DNA from: Procambarus clarkii
Lineage: Eukaryota > Arthropoda > Malacostraca > Decapoda > Cambaridae
DNA length: 64,000 nucleotides
Assembly: GCF_040958095.1 (NCBI RefSeq)
Contig: NC_091228.1
Coordinates: 9,436,340-9,500,339 of the forward strand
Direction of reading: 5' to 3'
Of the stretch, positions 1 through 64,000 are shown one piece after another. The notes beneath the pieces were generated by a model. That model was not told the origin of the DNA. It saw only the letters and a list, made by a program, of their open reading frames with translations, and searched no databases. The first letter of the stretch is position 1. Each line of letters opens with the position of its first letter. Position numbers and translations under genes: made by a program.

Positions 1-290
1 CCTACGTCGGCTCTGTAAATACAGACACTTCATCAGTACACTGGGACACTAGGAAATAGCACTTACGGACCCTGCATAAACGTACACCTTTTCGCTCAAT
101 AAATGCGCTGATTTTCTAGGCGCCACCTCACCAGAGGTCAGCCCCAGCTACCTCTCGAGTCTGGCTGGTATAGTCCTGTCACTAATAAATGGCGTCGTGC
201 AAGTTGTAGAGGTTTCGGGAGCGGACTCACAGATGGCGTTGATGTCGCTGCTCCACGCTTCGACGGTAGAGTTGGGTTCGTTCGTACCTG
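1..290. repeat. F1 module, partial diverged copy
   Basis: This stretch matches the end of the F1 module at 14,759-15,065 in the same orientation. Shared text includes CCTACGTCGGCTCTGTAAAT and the segment leading into the 22-bp array. The copy has scattered substitutions and lacks about 25 bases present in the other copies (a segment after CTCTCGAG). It runs off the left edge. No convincing coding potential; it serves as the left border of the first array. Confidence 0.85.
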
Positions 291-891
291 TCTCTCATCC
301 ACACACCGTTCCTTTCTCTCCCCCACACCGTTCCTGTCTAACACCCCACACCATTCCTGTCTCCCCCACATACACCATTCCTGTCTCCCCCACACACCGT
401 TCCTGTCTCTCCCACACACATCGTTCCTGCCTATCCCCACCACACACCGTTCCTGTCTCTCCCACACACACCGTTCCTGTCTCCCCCCCCCCACACACAC
501 CGTTCCTGTCTCTCTAACACACACCGTTCCTCTCTCCCCCACTCACCGTTCCTGTCTCTCATCCACACACTGTTCCTGTCTAATCATCCACTCACCGTTC
601 CTTTCTCTCTCTTCCACACACCGTACCTGTCTCCCCCCACACCGTTCTTCTCTCACCCCTACACCGTTCCTGTCTCCCACCCCACACCGTTCCTGTCTCC
701 CCACACACCATTCCTGTCTCCCTCACTCACCGTTCCGGTCTCCCACACACACACCGTTCCTGTCTCTCATCAACACACCGTTCCTGTGTCCCCTTACACC
801 ATTCCTTTCTCCCCCCACACAACGTTCCTGTCTCTCCCACACACACCGTTTCTATCTTCCTCCACCACACACCGTCCCTGTCTCTCCCTCC
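291..891 (+). repeat. 22-bp minisatellite array, segment 1
   Basis: Tandem copies of a 22-bp unit with core CACCGTTCCTGTCTCC, then a C-run and CA dinucleotides. Units vary in the length of the C-run and in variants such as TCTCATCCACACACC and CACCCCACACC. The array is interrupted by the LINE that starts at about 892 and resumes at 4,498, so segments 1 and 2 were one array before insertion. Confidence 0.95.
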
Positions 892-1162
892 TAGTAAAGA
901 AGAGCAAACTGAGGTATGCAAGGATCTACAAAGAGGTATATGTTCAGAGGGACATGACCAGAGACGAAATAGTAAGGGCAGCAGATGCAAGGAAAAGGCG
1001 CAAGGAGAGGGAAGGGAGCCAGGGAACCTCAGCCTCCAACCCAGCAATCCCAGAGGAGAGTGGGGAACCCCTATCCAGTAACCCAGGAACCCCAGGGGAG
1101 AATGCAACACCCCAGCTTACCACCCAATAGGGCCCTCCCTATCCCCCAGCACAAACCCTTCC

Positions 1163-4100
1163 TTGCCCCTGCATAATGCCCATCATGAAACCCACATCCT
1201 CCCCCTCCCCTTACCCCAAGTAGCCCCTGCTTTCCCAGCCACTGTTCTTCTCCCTGCCCCAAGCAGGCCTGAGCAAGACCAAAGGCCTCTATCCCCCTCT
1301 CCATCTCCCTCCAAAAACCCGTCAACTACACCACAGGAGGGCGTGCCCTTTCCCCAAGCAATCCTTGCCCCCTCACCCCCAGGATTTCTTCCTGCCCCAA
1401 GCAGGCCTGAGGAAGACCTAAGCCCTCCATCCCCCACTCCACCTCCCCCTGAACCCCTGGCAACTACCTCACAGGAGGATGAGCCTTCCCAAGTAGCAAT
1501 GACCATGGAACAACTTCCTACACTTGTGGGGAGTGAGGGTGAAAATGTATATAAGAAAGTGAGCTTCAAGGTAATGTACTCAAACATTGATGGGATTACC
1601 AATAAAGTAAGTGAACTGGCAGAAAGGGCGCAAGAAGAAAACCCTGATATAATAGGACTAACGGAAACAAAATTGTCAGGAGTCATAACAGATGCTGTGT
1701 TTCCAAAGGACTACTATATAGTAAGGAAAGAGAGGGAAGGGAGAGGAGGTGGAGGAGTAGCCCTGCTGATAAGGAAGGACTGGAGTTTTGATGAGATGGA
1801 AATTCCGTGCTGTGACGGGTTCAGAGATTACATAACAGGAATTATAACAATGGGTGGACCTAAGATAATAGTGGCAGTCATTTACAACCCTCCCCTAAAT
1901 GACAGAAGACCTAGACAGGAGTTTGATAGGAACAACATGGCAACCATTAATATAATAGAGAGAGCAGCTTCAGTTGCCTGCAGGAATGGCTCAAGACTCT
2001 TAATCATGGGCGATTTCAACCATGGAAAGATAGACTGGGAGAATGGGGACCCACATGTCGGTGCAGATACGTGGAGAGCTAAACTCTTGGAAGTGGCAAC
2101 AAGGAATTTTCTGAGCCAGCATGTCAAGGAACCCACAAGAGTGAGAGGCAATGATGAACCAGCTAGACTCGACTTGATATTCACCCTGAATGAGTCAGAA
2201 ATAAGGGAAGTCAAAGTTGAAGCCCCCATAGGAATGAGTGACTACAGTGTACTGACCTTTGAGTACTTGGTGGAGGTAGGGATAACTTATCCAAGGATGG
2301 GATCGGAGGGAAAAAGACTGAATTACCGAAGAGGAAAATATGGCAAGATGAGGAACTTCCTCGGGGGAATACCATGGGAAACAGAACTTAGAGACCTGAA
2401 TGTGCAGGTCATGATGGATTTTGTCACCCAGAAGTGCCAGGAAGCTGCAGGCAGGTTTATCCCCGTCCAAAAGGAGAAAAACGAAAAACAACAGAAAAAC
2501 CTATGGTTCAACCAGGAATGCAAGGTAGCGAAGCAACTGAGTAAAAGAACATGGAGAAACTACAGAAATAACAGAACACCAGAGAGCAGGGAGAGATACC
2601 AGAGGGCCAGAAATGAGTACCTCAGAGTGAGGAGGGAAGCAGAGAGACAGTTTGAAAATGACATCGCGAGTAAAGCCAAGACCCAACCAAAGCTGCTCCA
2701 CAGCCACATCAGGAGGAAAACAGCAGCGAAGGAACAAGTGATGAAGCTGCGAAAAGGGGAGAACATACACAGAGAATGACAAGGAGGTGTGTGAAGAACT
2801 CCTAAGAGATTCCAGGAGGTCTTCACAATAAAACAAGGAGAAGCCCCTGCACTAAATGAGGAGGCGGCAAACCAAGCAACCTTGGAGGAATTTGACCTCA
2901 CCAGTGATGAGGTCAAAAGGTGTCTGCTGGAGCTGGATGTGACAAAGGCTGTTGGGCCTGACAGAATCTCACCATGGATACTAAAGGAAGGTGCAGAAGC
3001 ACTAAGTGTGCCACTCTCTATGGTGTATAACAGGTCACTGGAAACAGGAGACTTACCAGAAAGATGGAAGACAGGTAACGTGGTCCCAATATACAAAAAG
3101 GGTGACAGGCAAGAGGCACTGAAATACAGGCCAGTTTCCTTAACTTGTATACCATGCAAGGTGATGGAGAAGATTGTGAGGCAAAGGCTCGTAGAGCATC
3201 TGGAGGGAAATAACTTTGTAACGCACCACCAACATGGGTTTAGAGATGGTAAATCGTGCCTCACAGGTTTAATAGAATTTTATGACCGGGCAACGAAAAT
3301 TGGGCAGGAAAGAGAAGGGTGGGCCGACTGCATTTTCCTGGATTGCCAAAAAGCCTTTGACACAGTACCCATAAAAGGCTGTTAAAAAAGTTGGAGCTAC
3401 AGGCATGAGTAAAAGGGAAGGTGCTCCAGTGGATAAGGGAGTACTTAAACAACAGGAAACAGCGAGTAACGGTGAGGGGGGAGACATCAGAGTGGCGAGA
3501 TGTCACCAGCGGAGTCCCACAGGGCTCAGTACTTGGACCCATCCTGTTTCTAATATATGTGAACAATCTTCCAGAGGGTATAGACTCATTCCTCTCAATG
3601 TTTGCTGATGATGCAAAAATTATGAGAAGAATCAAGACGGATGAAGATAGACAGAGACTATAGGATGACCTGGATAAATTGGAGGAATGGTCTAGAAAAT
3701 GGCTGCTAAAGTTCAACTCAGGAAAGTGTAAGGTGATGAAATTAGGCAAAGGGAGAAGGAGGCTGAGCACAAGGTATCATCTGGGAGGGGAAATCCTGCA
3801 AGAATCAAATAGAGAGAAGGATCTGGGGGTTGATATCACACCGAACCTGTCCCCAGAGGCCCACATCAAAAGAATATCATCAGCGGTATATGCTAGACTG
3901 GCCAACATAAGAACTGCCTTTAGAAACTTGAGTAAGGAATCTTTCAGAACCCTGTATACCACTTATGTAAGACCAATCCTGGAGTATGCAGCTCCAGCCT
4001 GGAGTCCATACCTATTTAAGCACAAGACAAAGTTAGAAAAGATTCAGCGGTATGCCACCAGGCTCGTCCCAGAACTGAGAGGATTGAGCTACGAGGAAAG

Positions 4101-4395
4101 GCTAAAGGAGCTGAACCTCACATCCCTGGAAAACAGAAGAGTAAGGGGAGACATGATAACGACCTACAAAATTCTCAGGGGAATTGACAGGGTGGACAAA
4201 GACAGACTATTCAGCACGGGTGGGACACGAACAAGGGGACACAGGTGGAAACTTAGTACCAAGATAAGCCACAGAGACGTTAGAAAGAATTTTTTCAGTG
4301 TCAGAGTAGTTAATAAATGGAATGCATTAGGCAGTGATGTGGAGGAGGCTGACTCCATACACAGTTTCAAATGTAGATATGATAGAGCCCAGTAG
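1163..4395 (+). pseudogene. LINE ORF2 remnant: endonuclease plus reverse transcriptase
   Basis: The frame is open from 1163 to 2779. Endonuclease motifs seen are LTETKL, GDFNHGKIDW and RLDLIF. The terminal motif expected as Ser-Asp-His reads Ser-Asp-Tyr (TAC at 2243-2245), so a catalytic histidine is lost. Frame is lost near 2,775, partly recovered at 2882-3385, and lost again by a one-base deletion near 3,370 just after the QKAFDTVP motif. It continues at 3421-3663 with [10 protein letters not shown] and an intact FADD box (3601-3612). A CAG-to-TAG-like stop at 3661-3663 separates it from 3679-4395 in the same frame. The product would nick target DNA and reverse-transcribe its own RNA. It is not functional as read. 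Confidence 0.9.
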
Positions 4396-4412
4396 GCTCA
4401 GGAATCTGTACA

Positions 4413-4497
4413 CCAGTTGATTGACAGTTGAGAGGCGGGACCAAAGAGCCAAAGCTCAACCCTCGCAAGCACAATTATGTGAGTAGAATTAGGTGAG
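4413..4497 (+). promoter_or_regulatory. LINE 3' terminal region shared with SINE tail
   Basis: The segment GTTGATTGACAGTTGAGAGG and the following about 40 bases are nearly the same as the SINE tail at 12,083-12,147. In LINE/SINE pairs the shared 3' end is where the LINE reverse transcriptase starts copying. The terminal GTGAGTA-like repeats fit a CR1/L2-type end. The role is inferred from family behaviour; the shared sequence is seen directly. Confidence 0.75.
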
Positions 4498-4817
4498 TAC
4501 ACACCGTTCCTGTCTCCCCCCCAAACCGTTCCTGTCTCCCACACACACCGTTCCTGTCTCCCCCACACCATTCCCGTCTCCCCCCACCCCCACACACCGT
4601 CTCTGTCTCCCCCCACCACACACTGTTCCTGTCTCTTCAACACACACCGTTCCTGTCACCCTCCACACCGTTCCTGTCTCCCACACACACCGTTCCTGTC
4701 TTCCCTCACACCGTTCCTGTCTTCCCTAAATACCGTTCCTGTCTCCTACCACACACCGTTCCTGTCTCCCCCACACACCGTTCCTGTCTCCCCCACACAC
4801 CGTTCCTGTCTCCCCCA
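4498..4817 (+). repeat. 22-bp minisatellite array, segment 2
   Basis: The array resumes immediately after the LINE tail, with the same core unit and several variants (CCCTAAATACCGTTCC, CACCCTCCACACCG). It ends at CACCTCTCACGTG, where F2 begins. Confidence 0.95.
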
Positions 4818-5438
4818 CCTCTCACGTGTTCATCTAGATATCTCTCTAGCCTTATTTCTTACTGGAGGGAACTTTGATTCAAAAGATGACTAAACATTGG
4901 ACAAGCTTATTTTTCTATGTGTAGAAGAATTGATATTTAACACTTTGACATTCTATTATTTAATGCAATATTGACCAAATTAAAAAGGGGGGGGGGGTAT
5001 CACCCACTCCATACACGCCCACACCATACATGGCTAAATGGTTCAGACTCCACCAGCTAGTCAACACTACTACACCCAATTAAGACAATGCATTACTGAC
5101 ACTCTTACCTCACTAACAAGTTCACCCACAGGGTGGGTGATGGCTAATTTACCCGCCCGGATGGAGGAGCTGGTTGGATGTGCTCTCCCTAGCAAAGGTT
5201 CCACTCTCACTGCTCAACACACCTCGCTGGCCGAGCCAGGAGTGAGTATTCTCCCAAGTCTCCACAACGGGCTCTTTGATAAGTAATGCCATGTCAGCGG
5301 ATTGAAGCTAGTCAACACCTCACCTCATACCATCTCGCACCACCCCAACACGCACATACGCATACATACACACACCCACCCACAATTACAACTCACATTT
5401 ATACATGAAAGAGTGCAAAATACTTGCACTGTTACACC
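4818..5438. repeat. F2 module, copy 1 (no LTR insert)
   Basis: About 620 bp of non-satellite sequence from CTCTCACGTGTTCATCTAG to TTGCACTGTTACACCC. It recurs at 7,397-8,048, at 15,758-17,765 (split by an LTR) and inverted at 22,719-24,725. Compared with copy 2 it lacks a short AT-rich segment (about 30 bases near 4,920). A G-run of variable length lies at about 4,987. Short open frames exist in it but none is conserved as a protein across copies. Function unknown; it behaves as part of the long-range repeat. Confidence 0.85.
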
Positions 5439-7396
5439 CACACACCGTTCCTGTCTTCCCGAGACACCGTCCCTGTCTCCCTCAAACACCGTTCATGCCT
5501 CTTCCCCCACACACCGTTCCTGTCTCCCCTACACACAGTTTCTGTCTCCTCAACACACAGTTCCTGTCTTCCCCACACACCGTTCCTGTCTCTTCCCCCA
5601 CACACCGTTCCTGTCTCCCGCCACACACCGTTCCTGTCTCCCCCACACACTGTCCTTGTCTCACCCATACACTGTTCCTGTCTCTTCCCCAACACACTGT
5701 TACTGTCTTCCCCACACACACCGTTCCTGTCTCTCACACACTCCGTTCCTGTCTCCCCCACACACACCGTTCCTGTCTCCCCCACACACAGTTCCTGTCT
5801 CTCCCACACACACCGTTCCAGACTTTCCCCACCACACACCGTTTCTGTCTCTCCCACACACACCGTTCCTGTCTTTTTCCCACCACACACCGTTCCTGTC
5901 TCTCCCACACACACCGTTCCTCTCAACCCCACACACCGTTCCTGTGTCCCCCCACACACCGTTCCTGTCTTTCCCCACAATTCAACGTTCGTGTCTCTAA
6001 CCCCACACACCGTTCCTGTCTCCCCCACACACACCGTTCTTGTCTCCCCCACACACTGTTCCTGTCTCCCCCACATACACCGTTCCTGTCTCCCCCTCAC
6101 ACCGTTCCTGTCTCTCCCACACACACCGTTCCTGTCTTTCCCCACCACACACCGTTCCTTTCTCCCCCACACACCGTTCCTGTCTCTTCCCCACACACCG
6201 TTCCTGTCTCCACCACACACCGTTCCTGACTCTCATCCACACACCATTCCTGTCTCTCCTCCACACACCGTTCCTGTCTCTCATCCACACACCGTTCCAG
6301 TCTCCCCCAACACCGTTCCTGTCTCTCCCACACACACTGTTCCTGTCTTCCCCCAACACACACCGTTCCTGTCTCCCCCACATACACCGTTCCTGTCTCC
6401 CCCCAACACCGTTCCTGTCTCTCCCCCACACACCGTTCCTGTCTCTCCCACACACACCGTTCCTCTCTCCCCCACACACCGTTCCTGTCTCCCCCCCCAC
6501 ACACTGTTCCTGTCTCTCCCACACACACCGTTCCTCTCTCCCCCACACGCCGTTCCTGTCTCCCCCCCACACACTGTTCCTGTCTCTCCCACACACACCG
6601 TTCGTGTCTCCCCCACACACCGTTCCTTTCTCCCCCACACACCGTTCCTGTCTCCCCCACACACCGTTCCTGTCTTTCCCCACACACCGTTCCTGTCTCC
6701 CCCAACACACCGTTCCTCTCTCCCACCGCACACCGTTCCTGTCTCTCCCACACACACCGTTCCTGTCCTACCACACCACACACCGTTCCTGTCTCCCCCA
6801 TACACCGTTCCTGTCTCTCATCCACACACCGTTCCTGTCTCTAATCCACACACCGTTCCTGTCTCTCATCCACACACTATTCCTGTCTCGCCCCAACACC
6901 GTTCCTCTCTCTCTCTCCCACACCGTTCCTGTCTCCCACCCCACACCGTTCCTGTCTCTCAACATACCGTTCCTTTCTCCCCCACACATCGTTTCTGTCT
7001 TCCCCCACAAACTGTTCCTGTCTCTCGCACCACACACCGTTCCGGTCCCTCCCCACACACCATTCCTGTCTCCCCCCCAAACCGTTCCTGTCTCCCACAC
7101 ACACCGTTCCTGTCTCCTCCACACCGTTCCCCTCCCCCCCCCACACACGATCTCTGTCTCCCCCACACACCGTTCCTGTCTCCCCCCCATCACACACTGT
7201 TCCTGTCTCTTCCACACACACCGCTCCTGTCTCCCACACACACACCGTTCCTGTCTCCCACACACACCGTTCCTGTCTTCCCTAAATACCGTTCCTGTCT
7301 CCCACCACACACCGTTCCTGTCTCCCCCACACACCGTTCCTGTCTCCCCCTCCCACCGTTCCTGTCGTTCGCACACACCGTTCCTGTCTCCCCCAC
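5439..7396 (+). repeat. 22-bp minisatellite array, segment 3
   Basis: About 1.96 kb of the 22-bp unit on the plus strand. Frames reading HTPFLSPP, HTVPVSP and HRSCLP run through it because three units make 66 bases (22 codons) and the unit has no stop in any frame. These open frames are not protein genes. Confidence 0.95.
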
Positions 7397-8048
7397 CTCT
7401 CACGTGTTCATCTAGATATCTCTCTAGCCTTATTTCTTACTGGAGGGAACTTTGATTCAAAAAGATGACTAAACATTGGACAAGCTTATTCTTCTACACA
7501 TAGAAATTTATTAACAAATTATTTCAATTTCCATTAATTGATATTTAACACATTGACATTCTATTATTTAATATACTATTGACCAAATTAAAATAGGGGG
7601 GAGTGGATCACCCACTCCAAACACGCCCACACCAAACATGGCTAAATGGTTCAGACTCCACCAGCTAGTCAACACTACTACACCCAATTAAGACAATGCA
7701 TTACTGACACTCTTACCTCACTAACAAGTTCACCCACAGGGTGGGTGATGGCTAATTTACCCGCCCGGATGGAGGAGCTGGTTGGATGTACTCTCCCTTG
7801 CAAAGGTTCCACTCTCACTGCTCAACACACCTCGCTGGCCAAGCCAGGAGTGTGTATTCTCCCAAGCCTCTACAACGGGCTCTTTGATAAGTACTGCCAT
7901 GTCAGCGGATTGAAGCTAGTCAACACCTCACCTCATACCATCTCGCACCACCCCAACACGCACATACGCATACATACACACACCCACCCACAATTACAAC
8001 TCACAATTATACATGAAAGAGTGCAAAATACTTGCACTGTTACACCCA
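7397..8048. repeat. F2 module, copy 2 (LTR-empty allele)
   Basis: Full-length copy of F2. It contains TTTGATTCAAAAAGATGAC at about 7,452-7,470, the uninterrupted target of the LTR found in copy 3. It therefore acts as an internal empty site. It contains a poly-G stretch and AT-rich sequence near 7,500-7,600 but no recognisable gene. Confidence 0.9.
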
Positions 8049-10830
8049 CACACCGTTCCTGTCTCACCCAGACACCGTTCCAGTCTCCCTCAAACACCGT
8101 TCCTGTCTCTTCCCCCACACACCGTTCCTGTCTCCCCCCACACACAGTTTCTGTCTCCCCCACACACTGTTCCTGTCTCCCCCATACACCGTTCCTGTCT
8201 CTTCCCCGACACACTGTTCCTGTCTTCCCCACACATACCGTTCCGGTCTCCCCCACGTACACCGTTCCTGTCTCCCCCACACACCGTTCCTGTCTCCCCC
8301 AAACACTGTTCCTGTCTCTTCCCCAACACACTGTTCCTGTCTTCCCCACACACACCATTCCTGTCTTCCACACACACCGTTCCTGTCTCCCTCCACACAC
8401 CGTTCCTGTCTCCCAAACATACACCGTTCCAGTCTCTCCCACACACACCGTTCCTGTCTTTCCCCACCACTCACCGTTCCTGTCCCTTCCCCCACACACC
8501 GTTCCTGTCTCCTCCACACACACCGTTCCTGTCTCCCCAACACACCGTTCCTGTCTTCCCCACATACACCGTTCCTGTCTCCCCCAACACCGTTCCTCTC
8601 TCTCCCCCAACACCGTTCCTCTCTCTCCCCCCACACCGTTCCTGTCTCCCCTACACACCATTCCTGTCTTCCCCACATACACCGTTCCTATCTCCCCCAC
8701 ACACCGTTCCTGTCTCTCCCACACACACCGTTCCTGTCTTTCCCCACCACACACCGTTCCTGTCTCCCCCACACACCGTTCCTGTCTCTCATCCACACAC
8801 CATTCCTGTCTCTCATCCACACACCGTTTCTGTCTCTCATCCACACACCGTTCCTGTCTCCACCACACACCGTTCCTGTCTCCCCCACACACCGTTCCTG
8901 TCTCCCCCACACACCGTTCCTGTCTACCCACACACCGTTAGTGTCTCCCCCACACACCGTTCCTGTCTGCCCCACTCACACCATTCCTGTCTCTCATCCA
9001 CACACCGTTCCTGTCTCTCATCCACAGACCGTTCCTGTCTCCTCCAACACCGTTCCTCTCTCTCTCCCACACCGTTCCTGTCTCCCACCCCACTCCGTTC
9101 CTGTCTCCCCACACACCGTTCCTGTCTCCCCCACACACCGTTCATGTCTCCCCCAACACCGTTCCTCTCTCTCCCCCCAACACCGTTCCTCTCTCTCCCC
9201 CCACACCGTTCCTGTCTCCCACCCCACACTGTTTATGTCTCCCCACACAACGTTCCTGTCTCCCCCCATACATCGTTCCTGTCACTCATCCACACACCTT
9301 TCCTGTCTCCCCCCCACACCGTTCCTGTCTACCCCTCCCCCCCATTGTTCCTATCTTTCCCCACCACACACCGTTTCTGTCTCCCCCACACACCGTTCCT
9401 GTCTCATCCACACACCGTTCCTGTCTCCACCACACACCGTTCCTCTCTCCCCCACACACTGTTCCTGTCTCCCCCATACACTGTTCCTGTCTCTTCCCCA
9501 ACACACTGTTCCTGTCTTTCTCACACACACCATTCCTGTCTTCCACACACACCGTTCCTGTCTCCCAAACATACACCGTTCCTGTCTCCCCCCACACACC
9601 GTTCCTGTCTCTCCCACACACACCATTCCAGTCTTTCCCCACCACACACACCGTTCCTGTCTCTCCCACACACACCGTTCCTGTCTTTCCCCACCACTCA
9701 CCGTTCCTGTCCCTTCCCCCACACACCGTTCCTGTCTCCCCCACATACACCGTTCCTGTCTCCCCAACACACCGTTCCTGTCTTCCCCACATACACCGTT
9801 CCTGTCTCCCCCAACACCGTTCCTCTCTCTCCCCCCAACACCGTTCCTCTCTCTCCCCCCACACCGTTCCTGTCCCCCCTACACACCGTTCCAGTCTTCC
9901 CCACATACACCGTTCCTGTCTCCCCCACACACCGTTCCTGTCTCTCCCACACACACCGTTCCTGTCTTTCCCCACCACACACCGTTCCTGTCTCCCCCAC
10001 ACACCGTTCCTGTCTCTCATCCACACACCATTCCTGTCTCTCATCCACACACCGTTCCTGTCTCTCATCCACACACCGTTCCTGTCTCCACCACACACCG
10101 TTCCTGTCTCCCCACACACCGTTCCTGTCTCCCCCACACACCGTTCCTGTCTACCCACACACCGTTAATGTCTCCCCCACACACCGTTCCTGTCTCCCCC
10201 ACTCACACCATTCCTGTCTCTCATCCACACACCGTTCCTGTCTCTCATCCACAGACCGTTCCTGTCTCCTCCAACACCGTTCCTCTCTCTCTCCTACACC
10301 GTTCCTGTTTCCCACCCCACTCCGTTCCTGTCTCCCCACACACCGTTCCTGTCTCCCCCACACACCGTTCATGTCTCCCCCAACACCGTTCCTCTCTCTC
10401 CCCCCAACACCGTTCCTCTCTCTCCCCCCATCACCGTTCCTCTCTCTCCCCCCACACCGTTCCTGTCTCCCACCCCACACTGTTTATGTCTCCCCACACA
10501 ACGTTCCTGTCTCCCCCCATACACCGTTCCTGTCTCTCATCCACACACCTTTCCTGTCTCCCCCCCACACCGTTCCTGTCTACCCCCTCCCCCCATTGTT
10601 CCTATCTTTCCCCACCACACACCGTTTCTGTCTCCCCCACACACCGTTCCTGTCTCTCATCCACACACCGTTCCTGTCTCCACCACACACCGTTCCTGTC
10701 TCCCCCACACACCGTTCCTGTCTCCCTTGCACACCGTTCCTGTCTACCCATACACCGTTAGTGTCTCCCCCACACACCGTTCCTGTCTCTCATCCACACA
10801 CCGTTCCTGTCTCCACCACACACCGTTCCT
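8049..10830 (+). repeat. 22-bp minisatellite array, segment 4
   Basis: At 2.78 kb this is the longest single array segment. From about 9,606 onward it has an inverted counterpart at 29,666-30,893. Longer sub-blocks also recur within it: runs with TCTCATCCACACACC followed by CCTCCAACACCG near 9,000 recur near 10,200, so amplification also worked on blocks of about 1.2 kb. Confidence 0.95.
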
Positions 10831-11819
10831 TGTAACACCGCTCTAAAATGTAACACCATTGTAATGGACACTAATCTAATAATGTACACACTACTACTTA
10901 TCCTGAGTAACACTTCCTATCAGTTTGCACTTGATAACTGTTATTGAACACTGTAATATGAGCTGACATATGATGGTTACACTGGAACCAAAAGTACACT
11001 GCCTAGGAAATGCTACACAGGAGTACATAACGCTGCCATCATCTGCCTTCACCATTGAGACTATATCAAGCAACGAGGCAAGAAACATTGCTTGACTTGG
11101 AGAGTACTTTCTATGACTCTCATTAATTATGAGACGGTTGTCAGCCACTATATCCAAAAGGCTAAGAGGATTCAACAATTGACACAGACGGAAAATTTAA
11201 CATGAGTTTATTCAGAACAAAATTATGTCAATCACCACTTATAATTCCTTCTCTAACAATGGCCAAAAGTTAAGAAGTTTGGACATGGAACAAAACCTTA
11301 GAGATCACACACATTACCTTAAGACCTCTGTCTCTCCCTGGCTGAGATGTTCTTCACAGACCCGCTCTCGATCCCGGTGTCCCGCACTCTGTCCCTAAGT
11401 CTCTACACGACCTCTATATACACCCCCAAAAAAAAGGGGGAAGGGGGAGATTTGCGGTTGCTACCAAGAGGTCGGCTACACGTGCACAAACACTCAAGAA
11501 ATTTCATTAAACTTGTTTGACATTCACCATACACTGTTCAAGAAAGGAATTATTAATTACGTGTGTGACTGACCTTTGACCTGGCTAAAAGGGGGAGATC
11601 CATGGGTGTTTACACATAAGAATCTGGGGTCTAATTCCATTGCAATGTTTGACAAGAGTATCATGAAATATTACATACTTGAAACTATGCTGACTATGAC
11701 TAGCCCAGGAATTTTGTTATCAACATACAAGATAATCCGGAGGTCATCTGGGCTGACCTCTTGGAGAAGGTTTCCCTGGGGTGTAAACTCTAAGGGGGGG
11801 GGGGGTCATGCATGTTACA
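10831..11819 (-). mobile_element. Solo LTR, 989 bp, left-arm copy
   Basis: It begins TGTAACACCG and ends CATGTTACA on the plus strand, giving TGTAAC...GTTACA inverted termini. Flanks are TCCT on the left and TCTT on the right, in array sequence on both sides. This fits a 4-bp target duplication with one change. Read on the minus strand it has a TATATAG box followed about 200 bases later by AATAAA, which sets its orientation (exact positions are easiest to see in the inverted copy at 29,076 and 29,284). No internal retroelement genes adjoin it. A small open frame within it is likely incidental. Confidence 0.8.
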
Positions 11820-11850
11820 TCTTGTCTCCCACACACTGTCTTGTCTACGG
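11820..11850 (+). repeat. Degenerate 22-bp unit between LTR and SINE
   Basis: CTTGTCTCCCACACACTGTC followed by TTGTCTAC is about one and a half decayed array units. It shows that both the LTR and the SINE landed within the same array. Confidence 0.7.
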
Positions 11851-12155
11851 GGGCCTCGTAGCCTGGTGGATAGCGAGCAGGATTCGTAATTCTGTGGCAC
11901 GGGTTCGATTCCCGCACGAGGCAGAAACAAATGGGCAAAGTTTCTTTCACCCTGAATGCCCCTGTTACCTAGCAGTAAATAGGTACCTGGGAGTTAGTCA
12001 GTTGTCACGGGCTGCTTCCTGGTGTGTGTGTGTGTGTGTGTGTGTGGTGTGGAAAAAAAAAAAAAAAAAAGTAGTTAGTAAACAGTTGATTGACAGTTGA
12101 GAGGCGGGCCGAAAGAGCAAAGCTCAACCCCCGTAAAAACACAACTAGTAAACAC
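11851..12155 (+). mobile_element. tRNA-Thr-derived SINE with LINE-like tail, left-arm copy
   Basis: The element has a tRNA-like head (11,853-11,923), a body containing CCTAGCAGTAAATAGGTACC, a (GT)n run at about 12,022-12,044, a poly-A run at about 12,051-12,070, and a tail from 12,083 that matches the LINE 3' end at 4,413-4,476. SINEs are non-autonomous, transcribed by RNA polymerase III from the tRNA-like promoter and copied by a partner LINE. The array resumes right after the tail. Confidence 0.9.
11853..11923 (+). tRNA. tRNA-Thr(CGT)-like SINE head, not a functional tRNA gene
   Basis: It folds as a tRNA. The acceptor GCCTCGT pairs with ACGAGGC, and the anticodon stem CAGGA pairs with TTCTG around the loop TTCGTAA (anticodon CGT at 11,885-11,887). 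The T-loop box GGTTCGATTCC is intact and serves as an internal pol III B box. Continuity with the SINE body and other copies at 28,574-28,646 and 47,906-47,978 show it is a SINE head. Confidence 0.8.
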
Positions 12156-14030
12156 ACATCGTTCCTGTCTCCCCCACATACACCGTTCCTGTCTCCCCGC
12201 CCCCACTATTCCTGTCTCTCCCACACATACCGTTCCTGTCTTCCCCCACCACACACCGTTCCTGTCTCCCCAACATACACCGTTCCTGTCTCCCCCACAC
12301 ACCGTTCCTGACTCTCCACCCACACCGTTCCAGTCTCTCCCACATACACCGTTCTTCTCTCCCCCACACACCGTTCCTGTCTCCCCCCACACACCGTTCC
12401 TGTCTCTCCCACACACACCGTTCCTGTCTCCCCCCACACACCGTTCCTGTCTCCCACCGCACACCGTTCCTGTCTTTCCCCACCACACACCGTTCCTGTC
12501 TCCCCCACACACCGTTAATGTCTCTCATCTACACACCGCTCCTGTCTCTCATCCACACACCATTTCTGTCTCTCATCCACACACTGTTCCTGTCTCTACC
12601 CAACACCGTTCCTCTCTCTCTCCCACACCGTTCCTGTCTCCCACCCCACACCGTTCCTGTCTCCCCACACACCGTTCCTGTCTCCCCCACACACCGTTCC
12701 TGTCTCCTCAGACACTGTTCCTCTCCCTCCCCCCTATACTGTTCCTCTCTCTCCCCCACACCGTTCCTGTCTCCCCCCCACACCGTTCCTGTCTCTCCCC
12801 CCACACACCGTTCCTGTCTCTCCCACACACACCGTTCCTCGTTCCACCACACACCGTTCCTGTTTCCCCACACACACCGTTCCTGTCTCTCCCACACACA
12901 CCGTTCCTCTCTCTCCAACACACCGTTCCTCTCTCCCCCATACACCGTTCCTGTCTACCCCCAGACACCGTTCCTATCTCTCCCACACTCACCGTTTCTC
13001 TCTCCCTCAAACACCGGTCCTGTCTCCACCACACACCATTCCTGTCTCCTCCCACACACACCGTTCCTGTCTCCTCCACACACCGGTCCTGTCTCCCCCT
13101 CACACCGTTCCTGTCTCTCTCCCCTACACACCGTACCTGTCTCCCCCCACACACACCGTTCCTGTCCCCCCCACACACCGTTCCTGTCTCCTCCCACACA
13201 CCGATCCTGTCTCCCCACAAATCGTTCTAGTCTCTCCCCCGCACACCGTTCCTGTCTCTCCCCCACACACTGTTCCAGTCTCTTCCTCACACACCGTTCC
13301 TGTCTCTCATCCATACACCGTTCCTGTCTCCCCCCACACTGTTCCTGTCTCCCCCCCCCACACACCGTCCCTGTCTCTCCCACATACACCGTTCCTGTCT
13401 CTCCCACCACACACCGTTTCATTCCCCCCACACACCGTTCCAGTCCCCCCCACACACCGTTCCTGTCTCCCCCCCACCACACACCGTTCCTCTCTCACCC
13501 ACACACCGTTTCTGCCTCCCCCACACACCGTTCCTGTCTCTCATTCACACTCCGTTCTTGTCTCTCATTCACACACCGGTCTTGTCTCTCACCCACACAC
13601 CGTTCCTGTCGCTCATCCACATACTGTTCCTGTCTCTCATCCACACATCGTTCCTGTCTCCCCCACACACCGTTCGAGTCTCTCCCCCACTCACCGTTCC
13701 TGTCTCTCCCACACACCGTTCCTATCTCCCCTACACACACCGTTCCTGTCTCATATTCACACACCGTTCCTGTCTCCCCCCACACCGTTCCTGTCTCCCC
13801 CCACCACACACAGTTCCTGTCTCTCTTACACACATACCGTTCTTGTCTCCCCCCCCCCACACCGTTCCTCTCTCACCCCCCAAACCGTTCCTGTCTCCCA
13901 CCCCACACCGTTCCTGTCTTGCCACACACCATTCCTGTCTTCCTGTCTCCCCCACTCACCGTTCCTGTCTCCCACACACACACCGTTCCTGTCTCTCCCA
14001 CCACACCCCGTTCCTGCCCCCCCCCCACAT
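12156..14030 (+). repeat. 22-bp minisatellite array, segment 5 (copy A)
   Basis: About 1.9 kb on the plus strand. The part from about 12,513 reappears inverted at 20,971-22,520 (copy B), and the entire segment reappears inverted at 26,453-28,339 (copy C). Distinctive variants shared by all three include CACCGGTCCTGTCTCC and TCATTCACACACCGG near 13,560. Confidence 0.95.
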
Positions 14031-15065
14031 TGTTACGGCCACAATGGGTCGCAACAGGGTTCTTTTCAGGTGGTTCTAAAGTACTGGTATCCGGCACCAA
14101 GTAAGTAGTGGTTTTCAAGGAGTGAGCTCGGTAATGCAAGTAAAACAAAAGAGGGGTTGTATTGAATACTACACTTCATAAAATATCGATATGTTTTACA
14201 TATGATAACTTTTTCCATCACCTCATAAATAATCCTTACAAAAGTATTTGTACACCTAATATGTACAAAATGTCTCATGGAACACTAATCGCTCTTCGAT
14301 GATGGCGATCCAGTCTTGTAAGCTATCGTGTTTCCTCATCCGTAGTACGATCCTTAGCAGGTACCGGGAAGCAACAATGAGTCTACCCCTGGCCACGGGC
14401 CAGCCAAACCAGTCTTACTAAGAGCTTCCACGTGAAGGCCCACAATCACAGTCCAGCCCAGTGTTGGCAGATTCCTTCAGATTCGCGCTGCTGGGCCACT
14501 TCACGTGCAAATACTAGGGTAGCGAGCCCTAGGCAGGAGCTTCGTGCAACTCGCTGGTTACTCTCCTCTTCAGCACCTTAGTCAGTCGTCTCTTCTATTA
14601 ACCAGCCCCGGGTACGACGAATCCCGTCTCTGCCACTCCACAGGAAGACAGTAGAACACTTCACAGTTCTCTTCCGGCGGCGGCTCACTGCTTCCGTAAA
14701 GCAGACTGGTGTAGTGACCTTGGCTGCCCTGGGTAGACTGTCCTCGTATTACAGCAGCCCTACGTCGGCTCTGTAAATACAGATACTTCATTAGTACACT
14801 GGGACACTAGGAAATAGCACTTACGGACCCTGCATAAACGTAAACCTTATCGCTCAATAGATGGCTCTGATTTTCTAGGCGCCACCTCACCAGAGGTCAG
14901 CCCCAGCTGCCTCTCGAGCTATTAGGACAAGAATCTAGCATTTCTGGCTGGTATAGTCCTGTGACTACTAAATGGCGTCGTCCAAGTTGTGGAGGTTTCG
15001 GGAGCGGACTCACAGATGGAGTTGATGTCGCTGCTCCACGCTCCGACGGTAGAGTCGGGTTCGTT
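14031..15065. repeat. F1 module, copy A
   Basis: About 1,035 bp from TGTTACGGCCACAATGGGTC to GTCGGGTTCGTTCG. Inverted copies are at 19,936-20,970 (B) and 25,418-26,452 (C). A and C look essentially identical. B carries a few substitutions, for example at 20,808 and 20,947. The largest shared open frames are about 70-90 codons and show no recognisable domain. Function unknown. It could be part of an unrecognised mobile element, but no terminal repeats or target duplication were found. Confidence 0.85.
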
Positions 15066-15757
15066 CGTTCCTGTCTCCCATCCACACAGCGTTCCTCTCT
15101 CTCCCCTACACCGTTCCTGTCTCCCACCCCACACCGTTCCTGTCTTCCCACACACCGTTCCTGTCTCCCCCCCCACACACATTGTTCCTGTCTCTCATCT
15201 ACACACCGTTCCTGTCTCTCCCCCCATACACCGTTCCTGTCTCTCCCACACACACCGTTCCTATCTTCCTCCACCACACACGGTTCCTGTCTCCTCCCCA
15301 CCACACACCGTTCCTGTCTCTCCCACACACACCATTCCTGTCTCCCACACACACCGTTCCTGTCTCCCCCACACCGTTCCCTTCTCCACCCCCCACACAC
15401 CGTCCCTGTCTCCACCACACACCGTTCCTGTCTCCCCTCCACCACACACCGTTCCTGTCTCTCCCACACACACCGTTCCTGTCACCCCTCCACACCGTTT
15501 CTGTCTCCCACACACACCGCTTCTGTCTCCCCCCACACCGTTCCTGTCTCCCCCAAACACCGTTCCTTTCTCCCACCACACACCGTTCCTGTCTCCCCCA
15601 CACACCATTCCTGTCTCCCCCCCACACCGTTCCTGTCTCCCCCACACACCGTTCCTGTCTCCCCCACACACCATTCCTGTCTCCCCCCCCACACCGTTCC
15701 TGTCTCCCCCACACACCGTTCCTGTCTCCCCCACACACCGTTCCTGTCTCCCCCCAC
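15066..15757 (+). repeat. 22-bp minisatellite array, segment 6
   Basis: A 0.69-kb array between F1 copy A and F2 copy 3. Inverted copies are at 24,726-25,417 (complete) and 19,460-19,935 (partial, broken at the strand-flip point). The broken copy ends at the base corresponding to about 15,541. Confidence 0.95.
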
Positions 15758-15822
15758 CTCTCCCGTGTTCATCTAGATATGTCTCTAGCCTTATTTCTTA
15801 CTGGAGGGAACTTTGATTCAAA
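15758..15822. repeat. F2 module, copy 3, left part
   Basis: The first about 65 bases of F2, ending in the 4-bp target site CAAA at 15,819-15,822. F2 continues after the LTR at 17,180. Confidence 0.85.
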
Positions 15823-17179
15823 TGTAAATGATCTGGGGCTCAGATCATTGGTTCTCCCTTCTCCCTTTCTCCTTTCTTCTTGGCCGTCATTCGTCTCCCC
15901 CCTTCACCCCCCCCCCCCTGTCGCCCATTTGTCTAGGACCAAGAGGTTGACCTGAGGGGTGGTCTTGCCTCGTGATACCTTTGGCTTCCCCAACTCAACT
16001 TCCCCCACTCAGATTTCTCCTCTCCATCCCCCTCTCAAGTCCCTCTCTTTCCCCTCTCACCGGTCCCTTCCCTATACCAGGCGAGTCAATTGTCCCTACC
16101 CTTTATCTTAGAGAAGACTGGCTTGAACATAATTTATCAGTTGGTAAACATTGCTCGCAGGTGCACTGGGCTCCACAGAGGCGCCTTGTTTCCTTTCTAA
16201 TAGCTGGGGAGAGCTGACTAAATCTTCAGGAATTCATGTAGTCTTCCACTGCAGATCAGGGAAGGTGATTGGCGGGAGATAAGGGCCAAGTCCTTATTGG
16301 CCCTAGAGAGCCAGACCTCAGGCCTAAGTGTTAAATGGTTGACCTTTGCCAAAATAATGGGTGGAGCCCTGGCTGTATTAGATGGTGGGAGGAGTAATCC
16401 TTCCAGGCAATAAGCTGGTAAAATAAAATTTGATTAGTGTGTCTCGGGAGTGTGTGGAATAAAAGGGGCTGCAAGCCCGCATCCTAGGGGCTAAGGACAG
16501 CCATCAACATCGTGGCCTCAGTGCGATTTTAAGGTATTGTGCACTTGAATCTCATGTCCTCAGTAGATATCCATTGTGCCTCTAGGTTAATAGAATAGAA
16601 TAGGGTATATGTTCAAATTGTCTTAATATACATGTTTCATAAAATAAATTGTATAACTTGTCCAGTGGTATTCACTTAACTCCCCTGTGATATATTTCTC
16701 TACTCTGTCATTTTTATGTGTTGAATTGGAAACCCCCATGTTCTCCTACAGTTAATTAATAGATACTAAAGTTGTCCTTGGATTTAAATAAGTAACGTAA
16801 ATTAAACAAACTAATTTCCCAAAATTTATTACTGAAATTCATATTACCCGGGAGTCCCATGATTACTGATTCCTTGCCTTCCTGGGGGATCGGTGATAGA
16901 CACATTCAGATATGGTTGGTCGGGAAGGTGGTGGCAGTGTTTAATGATTTTTATTATTTTTTTTATAAATTTATACCCCCTTGTCCTTGATGTATCTTCC
17001 TCATTTAATATTCCTCTGATATATGTGGCAGTCCAGTGTCATACTGGACTGTAACAGTGTTAAGCTGGGGTATTGAGTGAAGAGAGAAAGAGAATTACAA
17101 CAGGGATAGCGAACGATTTCGATCACGAGAGACGATCATAGAGGTCAGTGGGTTATTACAATGGATATGGGTTATTACA
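15823..17179 (+). mobile_element. Solo LTR, 1,357 bp, inserted in F2
   Basis: It starts TGTAAATGATC and ends GGTTATTACA, with TGTAA...TTACA inverted termini. It is flanked by a perfect 4-bp duplication CAAA (15,819-15,822 and 17,180-17,183). The empty site is present at 7,452-7,470, so the boundaries are firm. A TATA-like AATAAAAG lies near 16,459 and an AATAAA at 16,643-16,648, consistent with plus orientation. No gag or pol is attached. Termini and a 4-bp duplication fit a Ty3/Gypsy-class element, but the parent family was not identified and differs from the Gypsy element at 37,220-45,973. Confidence 0.85.
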
Positions 17180-17765
17180 CAAAAAGAGGACTAAACAAAA
17201 GCCAAGCTTGTTCTTCTACACATAGAAATTTATTAAAAAAAATTTCAATTTCCATCAATTGATATTTAACACTTTGACATTCTATTATTTAATACAATAT
17301 TAACCAAATTAAAAGGGGGGGGGGATCACCCACTCCATACACGCCCACACCATACATGGCTAAATGGTTCAGACTCCACCAGCTTGTCAACACTACTACA
17401 CCCAATTAAGACAATGCATTACTGGCACTCTTACCTCACTAACAAGTTCACCCAGGGATGGATGATGGCTAATCACCCACCCGGATGGAGGAGCTGGTTG
17501 GATGTACTCTCCCTTGCAAAGGTTCCACTCTAACTGTTCAACACACCTCGCTGTCCAAGCCAGGGGTGCGTACTCTCCCAAGCCACTACAACGGGCTCTT
17601 TGTTAAGTACTCCCATGTCAGCGGATTGAAGATAGTCAACACCTCACCTCATACCATCTCGCACCACCCCAACACGCACATACGCATACATACACACTCC
17701 CACCCACAATTACAACTCACAATTATACATGAAAGAGTGCAAAATACTTGCACTGTTACACCCAC
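17180..17765. repeat. F2 module, copy 3, right part
   Basis: The remainder of F2 after the LTR, starting with the second CAAA and running to CACTGTTACACCC. A few substitutions distinguish it from copies 1 and 2 (for example CACTCCCACCC for CACACCCACCC near 17,695). Confidence 0.85.
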
Positions 17766-19459
17766 ACACCGTTCCTGTCTCCCCCACACACCGTTCCTGT
17801 CTCCTCCATACACCGTTCCTGTCTCCCCTACACACCGTTCCTGTCTCCTCCACACACATTTCCTGTCTCCCCCACACACCGGTCCTGTCTCCCCCACACA
17901 CCGTTCCTGTCTTTCCCCACCACACACCGTTCCTGTCTCCCCCACACACCGTTCCTGTCTCCCCCAGACACCGTTCTTGTCTCCGCCCATACACCGTTCC
18001 TGTCTCTTCCCCATCACACCATTCCTGTCTCTCCCACACACCGTTTCTGTCTCCCCCCACACACCATTCCTGTCTCCCCCAGACACCGTTCTTGTCTCCG
18101 CCCATACACCGTTCCTGTCTCTTCCCCATCACACCGTTCCTGTCTCCCCCACATACACCGTTCCTGTCTCCCCCACACACCGTTCCTGTCTCTCCCACAC
18201 ACACCGTTACTGTCTTTCCCCACCACACACCGTTCCTGTCTCCCACACACACACCGTTCCTGTCGTTCCCCACCAAACACCGTTCCTGTCTCCCACACAC
18301 ACACCGTTCCTGTCTTTCCCCACCACACACCGTTCCTGTCTCCCACACACACACCGTTCCTGTCTCTCCCACCCAAACAGTTCCTGTCTCCCCCACACAC
18401 CGTTCCTGTCTCCCTCCTCACACACCGTTCCTGTCTCCCCCCCCCACACATACCGTTCCTGTCTCCCCCACACACCGTTCCTGTCTCCCCCACATACACC
18501 GTTCCTGTCTCCCCCACACACCGTTCTTGTCTCTTCCACACACACCGTTCCTGTCTTTCCCCACCACACACCGTTCCTGTTTCTCCCACTCAAACCGTTC
18601 CTCTCTCCCCCACACACCGTTCCTGTCTCCCCCCACACACCGTTCCTGTCTCCTCCACACACGGTTCCTGTCTCCCCCACATACACCGTTCCTGTCTCTT
18701 CCACACACGGTTCCTGTCTCTCTCACACACACTGTTCCTGTCTTTCCCCACCCCACGGCGTTCCTGTCTCCCCCAACACCGTTCCTCTCTCTCTCCCCAG
18801 CATCGTTCCTCTCTCTCCCCCACACTGTTCCTGTCTCCCCACACACCGTTCCTGTCTCCCCCACACACCGTTCCTGTCTCTCATCCACACACCGTTCCTG
18901 TCTCCCCCCCACACACACACCGTTCCTGTCCCCCCCCCCACACACACACACCGTTCCTTTCTCTCCCACACACCGTTCCTGTCTCCCCCCCCACACACAC
19001 ACACCGTTCCTTTCTCTCCCACACACCGTTCCTGTCTCCCCCCACCACACCGTTCCTATCTTCCCCCACCACACACCTTTCCTGTCTCTCCCCCACACAC
19101 CGTTCGTGTCCCCTACACACCATTTTTGTCTCCCCTACACACCGTTCCTGTCTCTCCCCTCACACATTATTCCTGTCTCCCCCACACACTGTTCCTGTCC
19201 CCCATACACACCGTTCCTGCCTCTCATCCACACATCGTTCCTGTCTCCACCACATACCGTTCCTGTCTCCCACACACACCGTTCCTGTCTCCCCCACACC
19301 CCGTTCCTGTCTGCCCACACACCGATAGTGTCTCCTCCCCACACACCGATAGTGTCTCCTCCCCACACACCGTTCTTGTCTCCTCCCCACACACCGTTCC
19401 TGTCTCTCCCTCAACACACCGTTCGTGACTCTCCCCCACACCCACCGTTCCTGTCTCCC
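17766..19459 (+). repeat. 22-bp minisatellite array, segment 7
   Basis: Plus-strand array. The first about 200 bases (to about 17,960) are mirrored at 22,520-22,718. The rest has no exact inverted partner in the window. It contains local variants with long CA runs (CCCCCCACACACACACCG near 18,910-19,000). It ends abruptly at CTGTCTCCCAC. Confidence 0.95.
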
Positions 19460-19935
19460 ACGGTGTGGGGGGAGACAGAAGCGGTGTGTGTGGGAGACAG
19501 AAACGGTGTGGAGGGGTGACAGGAACGGTGTGTGTGGGAGAGACAGGAACGGTGTGTGGTGGAGGGGAGACAGGAACGGTGTGTGGTGGAGACAGGGACG
19601 GTGTGGGGGGGTGGAGAAGGGAACGGTGTGGGGGAGACAGGAACGGTGTGTGTGGGAGACAGGAATGGTGTGTGTGGGAGAGACAGGAACGGTGTGTGGT
19701 GGGGAGGAGACAGGAACCGTGTGTGGTGGAGGAAGATAGGAACGGTGTGTGTGGGAGAGACAGGAACGGTGTATGGGGGGAGAGACAGGAACGGTGTGTA
19801 GATGAGAGACAGGAACAATGTGTGTGGGGGGGGAAGACAGGAACGGTGTGTGGGAAGACAGGAACGGTGTGGGGTGGGAGACAGGAACGGTGTAGGGGAG
19901 AGAGAGGAACGCTGTGTGGATGGGAGACAGGAACG
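19460..19935 (-). repeat. 22-bp array, inverted orientation, segment 8
   Basis: From 19,460 the unit is read in reverse complement (GGAACGGTGTGTGG...). It is the reverse complement of about 15,066-15,541. This is the strand-flip point of the window. Confidence 0.95.
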
Positions 19936-20970
19936 AACGAACCCGACTCTACCGTCGGAGCGTGGAGCAGCGACATCAACTCCATCTGTGAGTCCGCTCC
20001 CGAAACCTCCACAACTTGGACGACGCCATTTAGTAGTCACAGGACTATACCAGCCAGAAATGCTAGATTCTTGTCCTAATAGCTCGAGAGGCAGCTGGGG
20101 CTGACCTCTGGTGAGGTGGCGCCTAGAAAATCAGAGCCATCTATTGAGCGATAAGGTTTACGTTTATGCAGGGTCCGTAAGTGCTATTTCCTAGTGTCCC
20201 AGTGTACTAATGAAGTATCTGTATTTACAGAGCCGACGTAGGGCTGCTGTAATACGAGGACAGTCTACCCAGGGCAGCCAAGGTCACTACACCAGTCTGC
20301 TTTACGGAAGCAGTGAGCCGCCGCCGGAAGAGAACTGTGAAGTGTTCTACTGTCTTCCTGTGGAGTGGCAGAGACGGGATTCGTCGTACCCGGGGCTGGT
20401 TAATAGAAGAGACGACTGACTAAGGTGCTGAAGAGGAGAGTAACCAGCGAGTTGCACGAAGCTCCTGCCTAGGGCTCGCTACCCTAGTATTTGCACGTGA
20501 AGTGGCCCAGCAGCGCGAATCTGAAGGAATCTGCCAACACTGGGCTGGACTGTGATTGTGGGCCTTCACGTGGAAGCTCATAGTAAGACTGGTTTGGCTG
20601 GCCCGTGGCCAGGGGTAGACTCATTGTTGCTTCCCGGTACCTGCTAAGGATCGTACTACGGATGAGGAAACACGATAGCTTACAAGACTGGATCGCCATC
20701 ATCGAAGAGCGATTAGTGTTCCATGAGACATTTTGTACATATTAGGTGTACAAATACTTTTGTAAGGATTATTTATGAGGTGATGGAAAAAGTTATCATA
20801 TGTAAAATATATCGATATTTTATGAAGTGTAGTATTCAATACAACCCCTCTTTTGTTTTACTTGCATTACCGAGCTCACTCCTTGAAAACCACTACTTAC
20901 TTGGTGCCGGATACCAGTACTTTAGAACCACCTGAAAAGAACCCTTTTGCGACCCATTGTGGCCGTAACA
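19936..20970. repeat. F1 module, copy B (inverted)
   Basis: Reverse complement of copy A, with paired coordinates summing to about 35,001. It differs from A and C by a few substitutions, so it is the outlier of the three. Confidence 0.85.
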
Positions 20971-22718
20971 ATGTGGGGGGGGGGCAGGAACGGGGTGTGG
21001 TGGGAGAGACAGGAACGGTGTGTGTGTGGGAGACAGGAACGGTGAGTGGGGGAGACAGGAAGACAGGAATGGTGTGTGGCAAGACAGGAACGGTGTGGGG
21101 TGGGAGACAGGAACGGTTTGGAGGGTGAGAGAGGAACGGTGTGGGGGGGGGGAGACAAGAACGGTATGTGTGTAAGAGAGACAGGAACTGTGTGTGGTGG
21201 GGGGAGACAGGAACGGTGTGGGGGGAGACAGGAACGGTGTGTGAATATGAGACAGGAACGGTGTGTGTAGGGGAGATAGGAACGGTGTGTGGGAGAGACA
21301 GGAACGGTGTGTGCAGAGACAGGAACGGTGAGTGGGGGAGAGACACGAACGGTGTGTGGATGAGAGACAGGAACGGTGTGTGGGGGAGACAGGAACGATG
21401 TGTGGATGAGAGAGAGGAACAGTATGTGGATGAGCGACAGGAACGGTGTGTGGGTGAGAGACAAGACCGGTGTGTGAATGAGAGACAAGAACGGTGTGTG
21501 AATGAGAGACAGGAACGGTGTGTGGGGGAGGCAGAAACGGTGTGTGGGTGAGAGAGGAACGGTGTGTGGTGGGGGGAGACAGGAACGGTGTGTGGGGGGG
21601 ACTGGAACGGTGTGTGGGGGGAATGAAACGGTGTGTGGTGGGAGAGACAGGAACGGTGTATGTGGGAGAGACAGGGATGGTGTGTGGGGGGGGGGAGACA
21701 GGAACAGTGTGGGGGGAGACAGGAACGGTGTATGGATGAGAGACAGGAACGGTGTGTGAGGAAGAGACTGGAACAGTGTGTGGGGGAGAGACAGGAACGG
21801 TGTGCGGGGGAGAGACTAGAACGATTTGTGGGGAGACAGGATCGGTGTGTGGGAGGAGACAGGAACGGTGTGTGGGGGGGACAGGAACGGTGTGTGTGGG
21901 GGGAGACAGGTACGGTGTGTGGGGGAGAGAGACAGGAACGGTGTGAGGGGGAGACAGGACCGGTGTGTGGAGGAGACAGGAACGGTGTGTGTGGGAGGAG
22001 ACAGGAATGGTGTGTGGTGGAGACAGGACCGGTGTTTGAGGGAGAGAGAAACGGTGAGTGTGGGAGAGATAGGAACGGTGTCTGGGGGTAGACAGGAACG
22101 GTGTGTGGGGGAGAGAGGAACGGTGTGTTGGAGAGAGAGGAACGGTGTGTGTGGGAGAGACAGGAACGGTGTGTGTGGGGAAACAGGAACGGTGTGTGGT
22201 GGAACGAGGAACGGTGTGTGTGGGAGAGACAGGAACGGTGTGTGGGGGGAGAGACAGGAACGGTGTGGGGGGGAGACAGGAACGGTGTGGGGGAGAGAGA
22301 GGAACAGTATAGGGGGGAGGGAGAGGAACAGTGTCTGAGGAGACAGGAACGGTGTGTGGGGGAGACAGGAACGGTGTGTGGGGAGACAGGAACGGTGTGG
22401 GGTGGGAGACAGGAACGGTGTGGGAGAGAGAGAGGAACGGTGTTGGGTAGAGACAGGAACAGTGTGTGGATGAGAGACAGAAATGGTGTGTGGATGAGAG
22501 ACAGGAGCGGTGTGTAGATGAGAGACAGGAACGGTGTGTGGGGGAGACAGGAACGGTGTGTGGTGGGGAAAGACAGGAACGGTGTGTGGGGGAGACAGGA
22601 CCGGTGTGTGGGGGAGACAGGAAATGTGTGTGGAGGAGACAGGAACGGTGTGTAGGGGAGACAGGAACGGTGTATGGAGGAGACAGGAACGGTGTGTGGG
22701 GGAGACAGGAACGGTGTG
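20971..22718 (-). repeat. 22-bp array, inverted orientation, segment 9
   Basis: It matches copy A array sequence (inverted) up to about 22,520 and then switches to match the F2-proximal array at 17,766-17,960. The switch point lacks the TTAATG variant found at the matching spot in copies A and C (near 12,515 and 27,972), which marks a recombination or assembly junction. Confidence 0.9.
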
Positions 22719-23304
22719 TGGGTGTAACAGTGCAAGTATTTTGCACTCTTTCATGTATAATTGTGAGTTGTAATTGTGGGTGGGAGTGTGTATGTATGCG
22801 TATGTGCGTGTTGGGGTGGTGCGAGATGGTATGAGGTGAGGTGTTGACTATCTTCAATCCGCTGACATGGGAGTACTTAACAAAGAGCCCGTTGTAGTGG
22901 CTTGGGAGAGTACGCACCCCTGGCTTGGACAGCGAGGTGTGTTGAACAGTTAGAGTGGAACCTTTGCAAGGGAGAGTACATCCAACCAGCTCCTCCATCC
23001 GGGTGGGTGATTAGCCATCATCCATCCCTGGGTGAACTTGTTAGTGAGGTAAGAGTGCCAGTAATGCATTGTCTTAATTGGGTGTAGTAGTGTTGACAAG
23101 CTGGTGGAGTCTGAACCATTTAGCCATGTATGGTGTGGGCGTGTATGGAGTGGGTGATCCCCCCCCCCCTTTTAATTTGGTTAATATTGTATTAAATAAT
23201 AGAATGTCAAAGTGTTAAATATCAATTGATGGAAATTGAAATTTTTTTTAATAAATTTCTATGTGTAGAAGAACAAGCTTGGCTTTTGTTTAGTCCTCTT
23301 TTTG
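22719..23304. repeat. F2 module, inverted, right part
   Basis: Reverse complement of 17,180-17,765, followed by the inverted solo LTR. It ends with the CAAA target duplication read as TTTG. Confidence 0.85.
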
Positions 23305-24660
23305 TGTAATAACCCATATCCATTGTAATAACCCACTGACCTCTATGATCGTCTCTCGTGATCGAAATCGTTCGCTATCCCTGTTGTAATTCTCTTTCTC
23401 TCTTCACTCAATACCCCAGCTTAACACTGTTACAGTCCAGTATGACACTGGACTGCCACATATATCAGAGGAATATTAAATGAGGAAGATACATCAAGGA
23501 CAAGGGGGTATAAATTTATAAAAAAAATAATAAAAATCATTAAACACTGCCACCACCTTCCCGACCAACCATATCTGAATGTGTCTATCACCGATCCCCC
23601 AGGAAGGCAAGGAATCAGTAATCATGGGACTCCCGGGTAATATGAATTTCAGTAATAAATTTTGGGAAATTAGTTTGTTTAATTTACGTTACTTATTTAA
23701 ATCCAAGGACAACTTTAGTATCTATTAATTAACTGTAGGAGAACATGGGGGTTTCCAATTCAACACATAAAAATGACAGAGTAGAGAAATATATCACAGG
23801 GGAGTTAAGTGAATACCACTGGACAAGTTATACAATTTATTTTATGAAACATGTATATTAAGACAATTTGAACATATACCCTATTCTATTCTATTAACCT
23901 AGAGGCACAATGGATATCTACTGAGGACATGAGATTCAAGTGCACAATACCTTAAAATCGCACTGAGGCCACGATGTTGATGGCTGTCCTTAGCCCCTAG
24001 GATGCGGGCTTGCAGCCCCTTTTATTCCACACACTCCCGAGACACACTAATCAAATTTTATTTTACCAGCTTATTGCCTGGAAGGATTACTCCTCCCACC
24101 ATCTAATACAGCCAGGGCTCCACCCATTATTTTGGCAAAGGTCAACCATTTAACACTTAGGCCTGAGGTCTGGCTCTCTAGGGCCAATAAGGACTTGGCC
24201 CTTATCTCCCGCCAATCACCTTCCCTGATCTGCAGTGGAAGACTACATGAATTCCTGAAGATTTAGTCAGCTCTCCCCAGCTATTAGAAAGGAAACAAGG
24301 CGCCTCTGTGGAGCCCAGTGCACCTGCGAGCAATGTTTACCAACTGATAAATTATGTTCAAGCCAGTCTTCTCTAAGATAAAGGGTAGGGACAATTGACT
24401 CGCCTGGTATAGGGAAGGGACCGGTGAGAGGGGAAAGAGAGGGACTTGAGAGGGGGATGGAGAGGAGAAATCTGAGTGGGGGAAGTTGAGTTGGGGAAGC
24501 CAAAGGTATCACGAGGCAAGACCACCCCTCAGGTCAACCTCTTGGTCCTAGACAAATGGGCGACAGGGGGGGGGGGTGAAGGGGGGAGACGAATGACGGC
24601 CAAGAAGAAAGGAGAAAGGGAGAAGGGAGAACCAATGATCTGAGCCCCAGATCATTTACA
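23305..24660 (-). mobile_element. Solo LTR, 1,356 bp, right-arm copy
   Basis: Reverse complement of the LTR at 15,823-17,179, running from TGTAATAACCC to ATCATTTACA and flanked by TTTG on both sides. It appears identical apart from homopolymer length (a C/G run near 24,568). It was carried along by the inverted duplication; it is not a separate insertion. Confidence 0.85.
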
Positions 24661-24725
24661 TTTGAATCAAAGTTCCCTCCAGTAAGAAATAAGGCTAGAG
24701 ACATATCTAGATGAACACGGGAGAG
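24661..24725. repeat. F2 module, inverted, left part
   Basis: Reverse complement of 15,758-15,822. Confidence 0.85.
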
Positions 24726-25417
24726 GTGGGGGGAGACAGGAACGGTGTGTGGGGGAGACAGGAACGGTGTGTGGGGGAGACAGGAACGGTGTGGGGGGGG
24801 AGACAGGAATGGTGTGTGGGGGAGACAGGAACGGTGTGTGGGGGAGACAGGAACGGTGTGGGGGGGAGACAGGAATGGTGTGTGGGGGAGACAGGAACGG
24901 TGTGTGGTGGGAGAAAGGAACGGTGTTTGGGGGAGACAGGAACGGTGTGGGGGGAGACAGAAGCGGTGTGTGTGGGAGACAGAAACGGTGTGGAGGGGTG
25001 ACAGGAACGGTGTGTGTGGGAGAGACAGGAACGGTGTGTGGTGGAGGGGAGACAGGAACGGTGTGTGGTGGAGACAGGGACGGTGTGTGGGGGGTGGAGA
25101 AGGGAACGGTGTGGGGGAGACAGGAACGGTGTGTGTGGGAGACAGGAATGGTGTGTGTGGGAGAGACAGGAACGGTGTGTGGTGGGGAGGAGACAGGAAC
25201 CGTGTGTGGTGGAGGAAGATAGGAACGGTGTGTGTGGGAGAGACAGGAACGGTGTATGGGGGGAGAGACAGGAACGGTGTGTAGATGAGAGACAGGAACA
25301 ATGTGTGTGGGGGGGGAGACAGGAACGGTGTGTGGGAAGACAGGAACGGTGTGGGGTGGGAGACAGGAACGGTGTAGGGGAGAGAGAGGAACGCTGTGTG
25401 GATGGGAGACAGGAACG
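24726..25417 (-). repeat. 22-bp array, inverted orientation, segment 10
   Basis: Complete inverted counterpart of 15,066-15,757. Its latter part is also a direct copy of 19,460-19,935, at an offset of about 5,482 bases. Confidence 0.95.
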
Positions 25418-26452
25418 AACGAACCCGACTCTACCGTCGGAGCGTGGAGCAGCGACATCAACTCCATCTGTGAGTCCGCTCCCGAAACCTCCACAACTTG
25501 GACGACGCCATTTAGTAGTCACAGGACTATACCAGCCAGAAATGCTAGATTCTTGTCCTAATAGCTCGAGAGGCAGCTGGGGCTGACCTCTGGTGAGGTG
25601 GCGCCTAGAAAATCAGAGCCATCTATTGAGCGATAAGGTTTACGTTTATGCAGGGTCCGTAAGTGCTATTTCCTAGTGTCCCAGTGTACTAATGAAGTAT
25701 CTGTATTTACAGAGCCGACGTAGGGCTGCTGTAATACGAGGACAGTCTACCCAGGGCAGCCAAGGTCACTACACCAGTCTGCTTTACGGAAGCAGTGAGC
25801 CGCCGCCGGAAGAGAACTGTGAAGTGTTCTACTGTCTTCCTGTGGAGTGGCAGAGACGGGATTCGTCGTACCCGGGGCTGGTTAATAGAAGAGACGACTG
25901 ACTAAGGTGCTGAAGAGGAGAGTAACCAGCGAGTTGCACGAAGCTCCTGCCTAGGGCTCGCTACCCTAGTATTTGCACGTGAAGTGGCCCAGCAGCGCGA
26001 ATCTGAAGGAATCTGCCAACACTGGGCTGGACTGTGATTGTGGGCCTTCACGTGGAAGCTCTTAGTAAGACTGGTTTGGCTGGCCCGTGGCCAGGGGTAG
26101 ACTCATTGTTGCTTCCCGGTACCTGCTAAGGATCGTACTACGGATGAGGAAACACGATAGCTTACAAGACTGGATCGCCATCATCGAAGAGCGATTAGTG
26201 TTCCATGAGACATTTTGTACATATTAGGTGTACAAATACTTTTGTAAGGATTATTTATGAGGTGATGGAAAAAGTTATCATATGTAAAACATATCGATAT
26301 TTTATGAAGTGTAGTATTCAATACAACCCCTCTTTTGTTTTACTTGCATTACCGAGCTCACTCCTTGAAAACCACTACTTACTTGGTGCCGGATACCAGT
26401 ACTTTAGAACCACCTGAAAAGAACCCTGTTGCGACCCATTGTGGCCGTAACA
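25418..26452. repeat. F1 module, copy C (inverted)
   Basis: Reverse complement of copy A with paired coordinates summing to about 40,483. By eye it is indistinguishable from A apart from homopolymer tracts at the array boundary. Confidence 0.85.
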
Positions 26453-28339
26453 ATGTGGGGGGGGGGGCAGGAACGGGGTGTGGTGGGAGAGACAGGAACG
26501 GTGTGTGTGTGGGAGACAGGAACGGTGAGTGGGGGAGACAGGAAGACAGGAATGGTGTGTGGCAAGACAGGAACGGTGTGGGGTGGGAGACAGGAACGGT
26601 TTGGGGGGTGAGAGAGGAACGGTGTGGGGGGGGGGGGAGACAAGAACGGTATGTGTGTAAGAGAGACAGGAACTGTGTGTGGTGGGGGGAGACAGGAACG
26701 GAGTGGGGGGAGACAGGAACGGTGTGTGAATATGAGACAGGAACGGTGTGTGTAGGGGAGATAGGAACGGTGTGTGGGAGAGACAGGAACGGTGAGTGGG
26801 GGAGAGACTCGAACGGTGTGTGGGGGAGACAGGAACGATGTGTGGATGAGAGACAGGAACAGTATGTGGATGAGCGACAGGAACGGTGTGTGGGTGAGAG
26901 ACAAGACCGGTGTGTGAATGAGAGACAAGAACGGAGTGTGAATGAGAGACAGGAACGGTGTGTGGGGGAGGCAGAAACGGTGTGTGGGTGAGAGAGGAAC
27001 GGTGTGTGGTGGGGGGGAGACAGGAACGGTGTGTGGGGGGGACTGGAACGGTGTGTGGGGGGAATGAAACGGTGTGTGGTGGGAGAGACAGGAACGGTGT
27101 ATGTGGGAGAGACAGGGACGGTGTGTGGGGGGGGGGGGGAGACAGGAACAGTGTGGGGGGAGACAGGAACGGTGTATGGATGAGAGACAGGAACGGTGTG
27201 TGAGGAAGAGACTGGAACAGTGTGTGGGGGAGAGACAGGAACGGTGTGCGGGGGAGAGACTGGAACGATTTGTGGGGAGACAGGATCGGTGTGTGGGAGG
27301 AGACAGGAACGGTGTGTGGGGGGGACAGGAACGGTGTGTGTGGGGGGAGACAGGTACGGTGTGTAGGGGAGAGAGACAGGAACGGTGTGAGGGGGAGACA
27401 GGACCGGTGTGTGGAGGAGACAGGAACGGTGTGTGTGGGAGGAGACAGGAATGGTGTGTGGTGGAGACAGGACCGGTGTTTGAGGGAGAGAGAAACGGTG
27501 AGTGTGGGAGAGATAGGAACGGTGTCTGGGGGTAGACAGGAACGGTGTATGGGGGAGAGAGGAACGGTGTGTTGGAGAGAGAGGAACGGTGTGTGTGGGA
27601 GAGACAGGAACGGTGTGTGTGGGGAAACAGGAACGGTGTGTGGTGGAACGAGGAACGGTGTGTGTGGGAGAGACAGGAACGGTGTGTGGGGGGAGAGACA
27701 GGAACGGTGTGGGGGGGAGACAGGAACGGTGTGGGGGAGAGAGAGGAACAGTATAGGGGGGAGGGAGAGGAACAGTGTCTGAGGAGACAGGAACGGTGTG
27801 TGGGGGAGACAGGAACGGTGTGTGGGGAGACAGGAACGGTGTGGGGTGGGAGACAGGAACGGTGTGGGAGAGAGAGAGGAACGGTGTTGGGTAGAGACAG
27901 GAACAGTGTGTGGATGAGAGACAGAAATGGTGTGTGGATGAGAGACAGGAGCGGTGTGTAGATGAGAGACATTAACGGTGTGTGGGGGAGACAGGAACGG
28001 TGTGTGGTGGGGAAAGACAGGAACGGTGTGCGGTGGGAGACAGGAACGGTGTGTGGGGGGAGACAGGAACGGTGTGTGTGGGAGAGACAGGAACGGTGTG
28101 TGGGGGGAGACAGGAACGGTGTGTGGGGGAGAGAAGAACGGTGTATGTGGGAGAGACTGGAACGGTGTGGGTGGAGAGTCAGGAACGGTGTGTGGGGGAG
28201 ACAGGAACGGTGTATGTTGGGGAGACAGGAACGGTGTGTGGTGGGGGAAGACAGGAACGGTATGTGTGGGAGAGACAGGAATAGTGGGGGCGGGGAGACA
28301 GGAACGGTGTATGTGGGGGAGACAGGAACGATGTGTGTT
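26453..28339 (-). repeat. 22-bp array, inverted orientation, segment 11 (copy C)
   Basis: Inverted counterpart of 12,156-14,030, unit for unit, differing mainly in G-run lengths. Confidence 0.95.
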
Positions 28340-28443
28340 TACTAGTTGTGTTTTTACGGGGGTTGAGCTTTGCTCTTTCGGCCCGCCTCTCAACTGTCAA
28401 TCAACTGTTTACTAACTACTTTTTTTTTTTTTTTTTTTCCACA

Positions 28444-28476
<33 letters not shown>

Positions 28477-28647
28477 AGGAAGCAGCCCGTGACAACTGAC
28501 TAACTCCCAGGTACCTATTTACTGCTAGGTAACAGGGGCATTCAGGGTGAAAGAAACTTTGCCCATTTGTTTCTGCCTCGTGCGGGAATCGAACCCGTGC
28601 CACAGAATTACGAATCCTGCTCGCTATCCACCAGGCTACGAGGCCCC
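28340..28647 (-). mobile_element. tRNA-Thr-derived SINE, right-arm copy
   Basis: Reverse complement of the SINE at 11,851-12,155. It has the same tRNA-like head (about 28,574-28,646), a longer CA/GT run (28,444-28,474) and the same LINE-like tail. The only clear differences are microsatellite and poly-A/T lengths. Confidence 0.9.
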
Positions 28648-28677
28648 CGTAGACAAGACAGTGTGTGGGAGACAAGA

Positions 28678-29665
28678 TGTAACATGCATGACCCCCCCCC
28701 CCCTTAGAGTTTACACCCCAGGGAAACCTTCTCCAAGAGGTCAGCCCAGATGACCTCCGGATTATCTTGTATGTTGATAACAAAATTCCTGGGCTAGTCA
28801 TAGTCAGCATAGTTTCAAGTATGTAATATTTCATGATACTCTTGTCAAACATTGCAATGGAATTAGACCCCAGATTCTTATGTGTAAACACCCATGGATC
28901 TCCCCTTTTAGCCAGGTCAAAGGTCAGTCACACACGTAATTAATAATTCCTTTCTTGAACAGTGTATGGTGAATGTCAAACAAGTTTAATGAAATTTCTT
29001 GAGTGTTTGTGCACGTGTAGCCGACCTCTTGGTAGCAACCGCAAATCTCCCCCTTCCCCCTTTTTTTTGGGGGTGTATATAGAGGTCGTGTAGAGACTTA
29101 GGGACAGAGTGCGGGACACCGGGATCGAGAGCGGGTCTGTGAAGAACATCTCAGCCAGGGAGAGACAGAGGTCTTAAGGTAATGTGTGTGATCTCTAAGG
29201 TTTTGTTCCATGTCCAAACTTCTTAACTTTTGGCCATTGTTAGAGAAGGAATTATAAGTGGTGATTGACATAATTTTGTTCTGAATAAACTCATGTTAAA
29301 TTTTCCGTCTGTGTCAATTGTTGAATCCTCTTAGCCTTTTGGATATAGTGGCTGACAACCGTCTCATAATTAATGAGAGTCATAGAAAGTACTCTCCAAG
29401 TCAAGCAATGTTTCTTGCCTCGTTGCTTGATATAGTCTCAATGGTGAAGGCAGATGATGGCAGCGTTATGTACTCCTGTGTAGCATTTCCTAGGCAGTGT
29501 ACTTTTGGTTCCAGTGTAACCATCATATGTCAGCTCATATTACAGTGTTCAATAACAGTTATCAAGTGCAAACTGATAGGAAGTGTTACTCAGGATAAGT
29601 AGTAGTGTGTACATTATTAGATTAGTGTCCATTACAATGGTGTTACATTTTAGAGCGGTGTTACA
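28678..29665 (+). mobile_element. Solo LTR, 988 bp, right-arm copy
   Basis: Reverse complement of the LTR at 10,831-11,819, here in its transcriptional sense. It runs from TGTAACATGC to GTGTTACA, flanked by AAGA (28,674-28,677) and AGGA (29,666-29,669). TATATAG lies at 29,076-29,082 and AATAAA at 29,284-29,289, giving a U3/R/U5 layout of roughly 0.4/0.2/0.35 kb. Confidence 0.8.
29076..29082 (+). promoter_or_regulatory. TATA box of the solo LTR
   Basis: TATATAG follows GGGGGTG and lies about 200 bases before the AATAAA at 29,284. This spacing is expected for a core promoter at the U3/R border. The mirrored copy is near 11,415. Activity is unknown. Confidence 0.55.
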
Positions 29666-30893
29666 AGGAACGGTGTGTGGTGGAGACAGGAACGGTGTGT
29701 GGATGAGAGACAGGAACGGTGTGTGGGGGAGACACTAACGGTGTATGGGTAGACAGGAACGGTGTGCAAGGGAGACAGGAACGGTGTGTGGGGGAGACAG
29801 GAACGGTGTGTGGTGGAGACAGGAACGGTGTGTGGATGAGAGACAGGAACGGTGTGTGGGGGAGACAGAAACGGTGTGTGGTGGGGAAAGATAGGAACAA
29901 TGGGGGGAGGGGGTAGACAGGAACGGTGTGGGGGGGAGACAGGAAAGGTGTGTGGATGAGAGACAGGAACGGTGTATGGGGGGAGACAGGAACGTTGTGT
30001 GGGGAGACATAAACAGTGTGGGGTGGGAGACAGGAACGGTGTGGGGGGAGAGAGAGGAACGGTGATGGGGGGAGAGAGAGGAACGGTGTTGGGGGGAGAG
30101 AGAGGAACGGTGTTGGGGGAGACATGAACGGTGTGTGTGGGAGACAGGAACGGTGTGTGGGGAGACAGGAACGGAGTGGGGTGGGAAACAGGAACGGTGT
30201 AGGAGAGAGAGAGGAACGGTGTTGGAGGAGACAGGAACGGTCTGTGGATGAGAGACAGGAACGGTGTGTGGATGAGAGACAGGAATGGTGTGAGTGGGGG
30301 AGACAGGAACGGTGTGTGGGGGAGACATTAACGGTGTGTGGGTAGACAGGAACGGTGTGTGGGGGAGACAGGAACGGTGTGTGGGGAGACAGGAACGGTG
30401 TGTGGTGGAGACAGGAACGGTGTGTGGATGAGAGACAGGAACGGTGTGTGGATGAGAGACAGGAATGGTGTGTGGATGAGAGACAGGAACGGTGTGTGGG
30501 GGAGACAGGAACGGTGTGTGGTGGGGAAAGACAGGAACGGTGTGTGTGGGAGAGACAGGAACGGTGTGTGGGGGAGACAGGAACGGTGTATGTGGGGAAG
30601 ACTGGAACGGTGTGTAGGGGGGACAGGAACGGTGTGGGGGGAGAGAGAGGAACGGTGTTGGGGGGAGAGAGAGGAACGGTGTTGGGGGAGACAGGAACGG
30701 TGTATGTGGGGAAGACAGGAACGGTGTGTTGGGGAGACAGGAACGGTGTATGTGGGGGAGACAGGAACGGTGTGTGGGGGAAGGGACAGGAACGGTGAGT
30801 GGTGGGGAAAGACAGGAACGGTGTGTGTGGGAGAGACAGGAACGGTGTGTGTGGTGGGGAAAGACTGGAATGGTGTGTGTGGGAGAGACAGGA
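29666..30893 (-). repeat. 22-bp array, inverted orientation, segment 12
   Basis: Inverted counterpart of about 9,603-10,830. It stops at GAGACAGGA, after which unique sequence begins. The left arm continues as array past the mirrored point. Confidence 0.95.
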
Positions 30894-31104
30894 AGATCGG
30901 CAGGGAGGGTTCAGGGTAGGGGGGTTTTCTATGAAGAGGAGGGTGGTAGAGTATCCCTCCCCTCTGGTGTTACTGGGCTGCTTATTGTGGGTTCCCCCTC
31001 TCACGTCTGGTGATATTGTGTTAGGGGCTGTGATTTCCTAGTTTTCTCCTCTCGCCATGCGCTATTTCCTTGCTTCTGCCGCTATCGCTCTCTCCTACCT
31101 TGTC
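30894..31104. other. Unique sequence beside the palindrome end
   Basis: About 210 bp with no recognised gene or repeat. It starts AGATCGGCAGGG and is pyrimidine-rich later. It marks the outer right limit of the repeat domain. Confidence 0.6.
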
Positions 31105-31518
31105 ATGTCTATTGGGCTCTATCATATCAAAATTTGAAACTGTGTATGGAATCAGCCTCCACCACATCACTGCCTAAGGCATTCCATTTGTTAACTACTC
31201 TGACAATGAAAAAGTTCTTTCTAACATCCCTGTGACGCATTTGGGTACTCAGTTTCTACCTGTGTCCCCTTGTTCATGTACAATCCATACTAAACAGTTT
31301 ATTTTTATCTACTGTGTCAATTCCTCTGAAAATTTGGTAGATCGTGATTATGTCTCCCCTAACTCGTCTGCCTTCCAGTGTCATGAGGTTCAGTTCCAGT
31401 AATTTTTACCCCATAGCTCATTCCTCTCGGTGTACTCTCTTTCTCCTCTCATTTCTTGGGGACTAGCCTGGTGGCATACCTCTGAACCTTTTCTAACTTC
31501 GTTTTGTGTTTGACTAAA
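31105..31518 (-). mobile_element. LINE 3' fragment, CR1/L2-type, antisense
   Basis: The reverse complement matches the end of the LINE coding region at about 4,030-4,393. Correspondences include the stretches encoding VVNKWNAL and GHRWKL and the closing GATAGAGCCCA. It is a severely 5'-truncated, diverged copy of the same or a sister family, with several indels. No open frame of note remains. Confidence 0.85.
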
Positions 31519-31539
31519 GGTGGACGCCACGCTGTGCGT

Positions 31540-31562
31540 ATGCGTGTGTGTGTGTGTGTGTG
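31540..31562. repeat. (GT)n microsatellite
   Basis: GCGTGTGTGTGTGTGTGTG, a simple dinucleotide repeat immediately after the LINE fragment. Confidence 0.9.
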
Positions 31563-31639
31563 AATTTACTATATGTATCTTGAATTTGTATGTATATTTG
31601 TATCTATTTGTATCAAGGCACAATGGGTATAATAGTCTA

Positions 31640-32110
31640 TTGCATGTTCTATCTTCTTGTTATACTATGTTGGTTCGGGGTCTTGAAGTAGGTAGAACGT
31701 TGTTATGTGTTAACTGGCTGTTAATTGCTGGGTTTGAGTTTTTGATGTGCAGTGCCTCGCTGATGTCGAGTCTCCTGTTGTTGTTGTTGTACCTGTCGAT
31801 AATTTCTGTGTTGCTTGAAAGATTTCTCTGGTGATGGTCTGGTTGTGTGAGGAGATTATATGCTCCTTAATGGAGCCCTGTTGTTTGTGCATTGTTAATC
31901 ACCTAGAGAGACGTTGCTGTCTTGCCTATATACTGAGATCTTTGGGGCTGGCAGTTCCCAAGTGGGCCTCAAGTGGTGGCATAGACGACGTTGGTCTCTT
32001 TTAAGGCGTTCTGTTTGGTGCCTGGAGACTTGTTCATAAGTTGGTTTGCCGTCTTCTTGTTTTTGTAGTAAATTGTAAACTTTGTCTTCTGATTTTTGTC
32101 TGTGGTGATA
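31640..32110 (-). mobile_element. Penelope-like element fragment (C-terminal GIY-YIG region)
   Basis: Reading the minus strand in two frames gives pieces such as GSIKEHIISSHNQTITRE and RLDISEALHIKNSNPAIN. These resemble the C-terminal GIY-YIG endonuclease part of Penelope-like elements, where IKEH and EALHIK-type motifs occur. Stops and frameshifts interrupt it, and the reverse transcriptase part is absent. Recognition rests on motif resemblance only; the upstream boundary is uncertain. Confidence 0.55.
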
Positions 32111-32237
32111 ACGTTCCTATTAATAATATATATCCATCAATCACTGCATGGGGAATTGTGTAAAACCCTGATTTGCGTCTCGGAGAGGCTGCAGGATCCG
32201 TGTGAATTCAATGGAATTCCCGGTTGCAATTCTTTTG

Positions 32238-32312
32238 ACCGTGTCGTGGCCTTGTCGACTAAGGCGGCGTCTGGGAATCATCCCAGTCGAAAGTTCGAAT
32301 CCTCATCACGGC
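32238..32312 (+). mobile_element. tRNA-like SINE head, partial
   Basis: GTCGTGGCC at the start pairs with CACGGCCC at the end. There is a B-box-like GTTCGAATCC and a D-arm-like GGCCTTGTCGACTAAGGC. The anticodon arm (CTGGG/CCCAG) has a six-base loop, so it is not a proper tRNA. The body after 32,312 is unrelated to the Thr-SINE. Probably the head of a second SINE family. Confidence 0.45.
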
Positions 32313-32984
32313 CCTTGTGGATTTGTTCATAAGAACTTTCACTTTAGAAGGATGGGCTGAACAGAGACCAGGGGTTCCCCTAGCTAAATATGAAAGAGAA
32401 AGTATTTGTCTATCCAAGGATGGAAGCCATAGACTTGAGGTTAATCTCGCACAACTTTGGACGGTGATTGGTGATTTTTGGAGTGTTTGGGGGTTGTGGT
32501 GGGAGACCTGTGAGGGAGTGCTACTGGTCTAGGCACGGGGTCCACCCGGGTGCTGCTGGGTACCGCCTCTAGTAACACAAAGGGTGCATTACCGGCACTA
32601 ACCTTACGACCAACCTCCTCCAAAGGATCAGCTTCTTGTTAGACAATACACATTTAATTATTGCAACATTATTGTAAGATACCTGAAGAAATTCTCGTTC
32701 AATGGTGTTAATTTGAGAAAATTTGAAATTTCTCGAATTTCTTAATTTGAGAAAGCTTTTTTAAGAAAAGAAAATAATAAATGATTATTTGGTTTATAAA
32801 ATTATTATAAAATGATTCCGCTAAATGTAAAAAAATATTGAGACTAGTCTGTTAGTATACTTTAAAGGGAAGTAAATTTACTTAAATTTATCCGAGGGCT
32901 TCTATCTCAAGTGGTCTTGATGGGGCCAGAAAGCCGACGGCTTGTCAAGGGTCCTTCTTTCTTTCTTTCTCCATGGCAACACTG
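32313..32984. other. AT-rich stretch without recognised features
   Basis: Contains short open frames on both strands but no domain that could be recognised. The last part (32,640-32,960) is strongly AT-rich and looks intronic or intergenic. It lies 3' of the last A2M exon seen. Confidence 0.5.
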
Positions 32985-33730
32985 TTATACTGAACCATAA
33001 CATGGTAACACTGTTATACTGAACTATAACATGGCAACACTGTTATACTGAACCATAACATGGTAACACTGTTATACTGAACCATAACATGGCAACACTG
33101 TTATACTGAACTATAACATGTCAACACTGTTATACTGAACCATAACATGTCAACACTGTTATACTGAACCATAACATGTCAACACTGTTATACTGAACCA
33201 TAACATGGTAACACTGTTATACTGAACCATAACATGGCAACACTGTTATACTGAACTATAACATGGCAACACTGTTATACTGAACCATAACATGTCAACA
33301 CTGTTATACTGAACCATAACATGGTAACACTGTTATACTGAACTATAACATGTCAACACTGTTATACTGAACTATAACATGGTAACACTGTTATACTGAA
33401 CCATAACATGGCAACACTGTTATACTGAACCATAACATGTCAACACTGTTATACTGAACCATAACATGTCAACACTGTTATACTGAACTATAACATGGCA
33501 ACACTGTTATACTGAACCATAACATGGTAACACTGTTGTACTGAACTATAACATGGCAACACTGTTATACTGAACCATAACATGGTAACACTGTTATACT
33601 GAACCATAACATGGCAACACTGTTATACTGAACCATAACATGTCAACAATGTTATACTGAACCATAACATGGTAACACTGTTATACTGAACCATAACATG
33701 GCAAACACTGTTATACTGAACCATAAAAAA
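32985..33730. repeat. 29-bp minisatellite, about 25 copies
   Basis: Tandem units with core CACTGTTATACTGAACCATA plus an ACATGG(C/T)A linker. Variation sits mostly at one C/T (CCATA or CTATA) and at TGGC/TGGT/TGTC. It begins within about 12 bases of the splice donor of A2M exon e, so it lies at the very start of the following intron. Confidence 0.95.
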
Positions 33731-33741
33731 TTTGAACCAAC

Positions 33742-33930
33742 CTATATTAGAGCTTTCAGGTTTCGCACCCGCTATCCTTTTTCTCCTCTTTTTTTCACAG
33801 TATTTATAGTCGTCGATCTGAGAGCCGGGCCATCGTCCCACATCAAAACTTCCAGCAAAGTTGAACACTGCTTCCAGGGAAATGGGGTCAGGGTTTACTG
33901 CCAGCAGCTCTGTGCTTCTGTCTACCACTC
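33742..33930 (-). CDS. A2M: A2M exon e
   Basis: Acceptor AACCCAG precedes base 33,930. The first two bases complete the glycine codon begun in exon d and give LGVVDRSTELL across the junction. This matches the conserved A2M stretch (V-D-x-S-V-x-L-L) that follows the cysteine motif. It continues through NPDPISLEAVFNFA and SQIDDYKYC to a very basic KKRRKR run, then AGAKPESSNI. Donor GTTGGT is at 33,741. The exon is 189 bp and open throughout. The basic tract and lower similarity near the end suggest the bait region begins here or in the next exon. The 29-bp minisatellite starts just after the donor. Confidence 0.85.
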
Positions 33931-34137
33931 CTGGGTTTAGGAAATAATACAGCTTAATGTTAGTGTCTGGGCTGGCATATGCATATAAATATATAGTATG
34001 GTAAAATAAGAATACAATTTTCTTACTGTACTAGAATAACAACAAAATTTGCTTGTCCTGCTTGAATGAGCATCAGATTTTCTCAAAACATGTTTCCCTC
34101 AAGCAGGTCTAAGTCAGCCTTGGCGTGCTTTACTTAC

Positions 34138-34313
34138 CCAGGCTACACACAGAGTCTGGCTCTGAGGAGAGGGGACAGAGAGGCTTGTTCCCCAGGTTGT
34201 ACGCGAGAGGCTGACCAAGTGAGGTTTACGGTGTTACTGAGGCACTTGTCCACCTCCAGCTCCCTCGAGTCCGCCACAACCTCCCCATCTTGACGGGTAT
34301 ACCACACCAACAC
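34138..34313 (-). CDS. A2M: A2M exon d
   Basis: Acceptor TTTGCAG precedes base 34,313 and donor GTAAGT follows base 34,138. It encodes VLVWYTRQDGEVVADSRELE, then VDKCL and WSASRVQPGEQASLS. This is the highly typical A2M segment with a conserved cysteine and the R-V-x-P-G-E motif. After ASLS the frame shifts by one base at a run of four G on the plus strand (34,171-34,174). Beyond it the other frame reads SSEPDSVCSLG up to the donor, as expected for the family. The exon is 176 bp; 175 would keep phase with exon e. The extra base is either an assembly error or a disabling mutation. Confidence 0.9.
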
Positions 34314-36838
34314 CTGCAAAACATTATCAGTCTTAATGCCCCTCTTCATATGGCATACCAAACCTGGAACATATTATTGTTTTAGATTTATTAATGGAGG
34401 GGAGAAAATAAGGTTAATGCCATCATTCCACGTTACACATTCTACCAACAGTGTTACAGACCCAATAGCTGGTCATATTTGGGACGGGAAGATGATTAAC
34501 TAGCACCCACCATCCCAGTATATTGAATTAGGTATTTAGTTGTCATACATTGATAGCAGTATTGGTGTTGAGCTCGGCCCGCAAGCTGTTCACACTCGGG
34601 GTCCTTTCCAGACTTTTCTTCTGAACATGAAATTAAAATGTCAGTATTTTTCACATTTTATGTAAGTAAATACACAATTCTAAGACGTGGGACAAAATTT
34701 TAGCAGTGTAGCCTTAAAAATTAATTACAAATAAAATAAAATTGCATCTTTAAAAACGAAACGTGAACAAAAAAATGTTGACTTAAAATTTTGAAACATT
34801 TAAATTGTAACTGATTATTCGTTACGAAGTTGCAAAAACTCACTTTCAATAAATAAAGTTAAAACTTTTCACCACTAATAGGAGAGGCAGATATGGGCTG
34901 ATTATTATCAAACTTTACACATCTGTTGAGTCTGGCGGACTCATTGTGGTACGTACTGTTGCAACTATATTGATTTTGAAGCAAATGAGAAAAAATTCAC
35001 GAATCAATGATAATTTTACTCATTAGCAGATATATATTTCTGCATATGTATATCTAATTTCTTTAGTTAATGCATTTAGTTTTATCTTGTAGCACATTTA
35101 TACACTAAAAGGCATGTATTCGGTATGGCTAATATATGTATACCCTGTATACACAGTATGTTGTATATAATTTAGTATGCCATGTATTGTTGGATATTTC
35201 CAACATCGAATACAGCATTGTTGTATTCTCATTACTTATTACTAACCATACTTAATATTGTAGTAAGTAAATTAACAACTCGTAGAATTCTCATGTACTA
35301 ATAATTCATCTGTGCATTAGGCTAGAATTCTCACGTCACCTGAGGCCAGTATTGCGTCAGATTTCTTTACAGTAAAACACATTATATCCAATTTGTGTGA
35401 GAATTAAATACGATTCTCCATAATTAAAGGATTCTGTATGACAACTGATTGCAGACGAATTGTTCTCTAACTAAAAGCCGAATAGAGCGTTAGAATCATA
35501 GCGTCTACCTCGCGATAGTGTTAACGTCATCAATGAATGCCATGGGGAGACATTAATTCTTCTCCCTTATATATTTACTATTCTTAAATCGGTAAATAAT
35601 AATATTTCGTTCCTCTAAATAATAAACCCGTCCAGTCTTTAAAGTTTCAAGCGCGAATGCGAGAAATATTAATGTTCGTGACAATAATTTGTGTTATGAA
35701 CGTCGACTCGGCGTGGGTTGGAGGGACGCCATCCCCTTCAGTACGTACGCGGACACGTGCAGAGCCGAAAGGAGGCAGAACTGTGCTTACCGTACTCACA
35801 AAAGACGCCATTGCCCAGCAAATCGGGCAGGTGTTATCCATCCTCAGATGAAAGCCGCCACTGTGAGGCGTGAACGACCTTGCAGATAATATTTTCAACT
35901 AGTGCTGGTGTTAAATGAGGGACCCCTAGACTTGGTTCCTGACGACACGTGATCAGCCAGCTTGAAACGCATCACAATCCAGGATAGGTTCACCGGAGCC
36001 TGGGATGCGAAATTACGGCAATCTTAATACTCATACAGTGCCCACAGCTAAGTACCCTTTATTTGATGCATCATTTACAGGTCTAATAATAGCGGGGTGA
36101 TTGTTCGTCAAGCAGCGGGATAAACACCTAATAACAGGTGATTAGAATTCCATCTGTAGATATTAATAATTTTGAATATGAATTGAGTAGTTTAAATCAA
36201 TTGCTACTGGTAGTTATTTATCTTGCAGCTCGAGAGAAGAATTCCTCATGCTGTCTTCTCCATGTTGAACCGTACCACTCGTCAGTGTACCAGACTTGGA
36301 GATTAAGAGGACTTCCATGGTTATCTAAAGGAATCTGCTACAAGCTAAGGCTTATTTCTTTTTATCCATTTACTCGCAATTTGATTTATTCAGAATGTTT
36401 TGATATTAATGTGTGATTTACTGTAACTCATTACTATGCTCATATTCATGTTCTTCTTTATGTGAATGATATTATATTCAGCATTATTTATAGGATTAGA
36501 TTATTATTAATTGAATTAGTGAACGAACCACACTGATTCCTGGACGTACTTACCTCCAGTAATAACCCCCCAATGTAGGTGTTTGAGGGTTTTTTTTTTA
36601 ATAATACAGCCCATTAATTATTCTTATGATCATGCTTTCTAGTTATATCCATAGTCACTGGTTCTCTCTAGAATTTATCTAATGATCTGAAATTCTCAGT
36701 TTCCCTCTTTACTTTAAAAGCGGGTGGTCCTTCGTAATTTAATTTACTAGTTTAATTATTAATTAATCAGAATCAAGCCCAAATATCCCACATGTATAGT
36801 GTATATTTATTATTAATTTATTGCAATAAAAGTCCAGG
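34314..36838. other. A2M intron segment without recognised genes
   Basis: AT-rich intronic sequence. An open frame of 64 codons at 35,657-35,851 (plus) starts with a hydrophobic stretch and overlaps an 83-codon minus-strand frame at 35,647-35,898. Neither resembles a known protein, and overlap on both strands argues against a real exon. Nothing else was recognised. Confidence 0.5.
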
Positions 36839-37219
36839 GCCTTTCTCCTACAACAAGCCACAGTTGTGTCCGCTTACAACAAGTCACAGTTGTGTCCGCC
36901 TACAACAAGCTACAGTTGTGTCCGCCTACAACAAGTCACAGTTGTGTCCGCCTACAACAAGTCACAGTTGTGTCCGCCTACAACAAGCCACAGTTGTGTC
37001 CGCCTACAACAAGCCACAGTTGTGTCCGCCTACAACAAGCCACAGTTGTGTCCGCCTACAACAAGCTACAGTTGTGTCCGCCTACAACAAGCCACAGTTG
37101 TGTCCGCCTACAACAAGCCACAGTTGTGTCCGCCTACAACAAGCTACAGTTGTTGTCCGCCTACAACAAGCCACAGTTGTGTCCGCCTACAACAAGCCAC
37201 AGTTGTGTCCACCTACAAC
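36839..37219 (+). repeat. 26-bp minisatellite, left part
   Basis: Tandem units with core ACAACAAGCCACAGTTGTG followed by TCCGCCT. Each unit contains an ACAAC/GTTGT inverted repeat around an 8-base loop. The array is cut at CTACAAC by the Gypsy element and resumes at 45,974. Open frames here rotate between three phases and are incidental. Confidence 0.95.
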
Positions 37220-38017
37220 TGTTGTAATCCACAAGTTATTAGGAATTATTAGCTAGAGGATAATTACTACAACACTTAACGAATGATGATTGGAAGTACA
37301 TGTAAGTAGACAGACTATGGATCACATATCTAAGAAAGGTCAATGGATTAAGACCGAAGCTGTTCAGCCAAATTAATAATTCCTGGAAAGAGGAATTATT
37401 CTTCGTCAGGCTTCTAGGATCAAGGTTACCGCTCTAGGGATAAGGTTAATCGGATTATACCTTCCTTGAGAGGCGGGGGTGAAATGGTTGAGATAGATGG
37501 CTGACTGGAGTCAGTCTGATTGTGGGAGTTGAACTGGCAAGTCCTCTGGATCCCCGTTTGCGGCAGCAACGAAGTGTAGCAGACTGCTATGCGAGAACCT
37601 GATGTGATCTTAGTGACCAAGTTAAGTCTGCAGTATGTGAGTATTGAATGAAAGACTAACCGGGTGTGGAGCGTTGTAGTAATCATTCCTTATTAGGGAC
37701 TTAGGCGGAAGATACGAGTGTGGGTGGTGATCGTGGAGGTCAAGTGGTCAATGGGTATTGGAATCGTATTGACCTAATAGAGTATGTTAATATGTATTTA
37801 TTTGTCAGAGTCTATTCTTTGTAATTAAATGACAAAACCCGACGGCCTTTAAATACCTTCCATATGTTCATTCATTGTGTTCCAGTACAAGCCGAGTGGT
37901 ACGCCTCAAGGGTCTGGTGTGTGTAGGAGTATAGGTGGTAGTAACGGTTGCTGAGGCAAGGTGTTATGTGTTGTATAATCGCTGTGTTCGGAATGAACCG
38001 GGTTCAGTGTCACGACA
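37220..38017 (+). repeat. 5' LTR of Gypsy element
   Basis: 798 bp, starting TGTTGTAATCC and ending TCACGACA, with near-matching inverted termini (TGTTGT and ACGACA). A TATA-like TTTAAATA lies near 37,848. It is nearly collinear with the 3' LTR. Confidence 0.9.
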
Positions 38018-38040
38018 TATTTGGTGGCAGCGCAAACAGG
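38018..38040 (+). promoter_or_regulatory. Primer-binding site region
   Basis: Immediately after the 5' LTR the sequence reads TATTTGGTGGCAGCGC. TGGTGGCAGC is the position and style of a Gypsy primer-binding site (complement of a tRNA 3' end with CCA). The tRNA was not identified. Confidence 0.6.
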
Positions 38041-38419
38041 TTTGGAACACTTTGAGAGATGAAGGAAGTGTGTTACTGGTTAGTTGGTGAGGGAATGTTC
38101 GGGAATTGGTAGACGTCGGGTTGTGTTCAGGACGGTGGATATTGGAGTGAGGAAGGGAAGGTGTGTGGGCCAGTGAGTGGCCATAGTGGGGTGTGGGGTC
38201 AAGGTGTGTGGCCAAGTGGAGTGGCCACCGTTGTGCGGCAGGGAAAGGTCCCCTAAGGGGTGGAAACAGTAGTGTGGGGAACTGATAAGTGACGTTTGTT
38301 GATGGTGGCTTAAAATTATAAGTGATTCTAGTGAGATTAAGGAAATAAGGCCAAGTAAGGTTACTGTACGGCAAAGCGTCAAGCTGGTTCATACACGAGC
38401 ACATAAGGGGCGAGTAGCT

Positions 38420-39730
38420 ATGACGGGTACGGGTAGTAATAGAAGCGCCAGTGGCCAGGCCACGAGTAATGTCGATCAGGGTGAGAGTGGTGATAACACG
38501 GCGGCGTTGCTTACGGCGCAGGCGGCAGCGTCAGAGACAATTGGGCAGGTTGCACAGTGGTTGAAAAATGTGTTGAGCACGCATGAGACGAGTGGAGACA
38601 TACCCACGTTTTTGGGGCGCCAAACGGGATTCGAAAGGTCAGTTACTGACGGATATTAGAAAATTTTTCTTTGCTCTAGAGAAGGCGACTAGTGTGGGGT
38701 CATGGTCGGATCAGGCAAAGATTGCATTGTCATATTCCAAGGTGAAAGGGGAAGCAAAGACCCTGCTCAACTCGGCGGAAATTAGAGAAATAAATAGTTA
38801 TAGCGAGTTTAAGCAGGAACTGATAGATCATTACGATGTGCAGCACGATGCAGTAGAACTAAAGGCTCAGTTAGCTGCACTTAAACGAGAACCAGGGAAC
38901 AATTAATGGCGTTTGGCCATAGAATAAGACTCTTGGGTGATGTGATTGAGTGGACGGAAACGCAGTTCACGGGGGTAGTAAGAGATTCTATGCAACGGAG
39001 TGTTTTTTTCGGTGCATTACCGCGGGAAAGTGCGTTACACTGCAGGGAAGCTAAGTCTTTTTAAGGAAGCGGTGAAACATGCAGTGTTTGGGCGGAGAAT
39101 AGCCCGACACATAAACTGACAGAGGATGACATTTTCAAAGAAGTGTCCCCTAAGGAACAGGCAAATCTTGCAGACACGCAAAGAGAGACAGGCTCAGCTC
39201 TGGGCCCCCAGTAGCTCAGCCAGTGGAGGATGGACCGCGGCGGGGGTCACACATTCCAAGGGCAAGGGGCGAGGTGCTCCTCGACGTAACAATAATAAGG
39301 GCTGGGAGCCAAGGGTGTTCCAGGGACACAATACGAGTGGGGGTGTCGTTGGGGACCCCATCAGGGTACTCGTGGGCAGCGAGGAGGCTATAATCAAGGG
39401 GCACGTGGAGGCAGGTTCACTCCTGCTCCACAACGATATACAGCCTGCTCAGGGAGCAACAGGAATATACCACCAGAACCAGGGTACCGGTAGAGGGTAT
39501 CCCCGGGGAACGGGGTACACTGCAGGTAAACACGAGCCAGAACGACCTAAGCAGACCAAAGTGTGTAAGCTGTGTGGTGACGGTAGTCACTTGGCCTGGC
39601 AGTGTAAGCTTTTTGTTCCGCCTAATTACCCAGTGTGTACAGTAGGGGGTGGCGGACAGTGGTTGTGTACCGTCGGGTCGGGTCATCCCATAAAGGTGCA
39701 TTTACGGTTAAAGGGGCACTATCTATACAG
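38420..39730 (+). pseudogene. Gypsy gag remnant with CCHC zinc knuckle
   Basis: Gag forms the particle that packages element RNA. A first frame (38,420-38,659) is followed by a second (38,583-38,906) with a typical helical gag core (ALSYSKVKGEAKTLL, EFKQELIDHYD). After stops and shifts near 38,906-39,063, a third frame (39,126-39,773) is glycine- and arginine-rich and carries CKLCGDGSHLAWQC at about 39,564-39,605. This is a C-x2-C-x4-H-x4-C knuckle. At least three frame breaks make it non-functional as read. Confidence 0.8.
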
Positions 39731-39732
39731 CC

Positions 39733-39987
39733 TTGGTGGACACCGGTGCTTCCGTGTCCATCATGAGTCGTAGCGTGTTAGGATCAGACGTCAGGCTGAT
39801 ACCGAACAACAGGAGATTAACGGCGGTGGGGGATAATGCGTTGCGGGTGTTGGGTGAGACAACTGTGGATTTCCAGCTAGAAGATAGATGGTTTAAACAT
39901 AGTTTTGTAGTAATACAGGATATAGGGCTGAAACATACCACATTATCCTGGGAATTGATTTCCTCAAAAAATACTCATGTACCATAG
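39733..39987 (+). pseudogene. Gypsy aspartic protease
   Basis: LVDTGASVSIM begins at 39,733 and contains the D-T-G active-site triad of retroviral-type aspartic proteases, which work as dimers to cut the polyprotein. The second conserved region is visible (VVIQDIGLK). The frame differs from the preceding gag frame by a shift near 39,730. The family's I-L-G-x-D-F end lies in another frame after 39,945, so the 3' part is broken too. Confidence 0.75.
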
Positions 39988-40207
39988 CGTTCAGCGCAAG
40001 GGGGAATAAATTGGTATGTGGGGGTCAAGCGGTAGAACGTTAACAAGGTGAGGAGTAGAGAAGGAGTAGCAGTAGTGAGGGGTAACTGTGGTAACTCGGC
40101 TGGGGACCAGAATATACAGTGGGCAGTCACGGTACCCAAGGATGTCACCATTCCGGGAGAAGCATCCTTAGTGATTAAAATGGCATGTAAAGCCAAGGGA
40201 GTAGACG

Positions 40208-41780
40208 TTGTTGCAAATTGAGCCATTGGATAATCCAGCAGGGTTGGTGATAATGGAGACTATTGAAGACATAAATGAAGGGGTAATTCGGTTGAGGGTT
40301 TTTAATCCCTCTCGGTGGCCAGTCACCTTGAGTAAGCATGCACAGGTAGCGTGGGGGCACCCTGTGGAGGAGATTATTGCAGCCATGTCAGTAAGACAGA
40401 GTGAGGGCGACGATGATAGAATGGATAAATTAATGGGAATAGTGGATAGGATGTCCATGGAAAGGGAGGTTAAGGAAGCCTTAAGGGGCTTAGTCAGGGA
40501 GTTCCCGGATGTTTTTGTTGTTGAGAGGGGAACCCCCAGGGTGCATTACTCAAGGAGCACATAGAATTGACGTAGAGGGATACACATCCAGTATATACGA
40601 GAGCATATAGCATACCAGTGGCACACCAGAGGGAGGTGAAAGAGGAGATAAGCCAGCTAAGGGAGCATGATATCATTGAACCATCCAGTTCACCGTGGCA
40701 CAGCCCTCTCGTAGTAGTCAGGAAAAAGAATGGGGGAGTGAGGTTATGCGTAAGATTTCCGCAGAATAAACAAGCTGACGAAAGACGAAGCCTACCCATT
40801 ACCTAACATACAGGACACATTGACACACTTGAAGGGTACACAATATTTTACCACATTAGACCTACTCATGGGTATCACCAGATACCGCTGGAGGAAGAGT
40901 CGAGGGAAATCACAGCGTTTAGTGCGTGCAACGAGCTCTGGCAATATAAACGACTTCCTTTCGGGTTGAAGTCAGCACCTGCTGTGTTCAGTAGGCTAAT
41001 GATGAGTGTATTATCGGGGTTGATAGGTCCCACAGCGTTGCTGTACCTCGATGACGTAATCGTGCTGGGAAAGTCATTAGAGGAGCACATGCATAATTTG
41101 AGGAACTCTTGCTAAGGCTGAGGTCACACAACCTCAAAGTGAATTTCGAAAAATGCAGTTTTTTTGGAGAATCGGTAACATTCCTGGTCATACAGTGGGC
41201 CGGATGGGTATCAGTCCATTGCCAGGATAAAACCAGGGATATTCAAGAGTTCCCAGTTCCACAGAACAAGAAAGAGTGCAAATCTTTCCTGGGGTTGGTT
41301 AGCTATTATCGACGATTTATTAAAGATTTTTCAAAAATTGCAAGACCATTACATCAGATAAGTGGGACTTGCAGAGTTCGTGTGGGGGAGGAACCACAGC
41401 AGGCGTTCCAGGTACTGAGGGCTGCTGTCAGCTCTCGCAGTATCTTGGCGCACCCAGATTTTAGCAAACCGTTTCTGGTGTATGGCGGATGCTTCTGGCG
41501 CAGCGATAGGTGGTGTGGTAGCTCAGGTGGATGAGCGAGGACGGGAGCGTCCCATTGCATTTTGTTCACGAGTACTATGTCCTGCAGAGAGGAACTATAG
41601 TACGATTGAGAGGGAAGCGCTAGCGATCACATTCATATTACAACGGAACCGGTACATCTTGCTTGGACATGAAATTTGGCTCAGAAGCGATCACAAACCC
41701 CTTAAGTATGTGTTCGAGTCCAAGGAAGCCTTGTCAGCGACTGGCACGGTGGGTTACCTCGCTCTCAGAGTTTAACATTA
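40208..41780 (+). pseudogene. Gypsy reverse transcriptase and RNase H
   Basis: Reverse transcriptase motifs are scattered over several frames. They include SPWHSPLVVVRKKNGGVRLCV (40,692-40,754) and LYLDDVIVLGK with the catalytic Y-L-D-D at 41,044-41,055. The connection region has SFLGLVSYYRRFIKDFS near 41,286-41,335. RNase H follows with DASGAAIGG (about 41,488) and STIEREALAI, plus SDHKPLKYVF. Breaks occur near 40,564, 40,780, 41,110 and 41,480. Together these enzymes would copy element RNA into DNA; this copy cannot encode them intact. Confidence 0.85.
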
Positions 41781-42049
41781 CAAACTTTGAACATGTACCA
41801 GGGAAAAGCAATGTGGTCGCTGACGCATTGTCAAGGTGTCACAATGTAGCAGTGGTGAGTGAAAGGGGGGAGGAAGATGTTGTCGTGGAATGTGAGGGAG
41901 TTGATACGAAGTCAGGAAGGTCACCCCCTGTGGGGGGAGGTAAGGAAGTTTTTGAGGGGTCAGCGTGCGGAGTTGAGGAAGACACTTCAAGCACCAGTGG
42001 ATTGAGTTTGTGGTTGAAGATGAGGTGTTGTAATCAATCTTGGTAGGGT

Positions 42050-42940
42050 TTCGGGTATACGGTCTGAACCAGTATACCAGGCAGTCTTGACACCGGAGTT
42101 CCAGAGGACTGCAATGTATCTGTGTCATAACATCCCAGCAGCAGGCCAATGGAGGGGGAGTCCAAGAAGTTGCAGAGGGGCACGTCAAAGGTTCTATTGG
42201 CCATCCATGGGTAAAGATATCAAGGTCTATGTAGCCTCTTGTGACAGTTGTCTGAGGTACAAGGCACATAGGTTGGGTGGCCTCCGGCCACCTTTGCGTA
42301 GGTGGCCGGAGGCGAGTACTCCCTTCGAGAGAGTACACATAGATCTCATTGGCCGCTACCACAAGCTCATTCAGGGTCGAGGTACATATTGTAGCAGTGG
42401 ATGCACTCACACGGTTCACTGTGGTGAGTGCACTCCGTTCTAAGTCGGCAGAGGATGTGACCCAGGCCATGGTGGAAAGTGTGTTAACCAGGTTTGGGGC
42501 TCCTCACCAAGTTGTGTCAGACCAAGGGTCAGAGTTTATCAATCAAGTATTTCAAAGCATCGCGAGTGTGTATCATTCAAACATACTCCAGTGCTGGCAT
42601 ATCGGACCATCGGCGAATGGTTTGTTGAAAGACACAATGCTGAAGTAATCAGTATTCTGCGGCATTTGGCTGCAGATGATGTGCTTGCATGGGATCAGAG
42701 TTTGTCGATGGTGGAGTCGGCGCTCAACACGGCGTTCAATAGGTCGGTGGGAGAAACCCCGCATTTTTTGTTGCATGGATTCGATCCCCGACTTCCGTTC
42801 ACGACGTTCACAAGCAAGCAACCGCCATGCTATGCGTTTAGACTCAGAAGTGTTGTCTGTTGGCGAGCAACCAAGGCATTTGACTTGGTGAAACTACATT
42901 TAAGAAAGTCGACAGAGGTAGCAGAGGCATATTATTAATG
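42050..42940 (+). pseudogene. Gypsy integrase
   Basis: The N-terminal zinc-binding part includes ARQRFYWPSMGKDIK and CDSC (about 42,180-42,260). The catalytic core shows VHIDLIGRY (first Asp), VVSDQGSEFIN (second Asp, about 42,510) and WFVERHNAEV (Glu, about 42,620). These are the D,D,E triad in three frames. A C-terminal ETPHFLLHGFDPRLPF segment is typical of Gypsy integrase. Frame breaks lie near 42,380, 42,443 and 42,590. The enzyme would insert the DNA copy into the genome. Confidence 0.85.
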
Positions 42941-43378
42941 CGCGGAACAAGGTCCAAGACAAAGGTGATCAATGAAGGTGATAGGGTATTGTGAAGCAGA
43001 TGCACGCTCAGGCAGAAGGTAAGTTGCACCCAAGTTTGTGGGCCATGTCGGGTAATTAGCAAAAAGAATGCAGAAGTTAAGGTTAAGGTGCTAAACACAG
43101 GGCATGTGTTCTCCTGTCACCAGACCGCGTCTATACACTGACCGGTCAGGCAAGTGAAGAGCCATACCCTACGGAGAGTGGTGCCAGGGGAGAGCACACC
43201 AGCGGCTTGAGAAACATAGGTAGGGGTACGAGGAGTTGGCAATCAAGGGTAGATAACACAGAACAGCCTTCGCAGGGACTGGGGACAAGGTCCACAGGCG
43301 ACGGTAACACATCGCTATCCGACCCGCTCTCGTGGGGTCATGAACACAGAAGGAGCATAGTATGTACTGTAGAGTAGT

Positions 43379-43616
43379 GCATGGCCATGGTAGTTTTTGT
43401 AGAGTGTGGGGTAGTGTGTAGAGTGCGGTGTTGAGTGGTGCATGGGCATGGTAGTTTTGTAGAGTGTGGGGTAGTGTGTAGAGTGCGGTGTTGAAGTGGT
43501 GCATGGCATGGTAGTTTTGTAGAGTGTGGGGTAGTGTGTGAGTGCGGTGTTGAGTGGTGCATGGGCATGGTAGTTTTGTAGAGTGTGGGGTAGTGTGTAG
43601 GAGTGTGGTGTAGAGT
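43379..43616. repeat. 60-bp tandem repeat inside the Gypsy 3' region, about 4 copies
   Basis: Units contain GTAGAGTGTGGGGTAGTGTG and GGTAGTTTTGTAGAG. They lie downstream of integrase, where other elements may carry an envelope gene or untranslated region. Confidence 0.9.
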
Positions 43617-45170
43617 AGCATGTGTAGTGTTGTGGCGTTTGGACGCCTGGTATGGAGTGTGGTGTTGTGGAGTGCATTAGCGGCACAGGGAGGCCAGGTG
43701 GTGGTGGGTACGGTGAGTATCGGTGTAATGAGTCAGGTGCGTCAGGACGCAGAGCCTGGCTGTTGAGAGACGTGGTGTTATAATGAGGTCATCAGTGGTT
43801 GGGTTGACCAGAGGTGATGGTGTGTCGGCAGTGGGTAAGTGTTATGGATAAGATTATAATGTAGAATTTTCAAAATTCAGGTGTTGGTGGTTGCAAGTGG
43901 ACGATGCGAAGTAGATATACTAATTTCTTATTAAGTTGTTACAGAATCTCGCTAGAGGCGAGCCAGTGGCAGTATGATGTTTTAGTGACATAACTGTGAA
44001 ATTATTTTAATGAGGTATTTATTGTGATAATGTATGTGTATGTATATACTGTATATTACCTCATCGGCACCATTACTGAGTGTTAGGCTTGAGAAGGTCC
44101 CCCGGGATCATGTCACAGAGCTTCAGGTAGAGTAGAAGGGAAGCTATGAGGCTACACTCAGTTATTCTAGGAAAAAAAGGGGGGAGGAAGTGAAGCCAAC
44201 GTGACGTTATAGGCGAAATTCGCCCCCTGACATCAAAGCAGGGATAAGGGCCAGCTGCAATGGTTTTTGCAGCTGCGCTCAGGCTATATACGGGGAGAGA
44301 GTAAGGAGCGAGGGGGTTATGTAATAAATGTGGATCGAGCCAGGGGGCTCCGAGGGAATATTTTGCAGGTACAGCGGTCGGGAAGGAGTGAATACAGGTG
44401 GACACACTCTGGCGGATTGGCCTAGACCAGAGAGCTGTGAGGGATCTACAGCGTTCTGGGATTGGTGCCTGGAACGAGACGTCAGCACAGACCAAAGGGA
44501 ACATGACCCTGGGGTAGGAATCTCCGTTGCTCTGGAGGCCAGGATCACGTTAGCTCAGAGCAACGATGGGACATTGACAACATTCACCAGGCTGGACAGC
44601 CTGGTTTTGTCTGGGTCATGGAGGATCTATGACCTAGCAACCATGGGACACGAAGACAAGAGAAGTGATGCTGCCAATTGTGGAGGAGGCCAGTGAAACA
44701 TTGTGTGATCATTGTAAGCCTTATGTCAACAGTACAGGGCAAGATGTTAAATTATAATTAACTTATTACTAAGGATGAAGAACCTTAGATATATATGTGT
44801 TGTGTATATATTAATGACTAGTGTCATTTCTGTTTAAGTGCCAGCCATTCTGGTCAATGTAATTTTATGTTTATGTTTGTATGTAATTATCATGTCAGCA
44901 GTTTAGGTATATGTGCATTGCTGGAGATGGGAAAAATTATTACAGACTATTTAAACCTGTGATATGATGTGAATAAAATGTATATGTTGGAGAAGTGTTG
45001 TGAGTCATGTCGGGGAAAATTTTAATTTATTTCATCGTGTGTATAATGAACTTATTGGATGATTTCTTAGTTGTACACATATGGTGGGTGCATCCTCCAG
45101 GTCCTTGCACTAATGGAACCATTGCAATGGATGCATATGGGGACATATGCGTGTTTAAGGAGGGGAGTGT
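43617..45170 (+). other. Gypsy 3' internal region without recognised gene
   Basis: A 122-codon open frame at 44,328-44,696 has no recognisable domain. A TATA-like CTATATAC is at about 44,284 and an AATAAA at about 44,972, so it has transcript-like signals of its own. A purine-rich tract AAGGAGGGGAG (45,157-45,167) just before the 3' LTR is the likely polypurine tract for plus-strand priming. Confidence 0.55.
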
Positions 45171-45973
45171 TGTTGTAACCCACGAGTTATGTAGGAATTA
45201 TTAGCTAGAGGATCATTACTACAACACTTAACGAATTATGATTGGAAGTACATGTAAGTAGACAGACTATGGATCACATATCTAAGAAAGGTCAATGGAT
45301 TAAGACCGAAGCTGTTTAGCCAAATTAATAATTCCTGCAAAGAGGAATTATTCTTTGTCAGGCTTCTAGGATCAAGGTTACCGCTCTAGGGATAAGGTTA
45401 ATCCGCATTATACCTTCCTTGAGAGGCGGGGTGAAATGGTTGAGATAGATGCCTGACTGGAGTCAGTCTGATTGTGGGAGTTGAACTGGCAAGTCCTCTG
45501 GATCCCCGTTTGCGGCAGCAACGAAGTGTAGCAGACAGCTATGCGAGCACCTGATGTGATCTTAGTGACCAAGTTAAGTCCTGCAGTATGTGAGTATTGA
45601 ATGAAACACTACCGGGTGTGGAGCGTTGTAGTAATCATTCCGTATTAGGGACTTAGGCGGAAGTTACGAGTGTGGGTGGTGATTCGCCGGAGGTCAAGTG
45701 ATCTATGGGTATTGGAATCGTATTGACCTAATAGAGTATGTTAATATGTATTTATTTGTCAGAGTCTATTCTTTGTAATTAAATGACAAAACCCGACGGC
45801 CTTTAAATACCTTCCATATGTTCATTCATTGTGTTCCAGTACAAACCGAGTGGTACGCCTCAAGGGTCTGGTGTATGTAGGAGTATAGGTGGTAGTAACG
45901 GTTGCTGAGGCAAGGTGTTTATGTGTTGTATAATCGCTGTGTTCGGAATGAACCGGGGTTCAGCATCACGACA
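45171..45973 (+). repeat. 3' LTR of Gypsy element
   Basis: 803 bp, starting TGTTGTAACCC and ending ATCACGACA. It is collinear with the 5' LTR with scattered substitutions and small indels. It is followed by the second CAAC and the resumed 26-bp array. Confidence 0.9.
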
Positions 45974-46510
45974 CAACAAGCCACAGTTGTGTCCGCCTAC
46001 AACAAGCTACAATTGTGGCCCGCCTACAACAAGCCACAGTTGTGTCCACCTACAACAAGCCACAGTTGTGTCCGCCTTCAACAAGCCACAGTTGTGTCCG
46101 CCTACAACAAGCCCAGTTGTGTCCGCCTACAACAAGCCAGAGTTGTGTCCGCCTACAACAAGCCACAGTTGTGTCCGCCTACAACAAGGTACAATTGTGG
46201 CCGCCTACAACAAGCCACAGTTGTGCCTGCCTACAACAAGCCACAGTTGTGTCCGCCTACAACAAGCCACAGTTGTGTCCGCCTACAACAAGCCACAGTT
46301 GTGTCCGCCTACAACAAGCCACAGTTGTGTCCGCCTACTACAAGCCACAGTTGTGTCCGCCTACAACAAGCCACAGTTGTGTCCGCCTACAACAAGCCAC
46401 AGTTGTGTCCGCCTACAACAAGCCACAGTTGTGTCTGCCTACAACAAGCCACAGTTGTGTCCGCCTACAATAAGCCACAGTTGTGTCCACCTACAACAAG
46501 CCACAGTTGA
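45974..46510 (+). repeat. 26-bp minisatellite, right part
   Basis: Continuation of the array at 36,839-37,219 after the Gypsy insertion. About 20 units, including variants with CAATTGTGG for CAGTTGTGT. Confidence 0.95.
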
Positions 46511-47334
46511 GTGCTCAGTACACGACCATGAAAGGCTGGATGGAACATGTTGAGGACCTCCCCAGACCAGCGGCCACACACGCGGTGTAACTCTTCTTCC
46601 AGGCGGTATTTTTGCTGACTGTATTATAGCGCTACTTTTACTAATTTCGACCTGTGTATTTTCACATATAGTTTCAATAGTTTGATTTTCACATTCAGAA
46701 TTCATGGTATATAAAAAAATAAGGATATATTATGGCAAAAAAAAAAATGACCGCAGGTGTGTTGACTCAAGAGCATAATCCCTCCTCTCCTGAACGTCAC
46801 AATGTTAATGGAGCGCTTCGTCTCCCACAAACAACGCTCCTGCCATGTGTGTGTCAAATGATTCTGACAAGAAGCAGCAGTAGATGTCCACTAATAATTT
46901 TAATTTTATAACATTTTAATATATAAAATACTATTTACATATACAGTAGTATATTTCATAGCAATGACGTTTTATTTCTGTCTTGGCCGTCAACAGGCCG
47001 TCGGCAGTTCGCAGGTATAAAGAGGTTGAAGAACGCACCTTTAGAGCGCAGGCGGGGAGAAATACATAATAATTTACACTTGTAAAATATCAGAGGGTCT
47101 GGTTCCAACTAATATTTAAATATTAATGTTTTCCCTCTAATATATTATTTTCCCTCTAATAATATTATTCCTCGAATATTTTCTTCGAGAATTTTCTCGA
47201 AGTAAAACTAACTAATCTCAGTAAGTCATATGAGCACAGACGTGGTGTCCAGAGTAGGGATAGTGATTCCACAGAACCCTGCCCCACAGTTCCCAGAAAT
47301 CAGGTAATTGAGCATTATTCTGAAACGTCGACAT
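46511..47334. other. Intronic sequence, nothing recognised
   Basis: AT-rich. It contains an A-run near 46,738 and no repeat family or coding segment that could be recognised. Confidence 0.5.
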
Positions 47335-47545
47335 CCCTTGGTGAGTCTCTAGGGGAGTCCCGGTGAGTCCCTGGAGAGTCCCTAAGAGGGTCCCTGGGAG
47401 TCCCCTAGGAGGTCCCTGGGGAGTCCCCTAGGAGGTCCTCTGGGGAGTCCCCTAGCAGGTCCCTGGGGAGTCCCTAGGAGATCCCTGGGAAGTCCCCTAG
47501 GATGGTCCCTGGAGAGTCCCCCTAGGAGGTCCCTGGGGAGTCCCT
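47335..47545. repeat. Short tandem repeat, about 20-22 bp unit
   Basis: Units of the type CCCTAGGAGGTCCCTGGGG with AGTC linkers, about 9 imperfect copies. Many contain the palindrome CCCTAGG/CCTAGGG. Confidence 0.85.
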
Positions 47546-47714
47546 GGCTCCTGGGGAGGATGATAACAACGATGTCTTATGATGACGCCAAGTGAGGCGC
47601 TCTGCCAGGACATAAAGAGCACAAACTTTCTGGACACTTATTCCAGAACATTGTATACAGCTGCTTGTGAGAAGAATGTGGGTTACATCCGAAAATTTGG
47701 TTTGTAATGCATTT

Positions 47715-47982
47715 ATCTTGGTTATCTTGAGGTTTATCTTGAGATTATTTCGGGGCTTTTTAGTGTCCCCGCGGCCCGATCCTCGACCATGCCTCCACCC
47801 CCAGGAAGCAGCCCGTGACAGCTGACTAACTCCCAGGTACCTATTTACTGCTAGGTAACAGGGGCATTCAGGATGAAAGAAACTTTGCCCATTTGTTTCT
47901 GCCTCGTGCGGGAATCGAAACCCGCGCCACAGAATTACGAGTCCTTGCGCTGCTATCCACCAGGCTACGAGGCCCCTTTACA
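47715..47982 (-). mobile_element. tRNA-Thr-type SINE, antisense
   Basis: Same family as 11,851-12,155: the tRNA-like head (about 47,906-47,978) and the CTAGCAGTAAATAGGTACC body are shared. It differs in the 3' part, which here runs through CCAGGAAGCAGCCCGTGAC into CCGCGGCCCGATCCTCGAC and ends in TTATCTTGAG repeats. The tail differs from the LINE-like tail of the other copy, so this is a different subfamily. Confidence 0.85.
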
Positions 47983-48334
47983 CGTGCATTGTGTCTTCAC
48001 TTTCATTGAAGCACTGTGGCTTTTTGGTAAGTTTCTCCAAAAATATAATATATTTATGAAGAAATTCATGCATGTAATATTTCTCGTATATTCAAGAAAT
48101 TTGCACGTAGAATGACAGTTCAGATAATCTTGAAGTTAAAGGTTTGGTTAATATAAACAAGGAAAGCTTAGTAAGAAAACTGCTAGCAATTTCTGAAGGT
48201 TATTTGTGCATCCTTAAAGTGGGGAAGTTGAACGACTCGCAGCAGGCAAATGTTGCAAACGTCTATCATTATCTTAAACAAATTATCCTTACTGAGTAGA
48301 CTTACTAAAAAGCAAATATAATCCTTATACAGAC
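47983..48334. other. A2M intron 3' of exon c, no feature recognised
   Basis: AT-rich intronic sequence between the SINE and the donor of exon c. No repeat or coding segment stands out. Confidence 0.5.
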
Positions 48335-48517
48335 CTTGACCTTGGGAGATGCAAGTTGGAGGAATGTTGATATTGATGTTGACGACTCCCCTGATGGTGT
48401 TGGGGAGGGGAGGGGGGAGAGGCCTCCACCAGGTGCTCCACACTGATGGGCAGCTCCCCGCTGGTCAGCTGGTACTCCTGGCTGCCCTGGTACTGGACCT
48501 TCCCGCGAGACACATAC
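48335..48517 (-). CDS. A2M: A2M exon c
   Basis: Acceptor TTACTTCAG precedes base 48,517 and donor GTCTGT follows base 48,335. It reads VSRGKVQYQGSQEYQLTSGE and then LPISVEHLVEAS, a good match to the fifth macroglobulin domain. Later pieces TIRGVVNINI and ASPKVK are in other frames. Three one-base surpluses are inferred: near 48,515, in the six-G run 48,412-48,417, and at AA 48,353-48,354. Removing them gives 180 bp (60 codons), which restores phase 0 on both sides. The partial copies in the adjoining array lack the first surplus base. Upstream lies the array of acceptor copies. Confidence 0.85.
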
Positions 48518-49553
48518 CTGAAGTAATAGTAGAATGTTAGACCCCACTGGTCAGCTGGTGCTCCTGGCTGCTCTGATACTGGACCTTCCTGCGAGACACA
48601 ACCTGAAGTAATAGTAGAGTGTTAGGCCCCGCTGGTCAGCTGGTTGCTCCTGGTTGCCCTGGTACTGGACCTTCCTGCAAGACACAACCTGAAGTAATAG
48701 TAGAGTGTTAGGCCCCGCTGGTCAGCTGGTACTCCTGGCTGCTCTGGGTACGGGACCTTTCCCGCGAGAACACAACCTGAAGTAATAGTAGAGTGTTAGG
48801 CCCCGTCTGGTCAGATGGTACTCCTGGCTGCTCTGGTACTGGACCTTCCTGCAAGACCAACCTGAAGTAATAGTAGAGTGTTAGGCCCCGCTGGTCAGCT
48901 GGTATCTCCTGGCTGCCCTGGTACTGGGACCTTTCCCGCGAGACACAACCTGAAGTAATAGTAGAGTGTTAGGCCCCGCTGGTCAGCTGGTACTCCTGGC
49001 TGCCCTGGTACGGGACCTTCCCGCGAGACACAACCTGAAGTAATAGTAGAGTGTTAGGCCCCGCTGGTCAGCTGGTACTCCTGGCTGCTCTGGTACTGGA
49101 CCTTCCTGCGAGACACAACCTGAAGTAATAGTAGAGTGTTAGGCCCCGCTGGTCAGCTGGTACTCCTGGCTGCCTCTGGTACTGGACCTTCCCGCGAGAC
49201 ACAACCTGAAGTAATAGTAGAGTGTTAGGCCCCGTTGGTCAGCTGGTACTCCTGGCTGCCCTGGTACTGGACCTTCCCGCGAGACACAACCTGAAGTAAT
49301 AGTAGAGTGTTAGGCCCCGCTGGTCAGCTGGTACTCCTGGCTGCCCTGGTACGGGACCTTCCCGCGAGACACAACCTGAAGTAATAGTAGAGTGTTAGGC
49401 CCCGCTGGTCAGCTGGTACTCCTGGCTGCCCTGGTACTGGACCTTCCCGCGAGACACAACCTGAAGTAATAGTAGAGTGTTAGGCCCCGCTGGTCAGCTG
49501 GTACTCCTGGCTGCCCTGGTACTGGACCTTCCTGCGAGACACAACCTGACGCA
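48518..49553 (-). repeat. 85-bp tandem array of A2M splice acceptor plus exon start, 12 copies
   Basis: Read on the minus strand each unit is 24 intronic bases (CCTAACACTCTACTATTACT plus TCAG) followed by 61 exonic bases that equal the start of exon c, up to ACCAGCGGGG. A CTAAC branch-point-like motif, pyrimidine-rich stretch and AG acceptor are kept in nearly every unit. Twelve partial exon starts precede the full exon. The outermost copy, at about 49,549, has a different intron flank (CTTGCGTCAG) and may be the original acceptor context. No unit has an obvious strong donor. Read in frame, each partial exon meets TAA in the next unit's CTAAC. Confidence 0.9.
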
Positions 49554-49669
49554 AGCAAGTAGCTTCGTATGCAGGTCTAATGGTCAATGAGAATTTTAAG
49601 TTGTATATTTCATTAAACAAATTTTATATCTAACATTCATTAGAACTCTTCCAGCTAAACAATTGAGGA

Positions 49670-49800
49670 TCCCGGGGTAAGCCCCAGCCAGGACAGAAAT
49701 GGTTTGGTATGGTTCCTTTCACCTGATGACTCTGTTCACCTAGCAGTAAATAAGTATCTGGGAGTTAGGTAACTGTGGGGGTTGCATCCTGGTGAGGGTC
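49670..49800 (+). mobile_element. SINE body fragment
   Basis: CACCTAGCAGTAAATAAGTA followed by CTGGGAGTTAGGTAACTGTG matches the body of the Thr-SINE family (11,960-12,005) in plus orientation. The tRNA-like head is missing or unrecognisable. Confidence 0.65.
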
Positions 49801-50467
49801 AGCAGGGTCAAAACCCCCCAACATGGGTGGTGAATATTGCCGGAACAGAGGCGGACTTTTTATTAAGAAACAAACCAGTTACTGCAAGGAGTGGATGGCC
49901 AACAGGCTGTAGTGGATATATGGGCCTGCGGCCTGCTACAAGGAAAAGCATGTTGGATGAAATTTTTTAAATAATTAATAATTGTACTGAGTAAACAAAA
50001 TAAATATAATGTTAGTTATACTAATTGTGTTATTTTTTTCCCATTTTAAGTCAAGTGTATTCATGCCAAAAAAGTATATTTTACCTCTCTATAACAATCC
50101 CCTCGAGCATATAACTTGCATGGCTGGTTCATTCAGTTTTACTCATTTCCCTCTGCTAAGTAATTAAATTGATTTATGGCCACAATACTTATGAGTTCAC
50201 ATACTTTGTAATTACAGTAACATCAAAAATCACTTTAGGATCATGTACTATTACTAAAAGAGTAAAACTATATTGAACAAATGTTGCCATTGAACCTTAC
50301 GATACTCAGAGTTAATGAGATACTTTGCCACTAATAACCTATGGAGCTCAGATCTATTGTGCAGTGTTAATACTTAATTTATGATCATTACGAACAAACA
50401 CGAAGGCACCAATTTCCTTGAGCATAACACATGTCAGGTAGACAGCGTTAAATTTCCTTACAATTAC
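49801..50467. other. A2M intron, no feature recognised
   Basis: AT-rich sequence between the SINE fragment and the donor of exon b. A 62-codon frame at 49,782-49,970 overlaps the SINE and is not credible as a gene. Confidence 0.5.
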
Positions 50468-50670
50468 CTGGACAGTAAAGATGGCGGAGGTCTGGTCGGA
50501 GGCGGAGAAGAGGACTGGCAGGAGGTGGTCTTGGGCCTCTCCAGGCACACACTTGAGCTTGCCTCCGGGGCATGGATCAACAGCGACGAGTTAGAGGGAG
50601 AGAATGAGTGCTCCAGGGTCTTCGAGAACTCTGACTGATGCATATTCGCCCGGGAGTTCAGGGCCTTTAT
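50468..50670 (-). CDS. A2M: A2M exon b
   Basis: Acceptor CTCCTCAG precedes base 50,670 and donor GTAATT follows base 50,468. It reads IKALNSRANMHQSEFSKTLE and then HSFSPSNSSLLIHAPE. One base later the frame moves to GKLKCVPGEAQDHLLPVLFS and ASDQTSAIFTVQ. The F-S-P-S segment and the cysteine before the G-E turn match the A2M family. A single missing G at the GG pair near 50,562-50,563 explains the shift. The exon is 203 bp; 204 would be 68 codons in phase 0 on both sides. Sequon NSS is present, consistent with a secreted glycoprotein. Confidence 0.87.
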
Positions 50671-50924
50671 CTGAGGAGAGTTAAACACACTTTAGCATAC
50701 TACACAATGATCACTAAATCCTTTTGGAAAAGTCAAACCCAGTGTACTCAAGCTTGCTCTCACTTTTTGGTGTTATCTGGTAAATTTCAGTAGGTTAACA
50801 AGCCTTAGGTAATTGCATGAAGCCTCCGAGACCCACCCTCCGAGGCCCACTGTTGCACGAAGCCTCCGAGGCCCACACCCCGAGGCCCAGCCTTACCTAG
50901 CAAAAAGGAAACTCAGTCTGGCTG
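50671..50924. other. A2M intron with short GC-rich duplication
   Basis: It contains a repeated GAAGCCTCCGAG(A/G)CCCAC motif (50,819-50,890, three partial copies). Nothing else was recognised. Confidence 0.5.
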
Positions 50925-51100
50925 TCTACGAGGTGCAGGAGCAAGGGAGGAAAGGTATCAGGGGAAAGCGCAACCCATTTTATTATGACTATATAACACT
51001 GGGAAGTGGTCAGCATAAGGATTTGGGATGGGACGGGAGGGTGGGGAGGGGAGGGAAGAATGATGCCCAACCAACTTGGACGGTCGAGTGAGCTGCCTGA
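50925..51100 (-). mobile_element. Possible SINE remnant
   Basis: The stretch with AAGGATTTGGGATGGGACGG and CAACTTGGACGGTCGAG resembles, from memory, a dispersed decapod repeat with a tRNA-like segment near GACGGTCG. The tRNA-like part is too decayed here to fold. Confidence 0.4.
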
Positions 51101-52261
51101 AAAAAATGGTAACCCCGAGGAAAACATCCCTTCGGCGACCCGTGATCGATGAACCTTGGTCAACCTATTGATTTCACTGCACCAACATCAAAGTAGTTAG
51201 TAACCCACCATTTGGTTTGTAATGCACTTACACGTTCATTGGGTCTTCACTTTCTTCACAAAAAGCCGCAGAGTTCAGGGCAGACTTACACTCCCAGAAT
51301 AAAGTATTACACGTCTCCAAGTACAACAAGCATATGCTTGGCACGAGACCACAGACAGTATTCAGCCGGGCTTCTTAACCACGAGCCAGACTGTTACAGG
51401 AGAACCTACAGGGTGTTCCGAGGCGCCACCAGCGAAGCCCGATGGAGCCACACAGATCCCAGCACACAAAGTAGCTGCTACGAGGGTGTGATATCCCCGG
51501 TGACCTGAACTTTTTGTGAAGTATTTTTTGGCTGGAAAGTAGGGACGTGGAGGGATGGAATCATTACACATTGATGACACTCGTCCCACATGCCGGAAAA
51601 AGAAGTTACCGACAACGTTTTGGTCCGTCCACATCCTCATTTCTTTTCAGACGTGTGAGATGGACGTCACATTTTCATACAGTTATTGTGATTTTTTACA
51701 TTAAATTATGAAGTTTATAAAGTCATCCTATTTAAGAGTGGAAGAAAATTATTTTTTTTGAGGTTTGGACCCTAAGACTATTTTTACCATATTCTTTAAA
51801 GTTTTATTTGCATGCTCTTATTTACTCTGGCTCTCATATGGATGTATGACAGTCTGATACCCGCATTATAAAGGTAAACTCTACTTTAAGCTCTATAGAA
51901 AAAGCTGCAGATGGCAAGGAGGACGGCCATGAGTGTCCAGGAACTCCTAATAGCATACAACAATCCTGGGCTGTGCATCTCTGCCAGTTCTTGCAGTCAT
52001 TTGCAATAATCCAAACGTTTTGGAAACAAAACAGCAGTTGAGTATAACCTTGAACAGGTGGGCAGAAGCTTTGCCGGTGACCGAAGCTGCAATACCAAAA
52101 GCCGAGCACTCATGGAAAGATCAACCGGCTATCAATAGTCAAACTCTCACATTCAGAGAACATATAGAACAGCACACAAGACGGTGAAAAGCGGTCTTAG
52201 AAACCTGGTACACAGTAACAACTACACTTTAAGAAAATGTTCCAAGAAACCGAGAGTGAAT
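51101..52261. other. A2M intron, no gene recognised
   Basis: Contains CAACGTTTTGGTCCGTCC near 51,616, similar to the repeat at 54,940. No coding domain. A 98-codon frame at 51,212-51,508 has no recognisable features. Confidence 0.45.
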
Positions 52262-53305
52262 GGTAGCACACAACGAGCAACACAACTACCGTGAACCACC
52301 AGCCGCAGTAACGAGCATCACAACTACCGTGAACCACCAGCACCGAAGTAACGAGCAACACAACTACCGTGAACCACCAGCACCGAAGTAACGAGGCAAC
52401 ACAACTACCGTGAGCCACCAGCACCGAAGTAACGAGGCATCACAACTACCGTGAACCACCAGCACGAAGTAACGAGCACAACTACCGTCCCCCCCAGAGG
52501 CAATCACAACTACCGTGAACCACCAGCACAGAAGTAACGAGCAACACAACTACCGTGAACCACCAGCACGAAGTAACGAGGCATCACAACTACCGTGAAC
52601 CACCAGCACAGAAGTAACGAGGCAACACAACTACCGTGAACCACCAGCACAGAAGTAACGAGCAACACAACTACCGTGAACCACCAGCACCGAAGTAACG
52701 AGGCAACACAACTACCGTGAACCACCAGCACAGAAGTAACGAGCATCACAACTACCGTGAACCACCAGCACAGAAGTAACGAGCAACACAACTACCGTGA
52801 ACCACCAGCACGAAGTAACGAGGCAACACAACTACGTGAACCACCAGCACGAAGTAACGAGCATCACAACTACCGTGAACCACCAGCACAGAAGTAACGA
52901 GCATCACAACTACCGTGAACCACCAGCACAGAAGTAACGAGAACACACAACTACCGAGTGAACCACCAGCACAGAAGTAACGAGCAACAAACTACCGTGA
53001 ACCACCAGCACAGAAGTAACGAGCATCACAACTACCGTGAACCACCAGCACCGAAGTAACGAGCATCACAACTACGTGAACCACAGCACAGAAGTAACGA
53101 GCATCACAACTACCGTGAACCACCAGCACAGAAGTAAACGAGCACACAACTACCGTGAACCACCAAAGACAGAAGTAACGAGCATCACACACAATACCGT
53201 GAACCACAGCACAGAAGTAACGAGCAACACAACTACCGTGAACCACCAGCACGAAGTAACGAGGCAACACAACTACCGTGAAACACCGGCACAGAGGTAA
53301 CGAGC
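52262..53305. repeat. 40-bp minisatellite, about 26 copies
   Basis: Tandem units with core CTACCGTGAACCACCAGCAC, then (A/C)GAAGTAACGAG and CAACACAA or CATCACAA. Many units differ by one-base gains and losses (CACGAAG versus CACAGAAG, GAGCA versus GAGGCA). Confidence 0.95.
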
Positions 53306-54112
53306 ACAAGCTCAGAAGTCAAGATTCAATATGTGTCAACACAGAACTAACGAACACAGTAATATATGGGACTGCACAAGGCATGTTGTCCCATGTGAGG
53401 CAGCTCTTATTATGCTACACAACTCGTCCATCATGTTTATATTCATTGATCCCACTTGTATTTTATTATAAGTAATATCTTTTATAAATCAACAAATCTA
53501 TTCTCAAACCTGTATTTACCAGGCCTTTACTGAATCTAAACGTCCAGTTTGTACCCATTGTTTCGTGCTTTACTTTGTCTTCCTATAAACTATGAGTTCC
53601 GTCCTCTCCCTTGTTCTGCAATCAATATACAGAGTATTTGAACCTCTTCTTCTTCCCACTGTTGATACTCGTCCCTCTCCTGGTTTGGCTATGTTGATGA
53701 CAGTTGTTCTATGGGCTCATAACCGTCTTTTTCTAGCCTTCCTCTCCTCTTAACAATCTGGCTCCTCCCTATCAATTTCTAAGTATAATTGTAATCTAAT
53801 TCCATTCCTCCTGTCCAGACGTTCAAGTTCACAGCTCTGTGTCCGGTTTGTCTTTCTCTGTGTGCCGCAATTTTAAGCACAATGGTACATATATTTACTT
53901 CATTTCCTACCATCCACTTTCTCAAGAAAAGTGTTCTTGTCTCTCTTCCTCCACGTCCAACACATCAGTGACCTTCAGTTTTTATTCTGAAATTTCTATT
54001 ATTTACAAGTCTTTCTCTCGCCTTGGTTACCTTTTACATTTTATCAACTTTGCCTATTATCAAGCTAAAGGAAATTTCTTTCATCTTAAACCTGTTTCAA
54101 CACTAGTAGTAC
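53306..54112. other. A2M intron, no feature recognised
   Basis: Pyrimidine-rich sequence on the plus strand with short incidental frames. It ends at the target duplication of the small retroposon. Confidence 0.5.
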
Positions 54113-54190
54113 AGTCCACTACGGGCTCACCATAGCCCGTGCTACTTGGAACTTTTTGTTCCGAGTAGCAAATCTTTAACAACAACAACA
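54113..54190 (+). mobile_element. Tiny retroposon (about 78 bp) with two hairpins and (AAC)n tail
   Basis: It is flanked by a perfect 11-bp direct repeat, ACTAGTAGTAC (54,102-54,112 and 54,192-54,202). Inside, ACGGGCT pairs with AGCCCGT around six bases. GCTACTTGGAAC pairs with GTTCCGAGTAGC around five T (one T-G pair). The element ends AATCTTTAAC(AAC)n. Target duplication plus a simple tail indicate insertion by target-primed reverse transcription. The sequence looks familiar from decapod genomes, but the family name is not known to me. Confidence 0.75.
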
Positions 54191-54377
54191 AACTAGTAGT
54201 ACTATGTTCTGCCTTCCTTTCATATCTGAGCTAAAAAAAAATATCACTAATACCCTCCGTCCTCTTGATGTAAAGCTCACCTGTCAACAAAAATTAAGTG
54301 TTGTTAAAAGTGCTTCAGACTTTTACTGTAAAGTTATGTTGAGAAACTGAACAACACTTGGAATTTATATTAGAAAC

Positions 54378-54660
54378 TATAATAATAATTGTTTACTGAC
54401 TAAACGTTATAATAATTATTGTTTACTGACTAAACGTTATAATAATAATTGTTTACTGACTAAACGTTATAATAATAATTGTTTACTGACTAAACGTTAT
54501 AATAATAATTGTTTACTGACTAAACGTTATAATAATAATTGTTTACTGACTAAACGTTATAATAATAATTGTTTACTGACTAAACGTTATAATAATAATT
54601 GTTTACTGACTAAACGTTATAATAATAATTGTTTACTGACTAAACATTATAATAATAATT
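54378..54660. repeat. 30-bp minisatellite, about 9 copies
   Basis: Units contain TTGTTTACTGACTAAACG followed by TTATAATAATAA. It lies about 20 bases downstream of exon a, so it begins almost at its donor. Confidence 0.95.
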
Positions 54661-54679
54661 AAGTCAAGAAGACACTTAC

Positions 54680-54823
54680 GTAAACTCTCTTGGTGTTGTA
54701 GACTGGCAAGACTGTTGTGAAGAGACCATCTGGTGCTGTGGTCATGTTGGTGCAGCGACCAGCTGCACACACCTCCATGGGGACACCACCTGCCGGAGTG
54801 CCGTCTGGCTTCTCAGCCCTCAC
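54680..54823 (-). CDS. A2M: A2M exon a
   Basis: Acceptor TGTTGCAG precedes base 54,823 and donor GTAAGT follows base 54,680. It is 144 bp, 48 codons, phase 0 at both ends, with no frame problem. It reads VRAEKPDGTPAGGVPMEVCA, then GRCTNMTTAPDGLFTTVLP and ends TKRVY. The P-D-G-x-P-x-x-G-V-P turn followed by a cysteine pair is typical of the fourth macroglobulin domain. NMT is a glycosylation sequon. This is the most 5' exon of the gene seen in the window. Confidence 0.87.
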
Positions 54824-54867
54824 CTGCAACATGTTAAAGAAGTTCTGGAGGTTTAGATATTATGCAG

Positions 54868-54999
54868 ACAAGGAGTCACAATAACGTGGTTGAAATATGT
54901 TGACCAAACCCCCTCACTAGAAAGTGAAGGGACGACGACGTTTCGGTCCATCCTGGACCATTCTCAAGTCGATTGTGAAGAGACCATCACAATCGACTT
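54868..54999. repeat. Dispersed repeat with CGACGACGTTTCGG motif
   Basis: AGTCACAATAACGTGG through GACGACGACGTTTCGGTCC and CTGGACCATTCTCAAG resembles a repeat common in decapod genomes (recalled, not searched). It ends in a perfect 12-bp inverted repeat, AAGTCGATTGTG with CACAATCGACTT (54,966-54,999). Confidence 0.5.
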
Positions 55000-56185
55000 T
55001 ACATATTAATTTTATTAAGTTAACAGTATCTTAGATGCCGTCACTGGCATCTCTGATGACTAGCTTAGTCCTGGAAGACTGTAGGTTGCCAGGACAGTGT
55101 TCTGCTGTATGGCTTAACACCATATATTTTTTAAGTTTGTATTTTACACGCGATAGATTATTTGGCCTTGGAATTGTAAACAAGTTGATACTTGATGAGT
55201 CAGTAAGATCACAAAGTATCTAGGAAAATCGACACAGAACTTGAAGTAAGAGTTACCAAGTATATACAATAATTACCATCTCCTGTTGAGTTATCACAAT
55301 GATCTGTATTTTAACGTAACATAATTAACAATTAACGCTTATCCTAGGTAAAATAACAGTGAATAATGGCTGATTGCTATGTAAGTATGTATGAAAAAGG
55401 CACCAATTCTCGAAGACTGTTCTGCACGCCTGTGGGCTGAACAGTAAAACACTCCTGGATATTGTTCATGATGCAAATGTGCAAAAACAAAACAAAAAAC
55501 AAGACGATTGAAGTAAACAAAATAAAATTTGCTATGGATTTTATTGAGGGACAAGACACACGAGGTACATTTGTAAACAAGATTTCCAATAATTTTTAAA
55601 ATCAGCCTGGACAATAAGGCAGGTGTGTCCCATTAGTGTACACGAGTTATGAGTGTGATCGATATGCCACCCCAGCAAACACAAATCATCTAGAAAACGT
55701 TCGTCTATCTCTTCCCATAGGCGTGGGAATGATTTGCATTGAGAATGGTGCAGGAGAGCCTTTGAGAAGCTTTTAATCAAAAAATCCAAACACAAAGGTT
55801 TTATAATAAATTATTTTTCTACAACTATTTTGTTCCTAATGTATTACAAATAGTTTTTACATGTTTAAATATAAAATTTATGGTGTTTTTTTTGTAAAAT
55901 TCATTAATAAATTGTGAATGATATTTATTGGCTCAGTGAAACGTTCAAAATCCATTTAGTTATAATATGATCAGAAAAAAAGAGTTTTCCAAATATTCTA
56001 AAAATCGCTCTTTTTAACACAATTTGACTCCTTATGCTTTCCACTAAACACTAATATCATGTTTAAATATATAATTTATGCATTATTCCCTAAGATAATT
56101 TATATAAATTATAAAAGTTGCTGGAAAGTGGTGTGAAAGAATCTGAAAACGTTTTGTTGTCTTATATTGGCGTGTTCTTATTAAC
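55000..56185. other. Sequence upstream of exon a, one unassigned ORF
   Basis: An 84-codon minus-strand frame (55,541-55,795) reads KSFPRLWEEIDERFLDDLCL and is followed by CAATAAAA near 55,543-55,550. It could be the end of an unidentified retroelement gene. No A2M-like segment was found. The rest is AT-rich and without recognised features. Confidence 0.4.
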
Positions 56186-57955
56186 TAGAGTGAGTAAGAG
56201 TGAGAGAGAGTGGGTAAGAGTGACTGAAGGTGAGTGAGAGTGTGTAAGTGTGAGTAAGAGTGAGTAAAAGTAAGAGTGACAGAGTGAGTAAGAGTGATTG
56301 AGAGGGTGACAGAGTGAGAGTAAAAGTGATTGAGAGTAAGGGTGAGTATGAGAGTAAGAGTGATTGAGAGTTAGAGTGAGAGTAGGAGTGATTGAGAATG
56401 AGAGTAAGAGTGATTGAGAGTTAGTGAGAGTAAGAGTGATTGAGAGTAAGAGTGATTGAGAGTAAGAGTGATTGAGAGTAAGAGTGATTGAGAGTAAGAG
56501 TGATTGGGAGTAAGTGATTGGGAGTAAGAGTGATTGGGAGTAGGAGTAAGGGTGAGAGTAGGAGTAAGAATGAGAATATGAGTGATTGAGAGTAAGAATG
56601 AGAGTAAGAGTGATTGAGAGTAAGAGTGATTGGGAGTAAGAGTGATTGGGAGTAAGAGTAAGAGTGAGAGTAAAAGTGAGTAAGAGTAAGAATGAGAGTA
56701 AGAGTGATTGAGAGTAGGAGTGATTGGGAGTAGGAGTGATTGGGAGTAAGAGTGATTGAGAGTAAGAGTGATTGAGAGTAAGAGTATGAGAGAAAGAGTA
56801 TGAATGGGTAAGGGTGACTGAGAGTGAGTAAGAGTGACAGAGAGTAAGAGTGACAGAGAGTAAGAGTGACAGAGAGTAAGAGTGACAGAGAGTAAGAGTG
56901 ACAGAGTAAGAGTGGCAGAGAGTAAGAGTGACAGAGAGTAAGAGTGACAGAGAGTAAGAGTGACAGAGAGTAAGAGTGAGTATGAGAGTAAGAGTGACAG
57001 AGAGTAAGAGTGAGTATGAAAGTACGAGTGAGTATGAGAGTGAGTAAGAGTGATTGAGAGTTAGTGAGAGTAAGAGTAATTGAGAGTAAGAGTGAGAGTA
57101 AGAGTGATTGAGAGTAAGAGTGAGAGTAAGAGTGATTGAGAGTAAGAGTGATTGAGAGTAAGAGTGATTGGGAGTAAGAGTGATTGGGAGTAAGAGTGAT
57201 TGGGAGTAAGAGTGATTGGGAGTAGGAGTAAGAGTGAGAGTAGGAGTAAGAGTGAGAGTAGGAGTAAGAATGAGAATATGAGTGATTGAGAGTAAGAGTG
57301 AGTAAGAGTAAGAATGAGAGTAAGAGTGATTGAGAGTAAGAGTGATTGGGAGTAAGAGTGATTGGGAGTAAGAGTGAGAGTAAGAGTAAGAATGATAAGA
57401 GTGATTGAGAGTAAGAGTGATTGGGAGTAAGAGTAAGAGTGAGAGTAAGAGTAAGAATGAGAGTAAGAGTGATTGAGAGTAGGAGTGATTGGGAGTAGGA
57501 GTGATTGGGAGTAAGAGTGATTGAGGTAAGAGTGATTGAGAGTAAGAGTGATTGAGAGTAAGAGTATGAGAGTAAGAGTGATTGAGAGTAAGAGTATGAG
57601 AGTAAGAGTGAGTATGAATGGGTAAGGGTGACTGAGAGTTAGTAAGAGTGACAGAGAGTAAGAGTGACAGAGAATAAGAGTGACAGAGAGTAAGAGTGAC
57701 AGAGAGTAAGAAAGACAGAGAGTAAGAGTGACAGAGTAAGAGTGGCAGAGTAAGAGTGACAGAGAGTAAGAGTGACAGAGAGTAAGAGTGACAGAGAGTA
57801 AGAGTGAGTATGAGAGTAAGAGTGAGTATGAGAGTGAGTAAGGATGACTGAGAGTAAGAGTGAGTAATAGTGCGTAAGAGTGATTGAGAGTAAGAGTGAG
57901 TAATAGTGCGTAAGAGTGATTGAGAGTGAGAGTGATTATGAGAGAGTTAAGAGTG
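56186..57955. repeat. GAGTAA-rich minisatellite, 16-bp and 6-bp units
   Basis: Purine-rich tandem repeat. Main units are GAGAGTAAGAGTGATT and GACAGAGAGTAAGAGT (16 bp), mixed with hexamers GAGTAA/GAGTGA. Two large blocks (about 56,190-57,000 and 57,050-57,950) repeat the same order of sub-units, so a block of about 0.85 kb was itself duplicated. The 313-codon minus-strand frame across it is low-complexity and incidental. Confidence 0.9.
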
Positions 57956-58289
57956 TGAGGTGTGAGAGGGTAACTGGCCAGGGAAGCAGGATGTGTGGTC
58001 ACAGATAGGCCTAGGCCTCATGATCTCTAATGTTGGTTTTTATATATATGTTGTATTTTTTGTCCTGTTTCAAATTATAATTATTTAGCAGGAATGTAAT
58101 AAGATATTGCACAGTATTAATGTGACAATAATATTTGCATTATTTCCTTGATAATCAAACTTGTTGTTCAAAGATAATATACAATCTTTAAAGGAAACGT
58201 TTTGAGAGCGCCAGCTGCCAACACTGGGCTGGTGGTGAGAGAGACATATAGTTAGTTGTGCTCAGACCTTCAGTGGTGAAGGGTGTGTC
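57956..58289. other. Spacer between two satellites, nothing recognised
   Basis: AT-rich except near 58,200-58,289, which precedes the CCGCCA array. A minus-strand stretch encoding AASWDTPFTTEGL was considered as an upstream A2M exon but does not fit the family. Confidence 0.5.
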
Positions 58290-61035
58290 CCAGCTGGCCG
58301 CCACCAGCCGCCACCCGCCGCCATCCGCCGCCACTACCCACCACCACCAGCCGCCACCCACCACCGCCACCACCCACCACCAGCCGCGCACCACCCACCA
58401 CCGCCACCACCAGCCGCCACCCGCCACCACCAGGCACCATCAGCTGCCACCGCCACCAGCCGCCACCGCCCGCCACCAGCCGCCATCACCGCCACCACCA
58501 CCACCAGCCGCCATCACCGCCACCACCAGCCACCATCAGCTGCCACCGCCACCAGCCGCTACCGCCCGCCACCAGCTGCCACCACCACCAGCCGCCACCA
58601 CTGCCCGCCACCAGCCACCACCGCCCGTAGCCACAGTCGCCACCGCCAGCCGCCACCCGCCACCACCAGCCGCCATCACCGCCACCACCAGCCGCCATCA
58701 GCTGCCACTGCCACCAGCCGTCACCACTAGCCGCCACCACCGCCACCAGCTGCCACCGCCCGCCACCAGCCGCCACCACCAGCCGCCACCACCGCCACCC
58801 CTGCCACCAGCCGCCACCACTGCCCGCTATCAGCCGTCACCACCCGTTGCCACAGTCACCACCGCAAGCCGCCACCGCCAACCGCCACTAGCCCCCACCA
58901 CCGCCGATCGCCACCACCCATCACAGCCGCCGCCGCCCGCCACCGCCCACCACTACTGCCCGCCACTACCGCCCGCCACCGCCGCCACTGTCCGCCACCG
59001 CCGCGTCTGTCCGCCCGCCACCACTGTCCGCCACCGCCACCACTGTCCGCCACCGCCACCACTGTCCGCCACTGCCACCACTGTCTGCCACCGCCACCAC
59101 TGTCCGCCCGCCGCCGCCACTGTCCGCCCGCCGCCACTGTCCGCCACAGCCGCCACTGTCCGCCACAGCCGCCACTGTCCGCCCGCCGCCACTCTCCGCC
59201 ACCGCCGCCACTGTCCGCCACAGCCGCCACTATGTCCGCCCGCCGCCACTATCCGCCACCGCCAGCACTGTCCGCCACCGCCACCACTGTCCACCACCGC
59301 CACCACTGTCCGCCACCGCCACCACTGTCCGCCACCGCCACCACTGTCCACCAGCGCCGCCACTGTCCGCTACCGCCACCACTGTCCACCACCGCCACCA
59401 CTGTCCGCCACCGCCACCACTGTCCGCCACCGCCACCACTGTCCACCCGCCGCTGCCACTGTCTGCCCGCCACCACTGTCCGCATGCCGCCACTGTCCAC
59501 CACCGCCGCCACTGTCCGCCACAGCCGCCACTGTTCGCCCGCCGCCACTGTCCGCCACCGCCGCCAATGTCCGCCACAGCCGCCACTGTCCGCCCGCCGC
59601 CACTATCCGCCACCGCCACCACTGTCCGCCACCGCCACCACTGTCCGCCACCGCAACCACTGTCCGCCCGCCGCCGCCACTGTCCGCCCGCCGCCACTGT
59701 CCGCATGCCGCCACTGTCCGCATGCCGCCACTGTCCACCACCGCCGCCACTGTCCGCCACAGCCGCCACTGTCCGCATGCCGCCACTGTCCGCATGCCGC
59801 TACTGTCCACCACCGCCGCCACTGTCCGCATGCCGCCACTGTCCGCATGTCGCCACTGTCCACCACCGCCGCCACTGTCCACCACCGCCGCCACTGTCCG
59901 CCACAGCTGCCACTGTCCGCCACCGCCACCACTGTCCGCCACCGGCACCACTGTCCGCCACCGCCACCACTGTCCGCCACCGCCACCACTGTCCGCCACC
60001 GCCACCACTGTCCGCCTGCCGCCGCCACTGTCCGCCCGCCGCCACTGTCCGCATGCCGCCACTGTCCGCATGCCGCCACTGTCCGCCACTGCCGCCACTC
60101 TCCGCCACAGCCGCCACTGTCCGTATGCCGCCACTGTCTGCGTGCCGCCACTGTCCACCACCGCCGCCACTGTCCGCCACAGCCGCCACTGTCTGCCCGC
60201 CGCCACTATCCGCCACCGCCACCACTGTCCGCCCGCCGCCACTGTCCACCACCGCCGCCACTGTCCGCCCACGCCACTGTCCACCACCGCCGCCACTGTC
60301 CGCCCGCCGCCACTGTCCACCACCACCACAGCCGCCACTGTCCGCATGCCGCCACTGTCCGCATGCCGCCACTGTCCACCACCGCCGCCACTGTCCGCCA
60401 CAGCCGCCACTGTCCGCCCGCCACCACTATCCGCCACCGCCACCACTGTCCGCCTGCCGCCATTGTCCACCACCGCCGCCACTGTCCGCCCACGCCACTG
60501 TCCACCACCGCCGCCACTGTCCACCCGCCGCCACTGTCCACCACCACCACAGCCGCCACTGTCCGCCCGCCGCCACTATCCGTCACCGCCACCACTGTCC
60601 GCCCGCCACCACTGTCCGCCCGCCGCCACTATCCGCCACCGCCGCCACTGTCCGCCACCGCCGCCACTGTCCGCCCGCCACCACTGTCCGCCCGCGCCAC
60701 TGTCCACCGCCGCCACAGCCGCCACTGTCCGCCCGCCGCCACTATCCGCCACCGCCACCACTGTCCGCCCGCCGCCACTGTCCGCCCGCACCACTGTCCA
60801 CCACCGCCGCCACTGTCCGCCCGCCGCCACTGTCCACCACCGCCACCACCGCCGCCACAGCCGCCACTGTCCGCCCGCCGCCACTATCCACCACCGCCGC
60901 CACTGTCAACCACCGCCGCCACAGCCGCCACTGTCGCCCGCCACCACTGTCCGCCCGCCGCCACTGTCCGCCTGCCGCTACTATCCGCCACCACCGCCAC
61001 TGTCCGCCACAGCCGCCACTGTCCACCGTACAGCC
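58290..61035. repeat. GC-rich CCGCCA minisatellite, 17/19-bp units, 2.7 kb
   Basis: The first about 700 bp are trinucleotide-like CCGCCACCA repeats. From about 58,980 units of the form ACTGTCCGCCACCGCCACC (19 bp) or ACTGTCCGCCCGCCGCC (17 bp) alternate, with a CGCATGCCGCC variant. A 933-codon plus-strand frame and several other long frames on both strands are due to absence of stops in the unit. The strand asymmetry (C-rich plus strand) is extreme. Confidence 0.95.
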
Positions 61036-62193
61036 TCCCTTCTCTCCGTTAGTAAATAATTATAATTGTTAGTAAATAATAAAAGAAATATAAATTATTA
61101 AATTTTTTTTACCCTTAAATTGGTTTTAATATTTAAATTGAAAATAATAATATAATATAAAATAAAATATAATAAAAATAATATAATATAAAATAATATA
61201 ATTTAATTTCAAGAAATTTAACTTTAAACACAAGGATGTGAAAAGGGTTCAGATTATAGGCTCAAACCTTTCACAAGAGATTCATATTGGTATATGAATG
61301 GATTATGAATGACTCGTGTTAGGATTGTAAAGTTGCCACAATATCTCAAATTAGTGTTAGATACGTAGGTTTTGGTTATAAGTTTTGGAAACCTATTTAA
61401 GTCCACACACTAATCTGTATCTGATACGATAAAACAAACGTTTCCAATCCTTTCAAATACTTTCCTGATATGTTGTGGCAACCTAAAATTGTTTGCTGGG
61501 ACCTTACCTCAGCTGTTTCCTATCAGCTATGTTAGTAAGAGGAAGACTCTGGTTAAAGATCACATATAATTGTACACAAATATGTGATAATGTTTGTATA
61601 TTTGGGCAGCAGGCGTTACTTTAAGCATATTTGGTTAAATATGACCGCAATGCTGGCGTTGTTAATCTTAAAGTGCTAGTTTTTTTATGCTTCTAACTTA
61701 TTTTCTCTTCGTCAGTGCCAAGGAGAGCAATCTTAAGGAATTAATAAACAAGGAGCAATTTCGGATTAAATACACATGTGTAAGGGGATGAATTGAAGCC
61801 TTAGGTAATCTCCTTCGACGCCACTGTTGCCGCCTGCAACAGTGGCGTCAGAGGTGTATGGGGGCAATGAAACGTAGGGTAAGGAATAGGGAAATAAGGT
61901 AAGAGTAAGGGAAAAGGGGCAATCATATATTGGGTAAGGCGTTGCATAGGACTAGTACTCTCTGTGGGCGGTAAGAATCCGGTAGAGATGTGGTAGTTAC
62001 CCCGTGATGTAGGTGAGTTCTGCATCTAAGTGTTGCCAGGGAAGCGAAGTAGTTATTCAATATATTTATAAGTGATTTTTTCTCTCATTTTAGTATAGCT
62101 GCCAGGATTTGTAGTCGTCTTAGGTCAGTGGCCGACTCCAGGATTTTTGTATTGTCAACTAGCAAGTTCCTAGGGAGTGTTGTGTTATGTTCA
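61036..62193. other. AT-rich spacer, no gene recognised
   Basis: Begins with very AT-rich simple sequence (61,080-61,220). It contains a perfect hairpin at 61,817-61,849. No coding domain was recognised. Confidence 0.5.
61817..61849. other. Perfect 14-bp inverted repeat (hairpin)
   Basis: GACGCCACTGTTGC and GCAACAGTGGCGTC are exact reverse complements, separated by CGCCT. There is no T-run after it and no gene context to suggest a terminator. It may be the tip of a palindromic mobile element or a structured RNA. Confidence 0.8.
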
Positions 62194-63470
62194 CTATGAA
62201 TTGAACCCGAAGTAAGTAATTATCAAAATAAGGCACCAGACATCCCGAGAAAGTCGCAACACCTGTCCCTCACGGATCACGTACCCGGCAGCCGGGACAA
62301 GGCTCCCGCCCCTGACCGGGGGAACCGCAGGGGACGCAGGCACGGCATCGTCCCCGCCACCGGGCACAGGAGCCGAGGACCCCTGGCGCACATCCCTTCT
62401 CAGCACCATGACAAGATCCTGATCATCAGGGAAAACTTCGCACTGCGGGGATCCAATAGCAATAGACACAGGAGGTGGGGGCACAGGAAGCAACTCGGAG
62501 CCCCTCACAGCCCCGTCACCGACGGCGGGGGACGCCGGAGCACCATACTTCTCCACCTCCTCCCAAGGCTCACCACGATGGGGAGACACACTCTGAACCC
62601 GCTTCGATCATATCGAGACAGTTCGCCGGTCGTTCGAGCTATCACTCCCATCTTCCTGCACCACAACAGAACTCTCCGGCAGGTGTGCTTGTAAAGAACG
62701 ACCCCGAGAACCACAGCTTTAACAACCGGAGCCACCGGACCACACACTGCAGGAGACAACCCCTCGCGGACAGCCAGAGCGACAGGAGACACCGTATCCT
62801 GGAACATAGTAGGCAGATGCGGCTGAGACGGGGCGGGGTGAGGCAGCTGGGGCAGGGATGGTCGTGGCGGGGCCACACTAACCTCCACGTCAACACCTAC
62901 ATCTGCACCAAGACGAGCCGCAGGATCCGACACCGGGGCAGCAGACAGTAGGGAATCAACACACAAATCCCAGCACCCATTGACGGGTCCGAGGTCGACA
63001 ACGGGGGAGAATCCTCCTCCCAGAAGAGGTTAATAGGGGTGACCCCGGTGGACCTCACACCCTGCAGCCTGGTGGCCCTGTAGGTCACACTTGAAACACA
63101 TCTGGAGCTGGCCCGTATGAAACAAACAAAGAGGGAAGCGCAACAGCATGATGGAGGACAGTATATGATCCCTAAGGCGCATGGTGAGAGTGTGGGTCCA
63201 CACGGGACCCGATTCTACCTCCCGGTGGGGACGGCGTTCATCCGCACATGAAGAACCCGCCAAAAACGGGCAAAGTACCGACGTAGAAGGTCCTCAAGGA
63301 ACTCGAAGGGTGCCCCATGCACTGCCACATACATCGTCATAGGACAGCGACCAGAGAAAGTCACTGATCCACCATTATCAAGAAGAGGGAAAGTGCCCCC
63401 ATCATAGCACGTGACGAGATCACGGTAAACCACTGAGGAGCCAAACTTCACAATCGCACGTCCCCCAGCA
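62194..63470 (-). pseudogene. Retroelement gag-like/ORF1 protein remnant with CCHC knuckle
   Basis: Minus-strand frames join into one gag-like product. The first part (63,215-63,451) reads GGSVTFSGRCPMTMYVAVHG and FEFLEDLLRRYFARFWRV. After a frameshift near 63,240 it continues with CFKCDLQGHQAAGC (C-x2-C-x4-H-x4-C, about 63,070-63,111). A long proline-, valine- and glycine-rich tail follows in shifting frames down to 62,194. The knuckle and tail resemble ORF1/gag proteins of non-LTR elements or zinc-knuckle gag-derived proteins. No adjacent pol was found. Frame breaks indicate decay or sequence errors. Confidence 0.6.
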
Positions 63471-64000
63471 AGCAGCTACACACCACACACAGCCTCCAAA
63501 GAAACACCTAACATGTCCAAAATCACCACTTCTACTGCTTGGTAGGAAGTATTACTGGAAAATTCCAGGCCTGACGACAGGTGGCACAGGCTTCCCCATA
63601 CTGCAGGCCGACACGGCCACTTTCAAGTCACGCCAGCAGCCACACCAAGGCCCGCACATCATGCCGGGTTGTCAACAAACCCCACACCGGCCAAGTAACA
63701 ACTGGATAGGCAAAGAGAAGCGTCCTGCTCGCCACACCACCCAGCGCCGGACTGACGTGCTGTCAAACTGATCTAAAACGTTGTCGTTCTGGATTAAGTG
63801 ATACTGTATGTCGTGTCTATGTTCACACTACGTACTGATATTCGTCATCCCAATGTTATCCCTGTGTCAACATTTCTTAATATTCTTTTGGTACTTGATG
63901 ACTGAATTATTTAATTATCTATATTTATTGTGTTTAAGTTGATGTACAGTAATATTAACAGCTATTATTTATCTATTGCTCAGTCATTTCATTAACTGGT
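63471..64000. other. Window end, nothing recognised
   Basis: A stop codon in the gag-like frame lies just above 63,470. The rest shows no repeat or domain that could be identified. Confidence 0.4.

Follow-up and report, generated by a model that had tools for sequence, protein, structure and literature searches.

Twelve tandem partial copies of an intron/exon boundary precede exon C of an A2M gene in the window, the 64,000-nucleotide stretch of Procambarus clarkii DNA analysed in this study. We put at about two in three the probability that this array is an unstable intron/exon-boundary minisatellite, or 'mirage', which is mostly spliced past, is perhaps leaky when long, and needs no selected function. 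This reading draws on the presence of arrays in all 18 close copies of the exon, their fast turnover, decoys that look neutral, two gene models that use the last acceptor and a precedent in amphioxus. Against it stand a gene model, P0004, that ends at a decoy, and the longer arrays of broken gene copies, which could mean that long arrays are harmful.

Structure of the array and its host gene

The original prediction, that an acceptor and exon start were repeated twelve times in tandem at this place, was confirmed: 12 partial units are followed directly by exon C, giving 13 acceptors (Table 1). TRF reported a period of 85, 12.8 copies and 94% matches, so the array is not a chance arrangement. 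Counted at the G of AG, the acceptors lie at 49546, 49461, 49376, 49291, 49206, 49120, 49035, 48950, 48862, 48777, 48689, 48603 and 48518. The predicted unit of 85 bp (24 + 61) was correct in anatomy and held in length for 8 of the 12 window units, the others having 86 or 88 bases. Its 24 nt of intron end form a compact branch-point motif, a tract and AG, and the 24 nt of the real acceptor are those of the last decoy unit. The CTAAC-type signal, expected at the acceptors generally, belongs to acceptors 2 to 13; the first (49546), ~0.9 kb from exon B, has an intron end of its own, ACTTGCTTGCGTCAG, with pyrimidines at 10 of 17 positions compared with 12 of 17 for the unit acceptor, and with an additional AG 19 nt upstream of the intron end.

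It had also been proposed that any decoy would lead to an in-frame stop supplied by the branch-point motif of the next unit. That anatomy was right, and when every stop codon that a unit holds in the reading frame set by its acceptor is counted, 10 of the 12 window units and 96 of the 102 units of 17 other loci contain one. In these 17 non-window loci, AG is intact in 101 of the 102 units, and CTAAC and the GT at the unit start in 100 each; 91 units are exactly 85 bases long. In the ten genes that are apparently whole, AG is kept in 45/45 units and CTAAC in 43/45. The possibility that the units are alternative coding exons was rejected, as they lack a good donor and an in-frame stop is nearly always present.

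When exons A to D of the paralogue L023 are joined, the product matches A2M_BRD (2.3e-16), and solved A2M structures are matched by the same exons of a paralogue (best 7voo_A, 2.4e-7); the MG4 match was below the cut-off in the profile search of the exons. A full-length relative, P0018 (1486 aa), has the A2M domain set according to precomputed Pfam. Of the 17 other loci, all but L014, which lacks three bases, have the full 204 nt of exon B, and the exon C donor is fixed by the start of exon D (VLVWYT). Further minisatellites were observed within the exon A to D span, at 45973-46509, 52272-53306 and 54378-54660 (26, 40 and 30 base units).

Table 1. Features of the A2M copy and its array in the window, in order of transcription
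Feature	Position	Strand	Remarks
Exon A, MG4 region	54680-54823	-	144 nt; MG4 label from precomputed domains of P0004
Exon B	50468-50670	-	donor CAG/GTAATT; 203 nt here, one base missing
Unique intron end and first acceptor	49546-49585	-	...GAAGCTACTTGCTTGCGTCAG
Array of 12 partial units	48518-49545	-	unit: 61 nt from the start of exon C, then 24 nt of intron end (CCTAACACTCTACTATTACTTCAG)
Exon C	48335-48517	-	donor AAG/GTCTGT after 48335; 180 nt in readable paralogues, 183 here
Exon D (matched part)	34173-34319	-	VLVWYTRQDGEVVADS...; sequence match
Exon E (matched part)	33743-33931	-	GVVDRSTELLAVNP...; sequence match

Array length and gene state across the A2M family

The body of exon C was found at 20 genomic places, 18 on scaffolds C79 and C18 and one each on C12 and C68. 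Every one of the 18 copies on C79/C18 carries an array, with unit counts of 12 (window), 12, 11, 11, 10, 10, 7, 7, 6, 5, 4, 4, 4, 3, 3, 2, 2 and 1, and flank divergence among the loci is at most 6.2%. Judged from these flanking sequences, array turnover is fast: L009, the near twin of the window copy, and L019 are 0.7% apart in 2.1 kb of flank and yet have 12 and 4 units, and L017, L020 and L022, which are 0.6-0.7% apart, have 5, 4 and 3 units, respectively.

The diverged copies on C12 and C68 have no array beside exon C. At L027 (C68 ~15.054 Mb), the 61-nt part occurs in two identical copies, with one full 86-base unit and a stub. They lie on the same strand as C68 exon C (L026, a diverged A2M gene) and ~7.3 kb upstream of it, presumably in the same intron as that before this exon. 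The unit thus either predates the split of the C68 gene from the others or was copied there, and L027 is perhaps a stranded older mirage.

A BRD exon is located within ~23 kb downstream in 17 of the 18 array loci, the exception being L021. At least 12 arrays have a same-strand TED match 34 to 76 kb downstream with no intervening array, in a search which scored 127 of 156 candidates and in which a missing TED is weak evidence. In two of those 12 TED-linked loci, L011 and L013, exon C is split by an insertion of ~1 kb whose ends are LTR-like. The interruption, after unit position 39, was seen in L011, L012 and L013 (C79 ~12.039, 12.087 and 0.288 Mb), and the L012 insert has TGTTAC...GTAACA ends with GCCAG on both sides, like a solo LTR. 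L012 and L013 are identical in the 2.1 kb flank, and the L012 insert stretch is also identical in L013; the two are perhaps a duplicated assembly.

Arrays have a median of 10 units in the 8 broken or truncated copies and of 4 in the 10 apparently whole genes (p 0.03), the latter being defined by TED and BRD matches and open exons B and C rather than by complete gene models. After collapsing near-identical loci the p value was 0.20, and the link of array length with gene state is suggestive only. Longer arrays in broken copies would be expected both if long arrays do harm and if dead copies are under relaxed constraint. Two long-array genes have open exons B and C and a downstream TED match, L010 (11 units) and L015 (7 units).

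The A2M family as a whole shows a large recent expansion, with 18 exon C copies, all much alike, spread over two scaffolds and at least 115 TED matches genome-wide among the 127 of 156 candidates scored. Near four BRD exons on C79 (near 9.005, 9.593, 10.986 and 12.457 Mb) no exon C was found, and the model P0033 (1271 aa) lacks the part encoded by exons A to C; there may be a shortened form of A2M, or the assembly may be missing exons.

Acceptor choice and constraint on the decoys

If the array is a mirage, a tandem duplication would have taken in 61 nt from the start of exon C together with a 24-nt minimal 3' splice site, and slippage, unequal exchange and conversion may then have shifted the unit number to the observed counts of 1 to 12. 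The array would be removed as intron in most transcripts. As the real acceptor and the CTAAC-type decoys are near-identical locally, position must distinguish them, and under exon definition the exon-proximal acceptor would win because it is closest to the exon C donor. Some long-array transcripts would nevertheless take a decoy, because the signal of the CTAAC-type decoys hardly differs from that of the real acceptor, and would reach the in-frame TAA at codon 22, as in one public gene model; such transcripts would be lost or yield a truncated protein.

Public models are available at three array loci. Two use the last acceptor: P0018, some of whose residues were found at L024 (2 units) alone, and P0002, which carries exon B of L014 (7 units). 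The third, P0004 (340 aa, a P. clarkii protein model), ends at a decoy with ...TVQ/VVSRGKVQYQGSQEYQLTSGA-stop, i.e. ...TVQVVSRGKVQYQGSQEYQLTSGA, so that the decoy-terminated product of the original prediction appears exactly so in a computed model. P0004 maps to L009 (12 units), of which only units 2 and 8 give its end, unit 2 being the first behind a CTAAC-type signal. Its exon A has AEM, seen in L009 alone among the 14 loci readable there; this stretch is unread at L014, L015, L016 and L018, and at these four loci the exon B translation is not that of P0004. The model proves little, because it is a computed model of a gene in which another array precedes any TED match (127 of 156 candidates scored). 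Models matching the C68 and C12 exons (P0020 and P0022) have normal junctions.

The decoys might instead act as a throttle, competing with the real acceptor so that the unit number sets the output of each paralogue and is kept or tuned by selection. We regard this as unlikely, and as slightly less probable still its stronger form, in which decoy number would be a rapidly evolving, roughly analogue dial on paralogue output and long arrays would silence genes by unproductive splicing. Decoy and real acceptors do share nearly the same 24-nt signal, followed by a stop in nearly every unit; the AG and CTAAC motifs are well kept in the apparently whole genes, and P0004 uses decoy 2 or 8 at a 12-unit locus.

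Variation among the units speaks against such selection. For 37 distinct variants over 85 sites, 3.1 would be expected in the 7 core signal sites (CTAAC + AG) if placement were uniform, and 3 were seen, two of which (AG) come from one L011 unit. An unproductive splice site conserved beyond the rest of the unit was thus not found in this per-position table, which covers 101 of the 102 units; in the one left out, a 67-base L015 unit, a C of the CTAAC stretch is changed to A, which would raise the signal-site variants seen to 4. Variation touches 21 of the 61 positions derived from the exon and 9 of the 24 derived from the intron (Fisher p 0.81). Pairwise pN/pS was 1.09 for 62 decoys, versus 0.47 for exon B and 0.42 for exon C 61-180, across 13 loci whose pairs are non-independent. 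The set comprised 13 of the 17 non-window loci, without L011-L014, in which exon C is interrupted or exon B carries deletions; decoys were taken where their length was exactly 85 bases (62 of the 64 units in the 13 loci). In the same 13 loci, the real exon C has non-synonymous differences only and zero synonymous ones in its opening 60 nt; this segment is not plainly constrained, perhaps through conversion with the decoys, which is a point against the mirage reading. Variants are common to several units and to some real exons.

Since the signal sites vary as expected and pN/pS is 1.09, the decoys look untranslated and unconstrained, varying like neutral DNA. The argument that the kept motifs imply function is not supported, as signal positions vary no less than the rest and array lengths are widely different in the 18 copies, and selective upkeep of the decoy signals was rejected as unproven. 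Changes in unit number within 0.7% divergence are better explained by drift than by tuning, the last acceptor is the one used in two gene models of array loci, and P0004 may only reflect a broken gene.

Still less probable is self-repair by re-splicing, in which later units would be removed as mini-introns and normal mRNA would result whichever acceptor was used first. The units start with GT, hold CTAAC and end with AG, and the same mRNA would follow from any first choice; however, their donor CAG/GTTGTG scores -3.3 on a donor matrix, compared with 1.4 to 5.1 for the donors of exons A to C. The start of exon C in the window, CAG/GTATGT, scores 5.7 with the same matrix, and its extra base is probably an error.

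Over 9.6 kb, the window copy and its near twin L009 differ by 10 substitutions but by 90 gaps, which together make 116 gap positions. Of the gap positions, 77 are below ~49.2 kb and 26 fall in one 300-base bin, at the minisatellite near 52.3 kb. This excess of gaps over substitutions suggests consensus errors in the window copy. Its exon C has three 1-base insertions found in no other uninterrupted copy. Errors of the consensus are the likely source of the frameshifts in exons B and C, with decay of a truncated copy as another reading. The statement that the whole exon is reached from the last acceptor alone holds for the family, but not for the window letters, because exons B and C are frameshifted as written. 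The nearest same-strand downstream TED match is ~530 kb off, beyond another BRD exon (127 of 156 candidates scored), and the window holds a probably truncated or misassembled A2M copy. Inverted arms at 9602-19459 and 21050-30894 (~9.9 kb, 96.6% identity), largely of a 22-24 base minisatellite, were also observed; they are either a real palindrome or a fold-back assembly product. The gaps, the inverted arms and the identity of L012 and L013 could be taken to mean that the repeat copies are a long-read assembly error, but this is very improbable and was rejected for the array as a whole, since 17 further loci carry arrays with distinct counts and variants and mostly exact 85-base units.

Comparison with known systems

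Poison exons and unproductive splicing are a known kind of regulation. Use of an upstream acceptor in crayfish A2M would likewise give a premature stop, but the crayfish units form no separate cassette with its own good donor and show no extra site constraint. In the Rlec lectins of Macrobrachium nipponense, repeats of 30/33 bases are coding and in frame, with variable number and splice variants (PMC7536079). Crayfish A2M is similarly a decapod immune gene family with a variable tandem repeat number, whereas its repeats would be intronic in the normal transcript. A model of intron gain by duplication of AG/GT proto-splice sites, cited in PMC3087553, shares its geometry with the crayfish unit, which begins with GT and ends with AG; the donor of this unit is, however, weak by the matrix used.

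The closest parallel is with amphioxus, where mirages, according to two papers, are minisatellite-like intron/exon-boundary duplications in the globin genes BflGb6/BflGb9, Adh3, troponin C and PGBD5 (PMC3087553, PMC3902484). In BflGb6, the 3' end of an intron and the 5' part of exon 2 are repeated, with 6 and 3 units in two haplotypes (PMC3087553), and the authors report from RT-PCR that regular splicing was undisturbed (PMC3087553, PMC3902484). AG/GT signals are kept in many copies, and the clusters are internally homogenised (PMC3087553, PMC3902484). In the open-licence PubMed Central literature, the two mirage papers found concern amphioxus, and by title and abstract start none of the other matches listed dealt with boundary repeats or decapod A2M arrays. 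The array had been called unusual, which is true of its copy number and gene family, while the kind of structure is known from amphioxus. With it, the known range of mirages would come to include a decapod and an entire gene family. A natural dose series for 3' splice-site choice is also on hand in the 18 loci, which are much alike and have 1 to 12 near-equal upstream acceptors; the series bears, too, on whether boundary minisatellites cost expression.

Like the amphioxus mirages, the crayfish arrays are tandem copies spanning an intron/exon boundary, in the arrangement of BflGb6, with AG/GT kept in nearly all units and with length instability, here among paralogues. They differ in that the host is a crustacean A2M gene rather than cephalochordate genes, the unit is of 85 bases compared with 150-160 in BflGb6 and 10-72 in Adh3, and up to 12 units are present compared with 6 and 3 in BflGb6; an array in all 18 close copies found and an in-frame stop in nearly every unit are particular to the crayfish. 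RT-PCR lies behind the amphioxus case, and the crayfish case is known from sequence and gene models. On this comparison, the crayfish array most likely works as the amphioxus mirages do.
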